64,000 bases of DNA from Chloranthus sessilifolius. Lineage: Eukaryota; Streptophyta; Magnoliopsida; Chloranthales; Chloranthaceae. Position 1 is the stretch's first letter. Each line of letters begins with the position of its first letter. The notes under the pieces are model-generated. The model was given only the letters and a program-made list of their open reading frames with translations. It made no database searches and had not been told where the DNA came from. This document shows, piece by piece, positions 1-64,000 of the stretch. Both the position numbers and the translations under genes were made by a program. Where the stretch lies: positions 12,468,866 to 12,532,865 of the forward strand of contig CM037587.1 of the NCBI GenBank assembly GCA_021018995.1, written 5' to 3'.

Positions 1-719
1 CAGGCATAATGTAAAGCACCCTGTCTGGCTGCCCCAGGTCCACCAACTCGTCAGGCACAAAGAGGCTAGATAACCAGGACATTTTAACCTCAGTGTCGTG
101 TATCTGCCCACGAGGTGGATAGGCCCCTATCAATTGGGTGACGTCCTCTTTACTCGGTACAGCAAGGCCAGCTATCGGTATGCCCCTTATCCTAATACCC
201 CTAATCATTTCCCAATCAACGGACGTCAAGGCCATCTCAGCATACGGCATATGGAAGATCACAGTCTCAGGGCAGAACTGATCAATCAGTGCCTTTAGGT
301 ACACCGCGCCAGCTCTCATAGGCGGGCAAGATAGAAACTCCCCCAAGCTCACCTGCGCCAGTAAGAACTTCACCACAGGGGGATATAGAGGTAGAAATCA
401 TGAAAATCCAGCCATCCCCCACGGAATATGATAGGGGGAAGGTCCTGCATCCAAAGGAAAGTGCATTAGATCATGGAAATAAAGCAAAGCTGCACAAAAG
501 AAAGAAATTGAACCTGTCTCTTATCTGGCCTGCTATGCCGAAATTCAAAATATGAATATAATGTTGATGTAGGAGGTCGACTCGGGCAGCCTTGCCCTGC
601 ATTTCAAGCCAAGGGCCCGCTTTCTGCTCTATCCAAAGGAACTGCTCCCCCCTACGGACCGTAGACTATCTCGGGCCCCTCCCATGGTCCTCCTTGGGAA
701 CATGCTCATCATCACTCAA
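1..719 (-). pseudogene. antisense plant mobile domain (PMD) pseudogene, E copy
   Basis: Decayed copy of the antisense PMD gene seen better at 43274-45740, cut by the window edge. Exon 1 (about 719-545) encodes a start like LSDDEHVPKED, in which the ATG of the F copy is TTG. It also has an in-frame stop, and the GT donor seen in F is missing. Exon 2 begins after an AG acceptor at 445 and reads through HMPYAEMALTSVDWEMI and SWLSSLFVPDELVDLGQP, which are PMD hallmarks, but needs a one-base frame correction near 385. PMD proteins in plants include the MAIN/MAIL group and many TE-borne relatives. The gene lies opposite to the sense of the retrotransposon. It cannot make a full protein as it stands. 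Confidence 0.8.
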
Positions 720-1375
720 TATTCTGGGGTAATAAAAAGTAATCACATCAGAGTAGATCAGTGATAAATAACCCTTTTATGATACGTTGCCAAGGAAGGT
801 AAGTAGTGCTCACCCTTTTTCTATCGTTTTCAGAAACCATGATGCACACATAACATACAAAAACAAAAGCAAAAAAAAAAATCCCTTTATTTTATTTTTA
901 CAAAAATAAAAATAAAAATAATAAAAAACCCTTCACTTTATTTTGCAAAAATACAAATGAAAAACAAAAAAAAAAAACCTTTACTTTATTTTTCAAAAAA
1001 AAACAAAAAAAACAAAAAAAGAGAGATATATAGATAAACCACAGAAAATGTAGGGCATCATTCATGCAATCAAACTCATCATCAATAAGCATGCGTACAA
1101 GAGAAACAAGCCATTACTCATCAAAGAATACAAAATCATGATCATATTTACAAGAAAAAGTAAGAAAAATCAAGAAAAAATGAGTTTAAAATGGTTACCT
1201 TGTGAAGAAGAAAGAGTCGTTGATCTAGTACAATACGAGCGTTCAATCGGCGCGAGTAAATGCCGGCAATAGGGCACGTGTAGAGACAAGGTAAAGGAAC
1301 CCTAGGGAGTTCATTTTTTAGTTTGAAAGAGGGGGGAAGAGAAATTTCAAAAATATGCCCCGTGTTAAATTGATC
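720..1375 (-). other. antisense gene leader: 5' UTR exon and T-rich intron
   Basis: No protein-coding signal. On the minus strand a leader exon (about 1330-1201) ends in CACAAG followed by GTAACCATTT, a good splice donor. The same leader and donor occur in F at about 46650. The following intron (1200 to about 720) is T-rich on the minus strand, with A-runs on the plus strand at 870-1020. AACCCTAGGG near 1300 resembles the telo-box motif common in plant 5' leaders. Read as the untranslated first exon and leader intron of the antisense PMD gene. Confidence 0.55.
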
Positions 1376-1389
1376 CCCCAGCCAAGCTT

Positions 1390-1506
1390 GGCGCAACTAT
1401 TACTTGCACCAGACAATTTTGGAGCACTTTTTGGATTGGCGCATCTATTAGTTATGCCAGGCAATTTTAGGCCCCCTTTTGGCTTGGCGCAACTAATAGT
1501 TGCACT
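1390..1506. repeat. palindrome cluster upstream of antisense PMD gene (E)
   Basis: Three imperfect copies, at 1390-1410, 1438-1458 and 1486-1506, of a 21-bp palindrome whose consensus arms are GGCGCAACTA and TAGTTGCGCC around one A or T. Starts are spaced 48 bp apart. They sit just upstream of the inferred start of the antisense transcript. The same motif recurs inside the LTR of this element. Confidence 0.85.
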
Positions 1507-3228
1507 AGCCATTAATAGATCGGCTCATGAGCCCAGTATTGGTCGGGTGCATTAACCCTCGTTGTTTCATTCTCCCGATGCATGTGCTCCAAAGCGACAT
1601 TTCGATCCTCATTCGACTTGCCCAAGAAGCCATGCTAGAATAAAAGTGGATCGAGATCAATAGGCATCCCAATCCTACATAGGAAAGCGTGAAGAAGTCC
1701 AAAAGATAATGGAAAAATCTCTCATAAAAAGCCAAAAACAAATAACAAAAAAATTACATAAAATGATAACTTGAAAAATGCCAAAATATCACATAAAATG
1801 ATAACTTGAAAATACCAAAAAAATCACTTAAAATGATAACTTGAAAATACCAAAAAAGTCACATAAAATAATAACTTGAGAATATAAAAAAATCACATAA
1901 AATAACAGCTTCAAAATTCAAAAAATCACATAAAATGATAGAAAAATCACAAACATAAAACACATAAAATAAAAAAACCTATTTGTGTTTCCCCACCGAG
2001 CTACGCACATGCATAAGGTGATAAAATGTCAATATTTTATCAGTAATGCAGTTGTGCCATATTAAATTCTTGAGTCTAAGGTTCGCCTTGGATCTTTGGA
2101 TCTTGCTTTGAAGTAGGAGCAACGGTGTCAATCATGATCAAACCGTCAATGTTTCGATCAGGTTGACTTCACCTCTAAATCTTTGTGCTAAGCGCTCTAT
2201 TGTTGGAATCATGTGAACTTTAGTGTCTTTAGCTTCAGATTCATTGGAAAAGGTCAATCGTTGGTAGAAACTAACCTGTTGAGAATGAGATCACATGTCG
2301 ATCAACTATGTTTAAATATGCCTGCAAAAGAGTTCTTTTCCCCTTTATTTTCTGCAAGCTTAAAACCTGTATTGGCACCGGTATCCCTATAAAGTGTACG
2401 CCTTGTGTCTGGGTATTCATTTGATGGTCGTTTGTTCTCGTAAATTGTACCCACACCGGTTCTGGGTTGAGACTTCCATCACTTTTATTGCTTATCGCCC
2501 CTAATGGGTGCATATTTATGCATAGTTAAATGAGATGTAAGATCATTATTAGTAGAGACTAGAATTAGGCGTCCCCCTTTGAGGGGCACCCAATTTTGGC
2601 TGGATCAATTTTGTGGTATCTAAGGTTAGATGCTCTAGGTCATGTGGATCTGGGGCACGTTTTCAAATATGGCACGTCCTCTCAAAAAGTGTTGTGACAT
2701 CTATTCACTTCGCTCGGGCAGTCATGCTAAATAAACTTCGGATCGATGGGTGTTCGCCCAAAGACATCGAACCCTGCTTTCAGTAGGGACACCCGCGAAC
2801 AGTCAGATGGAGCAATCAAATGCCTCATAGGACTAGACACAAACTATGGAGCCTTGCATATGTTTATTTTGCACCTATCCTTGAATGTGGGTCAATCACC
2901 CCTCTTACTTACGAAGCTGTTATATTCAGAATGAATCTTAAACATCAAATACCTTCAAATCATCTGGAGAAGTGAATATTTAGCCTGGCATATAGGGCTT
3001 TCACAACTCGTTCAGCCTTGGTTATGCCCAGTAATATCGCTAAGTGCTTGGGGACCGATTGCCTTGAGAAACAAATGTTTGGCCAGACATACAGGGCTTT
3101 CATTTTCTCACCATGTTACTTGTCTAATGTTTAAAGTTTATTCTGAATGCAGCGGACATGTTAGTAATGCCTTGGGCCTCTTCGAATGTCTCTTTTCTTT
3201 GACATTCGATAATTAGTGATCGGATACC
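1507..3228 (+). other. non-coding 3' internal region of E
   Basis: No convincing coding sequence on either strand. It aligns with 46979-48619 of element F throughout, for example the stretch AATATTTTATC near 2030 and 47370. The A-rich part at 1740-1980 contains several copies of a short unit like ATCACATAAAATGATAACTTG. This is the spacer between the antisense gene promoter and the polypurine tract. Confidence 0.6.
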
Positions 3229-3241
3229 AAAGAGGGGCATC
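3229..3241 (+). promoter_or_regulatory. polypurine tract of E
   Basis: AAAGAGGGGCATC directly precedes the LTR start TGTAGACACC. The same tract precedes the F and B 3' LTRs. It would prime plus-strand synthesis and fixes the element as plus-oriented. Confidence 0.8.
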
Positions 3242-3634
3242 TGTAGACACCCAAATTTGGCCTAAGGCCAGATCGAAACACATTTTGAGAGAGGCGCACT
3301 TTTGAGATTTTGATGGCATGTATGGAACTCTTATGAACCCTAAGGAATCACCCTAGAACCCTTCAGAATTTTTCTGAACCCTTAGAAACCAATCCCGACC
3401 CTTAGAACCCATTCCGGACTTAAACCTAGCCTTCTCGAGCAATGGATGAAAAGGGGTGTACTGAGAGTATCTGAGACCTTCTACTATAATCAAATCTCAT
3501 ACCATTAAAAAGTATAAGTCCTCAGCTTTCCAACAGGCCAAGAATCACCCCAATCAGAGCTATGTGCGCAAAGATATCACATTCCGAACCCAAGGGGCAA
3601 CGAAGTAATTTCAGGTGGACCCCCACAGGGATTT

Positions 3635-3892
3635 GGCGCAACAAATAGTTGCGCTAGGCCATTTCTCCCCAAAAATAGCTTGGCATAACTAATAGCTATG
3701 CTAGACCATCTCTCCCCTGAAATAGCATGGTGCAACTAATAGTTGCGCCAGGCCATTTCTCCCCAGAAATGGCTAAGCAAAACTAATAGTTGCACCAGTT
3801 TCAAGTGGACCCTACCTCACGAATACAACTTCCAGGCTACTGTGCTGCACTATTTTACTATGCATATGTCTGGCATAACTAATAGTTGTGCC
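3635..3892. repeat. palindrome cluster in U3 of the E LTR
   Basis: Five copies of the GGCGCAACTA/TAGTTGCGCC dyad, at about 3635-3655, 3682-3702, 3729-3749, 3775-3796 and 3872-3892. The first three starts are 47 bp apart. The last copy has longer flanking symmetry: ATATGTCTGGC on the left and GCCAGACATAT on the right. The cluster lies about 285-540 bp upstream of the LTR TATA box. Differences between copies are mostly C/T or G/A. Confidence 0.88.
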
Positions 3893-4176
3893 AGACATAT
3901 GAATAGTAACTATGTATTTTTATCCTGAAATTTGTGATTAGGGTTTGACTTGTTGACCACCTTGACCTTTGGGGTGTGTTTTGCTAGTTCAGTTGCACCC
4001 ATTTGCTATCTATGTGCAACCTCTTAAGTGGCTTAAAGCCTCACCCTATCATCCACCATTGGAGCATCCTTCCATATGTTTTAAGGCTCCAAAAATCCTA
4101 GGAAACCTTAGATGCTACATTACCTAATTTTTAATCTTGCTTAGCCTCTAAGTAGTCTCCTAACCCACCCATTTCC

Positions 4177-4184
4177 TATAAATA
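4177..4184 (+). promoter_or_regulatory. LTR TATA box (E)
   Basis: TATAAATA in CCTATAAATAGAG. It is conserved at the same place in the F LTR (49482-49489), and is the likely start region for genomic RNA. Confidence 0.7.
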
Positions 4185-4908
4185 GAGCCCCCTCCCCTTG
4201 GATTAAAGGTTGAGAAAGTTTGCCTAAGAGAGAAAGAGCTTAAGTGAGAAGATCTTTCTCCCTTTGGTGCACCATCATCCATACAGATTTCAGAATCCAT
4301 AAACCTTCCTTCAAGCCTTACACTTCATCTAAAACCTCTAGGTTAGGTGTGTGCTATCCCTTAGCCTTTCCTCTCTACCTCTTAGCTTGAAGCCTTAGGA
4401 GTTAGAACCCCATTCCATACCATATAAGCCTTCAAAAGCCCTCCAAAGCAAGCCAACGCAAGGCTCCTCAATAGTGCGACAAGGGCCGGAGAGCTCCGGC
4501 TTTCCCCTCCATTCCTCTACCGTCTCGATTTCTCCTCGATCCTCCGATTTGTACTATTATGTCGCCAAATTTTCGATAGGAACGGAGAGGCACAAATAGG
4601 ATTATAAGACCCATTTGGACAAAAGGAAGCCATTTTCATTTCTTTTTTATCATTCTTATTTTGGCCTTAAGTAGAGACCATATTTTGGGGGTTGATTGGA
4701 TGCCTAACACCTTCCCAATCGATAACCGAAGCCCCTACCCAAGAGCCTTTGGCATAAACCTGATTCAGAGTCATATTTTTAGCACTTTGATGCTTATAAA
4801 AATGATCTAGGTTTCCCAGGACACCAAAAGCTTTGGGTGACGACTCTATATTTTTTTATAGCAAGCGCATCATCACCATGGGATCGTAAAAAATTCCACA
4901 GTTGCACA

Positions 4909-6370
4909 ATACTTGACCATCGTCCTACTAAGGTAGTAAATGACCTTCTCTCTCTTGCTGTCGTCTTCATATTATCCCAGAATTACTCCCATTGCTTTCT
5001 CATTCGCTGAGAGGTATAGGATTAGGGGTCTTCCGAGAACTGGTGGCGATAATATTGGCGGGTTAAGGAGGTACTTTTTGATATTATCGAAAGCTTGCTG
5101 GCATTGGTCAACTCATTTATACTCAGTTCCTCCTTTAAGCAGCTTGTAGAAGGGATCACATCTGTCTAAATGCTGGGAGATAAATCTCCTGATGAATTAC
5201 AATCTTCCTATCAAACCTCGTAATTCCTTAATATTACTAGGAGGTGGCATCTCAAAGATGGCTCTGACTTTCACAGGGTCAACTTCAATTCCACTTACTG
5301 ACTACGAAACTTAGTAATTTCCCATAGGTGACTCTGAAGAAACATTTTTTGGGGTTCATTTTTAGCTGATATTTCTTAGCTCTTTGTAACACTAGTCGGT
5401 GTGTCTCAATATATCCTACTCGCATTTGGGACTTTACTAATATATCATCGACATAGACTTCTACACACTTATGCATCATATCATGGAAAATAGCCATCAT
5501 GGTGTGTTAGTACATGGCCCCTGCATTCTTGAGCCCAAAAGGCATGACAACATAGCAGTAAGTTCCCCATGGTGTAGTGAAAGAAGTCTTTTCTTGGTCA
5601 GACTTTATTAATTTAATCTGATTATACCCAGAGAAACAATCCATAAAGGATAGCATTTCATGTCTAGCGGTGTTGTCGATGAGAGTGTCAACATGTGGAA
5701 GAGGGAAGCCGTCTTTTGGGCATACCTGGTTGAGGTTTCGAAAGTCAATACAAACCCACACTCTGTCATCTTTCTTGGTGACAGGTACTATGTTGGCAAC
5801 CTACTTGGGGTAGAGGACAACTCGGATGAACTTGGCGGTATGTAACTTGTCAACTTCCTCTTTAACTTGAAGGGCTATTTATGGGTGCATCCTACTGAGT
5901 TTCTGCTTAACAGGTTTTGTATTGGGTTCTAAGACAAGATGATGTTCTACTAAACTTGGGTCTAAACCAGGCATATCCTCATAGGACCATGCAAAAGAGT
6001 CAATGTGCTCTTGTAAGACTTGTGCAATCAGTTGGCGTTCTTTGGAGTTAAGTGTTGCACTAATTAACAGATTCTTGGGTTTCTCGTCAGTATCGAAATT
6101 GATTTCTTCTGTGGGTTCTGCGGTGGCTTGGGTTTGCTCATCGAAATGTTTGATAACCCACTAGAAGTCTTGAGTCTCTTCGGTGGCTGGTGTTCCTTCT
6201 TCATCCTTGGTAAGCTCATATACTGTGAAGTTACTACATTGGAGATTCGATTTTGTGAAAGGTAACTCTTCGTCAGCACAATTTATGACCAAGAGATCTT
6301 CGGTAAGGTGAAGGTCAAATCTATTTATCCTTCTCTCAAAGTCATAAAGTATCTCATCTGGTATGATCAT
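4909..6370 (-). pseudogene. reverse transcriptase and start of RNase H, element A
   Basis: Copies element RNA into DNA as part of the gag-pol polyprotein. Visible on the minus strand: an approach segment (EILYDFERRINRFDLHLTED, 6353-6294), then the RT fingers and palm at about 5890-5285. Motifs seen are VCIDFRNLNQVCPKDGFPLP, the first catalytic aspartate in SFMDCFSGYNQ, the FGLKNAGAMY segment and the catalytic YVDDILVKS (about 5450). The thumb and RNase H start run on to 4909, where E interrupts. Stops are present after FGLKNAGAMY and in WVAN (TGG to TAG type), so it is not functional. Almost collinear with the B pol at 33288-34760. Confidence 0.88.
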
Positions 6371-7325
6371 TGGCTTGTTGTTTAGCCTGATTGCTTTGAG
6401 CCCTCATGCGGGAGATGGGATGGAAGTCTTGGGAGAAAAGTCTCCTTGTTGGCCGCAAACTTGATTCGAAACGAAGGGTTGCCTTTCTTTTATAAGGTTT
6501 TCTGATTTTTCTAGATTTTGTATTTATGAATTTTTAGGGTTTTCTATCTTTTCTATTTTTAAAATTTTTGATAATAAATATGGTACATGGTCGATCGCTT
6601 TAAGGGGCGTCGGGAGTGTTGCATCCTCTAGCTGAGGGAGCGAGACGGCTGCTGGAGCCGTTCGGGGGATCCTTCGAGAAAAGTGGACTTGTTGTAAATT
6701 TCGCATTTTTTTTTAGAGTCTTCAGCTAATGAGACCCTTTGAATGAGTGATGCGGGTAATAGTGGCACCGATGTTCGGATTTCCTCTATCACGTTAATAG
6801 CCTTCCTCAAAGAAACTCTGGAGATCATAGTCGATCAAACTATCCACTTCTAAGTCATAATATGGTGGCTCTTCCTACCAAGGGGGATCTCTGGAGGGGT
6901 TTCCAGGGGCAGTGAGTTCTTTCCCTTGATCCTCATAATAAACTAGAATGAGCACGCAGGCTCGACAGCGAGGCTAATAACGGTGAGAGATGCAGCGAGA
7001 TCTCCAAGGGCATTCCCATCCTTCCAAGTTAGAGTCGGAGACGATATCAAGTTTGACATCTTGATCTGATAGTACTTGTAGTCCTAAGTTAGCTTGCTCG
7101 GCTAACTCGAGTGCAGGGAGATCTATCCAATAGTCTTCGACATCACTCGGGGGAGGTTGCCACTCTTCCTCGAGAGATTTCTAAAATATTTAGAGTTGTG
7201 GGGCATCTGGGGACGAAGAAGCATCTAATTCAAGTTCCTCTTCAAACTTTATGAGGGCAATATGAGTGTTTCCCCCTAGGTCAACCAAACGACTGTTGGG
7301 ATTTTCTATTCCTTGTGCTGGTAGC
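6371..7325 (-). pseudogene. pol linker between G-patch and RT, element A
   Basis: Degenerate polyprotein linker. It matches the B interval 32390-33290 on the opposite strand, including the acidic stretch around 7140-7290 (B 32390-32520), but stops prevent a long frame. No recognised domain. It is separated from its upstream part (15686 onward) by the D insertion. Confidence 0.6.
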
Positions 7326-9996
7326 TGTTATTCACTGAAAAGTACCACTTTTCACCTCATAACTTAGCCTTTGGAGGACCTTGAAATAGACTAATACCAT
7401 TTGTTATGTGTGTTTTGCAGTTAGCAATAAAATGTGCAGCTTAATACAAACTCCTTGCTTTTTGACCCAAAAGAGAAAATACACTCAAAGATGACAGCTG
7501 AGACAAATCCTAATAGAACACCTTGGTAGTGCTCATCATGGTGACTCATTGTTGCTAATCACCATTGACAAAAGTCTAGCAGATGAATGAAGTTAGCTGA
7601 GAAGGGAGGAGACTACGACAGCAACAAGTGTCATGCACCAGAGCAGCAAAAGATAGACCTCGTATAGTCGAGGAGCTTCCTCGTGAAGCTAAAGATGTAG
7701 TAGAAGAGGCCCTCACGCAGATAAGTCGTGCAGTCAGAAGGACAGCTGAAATGACCTCGTGAAGATCTCACAGGTTAAAGTCCCCAGAATCTGTGGTCGC
7801 GAAGCTCTCTCGGAGATCAAGCCTCAAAGCAGCCACACAAAGAACACAGCGAGTCCATATGTACATTGAACAAAATAACACCTCATAGAGTTCTCGCGTA
7901 GCCCTGGAAGAGAGAGACACCCAAAATTCTCTTCACGCAAATCTCGCAGACTCTGAAGCCTTACCATTGACTACGTGAGCGCAAGAGCATAACTGGGCGA
8001 GTACTTATTGAGAGAGAGCTTCTGAAGCTCAACTGAGTGAGAAACTCTGGCGTTGTAGATCATCTCTGCGACAGCATTGCAGTGCTAGTGAATTGTGCAA
8101 TCAAATGAAGAGCTAACGCACGCGCAAGCACTTCCCACTAGCAAAAGGCAACTCCGTGAAGGTAAACCAGCTGTGCGAATGAGCTAAAAGCAGATACCAG
8201 CCCCGTGAAGCACGAGCTCTCCACTTCTCAGTTTTAACTCAAGGACCTTTTAGGAATTTCCTAAGGCTAGGGCACACTTATCGAGGCACGGATTTTAAGG
8301 CACATATCTCGAGGCATTCAAGGGTTGTAACAGTGCCACGTCTGTTGAAAAAATTAGGGTTAATCTTTAGAGCCAAGGTCATTTTGACAGAGTATATAAC
8401 TTGTACTTAGAGTTTATTACTTTCATCTTTCCTTCATCCTCTATCAGCTGAGAGCTCCAACAAGCTAGGGTTAGGATTTGATCACCTCTTTTTCCTATTT
8501 ATCTTCTCTCTTAGCTCAAGACTTGCTGGCTAATCCCCTTGTAAGCAGCTAGGTTTAGTTTTGTTTCAGTCTTGTAATAGATTTTGTAAACATTGGGATT
8601 GTGGATGAGCAGTTGTGTATAGGCTGCAGCCAGGAGACAGTTCATTGTAAGTTTTGCTTTTATCAATGAACTGCTATTTTAATGCTTAATCAAATCTATA
8701 GATCTTATGGTTTCTTTAGATGTCTATAGGATTCTTGTAAATTAGATTAGCTCACTCAATTTCTAGTAGATCTATTGTTTACCATCTGATTTTCCTTGAT
8801 TTGATAGACACATGGAAAGCAATGTTGGATCTGTAGTGAGATTGGGGAGCTCGGAGGCCTACAGACCATGGTGGTTGCAGCAGTTTACATGTTCTTTCTC
8901 AGACCTCTGAGGTATGGACAAACCAATGGGATACCCTGTGACCATAATAGTGGACAGAGTATAGCCCTCAGGTTGTGTCCAGTTACATGTTTGAGGAGGA
9001 TTCTTCTCCCCTGCACATGAGCTTCTAGACCCTTGTGAGGAGGTTTGTAGAGTAACTGGCTCCCCTTTGTTTTTCCTAATTGATATCAGATGTTAGATCT
9101 TATTTATCTGTGGTAATTCCAGTTTGAGGTCGAGTCATTGTAGGCCTTTTGTAGTAATGACCAGCTGAATCTAAAGTCGTATTCAACCTGTTACATGGTC
9201 CTTTTTGTGGGCACAATGAACCGTTGGCCTTGGCAAAGCACTTAGGATTTATAGGTTGGAATACCTATAGATGACAACTAGATCTGTGCTCTGGTCTGGG
9301 GAGCTTGTAGCACTGACATTACATAGTGATGCAATAGTATTCATGGCTAGAGCCGATCCAGTGGCTGGAGAAATAATCAGTCCACTCTTCTGGATTAGAC
9401 TAGAGAATTTCTGATTTAACTAATGGGATTTGACAGACTCTATCGGATACTCTGTGACCATTATAGTGGACAAAGAATAGCCCTAAGAGCGCCCTAAATG
9501 CATGGGTTAAACTTGGAGCTTATACCTTGTTGAGGCTATTAATAGCATCTCAGCAAGGACCACTACAGAGATAGACTAAATCTGAGTTACATTACTGCAT
9601 CATTAATTCTAGCTCAACCTACTTACTTCTCACCATTTTTTATATTTTATTTTGACACACTCTATCACCCTCTTTTCCTCAACCCTTTCTTTAAGATAGG
9701 GTTGTACTTTAGTTTCCTTCTTTAGTATAGTCGTGACACCTAACTCCCTTCCTTTAGGATTGTCAGATCTATAGCCAAATCTAGAGGCCTACTATTATTG
9801 CCCAATTTGGGTTCTTAATCAATTTCTCTATGGGACAAACTCTTACTTATCAAAACTTGCTACAATAGACCCTATACCTTGCAGGTCTAGGATTACTTTG
9901 GTTGTGCGGAATCCATTCTTTTATTTTACTTTGTTTAATTGGTTTCCACCACACAATAACACAAGCACACTGGGTAGACAAATCCTAGAGTCAACA
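7326..9996 (+). repeat. 5' LTR of D (2671 bp)
   Basis: Starts TGTTATTCAC and ends GAGTCAACA. U3 (about 7640-8230) is rich in short CpG dyads such as GCGAAGCTCTC. A TATATAAC box lies at 8393. The second half contains several near-repeats of GGGATACCCTGTGACCATAATAGTG-like segments (8930, 9450). Pairs with 13004-15685. Confidence 0.9.
8393..8400 (+). promoter_or_regulatory. LTR TATA box (D, 5')
   Basis: TATATAAC. The equivalent in the 3' LTR is TATATAAG at 14067-14074, and in the C LTR TATATAAG at 28387-28394. Confidence 0.6.
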
Positions 9997-9998
9997 AG

Positions 9999-10020
9999 TT
10001 TTTGGCACTGCTGTCGGGGA
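9999..10020 (+). promoter_or_regulatory. primer binding site of D
   Basis: TTTTTGGCACTGCTGTCGGG, two bases after the LTR end. It resembles the TTGGCGCCGTTGCCGGGGA primer site (tRNA-Asp type) common in Athila-like and other plant gypsy elements. The differences are of CpG-decay type. Confidence 0.6.
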
Positions 10021-12989
10021 GTTTTGATCTAGTATAGTAATTAGTGTTTTTGTTGAGCTATATTTTTTGTAGATATAGTATTTGAATAAATGCCAACTTT
10101 AGTTTTTGGGTGATTTTTGAAAATTTTCTTCATTTTATGTTTTAAATTTTTTGTGTCTTTGTAATGTTTGAATAAAGTACAGTTGTAACAAAAAAAAAAA
10201 AAAAAAATTTGATGTGTCAGGAGATGAGGACCAGCAGTACCTCATCTGCCATTTCCTCAAAATTTTAAAGGTCCTTCTCTCTCTTATATGACAAAGGATA
10301 TGATGGAGGAAATGAGATTGGTTAAACAGTTGCCATCATTGGTGAGATAGTGGATGAGACCTTGCCCAATCTACTGGACGTGGGCTGAGGTATTTGCTGA
10401 AAATTTTGAAGTATGGACTGAGGTGGTCCCCACCTATGTGTTGAAAAGTACTATTTTGGGCTTCTTAGTGGGGTATGTGCACCACTTCACTTGGACAACT
10501 GCCCTCAGCCATCCAAGGCACTTTTGTTGCCTTTTAAGTAATTTTCTACCTGATGTGGAGCTGGAGCTACTCCCTGCATCTCTCATGCAACTGTAAACTG
10601 TTACGCTGGAGGACCTCAGGTTTGTTGCAAATGCAAAGGTATGGCCTTTTATTTTTATATTACAGTTCTTTCCAGTTTAGCTGAGTTCCAGATGGGTTGT
10701 CTTAAGTTTCTATCATGCATATACCCCCATCTAGACTGTTGAGATCATGAGCCTTAATGTAGGAAGAGTCATGAGGGTTAATGATCAGAGGTTACAAATA
10801 TGTGTTGAAAATTCTGTGGAGCCCACTAAAATCATTCACTTTTAAGTCCTTCCACTGATAGCTGATCCAACACTATGTACCATATGCAACATAGCTATTT
10901 TTAGTGTTTGAAATTTTTGTCTATATAATGTTTTGTGATCTGATTGTTGTATGAATCCTGCTTTACAATGTGTGCTTTTAATTTTCAAATTTCTGTGTCA
11001 TCAATTCTGATTCATACTCAGATCATTTTATAAAATTTTATGTTTAGAATTTTACTTGTTTAGTTTAGTTTATGTTTTTATATACATGCTGTTTTTACTG
11101 TTACTTTTGCAACATATAGTTGTTGCTTTTAGGAGTTCGTGTAGCTATTTTACTTTATTAGTAGTCATGTTCTGTCTCTTCTCTTTTTCTCCTTCATAGT
11201 TTACTTTTTTGCGTTATTCTAGTTCATTTTTTCTCTTTATTTTCTGTTGTAGTTTAGTGTGTCTGTCATACACCCTGCTGCCCCTATACATGTTGCATGA
11301 AACAGTGAGGACACTGCTCCTCATAGGTTTGGGGGTGTGGCAGGGAAAGCTCTGCCAATAAAATAGTTAACCTAACTATAGCATATTTAAGTAAGACAGA
11401 AACAAACCCATGTTCACCTAAGAATCATTAGAAAAATGAGAAATTTAAAATTTTGCAGTCCTTTAGGCATTATAAGCTTTTAAATTTTAACTTTTCCATT
11501 ATGTGAACACCAAGTAAACTCACTTGTATCAGTACTTAGTGAATCATTAAAGAGAAAAAGGTAAGGACATACTTAAAAGTTCAATGGAAGACCATAACCA
11601 GTGAGAGTTGGGCCTACAAAAAAAATTTCTTTCTTTGAGGAGTGACTGAGGCAATTCTTCTACCTCTAAGGACTGGCTGAGGCAATTCCCTCACTAGAAG
11701 TTAGGCATCTCCAAGTTGAAACAACTGACAGTACTCATGACACTTAGGAAAGGATCAAGGCCTTCTCTTAGACGGCTTGAGCCTAAAACAGACCAAACCC
11801 TAAACAACTGCCCTTGTGCATACACCCTTTGAGCCTTAAATTCCAATTTTTCTTCAAAACACACCTGAGTACTTGTACCTGAACCTATGGACCGGATTCA
11901 ACCTTACCCTCACTCTGAGAATTCAGAAGGTAAAGAAGAAAGAGCTGAAGATGGACTAGATAGGGTCAACATTGGATGAGTGGAGAAGAAATACTTCAAG
12001 TACAGCAGTGTAGCAACTGGGAAAGAGGTGGCAATCCAGAAAAATAAAAACAAAAAAGAGAAAAAGATGCACTAAAAAAAAAAAGAAAAGAAAAACAATA
12101 ATGAAAAGGAATAAGAGAGTCAAGAGGAAATATTCATTGGAATAATCAAACAAAAATAAGAGGAGAAGCTGGCCACTTCAAATCTGAAAATCTCAAAGAA
12201 GATGAAAGGAGCTGAACTAAAGAAGGTGAAGTCATGAATCACCTCCTTCACCTACTGATCTCTCAATTTTGAATCCCTCTCGAACCTTCCATTCTTCATG
12301 ACCCATACCATAAGCCACATCACAACCTAGTCAAAAGACCTTGTGATCCACAGTTGAATGAGCTGTCATGCAGAGATGAGGAGTTGTCCAATCTATGGTG
12401 AAGATTAGCGAATGATGCCAGCACTTAGATGCATTGCCTATGCTCATGCTTACAGACCCATTTGGGCATTGTAACTGCTCTTGAGCTTGAGAGAAAATGA
12501 AAACCCTCAAAGTTCCTTGTGAGAGTATGCCCTGGAGAGCATTGGGTCTGATATTGAATATATTGGGCATGACCTAGAACCTAACTTTTGAATTAATGAT
12601 GAGATCAGTGCTGACATACAGGTGTTGTCTCCCTTGTTGTGAACTAATTGGAAAGGATATGCATTCATGTGAAGTTTATGATGATTAAATGTCTGTGCAT
12701 ACCATGTATTTAAATTCCTCACATTTTTATTGATTCAAAAGTGAGCTGATGCTTTGTTTCTTGACAGCTAACTTGATGATCTTCCATTGTTGCTAACTAT
12801 TTCATTGAGAAGTTTGTGGGTACCTTCACTGGAAACCCTCAGGAGACTTCACTCCTCCACTAGGGATCACCTAGGGGTTTAAAAGGCTTGGTACATATGC
12901 TAAATATATTCGTACTCTCTACGAAAGTGGCATTTCAATTCTTAGAGTAATTTTTTTTATTTTTCCTTTGCTCAGGGACTAGCAAAGAT
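10021..12989 (+). other. internal region of D without pol
   Basis: No retroviral-type domain found. An 18-base A-run at 10190-10207 is followed by short open stretches (for example 10354-10596) with no recognised homology. From about 11250 the sequence is collinear with C 25440-27190, including CAGTGAGGACACTG and TTTGGGGGT (11330 and 25500). D therefore looks like a C-type element that has lost most of the ORF present in C at 22430-25278. Confidence 0.6.
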
Positions 12990-13003
12990 TAGATTTGAGG
13001 GTG
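12990..13003 (+). promoter_or_regulatory. polypurine tract of D
   Basis: AGATTTGAGGGTG directly before the 3' LTR. The C element has AGGTTTGGGGGTG at the same place. Confidence 0.6.
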
Positions 13004-15685
13004 TGTTATTCACTGGAAAGTACCACTTTTCACCTCTTAACTTAGCCTTTGCTGGACCTTGAAGCAGACTAATAACCATTTTTTAAGTGTGTTTTGTAGT
13101 TAGCAATAAAATGTGCAGCTTAATATAAACTCCTTGCTTTTTGGCCCAAAAGAGAGAGAATACACTCAAAGATGACAGCTGAGACAAAGCCTAATGGAAT
13201 ACCTTGGTAGTGCTCACCATGGTGACTCATTGTTGCTGATCACCATTGACCAAAGTCTAGCAGATGAATGAAGTTAACTGAGAAGGGAGGAGATCATGAC
13301 AGAAGAAGTGCAATGCACCGTAGCAAAGAAAGATAGACATCGCAGAAGTTGAGGAGCCTCTCGGGTTAAAGATGCAAAGGAAGAGGCCCTTGCAGTATAC
13401 GCCAAGTCAAGGATAAATTGAAATGACCTCATGAAGATCTCACAGGTTAAAGTCCCTAGAATATGTGGTCGCGAAGCTCTCGCAGAGATCAAGCCTCAAA
13501 GTAGCCACGCAAAGAATACAGCGAGTCCATATGTACACTGAACAAAATATCACCTCGCGGAGTTCTTGCATAGCCTTGGAAGAGATAGATGCCCAGAATT
13601 CTGTTCGCACAGATCTCGTGCACTCTGAAGCCTTACCATTGACTATGCAAGCGTAGGAGCATAATTGCGTGAGTACTTAGCGAGAGAGAGCTTCTGAAGC
13701 TCAACTAAGCGAGAAACCTTGGCGCTCCAGATCAACTCTGCAATAGCATTGCAACACCAGTGAATTACACGATCAAATGAAGAGCTAATGCGCGAGCAAG
13801 CACTTCCCACCAGCTAAAGGCAACTCCACGAAGGCAAAGTAGCTGTGCGAATGAGCTAAAAGCAGATACCAGTCCCGCGAAGCACGGGCTCTCCACTGCT
13901 CAGTTTTAACTCAAGGACCTTTTGGGAATTTCCTAAGGCTAGGGCACACTTTTAGAGGTGCAGATTTTGAGGAGCACATCTCAAGGCATTCAAGGGTTGT
14001 AACAGTGCCACGTCTACTAGAAAAATTAGGGTTAATCTCTTTAGAGCTAAGGTCGTTTTAACAGAGTATATAAGTTGTACGTAGAGTTTATTATTTTTAT
14101 CTTTCCTTCATCCTCTGTCGGTTGAGAGCTCCAGCAGGCTAGGGTTAGGGTTTGATCACCTCTTTTTCCTATTTTTCTTCTCTCTTAGCTCAGCACTTGC
14201 TGGCTAATCCCCCTGTAAGCAGCTAGGTTTAGTTTTATTTCAGTCTTATAATAGATTTTGTATACATTGGGATTGTGGATGAGCAGTTGTATATAGGCTG
14301 CAGCCAGGAGACGGTTCATTGTAAGTTTTGCTTTTATCAATGAACTACTGTTTTAATGCTTAATCAAATCTATAGATCTCATGGTTTCTTTAGATGTCTA
14401 TAGGATTCATGTAAATGGGATTAGCCCACTCAATTTTTAGTAGATCTATTGTTTACCATCTGATTTCCCTTAGTTTGATAGACACATGGAAAATAATGCT
14501 GGATATGTAGTGAGATCTGGGGAGCTCGAAGGCCTGCGGACCATGGTGGTTGCAGCAGTTTACATGTTCTTTCTCAGACCTCTGAGGAATGGATAGACCA
14601 ATGGGATACCCTGTGACCATAATAGTGAACAGAGTATAGCCCTCAGGTTGTGTCCAGTTACATGTTTGAGGAGGATTCTTCTCCCCTGCACATGAGCTTC
14701 TAGAGCCTTGTGAGGAGGTTTGTACAGTAACTGGCTCCCCTCTGTTTTACCAAATCGATATCAAATGTTAGATCTAATTTCTCTGTGATAATTGTAGTTT
14801 GAGGCTGAGTCATTGCAGGCCTTTGTAGCAATTACCAACAGAATCTAAAGCCTTATTCAACCTATTGCATGGTCCTTTTTGTGAGCACAGTGAGCCGTTG
14901 GCCTTGGCAAAGCACTTAGAATTTTATGGGTTGGAATACTTATGGATGTCAGCCAGATCTGTGCACGGGTCTGGGGTGCTTGTATCACTGGCATTACATA
15001 GTGCTGCAATAGTATTCATGGCTAGAGCTAGTCCAGTGGCTGGGGAAATGATCAATCCACTCTTCTGGATTAGACTAGCAAATTTCTGGTTTAACTAATG
15101 GGATTTGACAGACTCTATCAGATACTCTGTGACCATTATAATGGATAGTGTATAGCCCTAAGAGCGCCCCAAATGGCATGGGTTAAATTGGGAGCTTATA
15201 CCTTGTTGAGGCTATTAATCGCGTCTCAGCAAGGACCACTACAGAGACAAACTAAATCTGAGTTACATTACTGCATCACTAATTCTAGCTCAACCTGCTT
15301 ACTTCTCACCATTTTTTGTATTTTATTTTGACACACTCCATCACCCTCTTTTCCTTAACCCTTTCTTTAGGTTAGGGCTGCACTTTATTTCCCTTCTTTA
15401 GTGTTAATTTAGTGTAGTCGTGGCACCCAATTCCTTTCCTTTAGGATTGTCAGATCTGTAGCCAGATCTGGAGGCCTACTATTATTGCCCAATTTGGGTT
15501 CTTGATCAATTTCTCTACGGGAGAAACTCTTACTTATTAAAACTTGTTATAATAGATCCTGTATCTTGCAGGTCTAGGATTACTTTGGTTGTGCCGAGTC
15601 CATTCTTTTATTTTACTTTGTTTCTAATTGGTTTCCACCATATAATAACATAAGCACACTTGGTAGACAAATCCTAGAGTCAACA
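13004..15685 (+). repeat. 3' LTR of D (2682 bp)
   Basis: TGTTATTCAC...GAGTCAACA, collinear with 7326-9996. The dyad-rich U3 includes GCGAAGCTCTCGC at 13471-13483 and CGCGGAGTTCTTGC near 13556. TATA box TATATAAG at 14067. Most differences from the 5' LTR are transitions. Confidence 0.9.
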
Positions 15686-17174
15686 ATAATAGCCGAGCTA
15701 GTAAGTTGCTACTGGTTTCTGTTGTGGCGAGGTTGGAGCGATTTGATTCTTCTATTGTGAAACGTCGAGCCCAACTGGCGAAATGTTCAAATATACTAGT
15801 GCATGCCTTATAGCAGGGCTGGTAAGGGTGAACGATACAAGGGGAATCCCACAGGCATTCCCGTCCTCCACGGTCAAGGCTGAGGCGGATGCTATACGGG
15901 TTAAGATTCTCTTACGGGGTGTCATCCTCTTCCTATGTTGAATGTAAGTGTTCTTCGTCATCTTGCAAGGCTGCTATGTGAATGTCCTCGTCATCAGCGG
16001 ATTCCCAATCTTCCAATTGTGGCTCAGTTTCTAGAGGGTCTTTCTTCCTCTCCTCTATGGACTCTTTAAGATCAAACAAGGGTTTGACTCCTTTGAGCGA
16101 TTTATCAAGGTCGTCGTTTAGATTTGTCAAATTGTTGAATGCTTTAGCCATTCCTTCGATTTTTGTTTCCTGGGATTTGGTAAAGGACACTTCCTCCTGC
16201 CTTGGTACATTCAGTTTCTCAGTAGTCCCATAGACAAAATGATCGTATAGAGACCACTTTGGTGAGGTGGGGAATAAGACGGCTTGTGAGACGTTCGAGT
16301 GATAACCTAACCCTATGTGTTTGCATATTTTCGTTGGGACGACAGGTCTTACACGACCTTGCTTATTCTTACCGAGTCTGATGTGGGGGACGTATTAGAG
16401 TTGGTACATGAGGTCCCACCCTTTCATCGCTGTAGGGTTTATGTTATATAGTTTGGCTAGGTCTGGGCAAACCTCTCTCCTCATTAATTCTTATTGATGC
16501 ATTTGGAGAGAACTAGGAAAGGCAGGGGGGTGAACTTCTACAACGGTTGCCTCATCAGGGATCTGAGTCTTTTGAATGCAGCTCGTGTTTAATATGGAAA
16601 CATGAGCCGTTGGGATGTTTGCCACATAATCGGTATCCATTTCCTGGAGGGGTGCATCTGCATATATGTGGACGATGGAGTCCTCGTATGGGAATTTGAC
16701 TCATTGATGGTCGGTGGACGCGATAGCCTTCATTGACTCTATCCATTTCCTTCCTAAGATAAGATTGTAGGTACTAGTAGAATCAAAAACATAAAAGATA
16801 ACATCTTTTGTTTCTGGTCCAAGGTGAACCTGGAGCTTAATGGTTCCTTTCACAAAACCACGCAAGCCGTCATAATCTATGAGCGACAAGGCCGAGGGCC
16901 TGACATCTTGTTTTGTATACTTGAGCATTTTTAACATTGTGAGAGGACAAATATTAAGCCCCGATCCCGTATCAATTAGTGCATGGGGTACAGAGAATCC
17001 TTTGATTATGACTGTAAGATATATGGGGGCAGCACTTTCGTGAAGTGACTCCTTAGGCATGTCCACATCTGTGAACGTAAGCACTAGAGGTTGTGCCATG
17101 ACCGAGGTGATTTGATGAAGCTCATCTAGGGTCGTGTCCTGATCCACTTGTGTGTCTTCAAGTGTCCTTATCAA
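15686..17174 (-). pseudogene. aspartic protease and G-patch segment, element A
   Basis: The protease domain (17174-16701, 157 codons open) cleaves the gag-pol polyprotein. It shows the catalytic DTGSGLNICP motif at about 16970 and the downstream YNLILGRKW segment typical of retropepsins. Downstream on the minus strand a G-patch-like module (about 16480-16330) reads LGKNKQGRV...HIGLGY, followed by KWSLYDHFV and a long acidic helix-rich tail (16190-15933, with SIEERKKDPLETEPQLEDWE). The frame is broken between protease and G-patch (16700-16490) and is cut at 15685 by D. The order PR, G-patch, linker, RT is the same in element B. Confidence 0.82.
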
Positions 17175-19902
17175 CAGTCGGTGATGGTCAAGCGACTTTT
17201 GATGAGTTCTAGTATGGATATCTAGGCTAGAATCTTTTGGAGATGCCGCAACAGATCGTATTCTTACCTTGGCTCGAGTGTCGTTTCTTTGCCTAGCCGA
17301 TGAGCCTTAGGTGCAGGCGGTTGGAGGGTTTGAGGTGCTAAAATTGGCAGAGGGATGATGTGAGGTAGGGGTGGTACTTTAACCTCTCTTTCTCTCACAT
17401 TCTCCTCTGGTGGTTGTGCTTGTGTGAAATCCTTATTCTGAGGGAAAGGAGGAGGTGGTTAATTGGTTCCTAACTTGAGAATAGGGCATGTCGGTTGTTG
17501 GCCGAACCCTGCCGGACTCGACGTTGATGTATTCATGAAGCGAGTGAAATTGGAGGATGGAACATGTGCCTGCACGGCACCGTTACAAGGTGGGAGGTAC
17601 TATGTGAAATCCTTCTCCTCTAGGAAAGCAGAGACCAGTGTCTCACATGGGTCGAGGTGTTCTTCTCTCTCACTTCCTTCTATGCTTAGTAGACATTCAG
17701 TTTTGGTTTCACTTTCTCAGCTCGGAGTCTTTCGGGTCACACTTTCTACCCATGCGACAACTTGAGCTGTAGTTTGAAGAGCGTGATCTCCGTACTCAGG
17801 TTTAGAATTGGACGAAGGGAGTTGTAATGGTGCCGGTTCAGGATTTGGAGGGGTTGAAGGTTCTGGTGAGTGATGATGGAGGAATGGTCTCTTGGCCCCA
17901 AAAGAATGGACTCGTATTTGAGTGAATTTCGGGTATGGAGGGGGGCTCGGCGGGGTGATTTGAGTGATCAAGGCCGAGGGGTGTAGGGGTAAGGAAGCTC
18001 TCATGGGGGTGGCAAAAGTATTGGAGGGTTGGACGCGAGTAATTAAAGTAGAGGACTAGAAAGAGGGTTGATTGGGAGATCCACGGTAGTGACCTGGGCC
18101 GGCATCCCTTGGTTGTGGTTAGGCATAGAGTTATTTATGATCCCTAAATTTTATTGGGGTTGGCTATTATTAGGTTAGGATTCCTAAGCGCTTCCCAATC
18201 AATTTAATTTTGATCGTTCATGTTATAGATTACGTCCCTGAGGACTCAACAGTCTTCAAGGTTATGCCCCGCATATCGATGGAAAGCACAGTATTTACTA
18301 TAATCTAGATTTGCAGGTCATGGTTAGGGTTTTTTTGCGGGAATCATCGGAGATTTTGAGTGCTAAGGAGGTGGAGGATGATGGAAATCATATCAGGTAG
18401 AGAGGGATAGTGTTCCCGCCTCGACTGGTAGGGGCCTCTAGCTGGATTAAAGTTTTGCGGTGGGGGTACATTATTATAATTCGATGCGTGGGCTGGTCGG
18501 TTATATGTCACGTTTTGGTTTTGATAGGCATTAGGGTATTGGTTTATGTTTTGATATTGGCCTTGATTCTGATTCTGGCCTTGTTTTTGATTCGTGTATC
18601 TTTGTTGATTAGCACCTTGATTTTGGTTAGTATATCATTGTTGGTTTTGACTTTGCCCGAAGTTTCACGGTTGGAAGTTCCCGTTATTAGAATTTTGTCC
18701 TTGGTTGACAATGGTGTTAACTTGCTCAGCTCCTGAGGTTTTCTTATTATTTTTCAATTTTGATTCATTGGAAGAGCCTACTTTCGACGTGACTATGGAT
18801 AATGCGAGATCTTTGCCTTTAATGTTTTGTGCTAGTCGGGATGCCCGGGAGTGGAGTGTAGTGTAGTCGGGGCAATCGCTTATGACAAGTGCACTTTTTA
18901 GCGGCTCCCTAGTATTGTCAATAATAATGCCAATCGAGTCCTTTTCTTTCATTGAAGTACCGGTCCTAGCAACGAGTTTTCTCCACCTAGCGACAAAGTC
19001 GGTAAATCCCTTGCTTGGCCGCCATCAGATCTCTAAGGCTGATCGTTTCTTGGATCAAGTATTTGTACTAGTCTAGGAACTGACCGACCAGATCATCGAA
19101 AGTTTCTATCCTATAAAGCGGGGGTCTCGTGAACCAGTCTAAAGCTTCCCCTTCTAATGAGCGTTCGAAATAGTGAATGAGAAGTCCTTGGTTGTTGCGT
19201 ATGGGTTGACAATCATTACAAATGAGGGCCAAGTGATGGTTTGGATTTCCCGTGCCATTGTATTTGGTAAATTTTTTGGGGTTTAAACCCTAGGGGTAAG
19301 TTAAATTTAATGTCCCGACAAAATTTGTCAAATCTGAATGAGTGACTCGGGCACTCTCTCTTGGCCATGTACTCGTCGAGCATTTTTGGGAGATCTTTGA
19401 TCTTGATAGTATTGTCTTTCTGAGCAACCCGCGAGCCAACCTTATCTAGAGCGTCATTGTTAAATAATGTGTGAGCATGTTATCTCAACGATGTGGCACG
19501 AGCTGACACCGTGCTCGGGGTAGGAGGTGGCCTCTCTTATCGCTCTTGTTCTTTTGAAAATTGTCGTGACCTGATGGTTTCATATGCAGTGGCCAATCCT
19601 CGAAGTAATTCCTCGGAGTCATCGTCTTCCCTTTGTATTCTTTGAATGCTGAGCTCTACGATTTATTGAGCAGTAAGGTTTTCTCTAGTGCTATCCTCTC
19701 TTCCGTTATGACTATTACCGATGTGTGGGGTAGAGAAAGGATTTTCTTGTTCCCCAGCCATATTAACTTCAGATTGTCCTAGGGTGATATTATAAGGTGG
19801 TTCTTCCACGTATGTGGGGTTGCTATGATACCCCCACAAGGGTGGGTCTCCTAAACTTACTCTTTGTATACCAGACATTTCGAATCTTTGACGAAGACTC
19901 AT
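17175..19902 (-). pseudogene. gag region of element A
   Basis: Structural protein of the virus-like particle, in several frames. A start codon at 19902 opens MSLRQRFEMSGIQRVSLG. A Retrotrans_gag core lies at about 19155-19000, with ALDWFTRPPLYRIETFDDL and ETISLRDLMAAKQGIYRL. The C-terminal part (18952-18665) is open and rich in N, Q and K. A zinc-finger-like CAFHRYAGHNLEDC occurs at about 18300, like the Cys-His knuckle of Tat-type gags. The region 18000-17175 is Pro-rich linker leading to PR. Multiple stops and frameshifts make it non-functional. The part from 18122 down matches B from 29920 up. Confidence 0.8.
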
Positions 19903-19989
19903 ATATTTAAAAAGGGGATCTAAATGACACGACGGGAAGGAACATAAGATAGTAAAATGAAAACTAACTACCAAAAAAAGTTTGCAAAA

Positions 19990-20012
19990 GGGTCCCATCA
20001 CGATCGCCATTC
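19990..20012 (-). promoter_or_regulatory. primer binding site of A
   Basis: On the minus strand TGGCGATCGTGATGGGACCC follows the LTR end after two to three bases. It loosely resembles the TGGCGACTC... primer sites of Ogre/Tat elements; the tRNA was not identified. Confidence 0.5.
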
Positions 20013-20394
20013 TGTTGGTGCGCACTTTTTCTAGGTTCCTCTCAGTTCCCGTTGAATCAGTTGCTCCAATTCTATCCTTGGGAACTCTAGCGATGCGGTG
20101 TTTGGAATGGGAGAGTAAAATAAATAGGGATTTTCTAGGAAGGTTCCTAGTTTGTTTACGATCGCTAGCTACAGATATTTATCGGCGCTGTAACACTCAA
20201 TGATCACGCTTTAGAGCGGGTGTGGGTTACTTCTTTACTGAATCATCCGCCTGCGAACGTCAGCAGCACTGTCTCTTTTTTTTATTAGATAGTTTAGTTT
20301 TCCTTTCTCTTCCTCTGTTATCGTTATAGCTCTGGTCAGTTTAGATTTCCCAATTTTATTATTACTTTTAATTATATGAATTTATTTTAATGAG

Positions 20395-21010
20395 TTACTC
20401 TAATATCCTAATACTATCAAGAGTCAAATTAATCTTAGTTTCCAAATCTTATTAGAATTCCAATTTAATTTAGTGTCCTAATTTTATTAGAATTCTAATT
20501 GATTTAATGTCCTGATGTTATTAAGAGTCCAATGAATTTCAGCCTCCTAATTGTACTAAGACTGCATGTATATCAGTTCTAATAAAGTTCTAATTGGGTC
20601 AAGCATGCTAATTGTATTAGAATTCTAAGTAAAGTAAGTATACTAATTGTATTGCAATTCTAATTAAAGCAATTATAATAGTTTTACTAAAATTCTAACT
20701 CAAGCAATTATGATAATCCTACTAGAATTCTAATTAAAATAAAGGACTGATTTTTACTACAACTCTAATTAAAGCAATGAATTAATTTACTAAAATACTA
20801 ATCAAAATAAAGGAATTAGTTTTTTTTTCTAGAATCATAATCTATGAATTAATTATAGCAAAATCTAACTGACGATAAATAAATTAAATTTCCTAAAATT
20901 CTGATTAACGTAATTAATTAACTGAACTGAAAAATCTAATTAAAGCAATTAAATAATAGTGTTAAGGCTTAATTAATGCGATTAATCAATTATATCAAAA
21001 TAAAAAAATT
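20395..21010. repeat. degenerate AT-rich array in LTR A
   Basis: About a dozen imperfect units of roughly 40-60 bp, each containing variants of TTAGAATTCTAATT (itself a palindrome) followed by a CTAATT-type stretch. The corresponding part of LTR B holds a tighter 37-bp array (54200-54453). Confidence 0.7.
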
Positions 21011-21834
21011 AATTAAAATAGTTAATTAATTCTAAACAATCCTAAAAGAAGGGGGGTTGGGGCCCGCTATGCTAAGGAGGATTGGCCTCGTTCCCGAGTA
21101 CCGTCCGTAAGCTCCCTTGAGCAAATCGGGTTGCTGAAATTGAAGATAGATTGGTATTTGGACTGTAAAATAATATTTTTGGCTTTTCAGAGTTGATTTT
21201 GGAATTATAATTATGAATGAATTGAGAACTAGAATTGTAGAAACTAAAATTTATATTTAGGATTTTTGAAAGTATTAAAATAGGGAATTAAAACTAGAAT
21301 TTAAATTTTTAGGACTGAATTCGGGTCTGAAATCAGAAAATCAGGTCATATGATTAAGGACTGGTTCTAGAGTATAAGACCTAGAACTGGAAATTAATGA
21401 TAGGACTGAAGATTAAGATTTTGGTATAGAATTAAAGTCTAGGATCGGTGCGTCGGACCGTCAAATTAAGGAGTGACTTTAGAAACTAAGAAGTAGAACC
21501 AGATATAGCGAATTTCGATCCGAAGGGGGTGCTACGGTCTAAGACTGAAAGTAAAAAATTAATAGAATTCCTAAATCTAGAGACTAAAAGCTACGAATGG
21601 AAACTAAAAATTAAATCCTTACCTAAGCGTCGGGGCTGCGGAGAGAAATCTCGAAATCATGACTAGATTGCTCTATGGGTTTGTCCTCGGAGTTCTCTGG
21701 TTTTGAAATCCCAAAAAAATTATGTTCTCTCTCGTGCCTCTTTTCCAACCTCCAAAAACTCTCGGGCGAATTAGGAAAAAAAATCTTTTATAGGTTTTTC
21801 CAATTAAATGCCCTGTTTCAGGCGTTTAATTAGA

Positions 21835-22215
21835 TTATGCGCCGGTATTCCGGCGCTTAATCACTTTGGGTCGGTCACCGATTCAGTGAGCGACCAAATA
21901 ACTTGTTCAACGGTTTTCCTAGTTCTAACAGCGTTAGGACTAATTGCGCACCAGTGGTGGGGTGCTCAATTCGATTAAGCGTATCTTTTGAAGAGCTCAA
22001 TCAAGGAAACTTAGGGGTCAAGGACTGTGAGGCTAGACCGGGCGTAGGCCAATTGCGCGCCGATGGTGGGGCGCTCAATCCGATCATGCGTCTGATTTTA
22101 AGCACGTAATCGAGTCTCGAGATGGGGTGGGAAAGGAAGTTTGGTCTAAAAGGAGGACTGATTACGCGTTTGTGGCTTTGTGTGCAATCGAATTACGTGC
22201 AGGGTTTTAGGCACG
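21835..22215. repeat. CpG-rich dyads in LTR A
   Basis: Repeated half-sites such as GATTATGCGCC, GGCGCTTAATC, AATTGCGCACC, AATTGCGCGCC, GATTACGCG and AATTACGTGC. They are the degenerate counterpart of the dyads in LTR B (53003-53570). Typical core arms are GCGCGTAAT and ATTACGCGC. Confidence 0.65.
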
Positions 22216-22429
22216 AAATTCAGCATTGTCCGGGTATGGTCTCTAGTCTGAAACGCAAGACTATTATTTCAGTCAGCATTTCGACTATATACTATTGTTT
22301 CAGTATATAGTCTCCCCACGTTGGGATCTAAGCCACAGAGCTATTGTTTCAGCCTGGACTATTGTTTCAATGCATGGTCCCACATTAGGGTACTCCGGGA
22401 GGGTGAAGTGGGGGTGTCTACACTAAGAG

Positions 22430-25278
22430 CCCTAAAAAATCTAAGAAAAAGGCCAAGGAAGTGGTCCCTGAGGTTGCCCAAGAGGAAGGTTTAGAGGATG
22501 AGTCACTTAGAACTCCTTCTGAGTTTGTGACTACCATTAAGTTAGAGGTTGAGACTGCCTTTAATAAGGCTTTCTTTAAGGAAGAGACAGAGACTGTTGC
22601 TTCCATTGAATACCTCACCAAGGCCTCCCTGCTACCCCTGCTAATGACCCCACTGCAGCTAGTCTCCCTAGGCTAGTGTAATTATTTTACCAGAATATCA
22701 GGGTGAAGACAGGGGATGATGGCAACCCTGCATTGCTAGTGTTGATTAATGATTTTGAGATGTTGTTCAACTAAGCAACAATTGCTGAAATTCTTGGTAT
22801 ACCAGCCACATACAACCCAGAGTGTGGTTTGGGTGCACCTTTGACAGCCACCATCCCTGAGATAGCTAAAGAGGTCACTGGAAGGATTACAGCCTCTGGG
22901 GTGTCAATTAGGAAGAGCGACCTGCATCTAAGCCTGAGATTTATGGATGGGGTTTTGAGAAAGAATGTATACTGCTCTGGGCACCAGCAAGAGAGGAGGT
23001 CCCCAATTACTGATGCCCTCTACTCCTACTGCAATCACTACTTTGATGTTGCCAAGCTCATTTTTGAAGGGATGAAAGACATTCATGAGAAGGTTAAGAG
23101 GTAGCAGAAGTCCCCATGCCTTGTCCTATTGCAGGCTCATCACAGCCTTGCTGAAGCTTGGGGCTACCACTTCAACATGAATGAAAAGACTCTCAGCTTG
23201 GCTCCTAGCAAATGTGGAAAGAAGCAGTGGGGGATCAGTGACACATTGATTGAAAAGAAGAAGAAGGAAGAGTTGCTAGCTCAAGCAACCCCCACCATTC
23301 AAGAGGGAGCTGCCACTTCTACAGCAGTCACCACTGCTAGCTCTGCAGGCACTACTTCTGCTCCTGCAGCTGTCAACCCAGCAATCCCCACCATCCCATT
23401 CCCATCACACCCCATTCCACCATCATCAACTACAAACACAACTTTCACACTCACCCCCATGCCCATGCCAGCCACTACCATCACCCCAACCCCAAAACTC
23501 TCCACAATTACTTCATCTCTCCCTGAGGCAATTTTACCCATTACCTTAACCACCACTACATCACCTACACTCACCATACCTGCTGTAACTATACATGTGC
23601 CTACTTACATAGCTCACCCCAGCCCACCTGTTAAAGTCACTTATAGAAAAAGGAAACCAACTAAAGCCCCCACCAAGCCCCAGCCCACCTATATATCCTA
23701 GCCTATCCCAGTCCCTAAAATAACTGTCATTCCAGACCCAACCATTGATATCAAACCATCCTCACCAGCACCATCCACTTCAGTCCATCATGATGAGAGT
23801 GAGCCTCAGCACCGTGACATCCCACACAGCTCCCCTATAGCCTCACCCCAACCCACTGAATCCTCTACACACATTGAACCACCCACTCTTGAACCCTTAG
23901 GCCAATCCATTCCTTTTTCCTTTTCCCATGACTAAGACCCTTTCTCATCAAAGGGGTACTCAGCAATGATGGACTCTATTATAAGGGAAATCAATTATGA
24001 GTTCACCCTTCTTCCTGATTCACCACAGCCACATCACTTTACCCCTACCCCCTACTTCACCACAATCTACTAACTTCCATCATGAACCCACTTCACCATT
24101 TCAACTAATTCCAACCACCCAACCCACAACACCTATCACACCTGACCCCCTACCCCAAATCCTCAACCTCCTCCTTTCCCTTCATACTAAAATGATGGCC
24201 AACACCCAAACCCAAACTTTCATAGAAGCCAACCTTCAAGTCATACACTCCACCCTCCAAAGTCAGGCCACCATTCAAACCAGTTTACAAGCCATCCAAT
24301 CAACTTTGGTAACCTTAACCCCATCATCACAACAGCCATTTATCCCTACACCCACCCATATACCTACACCACCCTCATCTCCCCAACCCTTAACCTTAGC
24401 AGCAATAATAGTTGCTACTACCCACATTGAACCTGTTCCATAAGCCCCTCCAAGTACATTTACCACCGTCTCAACCCAAACTGACCCCTGAGGTAATAGA
24501 CCTTACACAACCTGAACCTGAAGTCCCCCAACCATTACCCTCTACCTCCACCCTACCCATTCCATCATCCATCCCTTCACCTTCATCCACACCACCCCAT
24601 TTGCTAGGTAGCCCTTCTTCCCTTGCTGAGAATTCAATCCTACCTACCACTTCCAACCCCATGCCTCCATTCTCCACCCTCCTTAGAGCCATAAAGGAAA
24701 ATGCCTACATCAAGAGGGATGCCATAAGAGGCATGGCTGACCTCAGAACTATAGTCAGGCACCCTTTCCTTGATCAAATCAAGTTTCTAAAACTAACTCA
24801 CAAGATAGAGAGAGAGAGGATCAAACATGGGTGGAGGGAGACATTGCTCCAATACCAGCATGAGAAGCATAGAGCTGAAGGCCTTGAAGATGTAGTAAAG
24901 AACTTGCAACTGGCATTGAGATTGGTGGAGGAAAGAGCTAATGACTATGCTAGGACTGTTGCAGCATTTTAGCAGACATTATCTGAGATTGGTGACAGAG
25001 ATTTAGTAGCTACTGCTGGCTCTCTCTTCACTGCAGCAGCCCCTTTTAGTGCAACTGCTCCTAAACCCCAAGAGCCCAAAAAATTAAAGCCTGGAATCAA
25101 CATCAAGGAGCCTGCATCATAGCTTGAACCCACTCCCAAGAAGGGAAGCAGCACAAAGCAGAGAAAGACTACTTTAAAGAGATCCAAGTCCACTGCTGCT
25201 GCTCTAAAGAAAGAAAAGGCAAAGGTGTCTAAGAACAGGCTAATGAAAATTCAGATGATTAAAATTGTATACATGTAA
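22430..25278 (+). pseudogene. element C ORF: plant-transposon-type protein, Pro/Thr-rich with coiled coil
   Basis: Sense-strand coding remnant in several frames. The N-terminal folded part (about 22740-23220) reads AEILGIPATYNPECGLGAPL, ...SDLHLSLRFMDGVLRKNVYC, DALYSYCNHYFDVAKLIFEG. This pattern recalls the putative plant transposon protein (Transposase_32-like) domain; that is resemblance from memory, not a search. A very Pro/Thr/Ser-rich linker follows (23280-24660), with a short amphipathic stretch (QTFIEANLQVIHSTLQSQ), then a charged coiled coil (24690-24970) and a Lys-rich basic tail ending near 25278. Stops at 22674, 23102, 23699, 23932 and 24970, plus frameshifts near 23990 and 24430, break it. 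No RT-type motif, so whether this is a gag or an accessory protein is open. Confidence 0.65.
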
Positions 25279-27178
25279 TTAGTTAGGATGTTTTTGTAGA
25301 ATCTTTTGTAGTTATTTTCATTAACATTGTACATATTATTGTTTATCAATGAAAGCTCTTTTTGGTATCTTTTGTTTCAGTCTTGTTTGGTGTTGTTTAT
25401 TTCTGCTATTTAGTAATTGTACTTGTCTTGTTATGTGTATTATTTTTTGTACCCTGCTGCACATGTCCCTTATCTCTCAAATAGTGAGGACACTGTTCCT
25501 CATAGATTTGGGGGTTTGGCAAGGTATGCCAATGATGTAGTTAACCTAAGTGCAGTAGAACCATGTGCATAAGATAGAAATAGAGCTAAGTTTACCAAAG
25601 AAACTTTGAAAATGAGGAAATTTAAAATTTTGCAGACTTTTAGGCATTAAAAGCTTTTAAAATTTAACATTTCCATGAGTTGAATACTAAGAAAACTCAT
25701 TTGTGTCAGCAGTTAGCAAACCATTAAGGAGAGAAAAAGGTAAGGACATGCCCCTGAGTTCAACTTAAGACCATACCTAGTGAGATTTGGGCCTACAAAA
25801 AAAAATTTCTCTTTGAGGAGTGTCTTAGGCAATTCTTCTTGCTCTAAGGACCGGCTGAGTTCATTTTCTAATATTTTTTTTTTAAAGTTGGGCATCTCCA
25901 AGTTGAAATAGCTGACAGTACCCATGACATTTAGGAAAGGATCAAGGCATTCTCTTCGACAGTTTGAGCTTAAAAATTTCAAACCTAGTAAACTGCCCTT
26001 GTGCATACACCTTTTGAGCCTTAATTTCCAGTTTTCTTCAAAATACACCTGAGTATTTTGTACCTGAACCTGTAGACCTTATTCAACCCTACCCCCACTC
26101 TGAGAATTCAGAAGGTAAAGGAGAAGAAGTTGAAGATAGAAAAGTTACGGTCAACATTTGGTGAATGGAGAAAAAACACAAAAGGAGGATAGCAGTGTAG
26201 CAGCTGGGAAGAGGGTGGTATTTCAGAAAAATAAAAGCAAAAAGAAAAAGAAAAATATATCCAAAAGAAAAACATAAATATATATATATATATATATAAT
26301 GAAAAGGAATAGAGAGAAGTCAAGAGGAAATTTCATAGGAAAAAGTGAAAATAAGAGGAGAAACTGGCCACAAGTCTGAAAAATATTCAAGAAGATAAAA
26401 TATGTTGAGTTCAAGAAGGTGAAGTCATGAATGCCTTCACCTGTTGATTTCTCAATTTTACAACCTTTTCACCCTTTCATTCTTTGTAACCAACACCCAT
26501 AAGCCACATTACAACTCAGTCATAAGACCTTGTGATCCTAATTAGAATGAGTTGTTATGTGGAGATAAGGAGTTGTCCAATCTATTATGAGAAATAGTCA
26601 ATGAAGCTAGAATTTAGGAGCCTTGCCTATGCTCATGCTTACAGGCCCATTTGGGGACTGTAACTGCTCTTGAGCTTGTCTTAAATTGAAAACCCTCAAA
26701 TTTATTTGTGAGAGGCTGCCCTAGTAAGTATTGGGTCTGACATTCAATATATTGGGCATTGTCTAAACCTAATTTTTGAATTGATGGTGAACTCAGTACT
26801 GACATAATCTTGCTATTTTTCTTGTTGTAAGCTGATTGGAAATGGTGTGCATACATGTAAGAGTCTTTCATGTTAAATTGTCTGTGCATTTCATAAGTTT
26901 AAATTCCTCACAGTCTGAAAAGATTTAAGGGTGGACTGATGCTCTGTTTATTGAAAACTGATTTGATAATGTGTGCACTTTTGTTAACTGTTTTATTGAG
27001 AAGTTTGTGGGTACCTTCACTAAAAACCCTCAGGAGACTTCACTCCCCCACTAGGGATCACCTAGGGGTTTAAAAGGCTTGATGCATAAGCTAAATGCAT
27101 CTGTGCTCCCTACGAAGTGGCATTTACATTCCTAGAGTAGTTGTTTAAATTTTGCTTTGCTCGAGGACTAGCAAAGAT
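25279..27178 (+). other. non-coding 3' internal region of C
   Basis: No supported coding sequence. Collinear with D 11250-12990. Contains a short TA run (26277-26298) next to A-rich sequence; reverse-strand open stretches here are low-complexity shadows. Confidence 0.6.
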
Positions 27179-27192
27179 TAGGTTTGGGGGTG
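27179..27192 (+). promoter_or_regulatory. polypurine tract of C
   Basis: TAGGTTTGGGGGTG immediately before the 3' LTR; same place as in D. Confidence 0.6.
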
Positions 27193-29919
27193 AGTTACTC
27201 ACTGAAAGGTACCACTTTTCACGTCTTAACTTAGCCTTTACTACACTTTGTAGCTGTTTAATAATCCTTTGTTTAGCTTGTTTTGTAGTTAGTAATAACT
27301 ATTGCAGCTTAGTGCAAAGTCCATGCTTTTGATGCTAAAGAGAGAGAGAATTCAAGCCAAGGATGACTACTGAGTCAAAGACTGATGGAACACCATGGTG
27401 ATACACACCATGGTGACTAGTTTTCGTGTCAAGGTAGACCAAGGAAGTCCAACAGATGAGAGAAGTATGGATGTGAGTGGAGAAAGCTGCAACAGTAGCA
27501 TATGCATTGCAGCAGAGGAGTAGAGGTGTTGCCTCGCGCAATCAGGAGTTCTACCTCGCACTATTTAAATAAGCAGCAAAGCCACCTCCCGCAGCTGATA
27601 CCTATAGCACAAAGTGAACTTGCGAAGAACTCGCATGCTCAATGAAGGATTGGTCCCAGAGATTTACTTCGTGCAACAATCGTGCGCTTCATCTGCTATC
27701 AACACTCAGAGTCCTTGTGAAGCTCTCAGGCACTAAACCCTTTAAAAATCCAACTCGTGAAGCTCTCACGGGGATCAATTCTCAAATTAGTCACACACAC
27801 AATCTCGTGAAACAAATTTGCACAGAAGACTCAAGCAAGCTCATGCAGATCTCGCGTAGCTCAAGAGGAGAGAGAGCTCTAGAAATTCTCTCGCGCAGCT
27901 TTCGTGAGTGTAAAAGTCTAAACCTCCACTGAGCGAGTTGTGATATGCACTGCACAAGGAGTCGAGAAAAATTCAAATTCATCTGCGTGAAACCCTCGCG
28001 ATAGGAAATACCTGAAGCTCCACTATTCGAGCTAAGGCAAATCAGTGTAAACTCTCCCTCGTGAGTGCATTTCAGGCTAAAGCAGTTGCGCCATAAGTCA
28101 AATCCTTTTGCGCGATTGATAAACCTTCCAAGCAAAATGCCAACTCGCGAGCACTCTGCAACTATGCGACTGCATGAAAGGATAAAAGCCAGCCTTGTGA
28201 AGCTTGGGCTCTCCACTTCTCATTCTATACTCAGGGACCTTTTGGGGATTTTCCCAGGTCTAAGGCACACATCTCGAGGCCCTGATCTCTATGCACACAT
28301 CTCAAGGTATCCAAGGGTTGTAACCAAGCCAATCTATCACAAAATTAAGGTTTAATCTCCTCTTGGCTAAGGCATCAGTGACTAAGTATATAAGCTGTAA
28401 TTTAAACTTAGAAAAATATCCCTCCTTCAACCTAGTCAGCTGAGAGCTCTAGCAAATTAGGGTTAGGGTTTGATCACCTTCTTTTTCCATTTTTCTTCTT
28501 CCTTAGCCAAGTACTTGCTCGCTATGATCTTTGCATTTAATTAGGCTTAGTTAATTTAGTTTTTATAATGGAACTTGTAATCATTGGGATTTGTTGAGAG
28601 CTGTTATGCACAAGGTTGCTGCCTTGAGCACATCTCATTGTAAGTGTTTGTTTAATCAATGAAATATCTAGTTTAATGCTTATTCAATATGTTATTTTCT
28701 AATTTGTCCATAGTATTGTTTGATCTATGCCATACACTGATTTTAGCTAATTTTAAAACCCCATGGAAGCTTGAGCTTGTAGCCCTGTAACCATGGTGAT
28801 AGCAACAATTTTCATATTCCATCTCAGTCCTCTGTGATTTAGATAACCTCTATGGATAGCGTGTAATCATTTAAGTGGACAAACTATAGCCCTAGGGTAA
28901 TTCCAAGTCACAGATCTGAGAAGGATTCTTTTCCTCTGCACTTGAGCTTGTAGCCTTGTGAGAGGTTGTAGCAAGAACAAGCTCCCCTCTGTTTTGCATG
29001 ACCATCATCAGATGTTAGATCTGATTTCTCTGTAGAGATTACATACTTGTGAGCTGAGTCATTGCAAGCCTTTTGTAGCAATGACCAGCTGCAATTAAGT
29101 TCCCAAATAGCCTCTGAACAACTGTGGTTCCCGTTGGTTTTTCAAGAGCTATTTGCTCCCATGGATGCCTGAGCTTGTAGCCTGGCAAACATGGTGTCTG
29201 CAATAGTTTTTATATCCTGATTTGCTCCATTGGTTGGATAACATCTATTGGATAATCTGTGACCATTTAAGTGGATAGGTTATAGCCTTAAGATCAGTCC
29301 ATTCCTTTGGATCAGATTGATTTTCTGATTTAACTCATGTGGTTTGATCCTCTCTATTAGATAGCCTGTGACCATTTAAGTGAACAAATTATAGCCTTAA
29401 GAGACCAGGTCAAACCATAAGAGTTGAGTTAGATTCTTCCACCTTGCAAATGTGCTTGTAGCCATCTGAAGGACTGCGCAAAGATAGTCCTAAATCTAAG
29501 TTACAGAATTGAAATAACCTCAGCTTAATTGCCTACTTCCCACCATTTTTATCTTTACTTTAACACACACCATCAACACCTTCTTCATAACCCTTTCTTT
29601 AGGATAGGACTGCACTTTCTTTCTCTTTTTTTAGTGATCGTTTAGTGTAGTTGTGACACCCAACTCCCTTTCTCTAGAATTGTTAGATCTATAGCCAGAT
29701 CTGGAGGCCTACTAATATAACCCATTTTAGGTTCTAGATCAATTTCTTTGTGGGACAAACTCTTACTTACTCAAAACTTGCTACAACAGCCCTGTATCTT
29801 GCAGGCTATGTTTTAGACTTGTTATTTTAACCAATTTTCATCTCTTCACTTTTTGATTTATTTTTCTTCACCACTGTTTTCTTACCAATAACAAGACAGC
29901 ACCTCTAAAGTGACCAACA
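27193..29919 (+). repeat. 3' LTR of C (2727 bp)
   Basis: Starts AGTTACTCAC, where D has TGTTATTCAC (the terminal TG is mutated), and ends GACCAACA. Diverged relative of the D LTRs with the same order of landmarks: an opening segment ACCACTTTTCACGTC, CpG dyads in U3 (27530-28200, for example GTGAAGCTCTCAC near 27765), TATATAAG at 28387, and repeated GTGACCATTTAAGTGGA-type segments (28870-29390). Confidence 0.82.
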
Positions 29920-31330
29920 GCCAACCACAACCAAGGAACACCAGCCCAGGTCACCACCGTGGATCTCCCCGGCCAATCCTCTTTCTAGCCCTCTGCCTTA
30001 ATCACTCGCCTCCAACCTTCCAACACTTTTGCCACCCCCGTGGGTGCTCCTGCACCCCTCAGCCTTGATCACCAGAATCGCCCCTCCGAGCCCACCTCTC
30101 TACCCAAAATTCACTCAGATACGAGTCCACTCCTTTAGGGCTTGAAGACCATTTCTCCATAGTCATCCACCAGAACCTTCAACCCCTCCAAATCTTGAAC
30201 CAACACTATGGCTGCTTCCTCGTCCGATTCAAAACCCGAGTATGAAGATCATGTTCTTTAAACTGCAGCCCAAATCGCCGCATGGGTAGACAGTGTCACC
30301 TGAAAGATACTATGCTAAGAAGACGAGACAAGGATTGAGTGTTTGCTAAACATAGAAGAGAGTGAACAAGAAGAATATCCCGACATGTGTGAGACACTGG
30401 TCCCTGCTTTCCTAGAAGAGGAAGATTACACACAATACCTCCCACCTTGGAGCGGCACAGTGTAAGTACGCCCTCCATCCTCGAATTTCACTCACTTCAT
30501 AGATACATCAACGTCGAGAAACACCTGGCTCAACCAACAATCGACTTGTCCGATCCTAAAGTAAGGAGCCAATTATCCACCTCTGCCTTTTCCTCGAAAT
30601 AAGGAGTCCACGAATGCACAACCACCAGAAGGGAACGTGAGAGGATAAGAAGTTAACTTGCCTCCCCCACCTCACATTATCCCTCCACCAATCCCCGCAC
30701 CTCAACCACTTCAACCATCCGTCCCTAAAGCTCATTGGCCAGGCAAAGAAATTACACTCGAGCGAGGACAAGAATATGACCTCTTGTGGCATCTCCAAAA
30801 AATTTTGACCTAGATATCAATACTAGAACTCATCAAGAAATTGCCTAACCATCACCGACTGCTGATAAGGATGGTTGAAGACACACAAGTGGATGAGGAC
30901 ACAACATTAGATGAGCTACATCAAATCGCCTCTATCATGGCACAACCTTCAGCACTCACTTTCACGAACATAGACATGCGTAAAGAGTCACTTTAGGACA
31001 GTTCAGCTCCCATGTACCTTACAGTCATAATTAGAGGATACTTTGTACCCCATGCGTTGCTCGATACAGGAGTAGGACTCAATATTTGTCCTATCACAAT
31101 GTTAAAGATGCTCGAGTACACAGAGTAGGATGTCAGGCCCTCAACACTTTCTCTTATAGCTTATGACTGCTCGCATCGTTTCATTGAAGGAACTATCAAA
31201 CTCTAGGTTCGCCTCATACCTATAATAAAAGATATCACTTTCCATATTTCTGATTCCTCCAGTACCTATAATCTTATCTTAGAAAGAGAATGGTTAGAGT
31301 CAATGAAGGCCGTCGCATCCAAATACCACC
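29920..31330 (+). pseudogene. gag C-terminus, linker and aspartic protease, element B
   Basis: Matches A 18122-16740 on the opposite strand. A Pro-rich gag tail and acidic linker (30200-30480, ESEQEEYPDMCETLVPAF) are followed by the protease at about 30840-31330. The catalytic motif is LLDTGVGLNICP, with V in place of the usual S/T after DTG. The downstream flap reads YNLILEREW, with E replacing the G of A. Stops after CL and in the V-R-L stretch make it inactive. In A the same motifs are still intact (DTGSG, LILGRKW), so the B copy is the more decayed protease. Confidence 0.8.
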
Positions 31331-33640
31331 AATGCGTCAAATTCCCATACAAGGAATCCATTGTCCGTATATATCCTAATGCACCCCTCCAGGAGATGGA
31401 CACTGATTACGCGGCGAGTATTCTAACAACTGATGATTCCGTGTTGAACAAGGGCCATATTTAGAAGACCTGAATCCCCAATGAGGCAAACATTGTAGAA
31501 GTCCATCCCCCTACCACTCCTAGTTCTCCCCCAATGCATCAACAAAAATTAATGAGGAGGGAGGTTGGCCCAAATCTCGACAAACTCTACGACATCAACC
31601 CAACCGTGGCAAAAGGTTGGAACCTTATGTATCAGCTCGGGTACATTCCCCACATTGGACTCGGTAAAAACAAGTAAGGTCGTGTAGGGCCTGTCGTCCC
31701 AAGGAAAATACGCAAACACATAGGGTTAGGTTACCAATCGGATGGCCCACAAGCCGACTTGTTTCCTACCCCACCAAAATGGTCTCTATATGATCACTTT
31801 GTCTAAGGGACCACTGAGAAAGTAGATATACCAAGGCAGAAGGAAGTGTCCTTCACTAAATCCTAAGAGGCAAAAATTGAATGAATGGCTAGGCATTCAA
31901 TGATTTAATGAATCTAGATGACGATGTCGACAAACCACTTGAGGGATTCAGGCCATTATTCGATACTGAGGAATCCCTAAAAGAAGAGCCTCCCGAACCT
32001 GGGCCACACATTAAAGACTGGGATTCGATCGATGACGAGAACTTCCATATCGCAACCCTAGAAGATGAAGAGCAGTGAGAATCAACAAAGGATGACTGGC
32101 TCTCGATGTCAAGCAAAGAAGAAGACTATTGGAGAAACCTCATCAACATAGAACTAGAAGACCTCCTAAGGGCAGAACATCTAAAATTGCTTGAAGAAGC
32201 TAATCCCTCCCAAAACACCAATCTGGATTCTGACGGTAAATTTGATTATCGACCTATACTCCATCACTAGCAGTGCCCTCGCCAGTGACCTTATCCAAAA
32301 ATGCTATACTGTAACTTATGCGAGTCTATCTTGATATGGTGCGAAAGGGCTCTCTTACAAGATATTTGGCAAACCACCAGCGTGGATAATGATCGCATCG
32401 CTCTTATTGAGTTTGAGGAAGAACTAGAACTAGATACTCCTCCATCCCCAGACACGCTACAACTCCAAATACTTTGGAAATCTCTCGAGGAAGAGTAGCA
32501 ACCCCCTCCAAGCGATGACGATGACTACTGGATAGACCTCCCTGCACTCGAGTTAGCAGAATAGGCCAACCAAGGACTTCATGCATTGTCAGATCAAGAA
32601 GACGAGTTTGATACCAGCCCTGACTCCAGCTCAGAAGGATGGGAATGCCTTTGGGAATCTCCCTGCATTTGTTACCATTACTAGCCTCGCTGTTAAACAT
32701 GCATATTCATCCTAACATACTATGAAGTTCGAGGGAGAGAGTTCACTACCCCTGAGGATCCCCAAGGAGGTCACCCTCAATAGGGAGAGTAGTGGCGTTA
32801 TAACTCAGAAGATGATAGTTCGACCGATTACAATCTCCAGAGCTTCTTCGAAGACGAGATGATCAATATGATAGAGGAAATCTGAACGTCAGTGTCGCTG
32901 TCACCAGCGTCACTTATTCAAAAGATCCCATCAGATGGGACTCTAAAAAAAAAAGCCAAATTTAGAATGAGTCTACATTTCTCGAAGAATTGCCCGAACG
33001 GCTTCGGTAGCTGTCTCGCTCCTTCAGTTAGAGGAAGCAACTCTCCCGGTGCCTCTTGAGGCGACAAACTTTGTACCATATCTACTATCAAAAATCAAAA
33101 AAATAGAAAAAGCAGAAAACCCTAAAAATTTAGAAATATAAAATCCAAAAAAACTAAAAAAATTAGAGAAGAAAGGGAATCCTTTGTCCCAAATCAATTT
33201 TACAACCAACAAGGAGACTTTTCTCCTAAGATTTCTATCCCCTCTCCCGCACGAAGACGCAAGGCATCCAGGCAAAACAATAAGCCAGTGATCAAACCAG
33301 ATGAGATACTTCATGACTTTGAGAAAAGGATCAATGACCTTGACCTTCACCTTACCAAAGATCTCTCAGTCATAAATTGTGCCGATGAAGGGTCACCTTT
33401 CATAAATCAAATCCCCAGTATGGCAATTTTACAGTGTACGAGCTTCCCGAGGATGAAGAAGGAACACCAATCACCGAGGAGGTGCAAGACTTCCAACGGG
33501 TCATCAAGCCTTCCGACGAGCAAACCCAAGCTACCACGAAACCTACAAAAGAAGTTGACTTTGGCACTGAAGAGAAATCCAAGAAGCTACTAATTAGCGC
33601 AACACTCAATTCCAAGGAACGTCAACAAATTGTATAAGTC
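31331..33640 (+). pseudogene. G-patch module and pol linker, element B
   Basis: G-patch-like region at 31610-31740: KGWNLMYQLGYIPHIGLGKN, then a stop, then KIRKHIGLGY, followed by KWSLYDHFV. G-patches are Gly-rich RNA/helicase-binding modules found in a subset of plant gypsy polyproteins between PR and RT. After it comes an acidic linker that is not open in one frame (31860-33180). The RT approach segment (DEILHDFEKRINDLDLHLTK, 33297-33356; then YELPEDEEGTP, 33437) is partly open. Confidence 0.7.
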
Positions 33641-35090
33641 CTGCAAGAACACCTCGACTCCTTTGCATGGTCTTATGAAGATATGCCTGGTCTAGACCCA
33701 AGTTTAGTAGAACACTGTCTTGTCTTGGAACCCGATGCAATACCTGTTAAGCAGAAACTCCGAAGGATGCACCCACAAATAGCCCTTCAAGTTAAAAAAG
33801 AAGTTGACAAGTTACACAAAGCCAAATTCATCCGAGTCATCCTCTACCCCAAATGGGTCGCCAATATAGTACCTATCGTTAAGAAAGACGGAAGAGTACG
33901 AGTTTGCGTTGACTTTAGAAACCTTAACCAGGCATGCCCAAAAGATGACTTCCCACTTTCACACATTGACACTCTAGTCGACAACACTGCTGGACATGAG
34001 ATGCTCTCCTTTATGGACGATTTCTCTGGGTATAATCAGACCAAATTAGCAGAGTCTGACAAAGAGAAGACTTCTTTCACCACACTATGGGGAACATATT
34101 GCTATGTCGTCATTCCTTTCAGGCTCAAGAACGTAGGAGCCACGTATCAACGCACCATGATGGCTATTTTTCATGACATGATATATAAATGTGTAGAAGT
34201 CTACGTTGATGATATATTAGTGAAGTCCCAAATGTGAGCAAGACATGTTGAAGCACTCCGACTAGTGCTACAAAGAGCTGAGAAGTATCAACTAAAAATG
34301 AACCCAAAGAAATGTGTCTTCGGAGTCACCTCCGAAAAATTACTTGGTTTCATAGTTAGCAAGTGAGGAATCGAAGTCGACCCTGCAAAAGTCAGAGCCA
34401 TCCTTGAGATTCCACCTCCCAGTAATATCAAAGAATTATTAGGCTTGATAGGAAGATTACAATTCATCAGAAGATTCATCTCCTAGCATTCAGATAGACG
34501 TGATCGTTTCAACAGACTACTTAAAGGAGGAACTGACTACAAATGGGATGACCAATGTCAGCAAGCTTTATACAACATCAAGAAGTACCTCCTTAACCTG
34601 CCAATACTATCGCCACCAGTTCTTGAAAGACCTCTAATCCTCTACCTCTCAACGAACAACAAAGCAATGGGAGTAATTATGAGATAATATGAACAAGATG
34701 GCAAGAGAGAGAGAAGGCTATCTACTACCTTAGTAGGGCGATGGTCGAGTATGAACGAAAATAAACTTCAATGGAGAAGACTTGCCTCACATTAGTGTGG
34801 GCCTTAATAAAATTACAGCATTACTTTGGAGCGCATAAGATACTAGTACTAGCCCAAATGGACCCTCTAAAGTATATATTTAAAAAGCCCGCAATATCAG
34901 GAAAGATCCTCGCTGGCATATGCTATTACAAGAATTCGGCATCACTTACGTCATGTAGAAGTCGATCAAAGGATAAGCAATTGCCGATTACCTCGCAGAT
35001 CTCCCACTCTCGAGTAATGAGCCCATACATGAAGATTTCCCTGATGAAGAGCTACTCACAATTCATAACGAAGAGCCTGATAAGACGTCA
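33641..35090 (+). pseudogene. reverse transcriptase and RNase H, element B
   Basis: RT palm and fingers are open from 33683 to 34237. Motifs: EHCLVLEPDAIPVKQKLRRM, WVANIVPIVKKDGRVRVCVD, FRNLNQACPKDDFPL, catalytic D in SFMDDFSGYNQ and catalytic YVDDILVKS (34205-34230). A stop follows directly (SQM then TGA). Thumb and connection read NPKKCVFGVTSEKLLGFIVS, IEVDPAKVRAILEIPPP and IKELLGLIGRLQFIRRFIS. RNase H traces: ERPLILYLSTNNKAMGVIM (34628 on) and CLTLVWALIKLQHYFGAHK (34780 on). Several stops, so not functional. Confidence 0.88.
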
Positions 35091-35500
35091 TGGACCCTTT
35101 ATTTCAGCGGTGCTTTAAATCACTAAAGAAAAGGCATTAGGATAGTCCTGCTAACCCTGAAAGGAGTTATCATACCTAAGGCTTTTCAACTAGACTTCTC
35201 TGTCAGTAATAATGTTGTGAAATATGAAGCTTTTATAGCTGGACTATGAGCATCACTACAATTAGGTATTAAACAGTTGAAAACCATCAGTGATTCCAAG
35301 CTCGTAATCTCACAAGTTATAGGAGAATGAAAGACCAAGGAAAGAAAACTGATGATATATCTAGAAATCACTTAATATTTGATAAAGAAATTTGAAAGAA
35401 TCTCTTTCATGCACATCCCTAGATTAGAGAACGAGCTCACAGACTCCCTTGCCACGTTAGCCTCGGTCATCCAAATACTCATCAAACAAAGTATAAGACC
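35091..35500 (+). pseudogene. second (archaeal-type) RNase H domain, element B
   Basis: An additional RNase H between the first RNase H and integrase, diagnostic of the Tat lineage. Segments in order: WTLYFSGAL (35091), FQLDFSVSNNVVKYEAFIAGL, SDSKLVISQVIGE, KKFERISFMHIPRLENELTD and SLATLASVIQI. Compared with the family pattern, the first acidic residue (YFDG type) is S here and the glutamate of the NNxAEYEA segment is K, while the later two aspartates (SDSK, LTDSLAT) remain. Several in-frame stops. Confidence 0.8.
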
Positions 35501-36933
35501 TTCATCGAAAAGCTGACAATACCCGCCTACAAGGTAGCATGGACCGTTAAGAGAGAATTACCAGTCCTCCCCATGAGCACAGGACCAAATGAAGCAACGC
35601 TTCAAAAAATCACGTCAAGGCAGGGACTGCAGTCGCTACGTTTAGGTTTGAAAAATCACCAATCATTGATGGACAGCCATGGTATTTCGACATTTGTAAC
35701 TTCTTGAAGCATCAACATGTTCCTCCATATGCTACGAAGATCGAACAGAAGACTATAAGGAACCGATGATGAGTCTCTGTCTACTGATTCTGCATACTCG
35801 GTGAAATACTATACAAAGAGGCCTTCGCTAAAGGAGTACTGCTACGATGCATCACAACCACTGAAGGATAATACATTATCCAAGAAGTACACACCAGTAG
35901 ACAGAGACTCATCGACCAAATCATACGACAAGGCTACTTCTGGCCGACGATGATAAGAGACTGTCACCTCTACGTCGAAAACTACAAACAATGCCAAGAA
36001 CACGCCGCACTTATCAAAGCTCCATCAGTTGCATTGAACACTATGACCTCATCATGACCATTTTTGATGTGGGCCTTCGATATCGTCGGACCTTTAACAA
36101 ACACAATTGAGAACACTCACAAGCGTGCGTTTATACTTATGGCAATCGAATACTACACCAAATGGACAGAAGCTGAATCCTACGTCAAAATCACCGCTTC
36201 AACACTCGTGAGGTTTATCATTCAGAATATCATCACTAGGTTTGGAATACCCAGGATGTTTGTCACCAACAACGGACCATAGTTCATCGCAGAGAAGACG
36301 AAGAAGTTACGCAAGAAGTTCGGCATCGATCTATTCCACTCATCACCATTCTATCCTTGAAATGGACAAGCAGAAGCTACAAACAAAACACTGATTTGAA
36401 TTCTAAAATGCATAGTAGAGAGGAAAAATAGAGCCAACTGGCGCGAATGACTACCAGAAGCACTCTGAGCCTATAGGACCTCTATTCGTATGGCCACTAG
36501 CCAAACTCTCTACTTCCTTACCTATGGGATGGAGGCAGTCCTATCATATGAGATACAAGTACCATCCTCACAGATTCAACTTGATGATGAGAAATCCTTG
36601 GACGTGAGGAAAATTGCCCTACTCGCGCAGCTAGAGCAACTCGATGAAATACGACTAAGGGCAACTGATCACGCTCAGATATATCAGAGGAGAGTGGCTA
36701 GGGCTTATGATAAGAAAGTCCTCCAACAAAGCTTTAATATTGGAGAACTGGTTTTAAAGAAAATCATGCCTTCCAAGCACACCCATCCAAAAGAAAAATT
36801 GAAACCGAACTGGGAAGGCCCTTATGTTATAACAGCCGCATACCCTGAGAATGCATACAAACTGGCAAACCAAGGCAGGGAAGAACTCCCTAGCCCTTGG
36901 AACGCCATGTACCTTAGAAAATATTACCCTTAG
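35501..36933 (+). pseudogene. integrase, element B
   Basis: Inserts element DNA into the chromosome. The N-terminal zinc-binding region is at 35830-36010 (VHTSRQRLIDQIIRQGYFW, ...YKQCQEHAALIKAPS). The catalytic core has the first D in FDIVGPLTN (36071), the second catalytic position changed from D to N (FVTNNGP, 36262-36282) followed by a stop where Q is expected, and E in NGQAEATNK (36361). The open C-terminal part (36490-36933) contains QVPSSQIQLDDE, QLDEIRLRATDHAQ, NIGELVLKK, KLKPNWEGPYVI and ends NAMYLRKYYP then TAG, the usual end of gypsy integrases. Confidence 0.88.
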
Positions 36934-38501
36934 CCCTGTGATCATCATATCCCGCGATTAGATACTTATACTTACCGCCCCTTAATCACCACGTCCAGTT
37001 CATTGGTCGTACACCTTTAATTCTCAGAATATCCTTAAGACCTCCAATTTATCACCCACTTTCTCATTCAAGAAAATTGATTAAAGGATTAGTGACATAC
37101 CTAACCTCTTTCAAAAATCCAAGTAACATCCTTCCCCCGCCATTGGTGGGGACGTTAGAGCACAAAAAATAAAGATGCTAGGTTCAATCAAAACTCACCA
37201 TTCTTGTGTTAATAGGTTGCTTTAAATATATATATATATATATATATCCAAAAAAATTGAATGAGAGCAATACGACGAATGAACCAGTCAATGAGCTCAG
37301 GGAAGCATAAGCAGGCCATGAAGACATCTCTAGTAACTTTACTAGGAATGTATAAGCAAGCTGCGAGAGCATCCCTGATGTCCCCATACTACTAGATATC
37401 GTCGTAAGGTGGTGGGAGGAAGACAAACTCATGCTAACCATAGAATGTGAGATTTTGATGGTTACTCATCCCTTTTGGAAAGTGTTCAGTACAAGCTACT
37501 CCCCACATTACTGAGCCTTACCTCTCTTCCACTATTTTATTTTTTTGGACGATAAATCGAAAGCCTTTCAGGATACTCCTAGGAATGAAATCGAAAACCA
37601 GTGAATGACGACTGATGCAATCACTTACTGTATCTATCATACCCTCCCTAATAATAACCACAGGATAGGATGACCACCACCCAAAGGTAGGCCCCGGTAT
37701 ACAACTGACATAATCAAAATGACCTCCCCTGGTTCGATGACAGTATTGATGAACTTTTCTTCAAAACTAACTAACTAAATACCCATGGCTTCTTATAGAC
37801 CCAAAGTGCTCATCTAAAAACCAAAAAAAAAAGCTCCATTGCATCTAGACACTGGGGCATTTTTTTCAAAAGGAGAATCACCTTAGAAGCACCGACTTGC
37901 CCATAAAGAAGATGCATAGTAACGAAGTCACCATCCGGAGAATGCTACCGGAGATACTACACTGCCGATCCTACCATGCTCCTACACTAGGGCATTTTTT
38001 ATTATTTTAGTTATTTTCTTTTCCTGTTGCATTATTTTCATTTCCTAAAAAAAAAAGAGAGAAAAATAAAAGAAAAAAAAAAAGAAGAAAAAAAAAGAAC
38101 AGAGGGAGCATATATCCATCTTTTACTACCAGACCCCAGTCTGAGACACTCGCCCCCCTTGACAACTAGCAAGGGGGAGAATAAAAATTATTGATAGCCT
38201 TGTCAATATGCAGATACAAAGCAACCTTCAACCACCACCGGGCTAGCTCAGGAAGCATCCAAGTCCGGATGACAACTGACGTCACCAAAAGCGTAAGGCA
38301 AATGCAAGAGGTAACTAAAAGAAAAGGATCCAACACAAGTACATCTGAACTAAAAAACTTTTTTAAAAGATATACATATCAAAATTTTCTTTTACATCCA
38401 TCACGGGGGCATACCCCATGCATATATGATGAGCACGACACAAAAAATGATAATGATACAAAAGAAAGGGAAACTATACACCCCTATTCCCTACGCTGCT
38501 A
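36934..38501 (+). other. non-coding spacer after integrase
   Basis: No supported coding sequence. Contains a TA microsatellite (37227-37247) and purine-rich A-runs (38047-38100). The border between B-derived and F-derived DNA probably lies in this stretch or just beyond, but no E/F-type 5' LTR (TGTAGACACCCAAATTTGG) is present to mark it. Confidence 0.45.
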
Positions 38502-40805
38502 CTAGGATGGTCTCTCACTATCCCCAATATCATTAGCCCGGAGGTCCATACACTGATCCCCCGAAAACACAATCCCGACACTCGGAGTCAGCGAAACCTG
38601 TAGACAAGGAGGCCCCGCAACTGAACCCCCCTCACTTGCCTGATTAGTGGACCGCCTCGATCGAGAACGAGGAGGATACTCAGCAAGAAACTCCTAAATA
38701 ACAGAATCCTCACGAACATAATCTCTGACACAATCACGTGTCGTACAACGAGGCTGCCCAGGCCCTGGAACCCATAGCCCTCGACTCTGATCCAGCAAGC
38801 TGACCAACCATCCCGCTCACTCCTCGTCAGACGATACTGCAGCCGATCTATGGTCGCCTGCATCTCTGCCCCCGTCGTCCGATGTGCCACCTCCAATGCC
38901 TCAACCTGAGTCTCCCACGCAACCATCATCTCGACAAGCAGGTCCTCGCAGCTCTGCGTGTCCCCAAGGATCTGTCTCACCTCAGGAGTGGCACGCGCTC
39001 GTGCCCCCTCTAAGCGCGCCTCCTCAAGCTGACGAACCTATGTTACCACATCAAGTCAAAGAAAACCAATATATATATACAAATATTTGTGAGAAAATTT
39101 TTGAAAAGAAGAGAATCATACCAGATCCACCCTCTCTCCAGGAAGGCGCTCAATCGTCGCAGCAATCACTGGATCAGCAGGCGGCATAAAAGGAACAGCA
39201 AATGTGGGCAGCTCTAACGTAAACAAGCAGGTACATCAGAAAACACTACAAATATAATGACTATGACCATAATAACTAAGACATACCTAAGTAGGAATAG
39301 GAGTAGACGCTTGAGGAGGAGCCCCTAGAGCAGAGTCAAGAATGGCCTGCATAAAGATAACATTGACATATACAGGACTTGTCAGATACAGATAGTCAAA
39401 CATATGAAATAAATCACAAACAAACTACAAATCATACATGACTCTCTGAACGTAGAGAAACAGCAGTCGCCTCTCTCATCTAGAGATCCTTGGCAAGAAG
39501 GCGCTAAGAAGACATGACGCATGATATCAGCAAACCATAAACTACATAAGAATCTATAACTTAAGAGTCTAGAACATGTACCCAATGCTCTAGCTCGGCT
39601 CAGAGCTGAACCATTGCCGAATCCTCCCGACTTGAAGAAGCAACTGAAGACAGATCGAATGTCAGAGCAGAACCTCCAGCAGCGGCTAGCTCCGCTCTCT
39701 GCAAGTACCAAGCAACACATCAGATCTAATAAACAAAATAATTTGCCACTAAAATAAACACATTACCAACACTGACCAATCGATCAATCTTAGAATGTAA
39801 ACTAGTCGTCGCCTCTCAGTCAGTCAGCTACTGACTACGGTATGTCTCGAGCAATGCCGCTTGACAGGCAACCTCATTCTCTTTTTCAATCTGATAAATA
39901 AGAACTAAACATGACCATTAAACTAAGATGACTAGAGATAGAAATAAACCAAACTCGCAAACAAGTACACTCACCAAAGACCGCCGAGTCTCCGCCAGCT
40001 GAACTCGCAACTCATCCTCTGCTACCCTAGCCTGAGCAACCGAGCTAGCTAGGGAACGTAGCATCTCCTCATCACAATGAGGAGCGAACCCCGTCTGCTC
40101 CATCACCCTATGAAGAGCATCCAACACTCTGTTGATGCCCACAGTGAGATGTCCCTGCTCTAATGCGGCCAATCTCTCCCTCAACGCCGACGTTGACTCA
40201 GGACCGCCGACCGCGAAAGAACCACTCCCATGAAAGGGTCGCGTAAATAAGCGTCCATCGCCCAGCGTCCTGAACCACCTCGCGAACTCTCGGGCATTTG
40301 CCTCATCGCATGCCCCGGTCACCCTAGTACCCCCAGTCCTAAAATCCTCCATCTGAATAGCCATCTTCTTTGCAAAGTTTTGACCAGGGGGACCGGTCAT
40401 CCTCTTTGCCACTCTGTGGTGAATCTCTGGAGGGACTCCCTGAGCAAGCCCCAGCTATTGTACCACTCGAGATAGGTGGATCCTCTCCACCTTCTCAAAA
40501 CAATGGACCCATATGTCCACATCAAAGAAATCCTAGCCAGACTGAATCACTGGCACATCGGCATCCTCCCTAGCTGCATAAGGCCTCCAAATCACCTGTA
40601 AGCCAATAGGCAAACTTGTCAATAAATGCTGAAACTCAAGAAATAAAAGCACCAAACCGAGAAAATGTAATGACAATATAGAAAACACCTACATGCCCAA
40701 TGTGCATATCCTCAAATAGGCCATCCTCCACACATGCATCTGTGGAACTGTGAACGTAATCTCCATCGGGACCCATGGACGAAGAAAGGCCAAATGATCA
40801 TACGC
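38502..40805 (-). pseudogene. antisense gene: PMD C-terminal part plus coiled coils, multi-exon
   Basis: Minus-strand exons supported by splice sites and coding sense. 40805-40693: AYDHLAFLRPWVPMEITFTV. 40595-39975: VIWRPYAAREDADVP, then IWVHCFEKVERIHLSRVVQ, VAKRMTGPPGQNF and helical DEEMLRSLASSVAQARV. 39890-39767: IEKENEVACQAALLETYRSQ. 39698-39582: RAELAAAGGSALTFDLSS. Small exons near 39500-39440, 39345-39288 and 39215-39122 (PPADPVIAATIERLPGERV). Last exon 39039-38502, a coiled coil (ETQVEALEVAHRTTGAEMQ) ending in DIGDSERPS and a stop. The first two exons match the C-terminal end of PMD proteins; the rest is coiled coil. The N-terminal PMD core is missing. Stops (in QL-AELEHWV, VVQ-LGL, SG-DFF) and a frame change near 38800 show decay. 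Confidence 0.68.
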
Positions 40806-41136
40806 CTAAAACTAGAGAGCAGAAAAAAAGAGAAATGATGAATAGCTGCTACGACCAAAAGAGCAAAAATAAATAATAAAACCAAAAATAGATCTGTATA
40901 GATGTATATAATAAACTACCTTTTGCACCACTTACACCATGCCCCAAAAAAAAAAAAAAAAAATTCGGTGTAATGACTAACTTGTTTTCTTTTTTACAAG
41001 TATAAAATAAAAACAACCAAAACATAAAGAAAATATATATACCAAAAAAAAATGTGTGTGTATCTGTAAAGGGATTTTTTACACCCCTTTTCTGTGTATC
41101 TAATCTGTGCAAAAAGTTCTGTGTGCGGGAAGGAGC

Positions 41137-42601
41137 TAGAGACCCAGCTCGCGCTTCAAAGCGCTAATCTCAGCATGAAGGTCATCTTCCCGGACATTCC
41201 GTTCAGTCAGCCAACGACCATGCAAGCTCTTAAACCTCTTCCGAGAAGAATCAGCGGCTCTACAAGCGACACTCAGTGACCCCTTCAAACGGAGGACCTC
41301 ACTCTCTGCTGTTTCTGCTCTAATCTTTTCATGTGCTGAAAGTTCATGCAAGATCCTCTTCTCGTCCACCAGTAATGCGATGCAGGCTCAGAGTGTCGTC
41401 TCTTTCGTTAACCAAGGGCCCCCAGTGTTACTAATCTCTGACAAATCTGGACCATCGGCAGCAGGCCGCTCAGTCAACAGCCAGGCCTCGTACTCAGGAG
41501 AAGTCCTAACCGAGTCTCCGTGCTCAATATCACACATCAGCGTTGACTGAGGCGTCTCCCAAAGAGCAGCAATCCGATCTATGTCCCCAGAGGACCCCCT
41601 AGAAAAGATCAAATCACATAAAGGGGGTCTGGCCTCATAAGGCACCTGCTGAGTGCAGTCGAACTAACGCAACACCCAAGGAGGGTGATGCCCTGGTGAT
41701 CTCTACTACGAATTATCGGGAAGGTCCGGTCCAGCCAAGGAAGTCTCCATGTCAGCTCGATATCGATCAACCAAAGTTTCAGAGCTGACATATCGCCCTG
41801 GGGGAGCAAGTGGCATCTACCCAAAAAACATTGGACCACCTCACCTCGGGAAATATAAAAATGGGGCACGGGCACCAAAATAGCAAAATGCTCACCCAAC
41901 CAGACCTGAAGCAACAAGGGGCATCCCTGAAGGCTCTCCACCTTACCCAAAGCAAAGGAATCAAGGCATCAGTACAGCTCAGCAAGCACTAAATGCATCA
42001 TGGACCGGCCCACCTCCAGCTCCGCCAAAATATCACAAACTTCCAATGAGAAGCTCTCTCCCCCGGTGAAGAAAAGAATTTCGGAAATGAGACCGAGTGC
42101 CAAAGCTTTCACGTTAAAAACATTCCTAACCGGCAATTTTCGGAGGCTTTTGTCACCAAAAAGTTCTTTGAGGAATTTTAGCAAACGCCTTGTGGACCCC
42201 CCAATGAGACTTTTCTCATACTCGGATTTCTTCAAACTGAGAGTACGGTGAACGGATTTGGAATAGCCCGGCCGAGGCGTGACTCTTGCAAGGCCCCTGT
42301 GAAGCTTCAGGCCAGAGAGATTAGATAGCTCCTCAAGAGTTGGGGTTAGCTCTTGCTTCCCAAAATGAAATATGTGGAAGTTCACATCCCAAAATGAAGC
42401 GACAGCATGAAGAAGTTTCCACCGGAGGGGAACCTCTAGGAAGGAAGGAAGGCGAGATAGCCCAAGGCGCTCTAAGTCGGTGAGCTCACTCCCATTCAAG
42501 CTCCCAAACCAGGCCGTTAAAAATTTGGGCCCCAAGCCCATCAAGGGGGGCAAATTGGCTCCGGGCCCTCCGCGTAAGGGAGGGCTGGAAAGAGGGTGCA
42601 T
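41137..42601 (-). pseudogene. antisense DUF7745-like gene, intronless
   Basis: One nearly continuous minus-strand frame of about 490 codons with the first ATG at 42601 (a non-ATG open stretch extends to 42700). The N-terminal globular part reads LHAVASFWDVNFHIFHFGKQ, then ELTPTLEELSNLSGLKL, then CPLLLQVWLGEHFAILVP: the pattern of DUF7745, a domain common in plant retroelement-linked proteins and reminiscent of PMD. The C-terminal coiled coil (41369-41137) reads ILHELSAHEKIRAETAESEV and ends LKRELGL then a stop. Breaks: TGA at 41971 (LAELY-CLD), a frame change near 41640, and TGA near 41387. A palindrome cluster and a TATATACAT stretch lie just upstream (42723-42896), so it may have had its own promoter. 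Confidence 0.72.
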
Positions 42602-42745
42602 GAACGTACAGGGATCTTTTAAGAGGATAAAAATCGATGTATGATGATGGACCCGCCTTGAGAAAAAGCAAGGGTAAAAAGAACCAGTCAAAGAGACCAA
42701 GTCAAAACAAAAAGAGCTAATGTATATATGGAGTTAAACTCGAAT

Positions 42746-42896
42746 CTATTAGTTGCGCTGCATTTCAAATTGTCTTGCCTGGCACAACTATTAGTTGCGC
42801 CAGCACAAATTGGCCCTTTCTTTTGCCTGGCGCAACTATTAGTTGCGCTAGCACAAATTAGCCAAGGTCTGACCTGGCACAACTATTAGTTGCGCC
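42746..42896. repeat. palindrome cluster upstream of the DUF7745-like gene
   Basis: Three clear 21-bp dyads at 42781-42801, 42829-42849 and 42876-42896, plus a partial one at 42746-42759. The best copy pairs GGCGCAACTA with TAGTTGCGCT; the others have a CpG changed to CA in the left arm. Starts are spaced 48 and 47 bp, as in E. They lie 145-295 bp upstream of the ATG. Confidence 0.88.
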
Positions 42897-43273
42897 ACAC
42901 TCCGAGCTCCCCCTCTCCAGCCATTTTAGGACCTAACTAGGGGACTTACACCCCTTCTTGTTTGTTTCACACACCCTGTTCATTTAACAACTGGGCATTT
43001 GTTTTGTTTATTCATGTCCAGGACTAGTCCTACATCAAGGCATGCAACCCAAGGGTCACTTTCCAAGAACATTTTGGGCCAACACATCCTGTAGAGAAAC
43101 AGATCCAATACCAAGAAAATCGAGGCATAAAATCAAAGCAGAACTATCTTCCAAAAAATGATAAAAATAAAATTTTGTTTTCAAAGTACCACATCAACCA
43201 TCCTCCAAATTGTTTAAACAGATCCAAATCAAAAAGTACTGAGTTTTTCAAAAAAAGGAAGGAAACTAAAAGC
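42897..43273. other. intergenic stretch between antisense genes
   Basis: Region between the 3' end of the antisense PMD gene and the palindromes of the DUF7745-like gene. I see no coding sequence or strong motif. Confidence 0.4.
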
Positions 43274-45740
43274 CTATTCCTGGCTGGCGCCCTTTGACTT
43301 CTTGCGACGACGAGAAGAACTCTAAAAAGTTTGCATGTCCTCCACCCTAGACCACGCTTGCGAGATCCTGCTGAGCAAGGAGCGCGATTCCTTAGCATGA
43401 GCACACTGCGAAGCACAAACCAAAGTCAGAAGTCAGGGTCAGTTAAAGGGCACATGATGATAAAAGGAATAAAGAGGAATATAACAGCAAGGCACTCACC
43501 GTCTCAACCTCCCTAAGCTCCGCCAAGTGACGATGGTATGACGCATACTCCATGGCCGAGCTGAAGTCTTATATTCAGAACAATGCAACATCAAAGGTCA
43601 GGACAACCCTGAAAGCGTGTGCAGAAAGAAACCGAAATGAAAGGAGATTGGGCCATCAAAGGACTTACCCCTGGGACCACCTCAGGAGGGGGAACGCGAG
43701 CCGCTTCGACAGAGAGTCGTGCCTGCTGATCCACATTAGCGCAGAGGCTCGAAAGGAAGCTATCATCAAGGCATTAGAAGGTCCCATAGACTAGGGAGGG
43801 GTCACCAGTAGGGATACCAGCGTGAGAAGTCCCCGACGGACTAGCACCCGGCGAGCCCTCACCCGAGAGACCCGCACCAGATAGACCAACTCCAGAGGGA
43901 TCCACCCCTAACGTATCAGCCGCACTGGGTTTACCTTCACCATCCGAATCATCCCCTGGGGCGAACTGTGAACAAAATAAAGATCCACTTAGAGGGGAGC
44001 AAAAGCAAAAAAAAAAAGGAGAAAAGGAGCTAATCCAAGCCAAGACAAATTACCTAACCCAGCGGGCTGCCAAATGTCAGAAAATTGGCGCTGGAAATAA
44101 AGCACAGCAAGATGAACCGATGGGGCAGGCACTCATACCAAAGGTGATAGTCCCCGGGCATGTGAAGGGCATGAATAGGGAGCCCATTATTGAAGAAGGC
44201 CGTTGTGAGCTCCTCGATACTGCCAACAGGATACCAGACATCCGCTGGAGGGTCCACGGGTATGGAATAATAGCCCTGAAACTGATGCACCACTCGCTCT
44301 CCCAAATAATAAAATTTGGCCCACGCTCCGTAGAAGAACACAACGCGGCGATTATTGAATAAGCGGGAGGCACCTACAGCTGCCCGGTCCCAGAAGGGGG
44401 ATGCAAGGTACGGATCAGGGAGGATCTGCTCAAATCAAAAAAGGAGAGAAACCAAGCAACCAACATCTCAGTCAAAGAAAATTTCTAAGCTAAAAATGAA
44501 CAAAGGTTGAGAAAAGAGAGGAGAGTTGTTACCTGCTCGGGGACCATCAAATCATGTTGGGACCGTAGGCCCATTTCCAGATGCTTTAGGCCCACGTCAC
44601 GGCGTCGAGCCTGATGCCAGTTGCTGAACAGGGGATAGGTGAGCGCCTCCGAGAAAAGGAGCGGGCGCCCGGGGTGGAAGTAGTGGTATCCCCATACCTA
44701 AAGAGACAAGCACATAAGAGCAGGTCAATAGCACATACAGGTCATGCAAAAAATGTATATATGATGTGGATGAGGGCAAAGAGATGCGAAATTACCTCCA
44801 AGGCGGCCCAAAAACCCACAGCAGACTTCGAATCCCCGATCGTAACCCGAGATAAATTATACATCAGCCACGCATACCCTGCTCCTCCCCTATCATGCCT
44901 AGGGACGTCACCCCAATTGTCCATCATGCTCAATAGGGCCAAGCTAACTTGGCCCCTGCTAGCATTTGTGAAAAGGGTCTTGCCCAGCAGGAGTAGGAAC
45001 GTGATGCGAGCTAAGACGATCGCCCTCTCTGGTGTGATGTAGAGCACCCTATCTGGCTGACCTAAGTCCACCAACTCATCAGCAGAAAAAAGGGAGGTCA
45101 GCCAGGACATCTTGACCTCTGTGCCATGGGTCTGCCTGTGAGGAGGATAGGCCCCAATCAGTCGAATAATGTCCTCCCAGCTCGGTACCGAGAGATCGGA
45201 TATCGGGATCCCCCCAATCCTAATACCGGTAATCATGGCCCAATCGACTGGCGTCAACGTCATCTCGGCGTACGGCATGTGGAATGTCATGGTCTCAGGG
45301 CGAAACCTCTCAATCAGGGCCTTCAAATAGGCAGCATTGGCCCTCATGGTGGGACAAGACAGGAACTCCCCAAAGCCCACCTACTCCAACAAGACCTTCA
45401 CTACGGGGGGGCGTAGAGGTAGAACTCATGAAAGTCAAACCACCCCCGTGAAACACAATATTGGGCAAGTCCTGCACCCAAAGGAAATGCACATCAGGTC
45501 AAAGAGGCAAAAAGAGAGAATGCATAACGGAAATAAATTGAACCTTTCGTCTACCTTGCCCGCTATCCCAAAGTTAGAAATATGAGTGTGTTGTTGGTGA
45601 AGGAGGCCGACCCAGGCGGCCTCACCTTGCATCTCGAGCCATGGGCCCGCTCTCCATTCCACCCAGACAAACTCCTCCCCCCGCGGGCCACGAACAATCT
45701 CGGGTCCCTCCTCAGGAATGTGCTCATCACCGCCTGACAT
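43274..45740 (-). pseudogene. antisense plant mobile domain (PMD) gene, seven exons
   Basis: Multi-exon gene opposite to the retrotransposon sense. Exons inferred from GT-AG sites: 45740-45555 (MSGGDEHIPEEGPEIVRG..., donor AAG/GTAGAC), 45471-44796, 44697-44533 (HPGRPLLFSEALTYPL), 44425-44054 (FYGAWAKFYYLGERVVHQFQ), 43975-43669 (Gly/Ser-rich), 43570-43500 and 43405-43274 (ends in a basic SSSRRKKSKGASQE). Exon 2 holds the PMD core: RFRPETMTFHMPYAEMTLTP, DWAMITGIRIGG, SWLTSLFSADELVDLGQPDR. The joined length would be about 635 residues. Damage: one-base frame problem and a stop in the first 100 bases of exon 2, TAA near 43775, TAG at 43324. The basic tail could be a nuclear signal. PMD proteins of the MAIN/MAIL group are nuclear and act in silencing and genome stability; the role of TE-borne copies is not established. 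Confidence 0.85.
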
Positions 45741-46438
45741 ACTAGGGCAACAAGGCAATCACAGCTGGTCAAGTACAAAGATACAGGTACAACTTTGTTC
45801 TTTCAAAAACAACAAAAAGAAACCCCTTTACTTTGCTTTGTTCTTTCAAAAAAAAAAACAACAAAAAACAACAACTACAAGAAACCCCTTTACTTTGCTT
45901 CGATCTTTCAAAAACAAAAAAAAACAACAAAAACAAAACAAAACAAAATCTTTTACTTTGTTTAAACAAAAAAGGGGAGGAAGAAACAAGAAAAGAAAAA
46001 AAAAAAACCCTATATGTTTCAAAACAAAAAAAATCCCTTTCTTCTATGCTCCTAAAAAATTCAAAAACCAAAAAAAAAAAGAGAAGCCTTTCATTTATAA
46101 AACCAAATAAAAAATCCTTACTATTAGAAAAGAAAAAAAACAACCACAAAAATAATAAAAAATGTCATTGTTGTTTTTCCCAAACAAATAAAATCTCTTA
46201 ATTTTAAGAGAAGTCAAAAATCATTTCCTTAATTTTCAAAAAAAAAAAGAGACCGAAAATCCCTTCTTCTTTCTAATTTAGTGTTCAAAAAAAAAAGAGG
46301 AAAAAAAAAAAAACCAAAAATCCAATATATGCAAAACAAAAATACAAAAAAAGAATAGAAAAGAAAAAAATATATAACAAAAATAAAGTCCATTCTATAT
46401 ACACAAATAAAAATAAACAAAAATAATAATAATAATAA

Positions 46439-46469
<31 letters not shown>

Positions 46470-46860
46470 TTAGGCACCAACAAATTCCACAAAATAACAA
46501 AAATAGGGCACCATTCATGAAAAATTGCCAACATATCATCAATAAACAAGCATACAATGAAGATAAACCATTATTCATCAAAGAATGCAAGATCATAGCA
46601 ATATTTATAAGAAAAAGCAAGAGAAATCAAAGGAAGTAAGTCTTAATGGTTACCTTTTGAGAGAAGATGGATCTCTGATATAGCGTAAGCCGACACTTGA
46701 TCCACGCAAGCAGGACAACGGCAATGAGGTACGCAAAGAGGCGATGAAAGAAAACCCTAGGAAGAGGCAGTTTTCAATTTCAAAGGAGGAGGGGGAGAAA
46801 AATTTGAAACAAAGCCCCCCCAGCCCGAACTCGGGCTGTTTAAATTCCCCTAGCCAAGCC
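45741..46860 (-). other. 5' leader of antisense PMD gene: UTR exon and T-rich intron
   Basis: No coding signal. A leader exon (about 46800-46652) contains AGGGTTTTC (telo-box-like) and ends TCAAAAG/GTAACC, the same donor as in E. The intron to 45741 is dominated on the plus strand by A-rich repeats, including three imperfect 50-70 bp units with CCTTTACTTTGCTT and TCTTTCAAAAA (45790-45960) and an AT/AC run at 46439-46470. It ends in TTGCCCTAG, an acceptor one base before the ATG. Confidence 0.6.
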
Positions 46861-46861
46861 T

Positions 46862-46978
46862 GGCGCAACTAATAGTTGCGCCAGGCAAAATTCTGCCCTC
46901 CTTTTGCTTGGCGCAACTATTATTTCCGCCAGGCTATTTTGAGGCTTCCAGTGGCCTGGCGCAACTAATAGTTACACC
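46862..46978. repeat. palindrome cluster upstream of antisense PMD gene (F)
   Basis: Copies at 46862-46882 (perfect arms GGCGCAACTA and TAGTTGCGCC), 46910-46930 and 46958-46978. Spacing is exactly 48 bp between starts. The cluster is immediately upstream of the inferred transcript start, the same arrangement as 1390-1506 in E. Confidence 0.9.
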
Positions 46979-48619
46979 AGGTACTTAGGCTGGGTCTTAG
47001 ACTTGGCACGGGCCAGATAGGAGGGCCGGTTTCCCACTTCCTCCTTATTTGTTTGATTTATCACCCCTGGCAGATGCACACGCTCCCAGAATGGCGTTTC
47101 AATCATCCATCGACTTGCCGAGGAAGCAGTGCTAAAATAAAGGTGGACCGAGGTCGATGAGCACCTCGGTCCTACACCGGAAACATAAAAAGTCCAAAAA
47201 AGAGAATCCCCGAAGAGAAGCCAAAATCTCAAAAAAAAAAAATCACATAAAATAATAGCTTCAAAATTCTAAAAAATCATCACATAAAATAGTTTGAAAA
47301 AAATCTAAAAAACAGGTAGGAAACAGATCTGTATCCCCCACAGAGACGCACAAGCATAAGGTGGTAAAATGTCAATATTTTATCCACAGTACAACTGTGC
47401 CATACTAAAGTCCTGAGTCGAAGGTCCACCTCAGATTTTTGGATCCTGCTTTAAGAAAGGAGCAATGGTGTCAGTCCCTGTCAAACAATCAATGTCTTGA
47501 TCAGGTCGACTCCACTGCTAAATTTTAGCATTTAGCACTTTGTTTTGGATGCATATGAACTTTAGTGTCGTAAAGCTTCAGATTCTCCGTTGGAAAAGGT
47601 CAACCGTTGGTTGAGACCAACCTGTTGAGAATGAGATTACATATCAATCTAACTATGTGCAACCATGCATTCAGAAGGGTTCATTTCCCTTTTATTTTCT
47701 GCAGGCTTAAAACCTGTATGGGTAGCGGTATCCCTATAAAGTGTACGCCATGCATCTGGGTATCCGTATGATGGTCGTTTGTCCCCGTAAATTATACCCG
47801 GGCGGGTCCGGGTTGGGGCTTCCATAGCCTTTGTTGTTGCTTATTGCCCCTGATGGGTGCATGACTATGCATAGATAATTGATGTTTATGACCATTATCG
47901 GCGGAAGCTAGGATTGGATGCCCCTTTTGGGAGGTGCCCAATGTTTGGCTAGATTTATTCAAGGAAATCGAAACTGGATACTCTAGGTCATGCTGAGCTG
48001 AGGCATGCTTTCAGAAAAATGGCACATACTCTCAAAAAGCGTTGTGACATCTATTCACTTCACTCGGGTGGTCATGCTAAATAAACTTTGGGATCGATGG
48101 GTTCGCCCAAAGATCTCGATCCCTGCTTTCAGCAGGGGCACCCGCGAATAATCCAATGAGGTTATCAAATGCCTTGTAGGATTGGATGCAAACTGTGGAG
48201 CCTTGTGTATGTTTACTTCGCGCCTATCTTAGAATGTGGGTCGATCACCCCTCTTACTTATGAAGCTGTCGCATTCAGAATGAAGCTCGAACATCAATCA
48301 CCTTCAAATCATCTCGAGAAGCGGATGTTTTTCTCGACTAACGGGCTTTCGCAACTCGAGAGGCAAACATTTTTCCCAGCTATTGGGCTTTCACAACTCA
48401 TTCCACCTCGGTTATGCCCAGTAATATCGCTAAGCGCTTGGGAAGCGATTACCTTGAGAAACGAATGATTAGCTTGACACCCCAAGGCTTTCGTTTTCTC
48501 ACCGTGTTACTCACCCGATGTTTGAAATTCATTCTGAATATAGTGGACCCGTCAGCAATGCCTTGGGCCTTTTCGAATGTCTCTTTTTTTTGGCATACGA
48601 TCACTAGTGATCGGATACC
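46979..48619 (+). other. non-coding 3' internal region of F
   Basis: Aligns with 1507-3228 of E. No supported coding sequence; frames such as 48169-48704 differ between the two copies and look fortuitous. Confidence 0.6.
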
Positions 48620-48632
48620 AAAGAGGGGCATC
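48620..48632 (+). promoter_or_regulatory. polypurine tract of F
   Basis: AAAGAGGGGCATC before TGTAGACACC; identical to E. Confidence 0.8.
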
Positions 48633-49013
48633 TGTAGACACCCAAATTTGGCCCAAGGCCCGATCGAAACACATTTTAAGAGAGGCACATTTTTGAATTT
48701 TTGATGGCATGTATGGACCTTAGGAATCACCCCAAAACCTTAAGAATCACCCTAGATCCCTTAGAAACCTATCCCGACCCTTAGAACCTATTTCGAACCC
48801 TAAACCTAACCTTACCAGGCTATAGACGAAGAGTGGTGCACCGAAACTGGCTACGGCCCTCTACTATGATCGAGTCTCATACCATTGAGAAGTAGAGATC
48901 ATCGGCTTTCCAACGGTCCAAGGTTCGCCCCAATCGAAGGTATACATCAAAAGATATGGCAAATAGAGCCCGGAGGGCATAAATGTAAAGTCATGTGGGC
49001 CCCTTAGGGACTT

Positions 49014-49207
49014 GGCGCAATTAATAGTTGCTCCAGTAATAAATTTTGCCTAGCGCAACTAATAGTTGTGCCAGGGCAATTTTCCCTCATTTTAAGCCTG
49101 GCGTAACTAATAGTTGCCCCAGAATTAAAAGTGGGCCCCATCCTCGCGAGCTGACTTCCAGGCACTATTTTACTGTACATTTGTTTAGCGGAACTATTAG
49201 TTGCGCC
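49014..49207. repeat. palindrome cluster in U3 of the F LTR
   Basis: Four copies, at 49014-49034, 49052-49072, 49100-49120 and 49187-49207, of the GGCGCAACTA/TAGTTGCGCC dyad. They are 275-470 bp upstream of the TATA box and in register with the E LTR cluster. Confidence 0.88.
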
Positions 49208-49481
49208 AGGCATATGAACAGTAACTGTTGGTTTTTACCCCAAAATTCATGATTGGGGTTTGACTTGCTGACCACCTCAACCTTTGGGGTTTGTTTAGCT
49301 AGTTCTGTTGCACCCTTTTGAAGCCTATTTGGAGTGGCTTAAGGCCTCTCCCCATCATCCACCATTAGAGGACCTTCCCACACATTTCAAGTCTCCAAAA
49401 ACCCTAGGAAACCTTAGATTGCCCCTTACCTAATTGCTAATCCAATTAGGACTTTAACCCCTCACTAATCTTCCCTTCCTC

Positions 49482-49489
49482 TATAAATA
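49482..49489 (+). promoter_or_regulatory. LTR TATA box (F)
   Basis: TATAAATA in CTCTATAAATAGAGAG; same position as in E. Confidence 0.7.
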
Positions 49490-50213
49490 GAGAGCCACCC
49501 CTCTTGCTTAAGGGTTGAGAATTTCTACCTAAGAGAGAAAGAGCTTAAAGTGAGAAGATCTTTCTCCCTTTGGTGCACACCCCCCATACAAATTCCAAAA
49601 TTCATAAAACCCCTTTAGACCTTAGCATTTCATAGAAAACCCTTAGGTTAGGTGTGTGTGATCCCCTAGCCTCCCTTCCCTACCTCTTAGCTTCAAGCCT
49701 TAAGAGTTAGAACCCCACTTTCCACTATACAAAGCCTTCAAGAGCTCATCAAAGTAAGCCGAACGCAAGGCTCTCCTACGGTGCTACAAGGGCCCGAGGG
49801 CTTCTGCTCTCCCCTTTCTTCTCATCTCTTTCTAGCTCCCTCCATCCTCCCATTTGTGCCATTACGTCGCCGACTTTTCGGTAGGAACAGAGGGGCACAA
49901 ATAGGATTCTAAGGCCTTTTGGGCAAGAGAAAGCTATTTTCTTTTCTTTCACATTATTTTATTTTTGGCCATTAGTAGAGACCGCGTTAAGGAAGTTGAT
50001 CGGGTGCCTAACACCTTCCCGATCGATAACCGAAGCCCCTACCCAAGAGCCTTTGGTGTGGACCGGATTTAGAGTCATATTTTTAGCACTTCGGTGCTCA
50101 TAAAAATGAACTAGGTTTCCCGGGACATCGAAAGCTCTGGGTGGCGACTCTATATTTTTTCGTTAGAGAGCGCATCGTCGCGACGGGATCGTCCCGATTC
50201 CCACGGTTGCACA

Positions 50214-52619
50214 CGCCCCAATCGCACACCCTCCACCCTCCGCGCAATTCCAAGGGTCACCCTCATAGCGGCTGGGTGACGGTCCAATCACGCGCTCTTA
50301 ACATAGCGCATCATTGGATTATGCACACACAATAGACCACATAATTGACTCTTGAATCTCTCAATCATGCACGCCTAACGAGGCATGCAATTGAATTAAA
50401 TTCCCTATACAAGGCACGTAATCACCCTGGTGTGACCAAAAAAAAATATATGCGAACAGCAATGGACAGAGATGAAGCCATAACTTAGGTACCTATACCG
50501 AACAACACCCACAACACAAAATTCACACACACACTCTGACTTAGGCATACACGCCTTGAAAATCAGAAAAATATCACCTATACACGCACGCACGCGTCAA
50601 AATAGCCACTTAAACTCATTAAATTAGAGCCCATAAAAATTCAAACCGATATAACACCAACACAAGCCACCCTCAAACTCTATCAGACCATCTTAAAACA
50701 TACAAATTATTTCCAACCAGACACAAGACTATCTACCTGTAGTCCAATCGTGACCAAATTACCCCCTGAGATGGTACCACAAATAACATCCCACCGTGTT
50801 CAAATTTATTCCCCAGAGTCTCATCGCATACTCACGAGTACACGTAACCACTCCCCAACATCCGGTGCACAAAATAAGCCGACAAAATAAAATAAAATAA
50901 AATCATAACTCACAACCCCATCACTAAATACAAAGCTCCCGTGTGACACAAAGCAAAAATTAATGACGACAAAGTAGCCAATCACGCTACTCGTCCCATC
51001 GCATGACTTTACCGCCGACCAGAGAGAGAGCCGATAGTAAATCAACCATGCCCTCATGTCCCATCATGACACCAAAACCCCACCATATCACCAAGGCCAA
51101 AGGCAAGTCCCTTCATGATCTCAAGACATCACTTGCCAAAGAAAGACACCATCATTGTCCCATCACGACATCAAAACAGCTAAAGAGTCATCAGACCAAC
51201 ACCCCATCGCACACTCACAAACACATCCCATCGCAATACAACTATAATTTGATCTCGTCATATAACCCAAGATCTGCCAAAGAAAGAAATAAATATAGCC
51301 TTCCCATCACATAACCACCAATGTCCCACCGCCGATTACACTTCCCTAAAATTCTGTCGCAACCCGCTACGGCACACAACTAGAAGGTAAGGCTCATCCA
51401 ATATCCCACCACAAAGAGTCGAACCTCCCTCCAAATGTCTTACCACAACAATCATCATGTCCCATCGTGACAACTCCCGAATGCCCCATCACGCAGCAGT
51501 CACCAGACTTCACCACAACAAAAACACATGACTACCGATAAAAGAGAAGAGAAATTTCTTCGACGTCCCATCATGCCCATCAACTATCAAGTCTCATCGC
51601 GAACATTTCATCAAGCGATCCAGACATCCCGTCACACCGGCAACCATCAGTTCCCACTATAGCAGAAATGAAGGAGGAGAGGAAACTCTCTGATGTCCCA
51701 TCACAACACAACAAAGGATGCAACAGCAAGCCAGTCCCATCGCAAGCAAAAGCTTCCTGTCGAAAACAAATCGGTAAGTAAGCACCCCTTTCTATAGTTA
51801 GATAATATTAAGTCAAACATTTTTAAAACCTATCTCTCTTGACTTGTGAACCACTGTAGTCCTCCCATAAGAGAAATCATTAGTATTCATGAGAAGATTA
51901 GACGAAGCATCTGGCATACCAAATGTCGTCTTGACAAGCACATGAACAGTTGGGTCCACAAATCCCACTCTAGTGTGTCTACTCAGCGACATCTCGGAAG
52001 CCTTGTTTTCTATCGTTTTGCCACCAAATTGATCTTAAGTTAAAATCTCTAAATTTTTAAAAATATATATAAAATAAAATAATAATAATAAACCCTCTTA
52101 TCTATCAAAATTCACTTCTCATCATTCCAATCCGTTCTTTACCTTGGGAAATAGAACACTAAGTACACTCAACACTAAGAAATCATAAATGTCCACTAGA
52201 AACAGACGCCTGATGCACCATTGGTGTGAGCAATGACGCGCCTGGTCTGGCATGATTTGTGAAAGCCTTCGCCATCACATGATATTACATCTTATTATCC
52301 AGTCACTTGACCTTGCCTCTGGACATTCGTATGATGCCCCCAGGTACCTCAATTACATCAATTTCCCTCCGTTTGGCTGCCCCTTGCAGCAGGTCGTGAT
52401 ATGCGATGGGATGCCCCTTGCACCCACAGTTGAGGATATACCTTTCGACAGCTACCATTGGAAAGTTTCATCTTTAGCGTGCACTAATAGACAAGAAAAC
52501 CAAACATTCTATGTTAGCATCCCTAGTTCACACTTGTGATTTCCTAAAAGAAATGAGAAGGCAGCATGAAAGAGGGGTATCTACTTCTTCGACGCATTCT
52601 AATTCCACAAGAATGCGTC
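50214..52619 (+). other. 3' internal region of element B, non-coding
   Basis: DNA between the F insertion and the B polypurine tract. No supported coding sequence. 50220-50430 contains half-sites like those in the B LTR (GCGCAATT, GCATCATTGGATTATGC). 50990-51770 contains the TCCCATC array listed separately. 51840-52620 shows nothing I can interpret. Confidence 0.5.
50990..51770 (+). repeat. dispersed TCCCATCRYGAC-type motif array
   Basis: About 15 to 20 degenerate copies of GTCCCATCACGAC at irregular 30-70 bp spacing, for example near 50994, 51058, 51159, 51461, 51566, 51697 and 51745. Variants include CCCATCGC, CCCATCATG, CCCACCAC and CCCGTCAC. There is no common longer unit, so this is a motif array, not a simple tandem repeat. 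Confidence 0.6.
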
Positions 52620-52632
52620 GAAGAGGGGCATC
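52620..52632 (+). promoter_or_regulatory. polypurine tract of B
   Basis: GAAGAGGGGCATC before TGTAGACACC. Confidence 0.75.
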
Positions 52633-52741
52633 TGTAGACACCCCAATTTTTCCCTCTCAGAGTATACACACCTATTCGCTCAACCTTTGACCTTGCCCAC
52701 AACTTTTAGAGGAGACTTACGTTCTCTGAAAGCCATAAAAT

Positions 52742-52965
52742 CGTAATACGGGGACCATATACTGAAATAATAGTATATCGTTGAACACAGGTTGAAACAA
52801 TAGCTCTGCGGCTTAGACCCCACAACCCTAATACGGGCGCTATATACTGAAACAATAGTATATGAATGAATACAGGCTGAAATAATAGCTCTGTGGCTCA
52901 GACCCCACAACCCTAATACGGGGACTATATACTAAAACAATAGCCCTGTGGTTCAGCCCCAACTT
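52742..52965 (+). repeat. 85-bp tandem units in LTR B
   Basis: Three units starting with TAATACGGG at 52744, 52829 and 52914, each with TATATACTRAAACAATAG and a CTGTGGCTCAGACCCC segment. A diverged form exists in LTR A (22260-22400). Confidence 0.8.
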
Positions 52966-53002
52966 AGCCCGGGGAAGACGCTGAGTTACACGCCCACACA
53001 AG

Positions 53003-53570
53003 CACGCGTAATTCGATTACATGCCCAATAGTTGGCGCGCAATTGGTCCCATTTGGACCAGACCCGTTCTTCTCGTGAGATTTTTTTGGACTTGATTTTG
53101 TGCCCTGTCCAGCGCGCGCAATTAGATTGCACGCCCAGTCACTGGCGCACAATTGCTTCAACATGGACCGGTCCTTAACCTTCTAGAGACCGCCTTGAGA
53201 CCCGATTGTGTGCCATATCAAGTGCATGCAATCGATTACGCGCTCCACCACTCGTGCGCAATTGGTTCCCAAGTGAACCTAGCCTCTAAGTCCTATGACT
53301 ACCCGAACTCCACGATTAAGCGCGCTGCCCAGGGCACTTAATCAAATTGCGTGTGTCATATAGGGCGCGTAATTAGTTCTAATTGACTGGAACTAGGACA
53401 CTCGTCTGAGCCAGTCAGCCGATCACTCGCTGAGTCGGTCACCGACTCAAAGTGATTAAGCGCCCGGGATAGACCACATAATTCAATTAAGCGCACCAGG
53501 AAGGGCTCATAATTGAATTTGACCGGCTAATTACGCACCTCGTACAGGGGGCGTAATTACCTGAATACCT
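53003..53570. repeat. CpG-rich dyad array in LTR B
   Basis: Several dyads of about 20 bp with GC-rich tips and AT-rich centre: ACGCGTAATTCGATTACATG (53004), GCGCGCAATTAGATTGCACG (53113), GCATGCAATCGATTACGCGC (53224) and ACTTAATCAAATTGCGTG (near 53334). Single half-sites GCGCAATT and GATTAAGCGC are scattered to 53570. Core arms are GCGCGTAAT and ATTACGCGC. Confidence 0.75.
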
Positions 53571-54199
53571 TGTCCCAAAATCACATCACAACATCCAGCA
53601 ATCGAATTTTCGAGTTCCTCTCTTCCAAGCTTAGGGATTTCTAGATTCTTTCTTCGGCGCCCGACTTCAGGTAATTTCTTAGGTTCTAGTAACTAGTTCT
53701 TAACTTCTAGGTTCTAGTTCTTAATTTTCATTCTAGTTCTTAATTCTTAAGTTCTAGATTTCAGTCCTTGGTTCTTAATCCCCAATCTCTAAAATTTTAG
53801 ATCCTCAATTCTCTAAGCTTTCAATCACCAATTCAAACTCAGTCTTTTTAAAATTATTCTTACTCATAAAAAATCAATTTACTATTTTTTCTCTCTTCGA
53901 AACTTCTCCCTTTGAGAAAATTTGAGGTTCTCAATAGGGCTTCCAAAAGGGGTCGAGTTGCCTTCTAGACATCTAGAACTGCAGACTCCTCCTTGGGAGC
54001 CCCAGGTATTCAAACCAGCGGCACTAGTCTGTTGGTCTCGATTCTCAAAGTAATATCAAAGGAGGAAGCATTCGGCCTAAAACTAATTAGGTTCCTTAAC
54101 CTTCCGATTTTTAAACCCAGTCACCCGATTTGCCTAAGGGAGCTTACGGAGGGTACCTGGGAATGGGGCTAATCCTCCTTAGCATAATGGGCCACAAAA

Positions 54200-54453
54200 C
54201 CTTTTTTTAAATTAGACTCCTAGTAGAATTAGGAGACCTTTTTTTTAAATTAGACTCCTAGTAGAATTGGAAGAACTTTTTTAAATTAGACTCCTAGTAG
54301 AATTAGGAGACCTTTTTTCAAATTAGACTCCTAGTAGAATTAAGAGACCTCTTTTAATTCGACTTTTAGTAGGATTAGGAGATTAGATCAATTAGACTTC
54401 TAGTAGGATTAGGAAATTAGAGTAATTAGACTTAGAGCAGGATTAGGAAACCA
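54200..54453 (+). repeat. 37-bp tandem array in LTR B
   Basis: About seven units with AAATTAGACTCCTAGTAGAA (starts 54209, 54247, 54283, 54320), becoming degenerate to 54453. In the LTR A counterpart (20395-21010) the array is longer and more decayed. Confidence 0.85.
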
Positions 54454-54775
54454 AACTAGCTAAACCCCAAAGAAATCCATAGCTACTGATGTTGGCCGAC
54501 CGACGATTCAGTAAAGGAGTTCAACCTCCAAGTCCCCCACTCTTCTTAAAGCATGATCAGTGACGTATTGTAGCATTGATAAATATCTATAGTTGGCGAT
54601 CGCACCATCTAGGTATTCTTCATTTAATATTCGCCTTTTACTTTTAAAATTTTAATATTTTCTAATTCATTACTCTATCGCCCTTAGTCAGAGTCCACTT
54701 GGACTGAATTGGGCCACTCTTTCTAGGGACCGAGAGGAACCCAGAAAAAGTGTGCACCAACACCATATGATTCAT

Positions 54776-55290
54776 TTAATGACTCTTATGAATCCAAGTA
54801 AGACTCATGTCAGACCTGTATGCTCCAAATCTGATAGTCAACGATGTTAGATAAGTTATAGTCTGATAACAGTGATGTACCAATAACCATTTTTCATGAC
54901 TGAGTTTGATATAAGTCATTTACTTACTCTTAAGTCCAAGCTAGACTAATGTGAGACCTATAGGATCTAAATATGATAGACAATGAGATCAGTCATATTA
55001 AACGCTGCGAACATTGATGTACCAATAGGGATTTTGCATGACTTGGTCTCGTATGAGTCATTTACTGACTCTTATGAGTCCAAGTAAGATTCATGTGAGA
55101 CCTGTAGGATCCAAATCTGATTGTCAATGACGTTAGTCAAGTTATAGTCTCATAACAATAACTTACCAATAGTCATGTTATAGTCTGATAACAGTGATGT
55201 ACTAATAAGTAATTTACCTAATACAAGTCTCACATGAGTCATTAACGGACTCTTACAAGTCCCACAAAGACTCATGTGAGTCTGATAGGC
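54776..55290 (+). repeat. about 142-bp tandem array, left
   Basis: Three and a half imperfect units beginning near 54776, 54914, 55056 and 55236. Each starts with TCATTTACTGACTCTTATGA-like sequence, continues with AAGACTCATGTGAGACCTGT and contains TTATAGTCTGATAACAGTG. It starts within about 15 bp of the B LTR. Confidence 0.8.
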
Positions 55291-55740
55291 TTTTGAGGAA
55301 TGGATTGAATATCACCAAATTGAAAGAACACTCCCTGGTTCACACACATACATATATATGCATGATAATAAACCTCGGCTTCTATTAGTAGGCTAAAAAT
55401 CTGCTTCACTTTTCCCTTAAAGCTATTGAGACCGATCAATAATTTTAGATCATTTTAGTCAGCTCATCTTTCACATTCGTTGCATATATATCCAAAGCAG
55501 TCAAATAGAAACTGAAATAGTTTGTAGTAGTACGCACCTTAACAACAATATGGTAGTAGACTACATTTACTTCTACAAATAACTTTCAAGATATTAAAAA
55601 TACTTCGATGCTTCGCTTGTAATAACGCAAAATTATTAAACAATCATAGATAAGGCTAACCAAAATATGTAGATAACCCTAAATCAAGGAAGGCTTCCTT
55701 TTCCCTTACTGCTTATTGACGTAGTCACCTCAAATTTGTT

Positions 55741-55840
55741 GGCGAGTTCTTCAATCTCCACCATCACTTTTACTTTTAAATCGTCCCTTTGGCGAGCTCT
55801 TCAATCTCCACCGTCACTTTTACTTTTAAATCGTCCCTTT
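55741..55840 (+). repeat. 50-bp direct duplication
   Basis: Two adjacent copies (55741-55790 and 55791-55840) beginning GGCGAGYTCTTCAATCTCCA, differing at two positions by eye. Confidence 0.9.
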
Positions 55841-55875
55841 CAATATTTTCCAACTTTGACGTTGGCGCCACGGTT

Positions 55876-56300
55876 CAAGAACTTTCATCCAACCAACTAA
55901 AGTACCGACATTGATAACATGTAAAGTACTTACGCCCGAGATTCTTAAGAGAGTTTAAAACTCGTGGCATTGATTACTTTTGACAGTAGCAAAGAGGACG
56001 AGCATCGTCCAAGTGAACCATTTCATCATTCCCGATGGTCCGATTTACCAACCCCGAATATTCGTCCTCCCATCTGAAGAACCCACAATGGTAACACTTA
56101 TAATATTTACGGTCGGGATTCTTGTCAGAGTTTGAAACCTGAAACACTGCTTATTTTTACAATAACATAGGGGTGCACCCTTTTCATCAACAATCTTATT
56201 TTGCAGGCAATCTTTAATCCAATGTCCACGCATTCTACAACCAAAATAGACATATATTTCAACTTCTCTGTATAAAGATTTGAGATATAATTACTACTAA
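55876..56300 (-). pseudogene. zinc-knuckle plus two GRF-type zinc fingers, decayed
   Basis: Minus strand. A Cys-His knuckle (56239-56207) reads CRMRGHWIKDC, with Y where the first Cys is expected. It is followed by GRF finger 1 (about 56190-56055): GAPLCYC, then after a frame change AVFQVSNSDKNPDRKYYKC and YHCGFFRWEDE. GRF finger 2 (about 56010-55885) reads ARPLCYCQ, stop, then RVLNSLKNLGRKYFTC and YQCRYFSWLDESS. GRF fingers bind single-stranded DNA in repair proteins; knuckle-plus-GRF combinations occur, for example, in plant topoisomerase 3-alpha tails, but nothing else here supports that identity. It lies downstream of the Ulp1-like gene on the same strand and could be a separate gene or a TE-captured fragment. 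Confidence 0.62.
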
Positions 56301-56563
56301 ATTGAACATACAATAGAATAAATTTGATAATGGTAAATGGCAATATAAGTGTAATTTAATTAAAGAACACTTTACAAAAAAGAATAAACTTAGAAATGCT
56401 ACATGACAGTGAAAGCTAAATAAAGTCTTAAGAACTTAGAGTTCAGTTCCAAAAAATATATTTAATTATTAATGAACATATTGATAAACTAATGCCTATT
56501 TGATGTGGTAAGAGAAAAGTAGCATACGATACAAAATACAGGATCATTTTATACCAAAATTTG

Positions 56564-58190
56564 TCAAGGTTTAGCTTCTCCTCTAAGTAACTCTAGCAAA
56601 ATCTTCTCTCTAAAGTAAGACATATGACGTTGATCAAAATCGAAACTAAGCCCACAAGATGTGTAGCCAATGTACTTTATCATAAAGACTACGCAATCAA
56701 AGTAATTTGATTGATGTGAGATAACAAACAGTACAGTAAACGGCCAATCTCTGACATCGATATTGTTGTCGCTTAATTGATCTAAGATCTTAAAAGGAAT
56801 GGTTTTCTTTATTTAAGAACACTCAAATTTTATTAAGTTGATATATCATAATAATGATCTATAGTTGAATGATATACGTACCAATATGTTTATAATGTCC
56901 AAACAATGGACACTGTCACTTTGTCCACTAGATGAGTCTAAATACTAAACTTTACTCTCCTTCATGTATAATATGAATAAAGACCAGTGATAATCTCTAT
57001 TGAGAGAAAGGTAAACCTGTTAAGTAGAGCCATGTTATAGGAGATGAGTGTCGAACTCTAGCAATAGTACAAGTACAAAGGAAGCGCCTAAAATTTATCC
57101 AATTACATTATTACATTTACTTATTTTATATCCTAGTGCCTGAGGTGAAGTCCAAGCGATAAGGTTTTTATTTGTCTTCCGCCAATGACTGTTGCAATTT
57201 CATCTAAATAAAATATGAAATAGGTTTATGAGATAATTACAAATTATAGGATGTGAAAATAAAAATTTAAGACTTTTACGATAAAATAAGTTGAGAAGAA
57301 ATGACTCTTTATAAATTTCTTTTTATGATTATTCTCTCGTTTCTTTATCAAGATAAAGTATGCGTCTATTGCCTATAAAACAAAGTCACATATCACCCTA
57401 ATGAATACCATAAAATTAAGATTTGTACTTTCCATAAAAATAGGATCATCGGATTGACTGACATCAGACGACCTATGGATATCGGACGAACGACACTATG
57501 AATATAAGCATGTGTGCCTTTTAAAATGTTAGCCTTACCTCACTGTCAAGTAAATTAGTACCGTAAATTGAGAACAAGTTCTTCGCCGTGATGGACAGTC
57601 TATCAGTCACGTGAATCTCACGTGTGCAAAGCCACATAGGTTTTTAAGAGAAGAATTGAATTACAATAACTATAACTCAATAACTTTCAAAGGGGTGAAA
57701 CCTTACTCTACGGAGCCATCATTAAGAGCTTTATCTATATCATATTTATCATTCTATATTAGTGGTTTCATAGACCAGTGGAAATCGTTGTAGTCCCTTT
57801 ATGGATAGACCACACATACAAAGTAACAAACAATCAACTAAATTTAACATATATATATTTGAACCATTACGTTAGCTAATTGACCATTCACCTTGAGTGC
57901 ACCTTTTGGAGGTGGTCTCTTGGTTGTAGATTTAGTTCCAGTCCTTCTCTACGATCTTTTCTTCATGTATATCCTACGATTAAATACGTTAAAAACTTAT
58001 ACACTTAAAAATATAAAAATTATTAATTTTAGCATTTGCAGAGATCACCTTTTCTTCTTCTCCAGAGTTGCTTTTGAGGGTTCCTGTGGCAGCCCGACAT
58101 TTCCTAGTCTCTCAACTAGAAAAGGTCGCGCCATCGGATCACCTGATATGATCCTTTCATCAAGGGTTCCTTATTTTACATCAAAGTGAT
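56564..58190 (-). pseudogene. Ulp1-like (C48) cysteine protease, C-terminal exons
   Basis: Minus-strand exons of a SUMO-protease-type domain. 58190-58050: DERIISGDPMARPFLVERLG. About 57968-57890: basic, TGTKSTTKRPPPKGALK. 57645-57550: REIHVTDRLSITAKNLFSIY. About 57383-57270: AIDAYFILIKKREN...KKFIKSHFFSTYFI. 57016-56882: YLSLNRDYHWSLFILYMKES, stop, YLDSSSG, giving catalytic His (YHW) and Asp (YLD). 56806-56564: RDWPFTVLFVISHQSNYFDC VVFMIKYIG, giving Gln and catalytic Cys, then FDFDQRHMSYFREKILLEL and end EAKP, stop. All triad residues remain, although the usual Gly after Cys is Val. A stop between the His and Asp motifs and shifts elsewhere break it. Ulp1-like genes are carried by KAONASHI-type Mutator elements and other plant transposons. 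Confidence 0.75.
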
Positions 58191-58483
58191 ACAAAATGCG
58201 AAAGCAATGTAATTAAACTCTGACAAATAACAATGATGGCAAAATAACTGATAAATAGAACTAAAATATGCGATAACAAGAAGTAACGTCTCTGATGTAT
58301 AGCTTTTCACCGATGACGGCCACCGGTCATCTAAACAGTGAAAAGAAACCTATACATCCTAACCACATCCCATCAGAAATCTGAAACCAACATATATCAT
58401 TTATATAGACCAAAAATATCTTTTTTTCTCTCTCTCTCTCTCTCTATCCCAATGCCCCATATCCCAATGCTACAAACCTAACT
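58191..58483. other. non-coding stretch with CT run
   Basis: AT-rich sequence; a TC microsatellite at 58421-58445. No coding signal. Confidence 0.4.
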
Positions 58484-58600
58484 ACGGGAAGAACTCCTCT
58501 GGACGTCGTCTTCCTCGTCGTCTCCTTCCCCCTCCTCCGGCACGTAGGTAAGGTCAGCCGCGTGCTCAGGGTCAGGCTCTATAGCTAAGACAATTAAGTC
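58484..58600 (-). pseudogene. GC-rich acidic terminal exon, gene unknown
   Basis: On the minus strand, after an acceptor TTGTCTTAG, the sequence reads IEPDPEHAADLTYVPEEGEG, DDEEDDVQRSSSRS, then a stop. It is clearly more GC-rich than its surroundings and has coding-like codons, whereas the flanks are AT-rich non-coding. It is probably the C-terminal exon of an acidic protein, either captured by the transposon or from another insertion. I do not recognise the family. Confidence 0.45.
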
Positions 58601-58806
58601 GAGGAATGAGCCATCATCCACAGCTCAGTAGAGAATAGTGCATTGTATTCTATATTGACAATTTATCATTTATTTTCATAGAGAAATATAAAATAATCCA
58701 TTATGCTGACCTGCTGTACATATGTTGTAAATATGCATGGTATAACAAGTGTGAGAAGCAAACTGAATTGAAGATACATGCTGGCGAAAATAGGATATCA
58801 ACAAGG

Positions 58807-58962
58807 TCAAGCTCCCGAGTTAGCGGGATCACTTGGACTAGAATATGTCAAGCTCTCGAGTTAGCGGGATCACTTGGACTAGAATATGGCAAGCTCCAAA
58901 GTTAGCGGGATCACTTGACTCAAGAATTTCAAGCTCCCGAGTTAGCGGGATCACTTGATTTA
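58807..58962 (+). repeat. 41-bp tandem repeat, four copies
   Basis: Units start at 58807, 58848, 58889 and 58929, each with AAGCTCCCGAGTTAGCGGGA followed by TCACTTG and a variable end. CCCGAGTTAGCGGG also has partial dyad symmetry. Confidence 0.9.
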
Positions 58963-59960
58963 CACTAAAGCAATAATGTGTCAAAAACATTGAATTTAAC
59001 AGGGTCTGAGTACTGACTCACTTAGATTGACCAAGAAATGTTTGCATGTATGGCTTATGATGCGAGGTATTAAAAACTGTCACAGCTAGATAATAGCATT
59101 AAGTTGCTAACTTGCTTTCCAGATGCTCTTGATACATTATTGATGTTAAATATATATATTATTTCTTTTCTTATCAGATTAATAGTAACTCAATAGCAAT
59201 TTAAGTTTATTTATTTCCTATCAAATCAAGCTTATCAGTTCAAATATCAAAGAGTCAGATTTTTCTACCATTATTCTAATCAGTGCAGACATGCATGTTG
59301 CCCAAAGTTTCTATGAAAACTATGTGACATAATATACCATTATAAAACAGCAACACGAATTCCCTACCTGTGTGCATCAAGTCTTACATGTACGATCGTC
59401 GGTGCTCAGTCACATATCCGAGATCATTATGCACTTTCATTTCTCCAAATATTGGTTAAGTGCTCCATGTGGCACCAAATCTAAGAAAATAGATTTATTT
59501 TTAAAACGAAAAGTTTATAGCTGGTTGACATTGCATCAAGACCCAAATTAGGTGCACACATGGACCTGTTCATGGATCCAAGGTCTGAATGTATAAGAGA
59601 CTGCCCAAAACTTCAAAAACTCAAGGCTGGGGAGGTTGCCGCAACAAGCCACTCAGCAGAGTGTCTTGCCGCGGCAACCCCTTAAGGATGCCGTGGTAAG
59701 CTTGGCTTGCCGGGCTTCAGGTAGTCTTCTTCTTCTTTTGGTGATTCCTTATTGTTTCCCTTATTTTGCTATATATAAATATATGTAATATTTTCTGTGT
59801 ACATGTTTAACAGATTTTCTATATTAATTTATAGTTGTAGTGTTTATAACTCTATAGTTTATAGCATTTATAGATTTATAGATCTATAATTTCAACTAGG
59901 TCTTTGATGACTATCCGGAGTATAGAAATCTGCACTCCATAGTTTCTTTGTAGATATATA

Positions 59961-60014
<54 letters not shown>

Positions 60015-60900
60015 TACCTCTGTGTATAAGGTCAGCAAATTTTAAAACTCCAAATCTGAAATTTCCTAAACTCTATAATTTCAGCCGAGTTACTATACAG
60101 CTTTGAAGTACAGAAATTTGCACTCGGCTGCAAGTATACATGTTGAATTTAAAGTTTAAGTTCAGCGTTGTTGCTATGATGATCCTTTAGTTTAAATGAA
60201 CTTGATAGCATACCTTTTGGTGAATGGCGTCTATTGAGTTGAGCTTGATCGTTTTTGCTGGTTTGACTGGTTCAACAAATCATAACCGAATTTACGTGAC
60301 CGAGATCTTGAACATCGAGAGCATAACAGCCATGCCTCTCTTTAATTTTCTGATATGCCAGTTAGATTCTCAAGTTTTTGTTTTTAGGATCGGATAGCTA
60401 TACTTTCATTCAAAGTTGAAGGCAAATAGATGCAGATTCCTTGGTGAAAGTCTTTATAATGGCTACTTGACCTTGCGTGCATGCGCATTTAGTATGACTC
60501 AAGTGAGTCGTGTACACTTGAAGGCATGCAAGTAGCTTACAAGCTACCCGAGGTAAGTTTCCCTGTTAATCCCACACTATATAGTAGTGTATTGTTGAAT
60601 AAAACAAACAAAGCACTTTTGCTTTTGATTTTGTTTTATACTTGACAAATAAAACAAAAGCCTGGCTTTTAATAGTAAAGTCATCCATTGCAACCTGTTT
60701 ACTTCGTTTATGTGTGTGTGTGGTCTTGCATATGTGGATAGTTGTATATTATATATATATATAACAAAGAACAAAAATGGCAACTAGTTTTTATAGTAGC
60801 CTGTTGTTAGCTGTTTGCAAGTAAGCATTGTATTTGCTAGATACTTATACATGGATTATTTATCTATATCTCTATAGCCAATGAAATCCAAACGGTTTTA
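58963..60900. other. AT-rich non-coding region
   Basis: No supported gene. Contains a GC-tipped inverted repeat near 59635-59685 (GGTTGCCGC...GCGGCAACC) and a long TA microsatellite (about 59955-60010). Confidence 0.45.
59955..60010. repeat. TA microsatellite
   Basis: About 27 uninterrupted TA units after a short interrupted start. Confidence 0.95.
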
Positions 60901-60918
60901 CTTGATGGTATTTACAGA

Positions 60919-61140
60919 TTGAACTGAACCTGGAGCAATACGACGTAGTGTTCCGGTTCGAGAATCGTTACAATTCGTTTATTACCCACTGTGGAGGTAC
61001 TGGTATTTTGGAGTAGACATTCGGAAGATTGACCTTATGGAGTTGATTGGTAATGGGGTTTGTGAAGAACCGTCGAAATTATTTACCAATTTCGTTTGCG
61101 GAGTAACTCGGCCTCTTAAACTAGCCCACACTCTCTTATA
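60919..61140 (+). pseudogene. plus-strand exon-like fragment, unknown
   Basis: After an acceptor TATTTACAG the plus strand reads IELNLEQYDVVFRFENRYNS, ending at TAG (61014). In another frame it continues WRYWYFGVDIRKIDLMELIG and SKLFTNFVCGVTRPLKLAHT. Joined across a frameshift it vaguely resembles the N-terminal PB1-like segment of plant Mutator transposases, but this is weak. Confidence 0.25.
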
Positions 61141-61469
61141 AGTATCCATTATGCCCACCAACTTTGTTTCACTTTTTCCAAGGGGGTTCCTTTTTATTAT
61201 TATCAGGTGTTGATGTAATTATGGTTTTCACTATAGATTTTTCTCTCATCTCTCCGATAAATTCTCTATTATCATCTTGTTTTATGGACGTTTGATCTGC
61301 TAGCATCTTAGAGATCCACATCATTTCATCGATAAAAATAACGAAAGGCGTCTGCTCCTCATCATCTATATTAGCAATTCCCCCCTCATCTTCTTTCGAG
61401 GACGTATGCATCGAATGATCACCCTTATTGCCTTCAAATGATTCACGAGGCAATTCGCTCTCATCTTTT

Positions 61470-61790
61470 ACAAATGTTTCTTCACACTTCCTCTCCCCAT
61501 CATATACTACGACTCGTTCTATCAGTATGAGGGTCAATAGTGATCGACTCTAATTTCATGAACATACGTGTATTTTGACTAGCCTTATTTCATTTACAAG
61601 TATCTCGAGGGACATGTACTTTTTCCTTGCCTCTCATTTTCTACAAATGTTTCTTCACAGTTCCTCTCCCCATCATCTATTATCTTAGAAGTACGACTCG
61701 TTCCATCAGTATGAGGGTCAATAGTGATCGACTCTAATTTCATGAACATATGTGCATTTTGACTAGCCTTATTTCATTTACAAGTATCCC
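61470..61790 (-). repeat. 173-bp tandem duplication
   Basis: Copies start at 61470 and 61643 (ACAAATGTTTCTTCACACTT and its near copy); both contain TATGAGGGTCAATAGTGATC. It lies inside the exon-like region and duplicates coding sequence. Confidence 0.85.
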
Positions 61791-61970
61791 GAGGGACATC
61801 TACTTTTCCCTTGCCTTTCACGTCGCTATCCCGAGGGACTTACATTTTTTCCTTGCCTTTCACGTCACTATCCCGAGAGACTTGCACCTTTTTCTTATAT
61901 TTCATATCACTATCTCAAAGGACTTGCACTTTTTCCTTGCCTTTTACTTCACTATCCCTCAGTGGGTATG
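61790..61970 (-). repeat. about 45-bp repeats encoding a short peptide unit
   Basis: Four to five units of about 45 bp with TATCCCGAGGGACTTGCA and CCTTGCCTTTCACGTCAC; on the minus strand each encodes a variant of VPRDSDVKGKEKV. Confidence 0.8.
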
Positions 61971-62723
61971 TTGGAGGACTTATATTTTGGGAGTCATTCT
62001 TTTTAGTAAAACTACTCCTTTCTACATCTTTATTGCGATTGGGAGAGGATTTGAAATCGTACTATTTACGTTGGCCCTTTTTTGCAATAATAATCTATCA
62101 GTTAGTTTTTGAAGACATTATAATAAATAACAATAATTTCTATTAAGTAACTTACCTTCAAAATTGTTATCTCCAACTTTAATAATTTTAGGCCCTTTCT
62201 TAGATCACTGTTTAACTTCTGTCTCGCACTTGATGAACAAGTTTGTTGTTGGACTTCTCTAATGTTGTGATGCGACTACCTTATTCTTTAAAAGATATTT
62301 CTAGGAGTTGAAGACGATTGAATTCGTAACCAACATAATCATTAATCCCATCCTAGATCACATCTTCTAATAATCTACAATCAGTGAATTCAAATTTTAG
62401 AATTATTTGTGGATATGTTACCAAGAGGGTGAGACCAAGCCATCAGGAGAAACGACTTCTTTATTTATTCACAGCTATAAAATGGAATTGGTTGAGGTTG
62501 ACACGAATAATACCTTATGATTATTAAGCTCCGTAAGGTAATACTTTCGATATGAATTTTTACTGAGTATACTTCGTATATCTTAAAAAATCATCGATAA
62601 TTAAATTCGGTGTTATGGTTGGGAAGTGCTCGCATGCCCAAGATTGGTATGTATGCCGCTCCTCTTAAAATTTAAAGAGGCAAATTGAAAGGAGTTTAAC
62701 AAACATGCATGAGTAATCTGACC

Positions 62724-63180
62724 CTATATAATTCTGTTAAAGTACTCAATATTATAGACTAATCTCATGTACGTCTCTTTGATTGTCTTAGAGCTATTCA
62801 GTATCATGAATGTTGCAAGAATATGCAATAAGGTGAGATGAATAAAATTGACTCTCTCTTTCTCTATACTAGCAATAGTTATTGCCTTTTCTATTTCACC
62901 AACACTAATACTCCCTACCTGACCAAAATATTTGATACAAAATAAATTAATGTCTTTATTTTCAACATTCAGACCTTCTCTCAGAGTTTCAGAGATAATT
63001 CTAACATGCTTAAGACCAAGTAAAGCAAACATTTCTAGCAAGGAAAAATCAACAGTACGTCCGCCAATGGAGAATCTCTCAAACTCATAATCAAAATTTT
63101 CTACTAATATGTATATCAGCTCATTGATTGTAGGAATATCTATTAGACGAAGAAGAGGCTCACTGTAGTTGAACTAAGCA
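62724..63180 (-). pseudogene. N-terminal domain exon of a Ulp1/PMD-type transposon protein
   Basis: Minus strand. An open frame from about 63130 reads ELIYILVENFDYEFERFSIG, GGRTVDFSLLEMFALLGLKH (the ATG of the annotated open frame is at 63041), then CIKYFGQVGSISVGEIEKAI, NFIHLTLLHILATFMILNSS, ending near 62724. The pattern of a beta segment followed by a helix-rich LLHILATFMI core resembles DUF1985 or PMD-like N-terminal domains of plant transposon proteins that end in a Ulp1 domain; this is by eye. Same strand as, and upstream of, the Ulp1 exons at 57-58 kb. Confidence 0.5.
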
Positions 63181-63539
63181 CTTCAAGCTCCACAGGCAAT
63201 AAAGCAACTATAACAGTAGAGATTCTAAGGGTATAATATATAATTTTATCCTCTTGTGTATAATTTATAGCATCACATTATAATTCATTTATGATCATGT
63301 GTCAGAAAGTTTTTAAAAAAATAAATACATTTACAGTTTATCATGAGTGAATTCAGCCACAAGATCGGTCTTAGATAAATAGGACCTCTTTAAAGACTAC
63401 GACAGTCTCATAACAGACCTAACATGATTCTTATAAAAAATTAATAAATATATTTCTAATAATAAACAGATTTCTCTAATATTAACAATCATTTTTTAAA
63501 AAATTAATTGCATTAACAGTTTGCCATGAGTGAAAAAGT
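63181..63539. other. AT-rich stretch without gene
   Basis: Nothing supported; short TTTTTAAAAAAT-type palindromes only. Confidence 0.4.
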
Positions 63540-63605
63540 ATAGGACGGAAATAGTCCTATATGAGACTGAAATGATCTTATATGAGACGGAAATGGTCTT
63601 ATATG
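63540..63605 (+). repeat. about 24-bp tandem repeat
   Basis: Three units of TATATGAGACGGAAATGGTC type. Confidence 0.8.
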
Positions 63606-63689
63606 TGTCTCCAATAAATAGGATAAATAGGGAGGTAGTTGGGACCCCGATTAGTTATTATCTCTAAAAATAAGTCATTCATTATTACA

Positions 63690-64000
63690 AAGGTTAATCT
63701 GAATCTATAAAGAACTGATGTGAGAACATTAAAGGACTAATATTAGACAATAATGTACTGATGTGAGATAGTGCAGGACTGATATCAGACTCATTTTCAG
63801 CATTAAACTATATTCTGATCTGTATGAGTAATCTGAATCTATAAAGTACTGATGTGAGAATATTAAAAGACTAATATCAAATAATAAAGTACTGATGTGA
63901 GACAGTACAAGACTGATATCAGACTCCTTATGACTCATTAAACTACATTCTGACCTTCATGAGTAGCCTGAATCTATATAGTATTGATGTGAGAACATTA
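63690..64000 (+). repeat. 139-bp tandem array, right
   Basis: Units begin near 63690, 63829 and 63968 with CTGAATCTATAAAGTACTGA followed by TGTGAGA; period 139. Each unit has an internal sub-repeat of the ACTGATGTGAGA motif. It runs off the window. The period is close to that of the left array (142 bp), and both contain GATGTGAGAC or CATGTGAGAC and a GACTCNTTATGA-like segment. Confidence 0.85.

Follow-up and report, generated by a model that had tools for sequence, protein, structure and literature searches.

Arrays of one palindromic site at the LTR and antisense gene promoters of a probable Ogre-type retrotransposon in Chloranthus sessilifolius

Element F and its antisense genes

The window analysed here is a stretch of 64,000 nucleotides of the Chloranthus sessilifolius genome (assembly GCA_021018995.1, contig CM037587.1, positions 12,468,866 to 12,532,865 of the forward strand). 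It contains element F, an LTR retrotransposon that lacks its 5′ end in the window, and a second element, E, that aligns to F at 68–75%. The sense pol gene of F ends in an integrase C-terminal region (36469–36930, + strand), recognised by weak matches, below cut-off, with families of that kind and lying about 11.7 kb before the 3′ LTR. This LTR (TGTAGACACC...GTTGCACA; 48632–50213, + strand) was delimited by alignment to 17 fetched LTRs, and its boundary is backed by a 5-bp TTAGT duplication in one copy.

Two genes are encoded antisense between pol and the 3′ LTR. The first, a PMD gene on the − strand, has a TATA-like box AATTTAAA at 46839–46846, 15 bases downstream of an array of the palindrome described below. 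A putative splice donor, AAAAG/GTAACC (46653–46654, − strand), would end its 5′ leader exon, and AAG/GTAACC is also present in E. The protein starts at an ATG at 45740 (45438–45740, − strand; dN/dS 0.15–0.40 in four comparisons) and continues in an exon (44745–45380, − strand; dN/dS 0.07–0.35 in five comparisons) that matches PF10536 with an E-value of 8.2e-17 (61.8 bits, cut-off 34.9). Purifying selection acts on the PMD protein. A basic C-terminal tail, SSRRRKKSKG (43274–43320, − strand), resembles a nuclear localisation signal and, judging by this motif, may act as one; it is identical in L021 and substituted in L016 and L024. The second gene, also on the − strand, has a TATATA box at 42723–42728, just downstream of its own array, and a DUF7745/PMD-like open frame with its ATG at 42601 (41972–42601) that matches PF24924 (E 5.4e-6; 26.1 bits, cut-off 26) and, below cut-off, PF10536 (E 9e-4). 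Its constraint is weaker, with dN/dS of 0.32–0.52 for this frame and 0.32–0.70 for the gene overall. A search of the protein collection for homologues of the PMD exon gave 291 candidates, none at E 0.001, and no relatives of the antisense proteins were found in the PDB at a meaningful E-value.

Ogre elements, of the Tat clade of Ty3/gypsy retrotransposons, have a primer site complementary to tRNA-Arg, a second RNase H between RH and integrase, and an intron between gag-prot and RT. In the copies of F, TGGCGACTCTGCTGGGGA follows the LTR in L009, L017 and L019, is present with at least one change in L005, L010 and L013, and was not found in L022. The LTRs are of the TG...CA form with a target-site duplication, and one copy with both LTRs is of giant size: it spans about 25 kb, read as pieces L020, L021 and L022 with about 2.7 kb between pieces left out, has the 5-bp TTAGT on both sides and LTRs that are 91.4% alike, and its 5′ LTR begins with TA by one change. 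A PMD-type extra frame, here the antisense one, is reported for 57% of Ogre elements (PMC6317226). F and the elements related to it are best explained as Ty3 retrotransposons of the Ogre/Tat type.

A palindromic motif in arrays at four places

The motif is a dyad, GGCGCAACTA-W-TAGTTGCGCC, with the core AACTA-W-TAGTT. With up to three mismatches it occurs 16 times in the window, as against 0 in 100 dinucleotide shuffles. Ten of these matches lie in the three clusters that a preliminary description of this DNA had reported. The U3 array of F (49014–49207) holds four dyads, at 49014, 49052, 49100 and 49187, each with two mismatches and spaced by 38, 48 and 87 bp. The array at the antisense PMD promoter (46862–46978) holds three, at 46862, 46910 and 46958, and that at the antisense DUF7745-like promoter (42739–42896) holds three, at 42781, 42829 and 42876, plus a decayed partial copy at 42739 with five mismatches. 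Antisense spacing is the 47–48 bp originally given, with 42 bp to the partial copy. The remaining six matches belong to E: three (1390, 1438 and 1486) form an array at the orthologous antisense PMD promoter (1390–1506), and three (3635, 3729 and 3872) are the better copies of a U3 array (3635–3892) that has five copies at up to six mismatches. A dyad of 21 bp is thus present at all the places first named, but its size was underestimated: the conserved palindrome reaches about 25–27 bp, (C)TGG...CCA(G).

In the loci read, array positions are constant and confined to four places, the fourth being the leader ahead of gag, in those copies whose 5′ end is present. F lacks that end in the window, where this fourth array class could not have been noticed. 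Each array holds one to five copies, and copy number and U3 spacing differ between element copies. All 19 LTRs examined contain one to five dyads (≤6 mismatches), the best in each having 0–2 mismatches (chance 0.04 per LTR). The TATAAATA box of the F LTR (49482–49489, + strand) starts 275 bp past the end of the last dyad; this distance is 275–286 bp in 15 of the 19 LTRs and 370 and 417 bp in L018 and L019, and in L008 and L012 no such box was found downstream of the dyads.

In a sample of 20 PMD copies selected on their protein alone, at least one dyad is present at the promoter in 18 and at least two in 15, and two copies have none in the stretch read. The TATA-like box is AATTTAAA or ATTTAAA in five of the six copies shown and AATTTAA in E; it lies 7–18 bases from the nearest dyad in five of the six and farther away in L014, where a decayed dyad copy intervenes. 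All four DUF7745-like promoter regions examined, three of which come from loci chosen by motif, have the array, with a box that reads TATATAC in three of the four copies shown and CATATAC in L021, 10–29 bases from the nearest motif copy. The proposal of a single motif common to the promoter region of the LTR and the two antisense promoters is therefore borne out. Its extension to every promoter of the element is unsupported for the gag leader, since no obvious TATA-like box follows that array.

The exact dyad occurs 9,336 times in the 2.17-Gb genome; as controls, the reversed sequence and everted half-sites each occur 0 times, and the dyad with a zero-base centre 11 times. No exact dyad was found in the prokaryotic genome collection or the viral contig collection. 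The motif is not a common feature of unrelated sequence: all 31 exact sites checked lie inside F-like elements (21 in U3, four in the gag leader, three at the antisense PMD promoter and three at the antisense DUF7745 promoter), and as these are the first listed of the 9,336, a minority elsewhere is possible. In 339 kb examined for pairs of 8-base half-sites, with at most one mismatch in each, a one-base centre was seen 124 times, a two-base centre once, and centres of zero or three to six bases never. Such a fixed, symmetric geometry is what would be expected of the site of a dimeric protein. In the literature searched, we found no description of these shared palindrome arrays.

Conservation and origin of the arrays

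Conservation in U3 was measured across 19 LTRs, comprising 17 from motif-chosen loci (exact copies masked) and the two of the window. A separate search that did not select LTRs by motif located 40 matches, the window's own included. Identity is 95.7% in the core, 67% in the spacers and near flanks, and 79% in the rest of the LTR (0.957, 0.673 and 0.793). None of 1,616 circular shifts matches the core's identity, and 19 of 1,616 reach its low transversion rate. The whole 21-bp motif, including its CpG-bearing ends, is unexceptional within the LTR, its identity being reached by 262 of 1,616 shifts. The core of the motif is thus far better kept than the DNA between copies, in line with the first description, and its rate of change is much lower than that of the spacers.

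It had also been stated that the sense and antisense promoters share no other obvious sequence, which is too strong: aligned spacers of the U3, PMD and DUF7745 arrays are 59–66% alike, compared with 53–54% for shuffled spacers. By this residual likeness the 48-bp unit has a common ancestor, an old one from which the three array classes descend. The arrays are not recent duplications, because their places agree between copies with LTRs no more than 70–94% alike.

What may read the arrays

Small arrays of one palindromic site are present at the LTR, at the pre-gag leader and at each of the two antisense genes, PMD and DUF7745-like. From this pattern we infer that the arrays are probably bound by one protein, as a dimer, that acts on all the transcription units of the Ogre-type element. 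A single DNA-binding protein would dock as a symmetric dimer on the fixed 21–27-bp site and act on all the arrays at once, as an upstream activator or an anti-silencing factor. Our preferred candidate for this protein, at a little short of an even chance, is one of the two antisense products, which would then recognise its own element and feed back on the gene that encodes it. The full version is offered more tentatively still: the PMD protein, or the DUF7745-like one, would bind the element's arrays at all four places, open or protect the element as a whole and drive its own gene.

The same data would fit a host dimeric transcription factor whose site the element has multiplied at each promoter, an explanation we consider rather unlikely. 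LTRs commonly use host factors, and Pfam recognised no DNA-binding domain above cut-off in the antisense products. Another LTR family (L029/L043) has a different near-palindromic cluster of its own, probably in its LTR; arrays of this kind may then be common to LTRs in general and recognised by host factors. Against this, the exact dyad was met only in F-like elements at the sites checked, this 21-bp site is not one that we know for any plant factor, and four PMD loci from a profile search, three of them full-length, stop-free and host-like, are without the dyad.

Two further explanations dispense with a DNA-binding protein. The motif could form an RNA or DNA hairpin serving packaging, processing or small-RNA production; the arrays do fall inside the expected full-length sense RNA or at its end, and the 27-mer folds at −21.4 kcal/mol (z −8; the three F arrays have z −6.5 to −7.9). 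We nonetheless regard a hairpin as improbable: the would-be loop bases are conserved like the stem, the letters themselves, beyond their pairing, are kept across copies 70–80% alike, and the antisense arrays are placed as the upstream sites of a promoter need to be. Compensatory change was also rejected as evidence for pairing. In non-exact copies, 171 of 820 stem-pair positions are changed, 163 on one side and eight on both, six of the eight being compensatory; these counts are weak evidence, as most copies are probably dead. Least probable of all is a functionless tandem repeat, a 48-bp unit copied around the element and kept alike by conversion. The residual spacer likeness and the varying copy numbers agree with it, but conversion would homogenise the spacers too, yet it is the spacers that vary most and the core that varies least, and places relative to the TATA-like boxes are largely kept.

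Comparison with known systems

Among known systems the nearest is that of VANC, a DUF1985 protein. The Mutator-like VANDAL elements of Arabidopsis carry short, family-private motif arrays in their non-coding regions, as tandem repeats that gain and lose copies, and element-encoded VANC acts on them, with binding and demethylation shown by experiment (PMC5735166, PMC10398659). F likewise has family-private arrays in its non-coding parts. VANDALs are DNA transposons with motifs of 8–9 bp, in one orientation for VANC21, whereas F is a retrotransposon with a palindrome of 21–27 bp at sense and antisense promoters, and its system is known from sequence alone. The scanned frames of F match PMD and DUF7745, and none is a VANC (DUF1985) frame; the only DUF1985-like frame among those scanned in the window (62727–63173) is below cut-off, lies outside F and has no dyad near it. 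The VANC6 motif (AGTTGTCC/AGTTGTAC) was considered as the same site as the dyad and rejected, as only AGTTG is common to it and the half-site TAGTTGCGCC, a stretch too short to be telling on its own; the VANC6 motif has seven matches in the window and no dense array.

Other retrotransposons offer partial likenesses. Ogre elements with antisense PMD frames are on record (PMC6317226), as are Retand elements with antisense TRP28 frames, for which a regulatory DNA-binding role has been proposed (PMC11963269). The parts of these accounts that we draw on describe no shared promoter motif, whereas F has two antisense genes and one cis motif at the LTR and antisense promoters. Maize Grande also has an antisense accessory gene before its 3′ LTR, gene23, which has a promoter to itself and encodes a nuclear product; a motif common to the gene23 promoter and the LTR is not reported in the portion of that account used here (PMC7264820). 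In Arabidopsis, the PMD proteins MAIN and MAIL1, with PP7L, have been tied both to motifs in promoters and to the silencing of mobile elements, and direct binding to the DOWN motif is not shown in the relevant passages (PMC7156037, PMC9899485). The DOWN motif of PMD mutants was rejected as a counterpart of the dyad because its sequence, given for MORC1 as CATGCAGTTT, is different (PMC9899485).

A self-encoded regulator in F would be the equivalent of VANC in a retrotransposon, arrived at independently. It would extend self-recognising control from DNA transposons to retrotransposons. It would also explain the persistence of antisense frames in Tat elements. The antisense genes of giant plant retrotransposons have been recognised for years while, to our knowledge, their job has not; a site common to the LTR and the antisense promoters gives their products a concrete candidate target. 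The dyad itself is an exact handle for finding such elements and for designing reporters.

PMD genes without the dyad

A PMD gene as such does not imply the dyad, and a rule equating the two was rejected. Twelve PMD copies from the upper part of 128 general-profile matches have no dyad array in the 3 kb upstream; the sole match among them is an isolated one with six mismatches, in L037. One of these copies, read on both sides, is accompanied by frames that, judged by eye, resemble those of MULE transposons. Another motif has at least one match in 10 of the 12 and is repeated at least four times in eight.

Elements, antisense genes and the dyad

The window contains two related Ty3-type retrotransposons of the Ogre/Tat group, E and F, with an alignment identity of 68–75%. 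Element E (1–4908) is truncated by the window start, and F lies in the window without its 5′ end. The F pol ends near 36930 (plus strand), and the roughly 11.7 kb from there to the 3′ LTR (48632–50213) code for two antisense genes. One encodes a PMD protein (PF10536; exon 44745–45380, E = 8.2e-17) with a start at ATG 45740, preceded by a putative intron whose donor is also present in E; the other encodes a DUF7745/PMD-like protein (41972–42733, ATG 42601).

Both elements carry a 21-bp palindrome, here termed the dyad, of the form GGCGCAACTA-W-TAGTTGCGCC, where W is a single A/T and the core is AACTA/TAGTT. At up to three mismatches it occurs 16 times in the window, always inside E or F, versus no match in 100 shuffles. 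The 2.17 Gb host genome holds 9,336 exact copies, but none of the reversed pattern, none of an everted arrangement of the half-sites and only 11 copies without the centre base. Neither a prokaryotic genome collection nor viral contigs contained an exact copy.

Further pieces of such elements are seen nearby and elsewhere. Two inverted fragments, 4909–7261 (beginning exactly where the E LTR ends) and 15928–18120, are 77–80% alike to F-side pol DNA (32397–34752 and 29923–32095, respectively) and are nested or rearranged Ogre-like pieces. F-LTR-like pieces, 96–98% identical, lie at C5:66233337, C15:24225440, C11:30279025 and other sites in the genome; some form same-strand pairs 13–28 kb apart (e.g. 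C15:24210745/24225440 and C12:12842911/12857813), which suggests close copies of the F subfamily.

Location of the arrays

Twenty stretches were fetched around the first 31 of 50 exact sites listed, all on one contig (C1), and all 20 align to F. The 31 sites fall in U3 of the LTR (21), the gag leader (four), the antisense PMD promoter (three) and the antisense DUF7745 promoter (three), and none of them lies outside these four places. Dyad clusters had been described for the F U3 and both antisense promoters; the gag-leader array is new, and is not visible in the window because F lacks its 5′ end there. Leader dyads start about 810–980 bp past the 5′ LTR, and in one stretch (L009) they precede a proline-rich frame and a frame judged gag-like by eye. 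Not every one of the 30 arrays in these motif-chosen loci was itself chosen by site: six contain no listed exact site and nonetheless have two to four copies each. All four array classes are present in an apparently single element, some 25 kb long and on the minus strand of C1, read as three pieces (L020, L021 and L022, with about 2.7 kb between them unread), which has TTAGT at either end and LTRs 91.4% alike. A short tandem duplication, offset by about 70 bp, lies in the leader after another 5′ LTR (L005:1931–2103), with similar secondary matches in L009, L017, L019 and L022.

PMD copies were also sampled without reference to the motif. The F PMD exon, used as a protein query, gave 11,935 candidates, the best 150 of which were scored (82–100% identical); about every seventh was taken, giving 20 copies, and 451 bp were read at the expected promoter place. 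At least one dyad (up to six mismatches) was found in 16, versus 0.004 per copy in shuffles. When the neighbouring 450 bp were read for the remaining four, two had arrays of four and three dyads (L052/L064 and L063/L067), a third has its promoter segment deleted (L057; F 46628 adjoins 48046), and the fourth (L058) has no dyad in the 900 bp read and aligns to F in low-complexity sequence only. Overall, 18 of 20 copies carry at least one dyad, its best match within three mismatches in every case, and 15 carry at least two. Over the 34 motif copies of this sample, the majority letter is present at mean frequencies of 0.90 (arms), 0.97 (core) and 0.56 (flanks), values biased upward by a scan that retains only matches with up to six mismatches.

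Geometry, conservation and ancestry

The geometry of the site is fixed. In 339 kb, 8-base half-sites (up to one mismatch each) are separated by one base 124 times, by two bases once, and never by zero or three to six. The spacing of 47–48 bp reported for the antisense clusters is confirmed in the window. Across copies, neighbouring dyads of antisense and leader arrays are mostly 46–48 bp apart; gaps in U3 are 35–38, 47–48 or 87–130 bp. Of 19 LTRs, 15 have the box TATAAATA beginning 275–286 bp past their last dyad; two have it farther off (370 and 417 bp), and the other two have no such box downstream. The antisense PMD gene has AATTTAAA or a one-letter variant 7–18 bases past the array (5/6 copies), and the DUF7745-like gene has TATATAC (3/4) or CATATAC (1/4) at 10–29 bases. 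No obvious TATA-like box follows the leader array, which may therefore have a role other than that of a promoter, for instance as an enhancer.

Nineteen LTRs were aligned (mean identity 0.78, range 0.70–0.94), after masking of the exact copies that lie in motif-chosen loci. Identity is 0.957 in the core, 0.734 in the CpG-bearing motif ends, 0.673 in spacers and 60-bp flanks and 0.793 in the rest of the LTR, in keeping with the earlier remark that dyads are far more alike than the DNA between them. The core mask was shifted circularly 1,616 times; no shift matched the core identity, and 262 attained that of the whole motif. The exceptional part is therefore the core alone, which lies where the LTR varies most. 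Nineteen shifts attained the low transversion rate of the core. The motif ends vary mainly by C-to-T and G-to-A, as expected of methylated CpG.

Sense and antisense promoters had been described as sharing no other obvious sequence, which overstates the case: spacers are 0.55–0.66 alike between array classes versus 0.52–0.54 when shuffled (0.68–0.73 within a class). Because their spacers exceed shuffled likeness, the U3, PMD and DUF7745 arrays descend from one old 48-bp ancestor. The leader spacers resemble those of U3 and PMD at about chance level (0.55) and those of DUF7745 at 0.61.

Antisense proteins

In pairwise comparisons of the PMD exon, dN/dS is 0.07 with E (dS saturated) and, with four further copies, 0.12, 0.22, 0.31 and 0.35; the DUF7745-like frames give 0.32–0.70, all values being raised by decay after insertion. 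An SSRRRKKSKG-like C-terminal end, found in F, L016, L021 and L024, suggests a nuclear PMD protein. No DNA-binding domain in the antisense proteins exceeds the Pfam cut-off (a LexA-like match in a downstream frame, E = 0.02, falls below it), no solved structural relative was found, and the PMD exon had no homologue in the protein collection. Elsewhere in the window, an open frame at 62727–63173 (minus strand) has a weak, below-cut-off match (E = 3.5e-4) to DUF1985, the domain of VANC proteins; it is flanked by tandem repeats (61458–61958 and 63695–64000) without dyads.

Possible mode of action

The arrays are most likely sites of a dimeric DNA-binding protein, as predicted from their fixed geometry, symmetry, sequence conservation and occurrence in small arrays; such a protein would dock at the LTR and both antisense promoters. 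The dyad could instead work as an RNA hairpin, and its predicted fold of −21.4 kcal/mol suits this, but the letters of the would-be loop are conserved and the arrays adjoin TATA-like boxes, so that conservation and placement do not fit. For the dimeric protein, the simplest reading is that one would serve all four classes, because the core is nearly identical in all of them (0.87–0.97 between classes, non-exact copies only). This agrees with the single trans-acting factor of the preliminary description, though the factor itself is something we infer. It may be the element's own product: a motif private to the element and a constrained PMD protein favour this. Caution is called for because no DNA-binding domain was recognised and a second LTR family (L029, L043) has a cluster of near-dyads.

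Precedents and other elements

The accessible texts report PMD frames in Ogre elements (PMC6317226), antisense TRP28 frames of Retand, for which regulation through DNA binding has been proposed (PMC11963269), a promoter of its own for Grande gene23 (PMC7264820) and VANC motif arrays (PMC5735166, PMC10398659). No retrotransposon with a motif common to its LTR and its antisense promoters was found in what was accessible of the open-licence literature, a scope outside which most subscription papers fall.

The dyad is absent from all 12 PMD copies drawn from the higher-ranking matches of the general PMD profile. Upstream of PMD, eight of these have at least four matches to another motif, GAGTACCTTTAAATCCACC, and two more have one or two, in both orientations. 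One PMD copy, read on both sides (L034 and L042; C1:45912289–45921681), belongs to a DNA transposon that is MULE-like by its frames (judged by eye), with the variant GAGTACCTTTATTTCCACC at both ends as inverted repeats. Thus F-like retrotransposons and the MULE-like DNA transposon, which are unrelated kinds of element, both have a motif upstream of PMD that resembles their own terminal motif. The parallel is suggestive only, as the ends of a transposon could be recognised by its transposase. The terminal inverted repeats of the MULE-like element are 35 bp long and include GAGTACCTTTATTTCCACCCAC; inside it, a close GAGTACCTTTAAATCCACC variant recurs four times, in both orientations, about 1.0–1.46 kb upstream of the PMD domain; L030, L033, L035, L036, L038 and L039 are PMD copies listed alongside it. 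The other LTR element has a gag-like frame from L029:2556 and pol to about L043:4400; a cluster of the near-palindrome AATTCGAYCATCGATTT precedes gag (L029:993–1116) and one copy follows pol (L043:4984), these sites probably lying in both of its LTRs.
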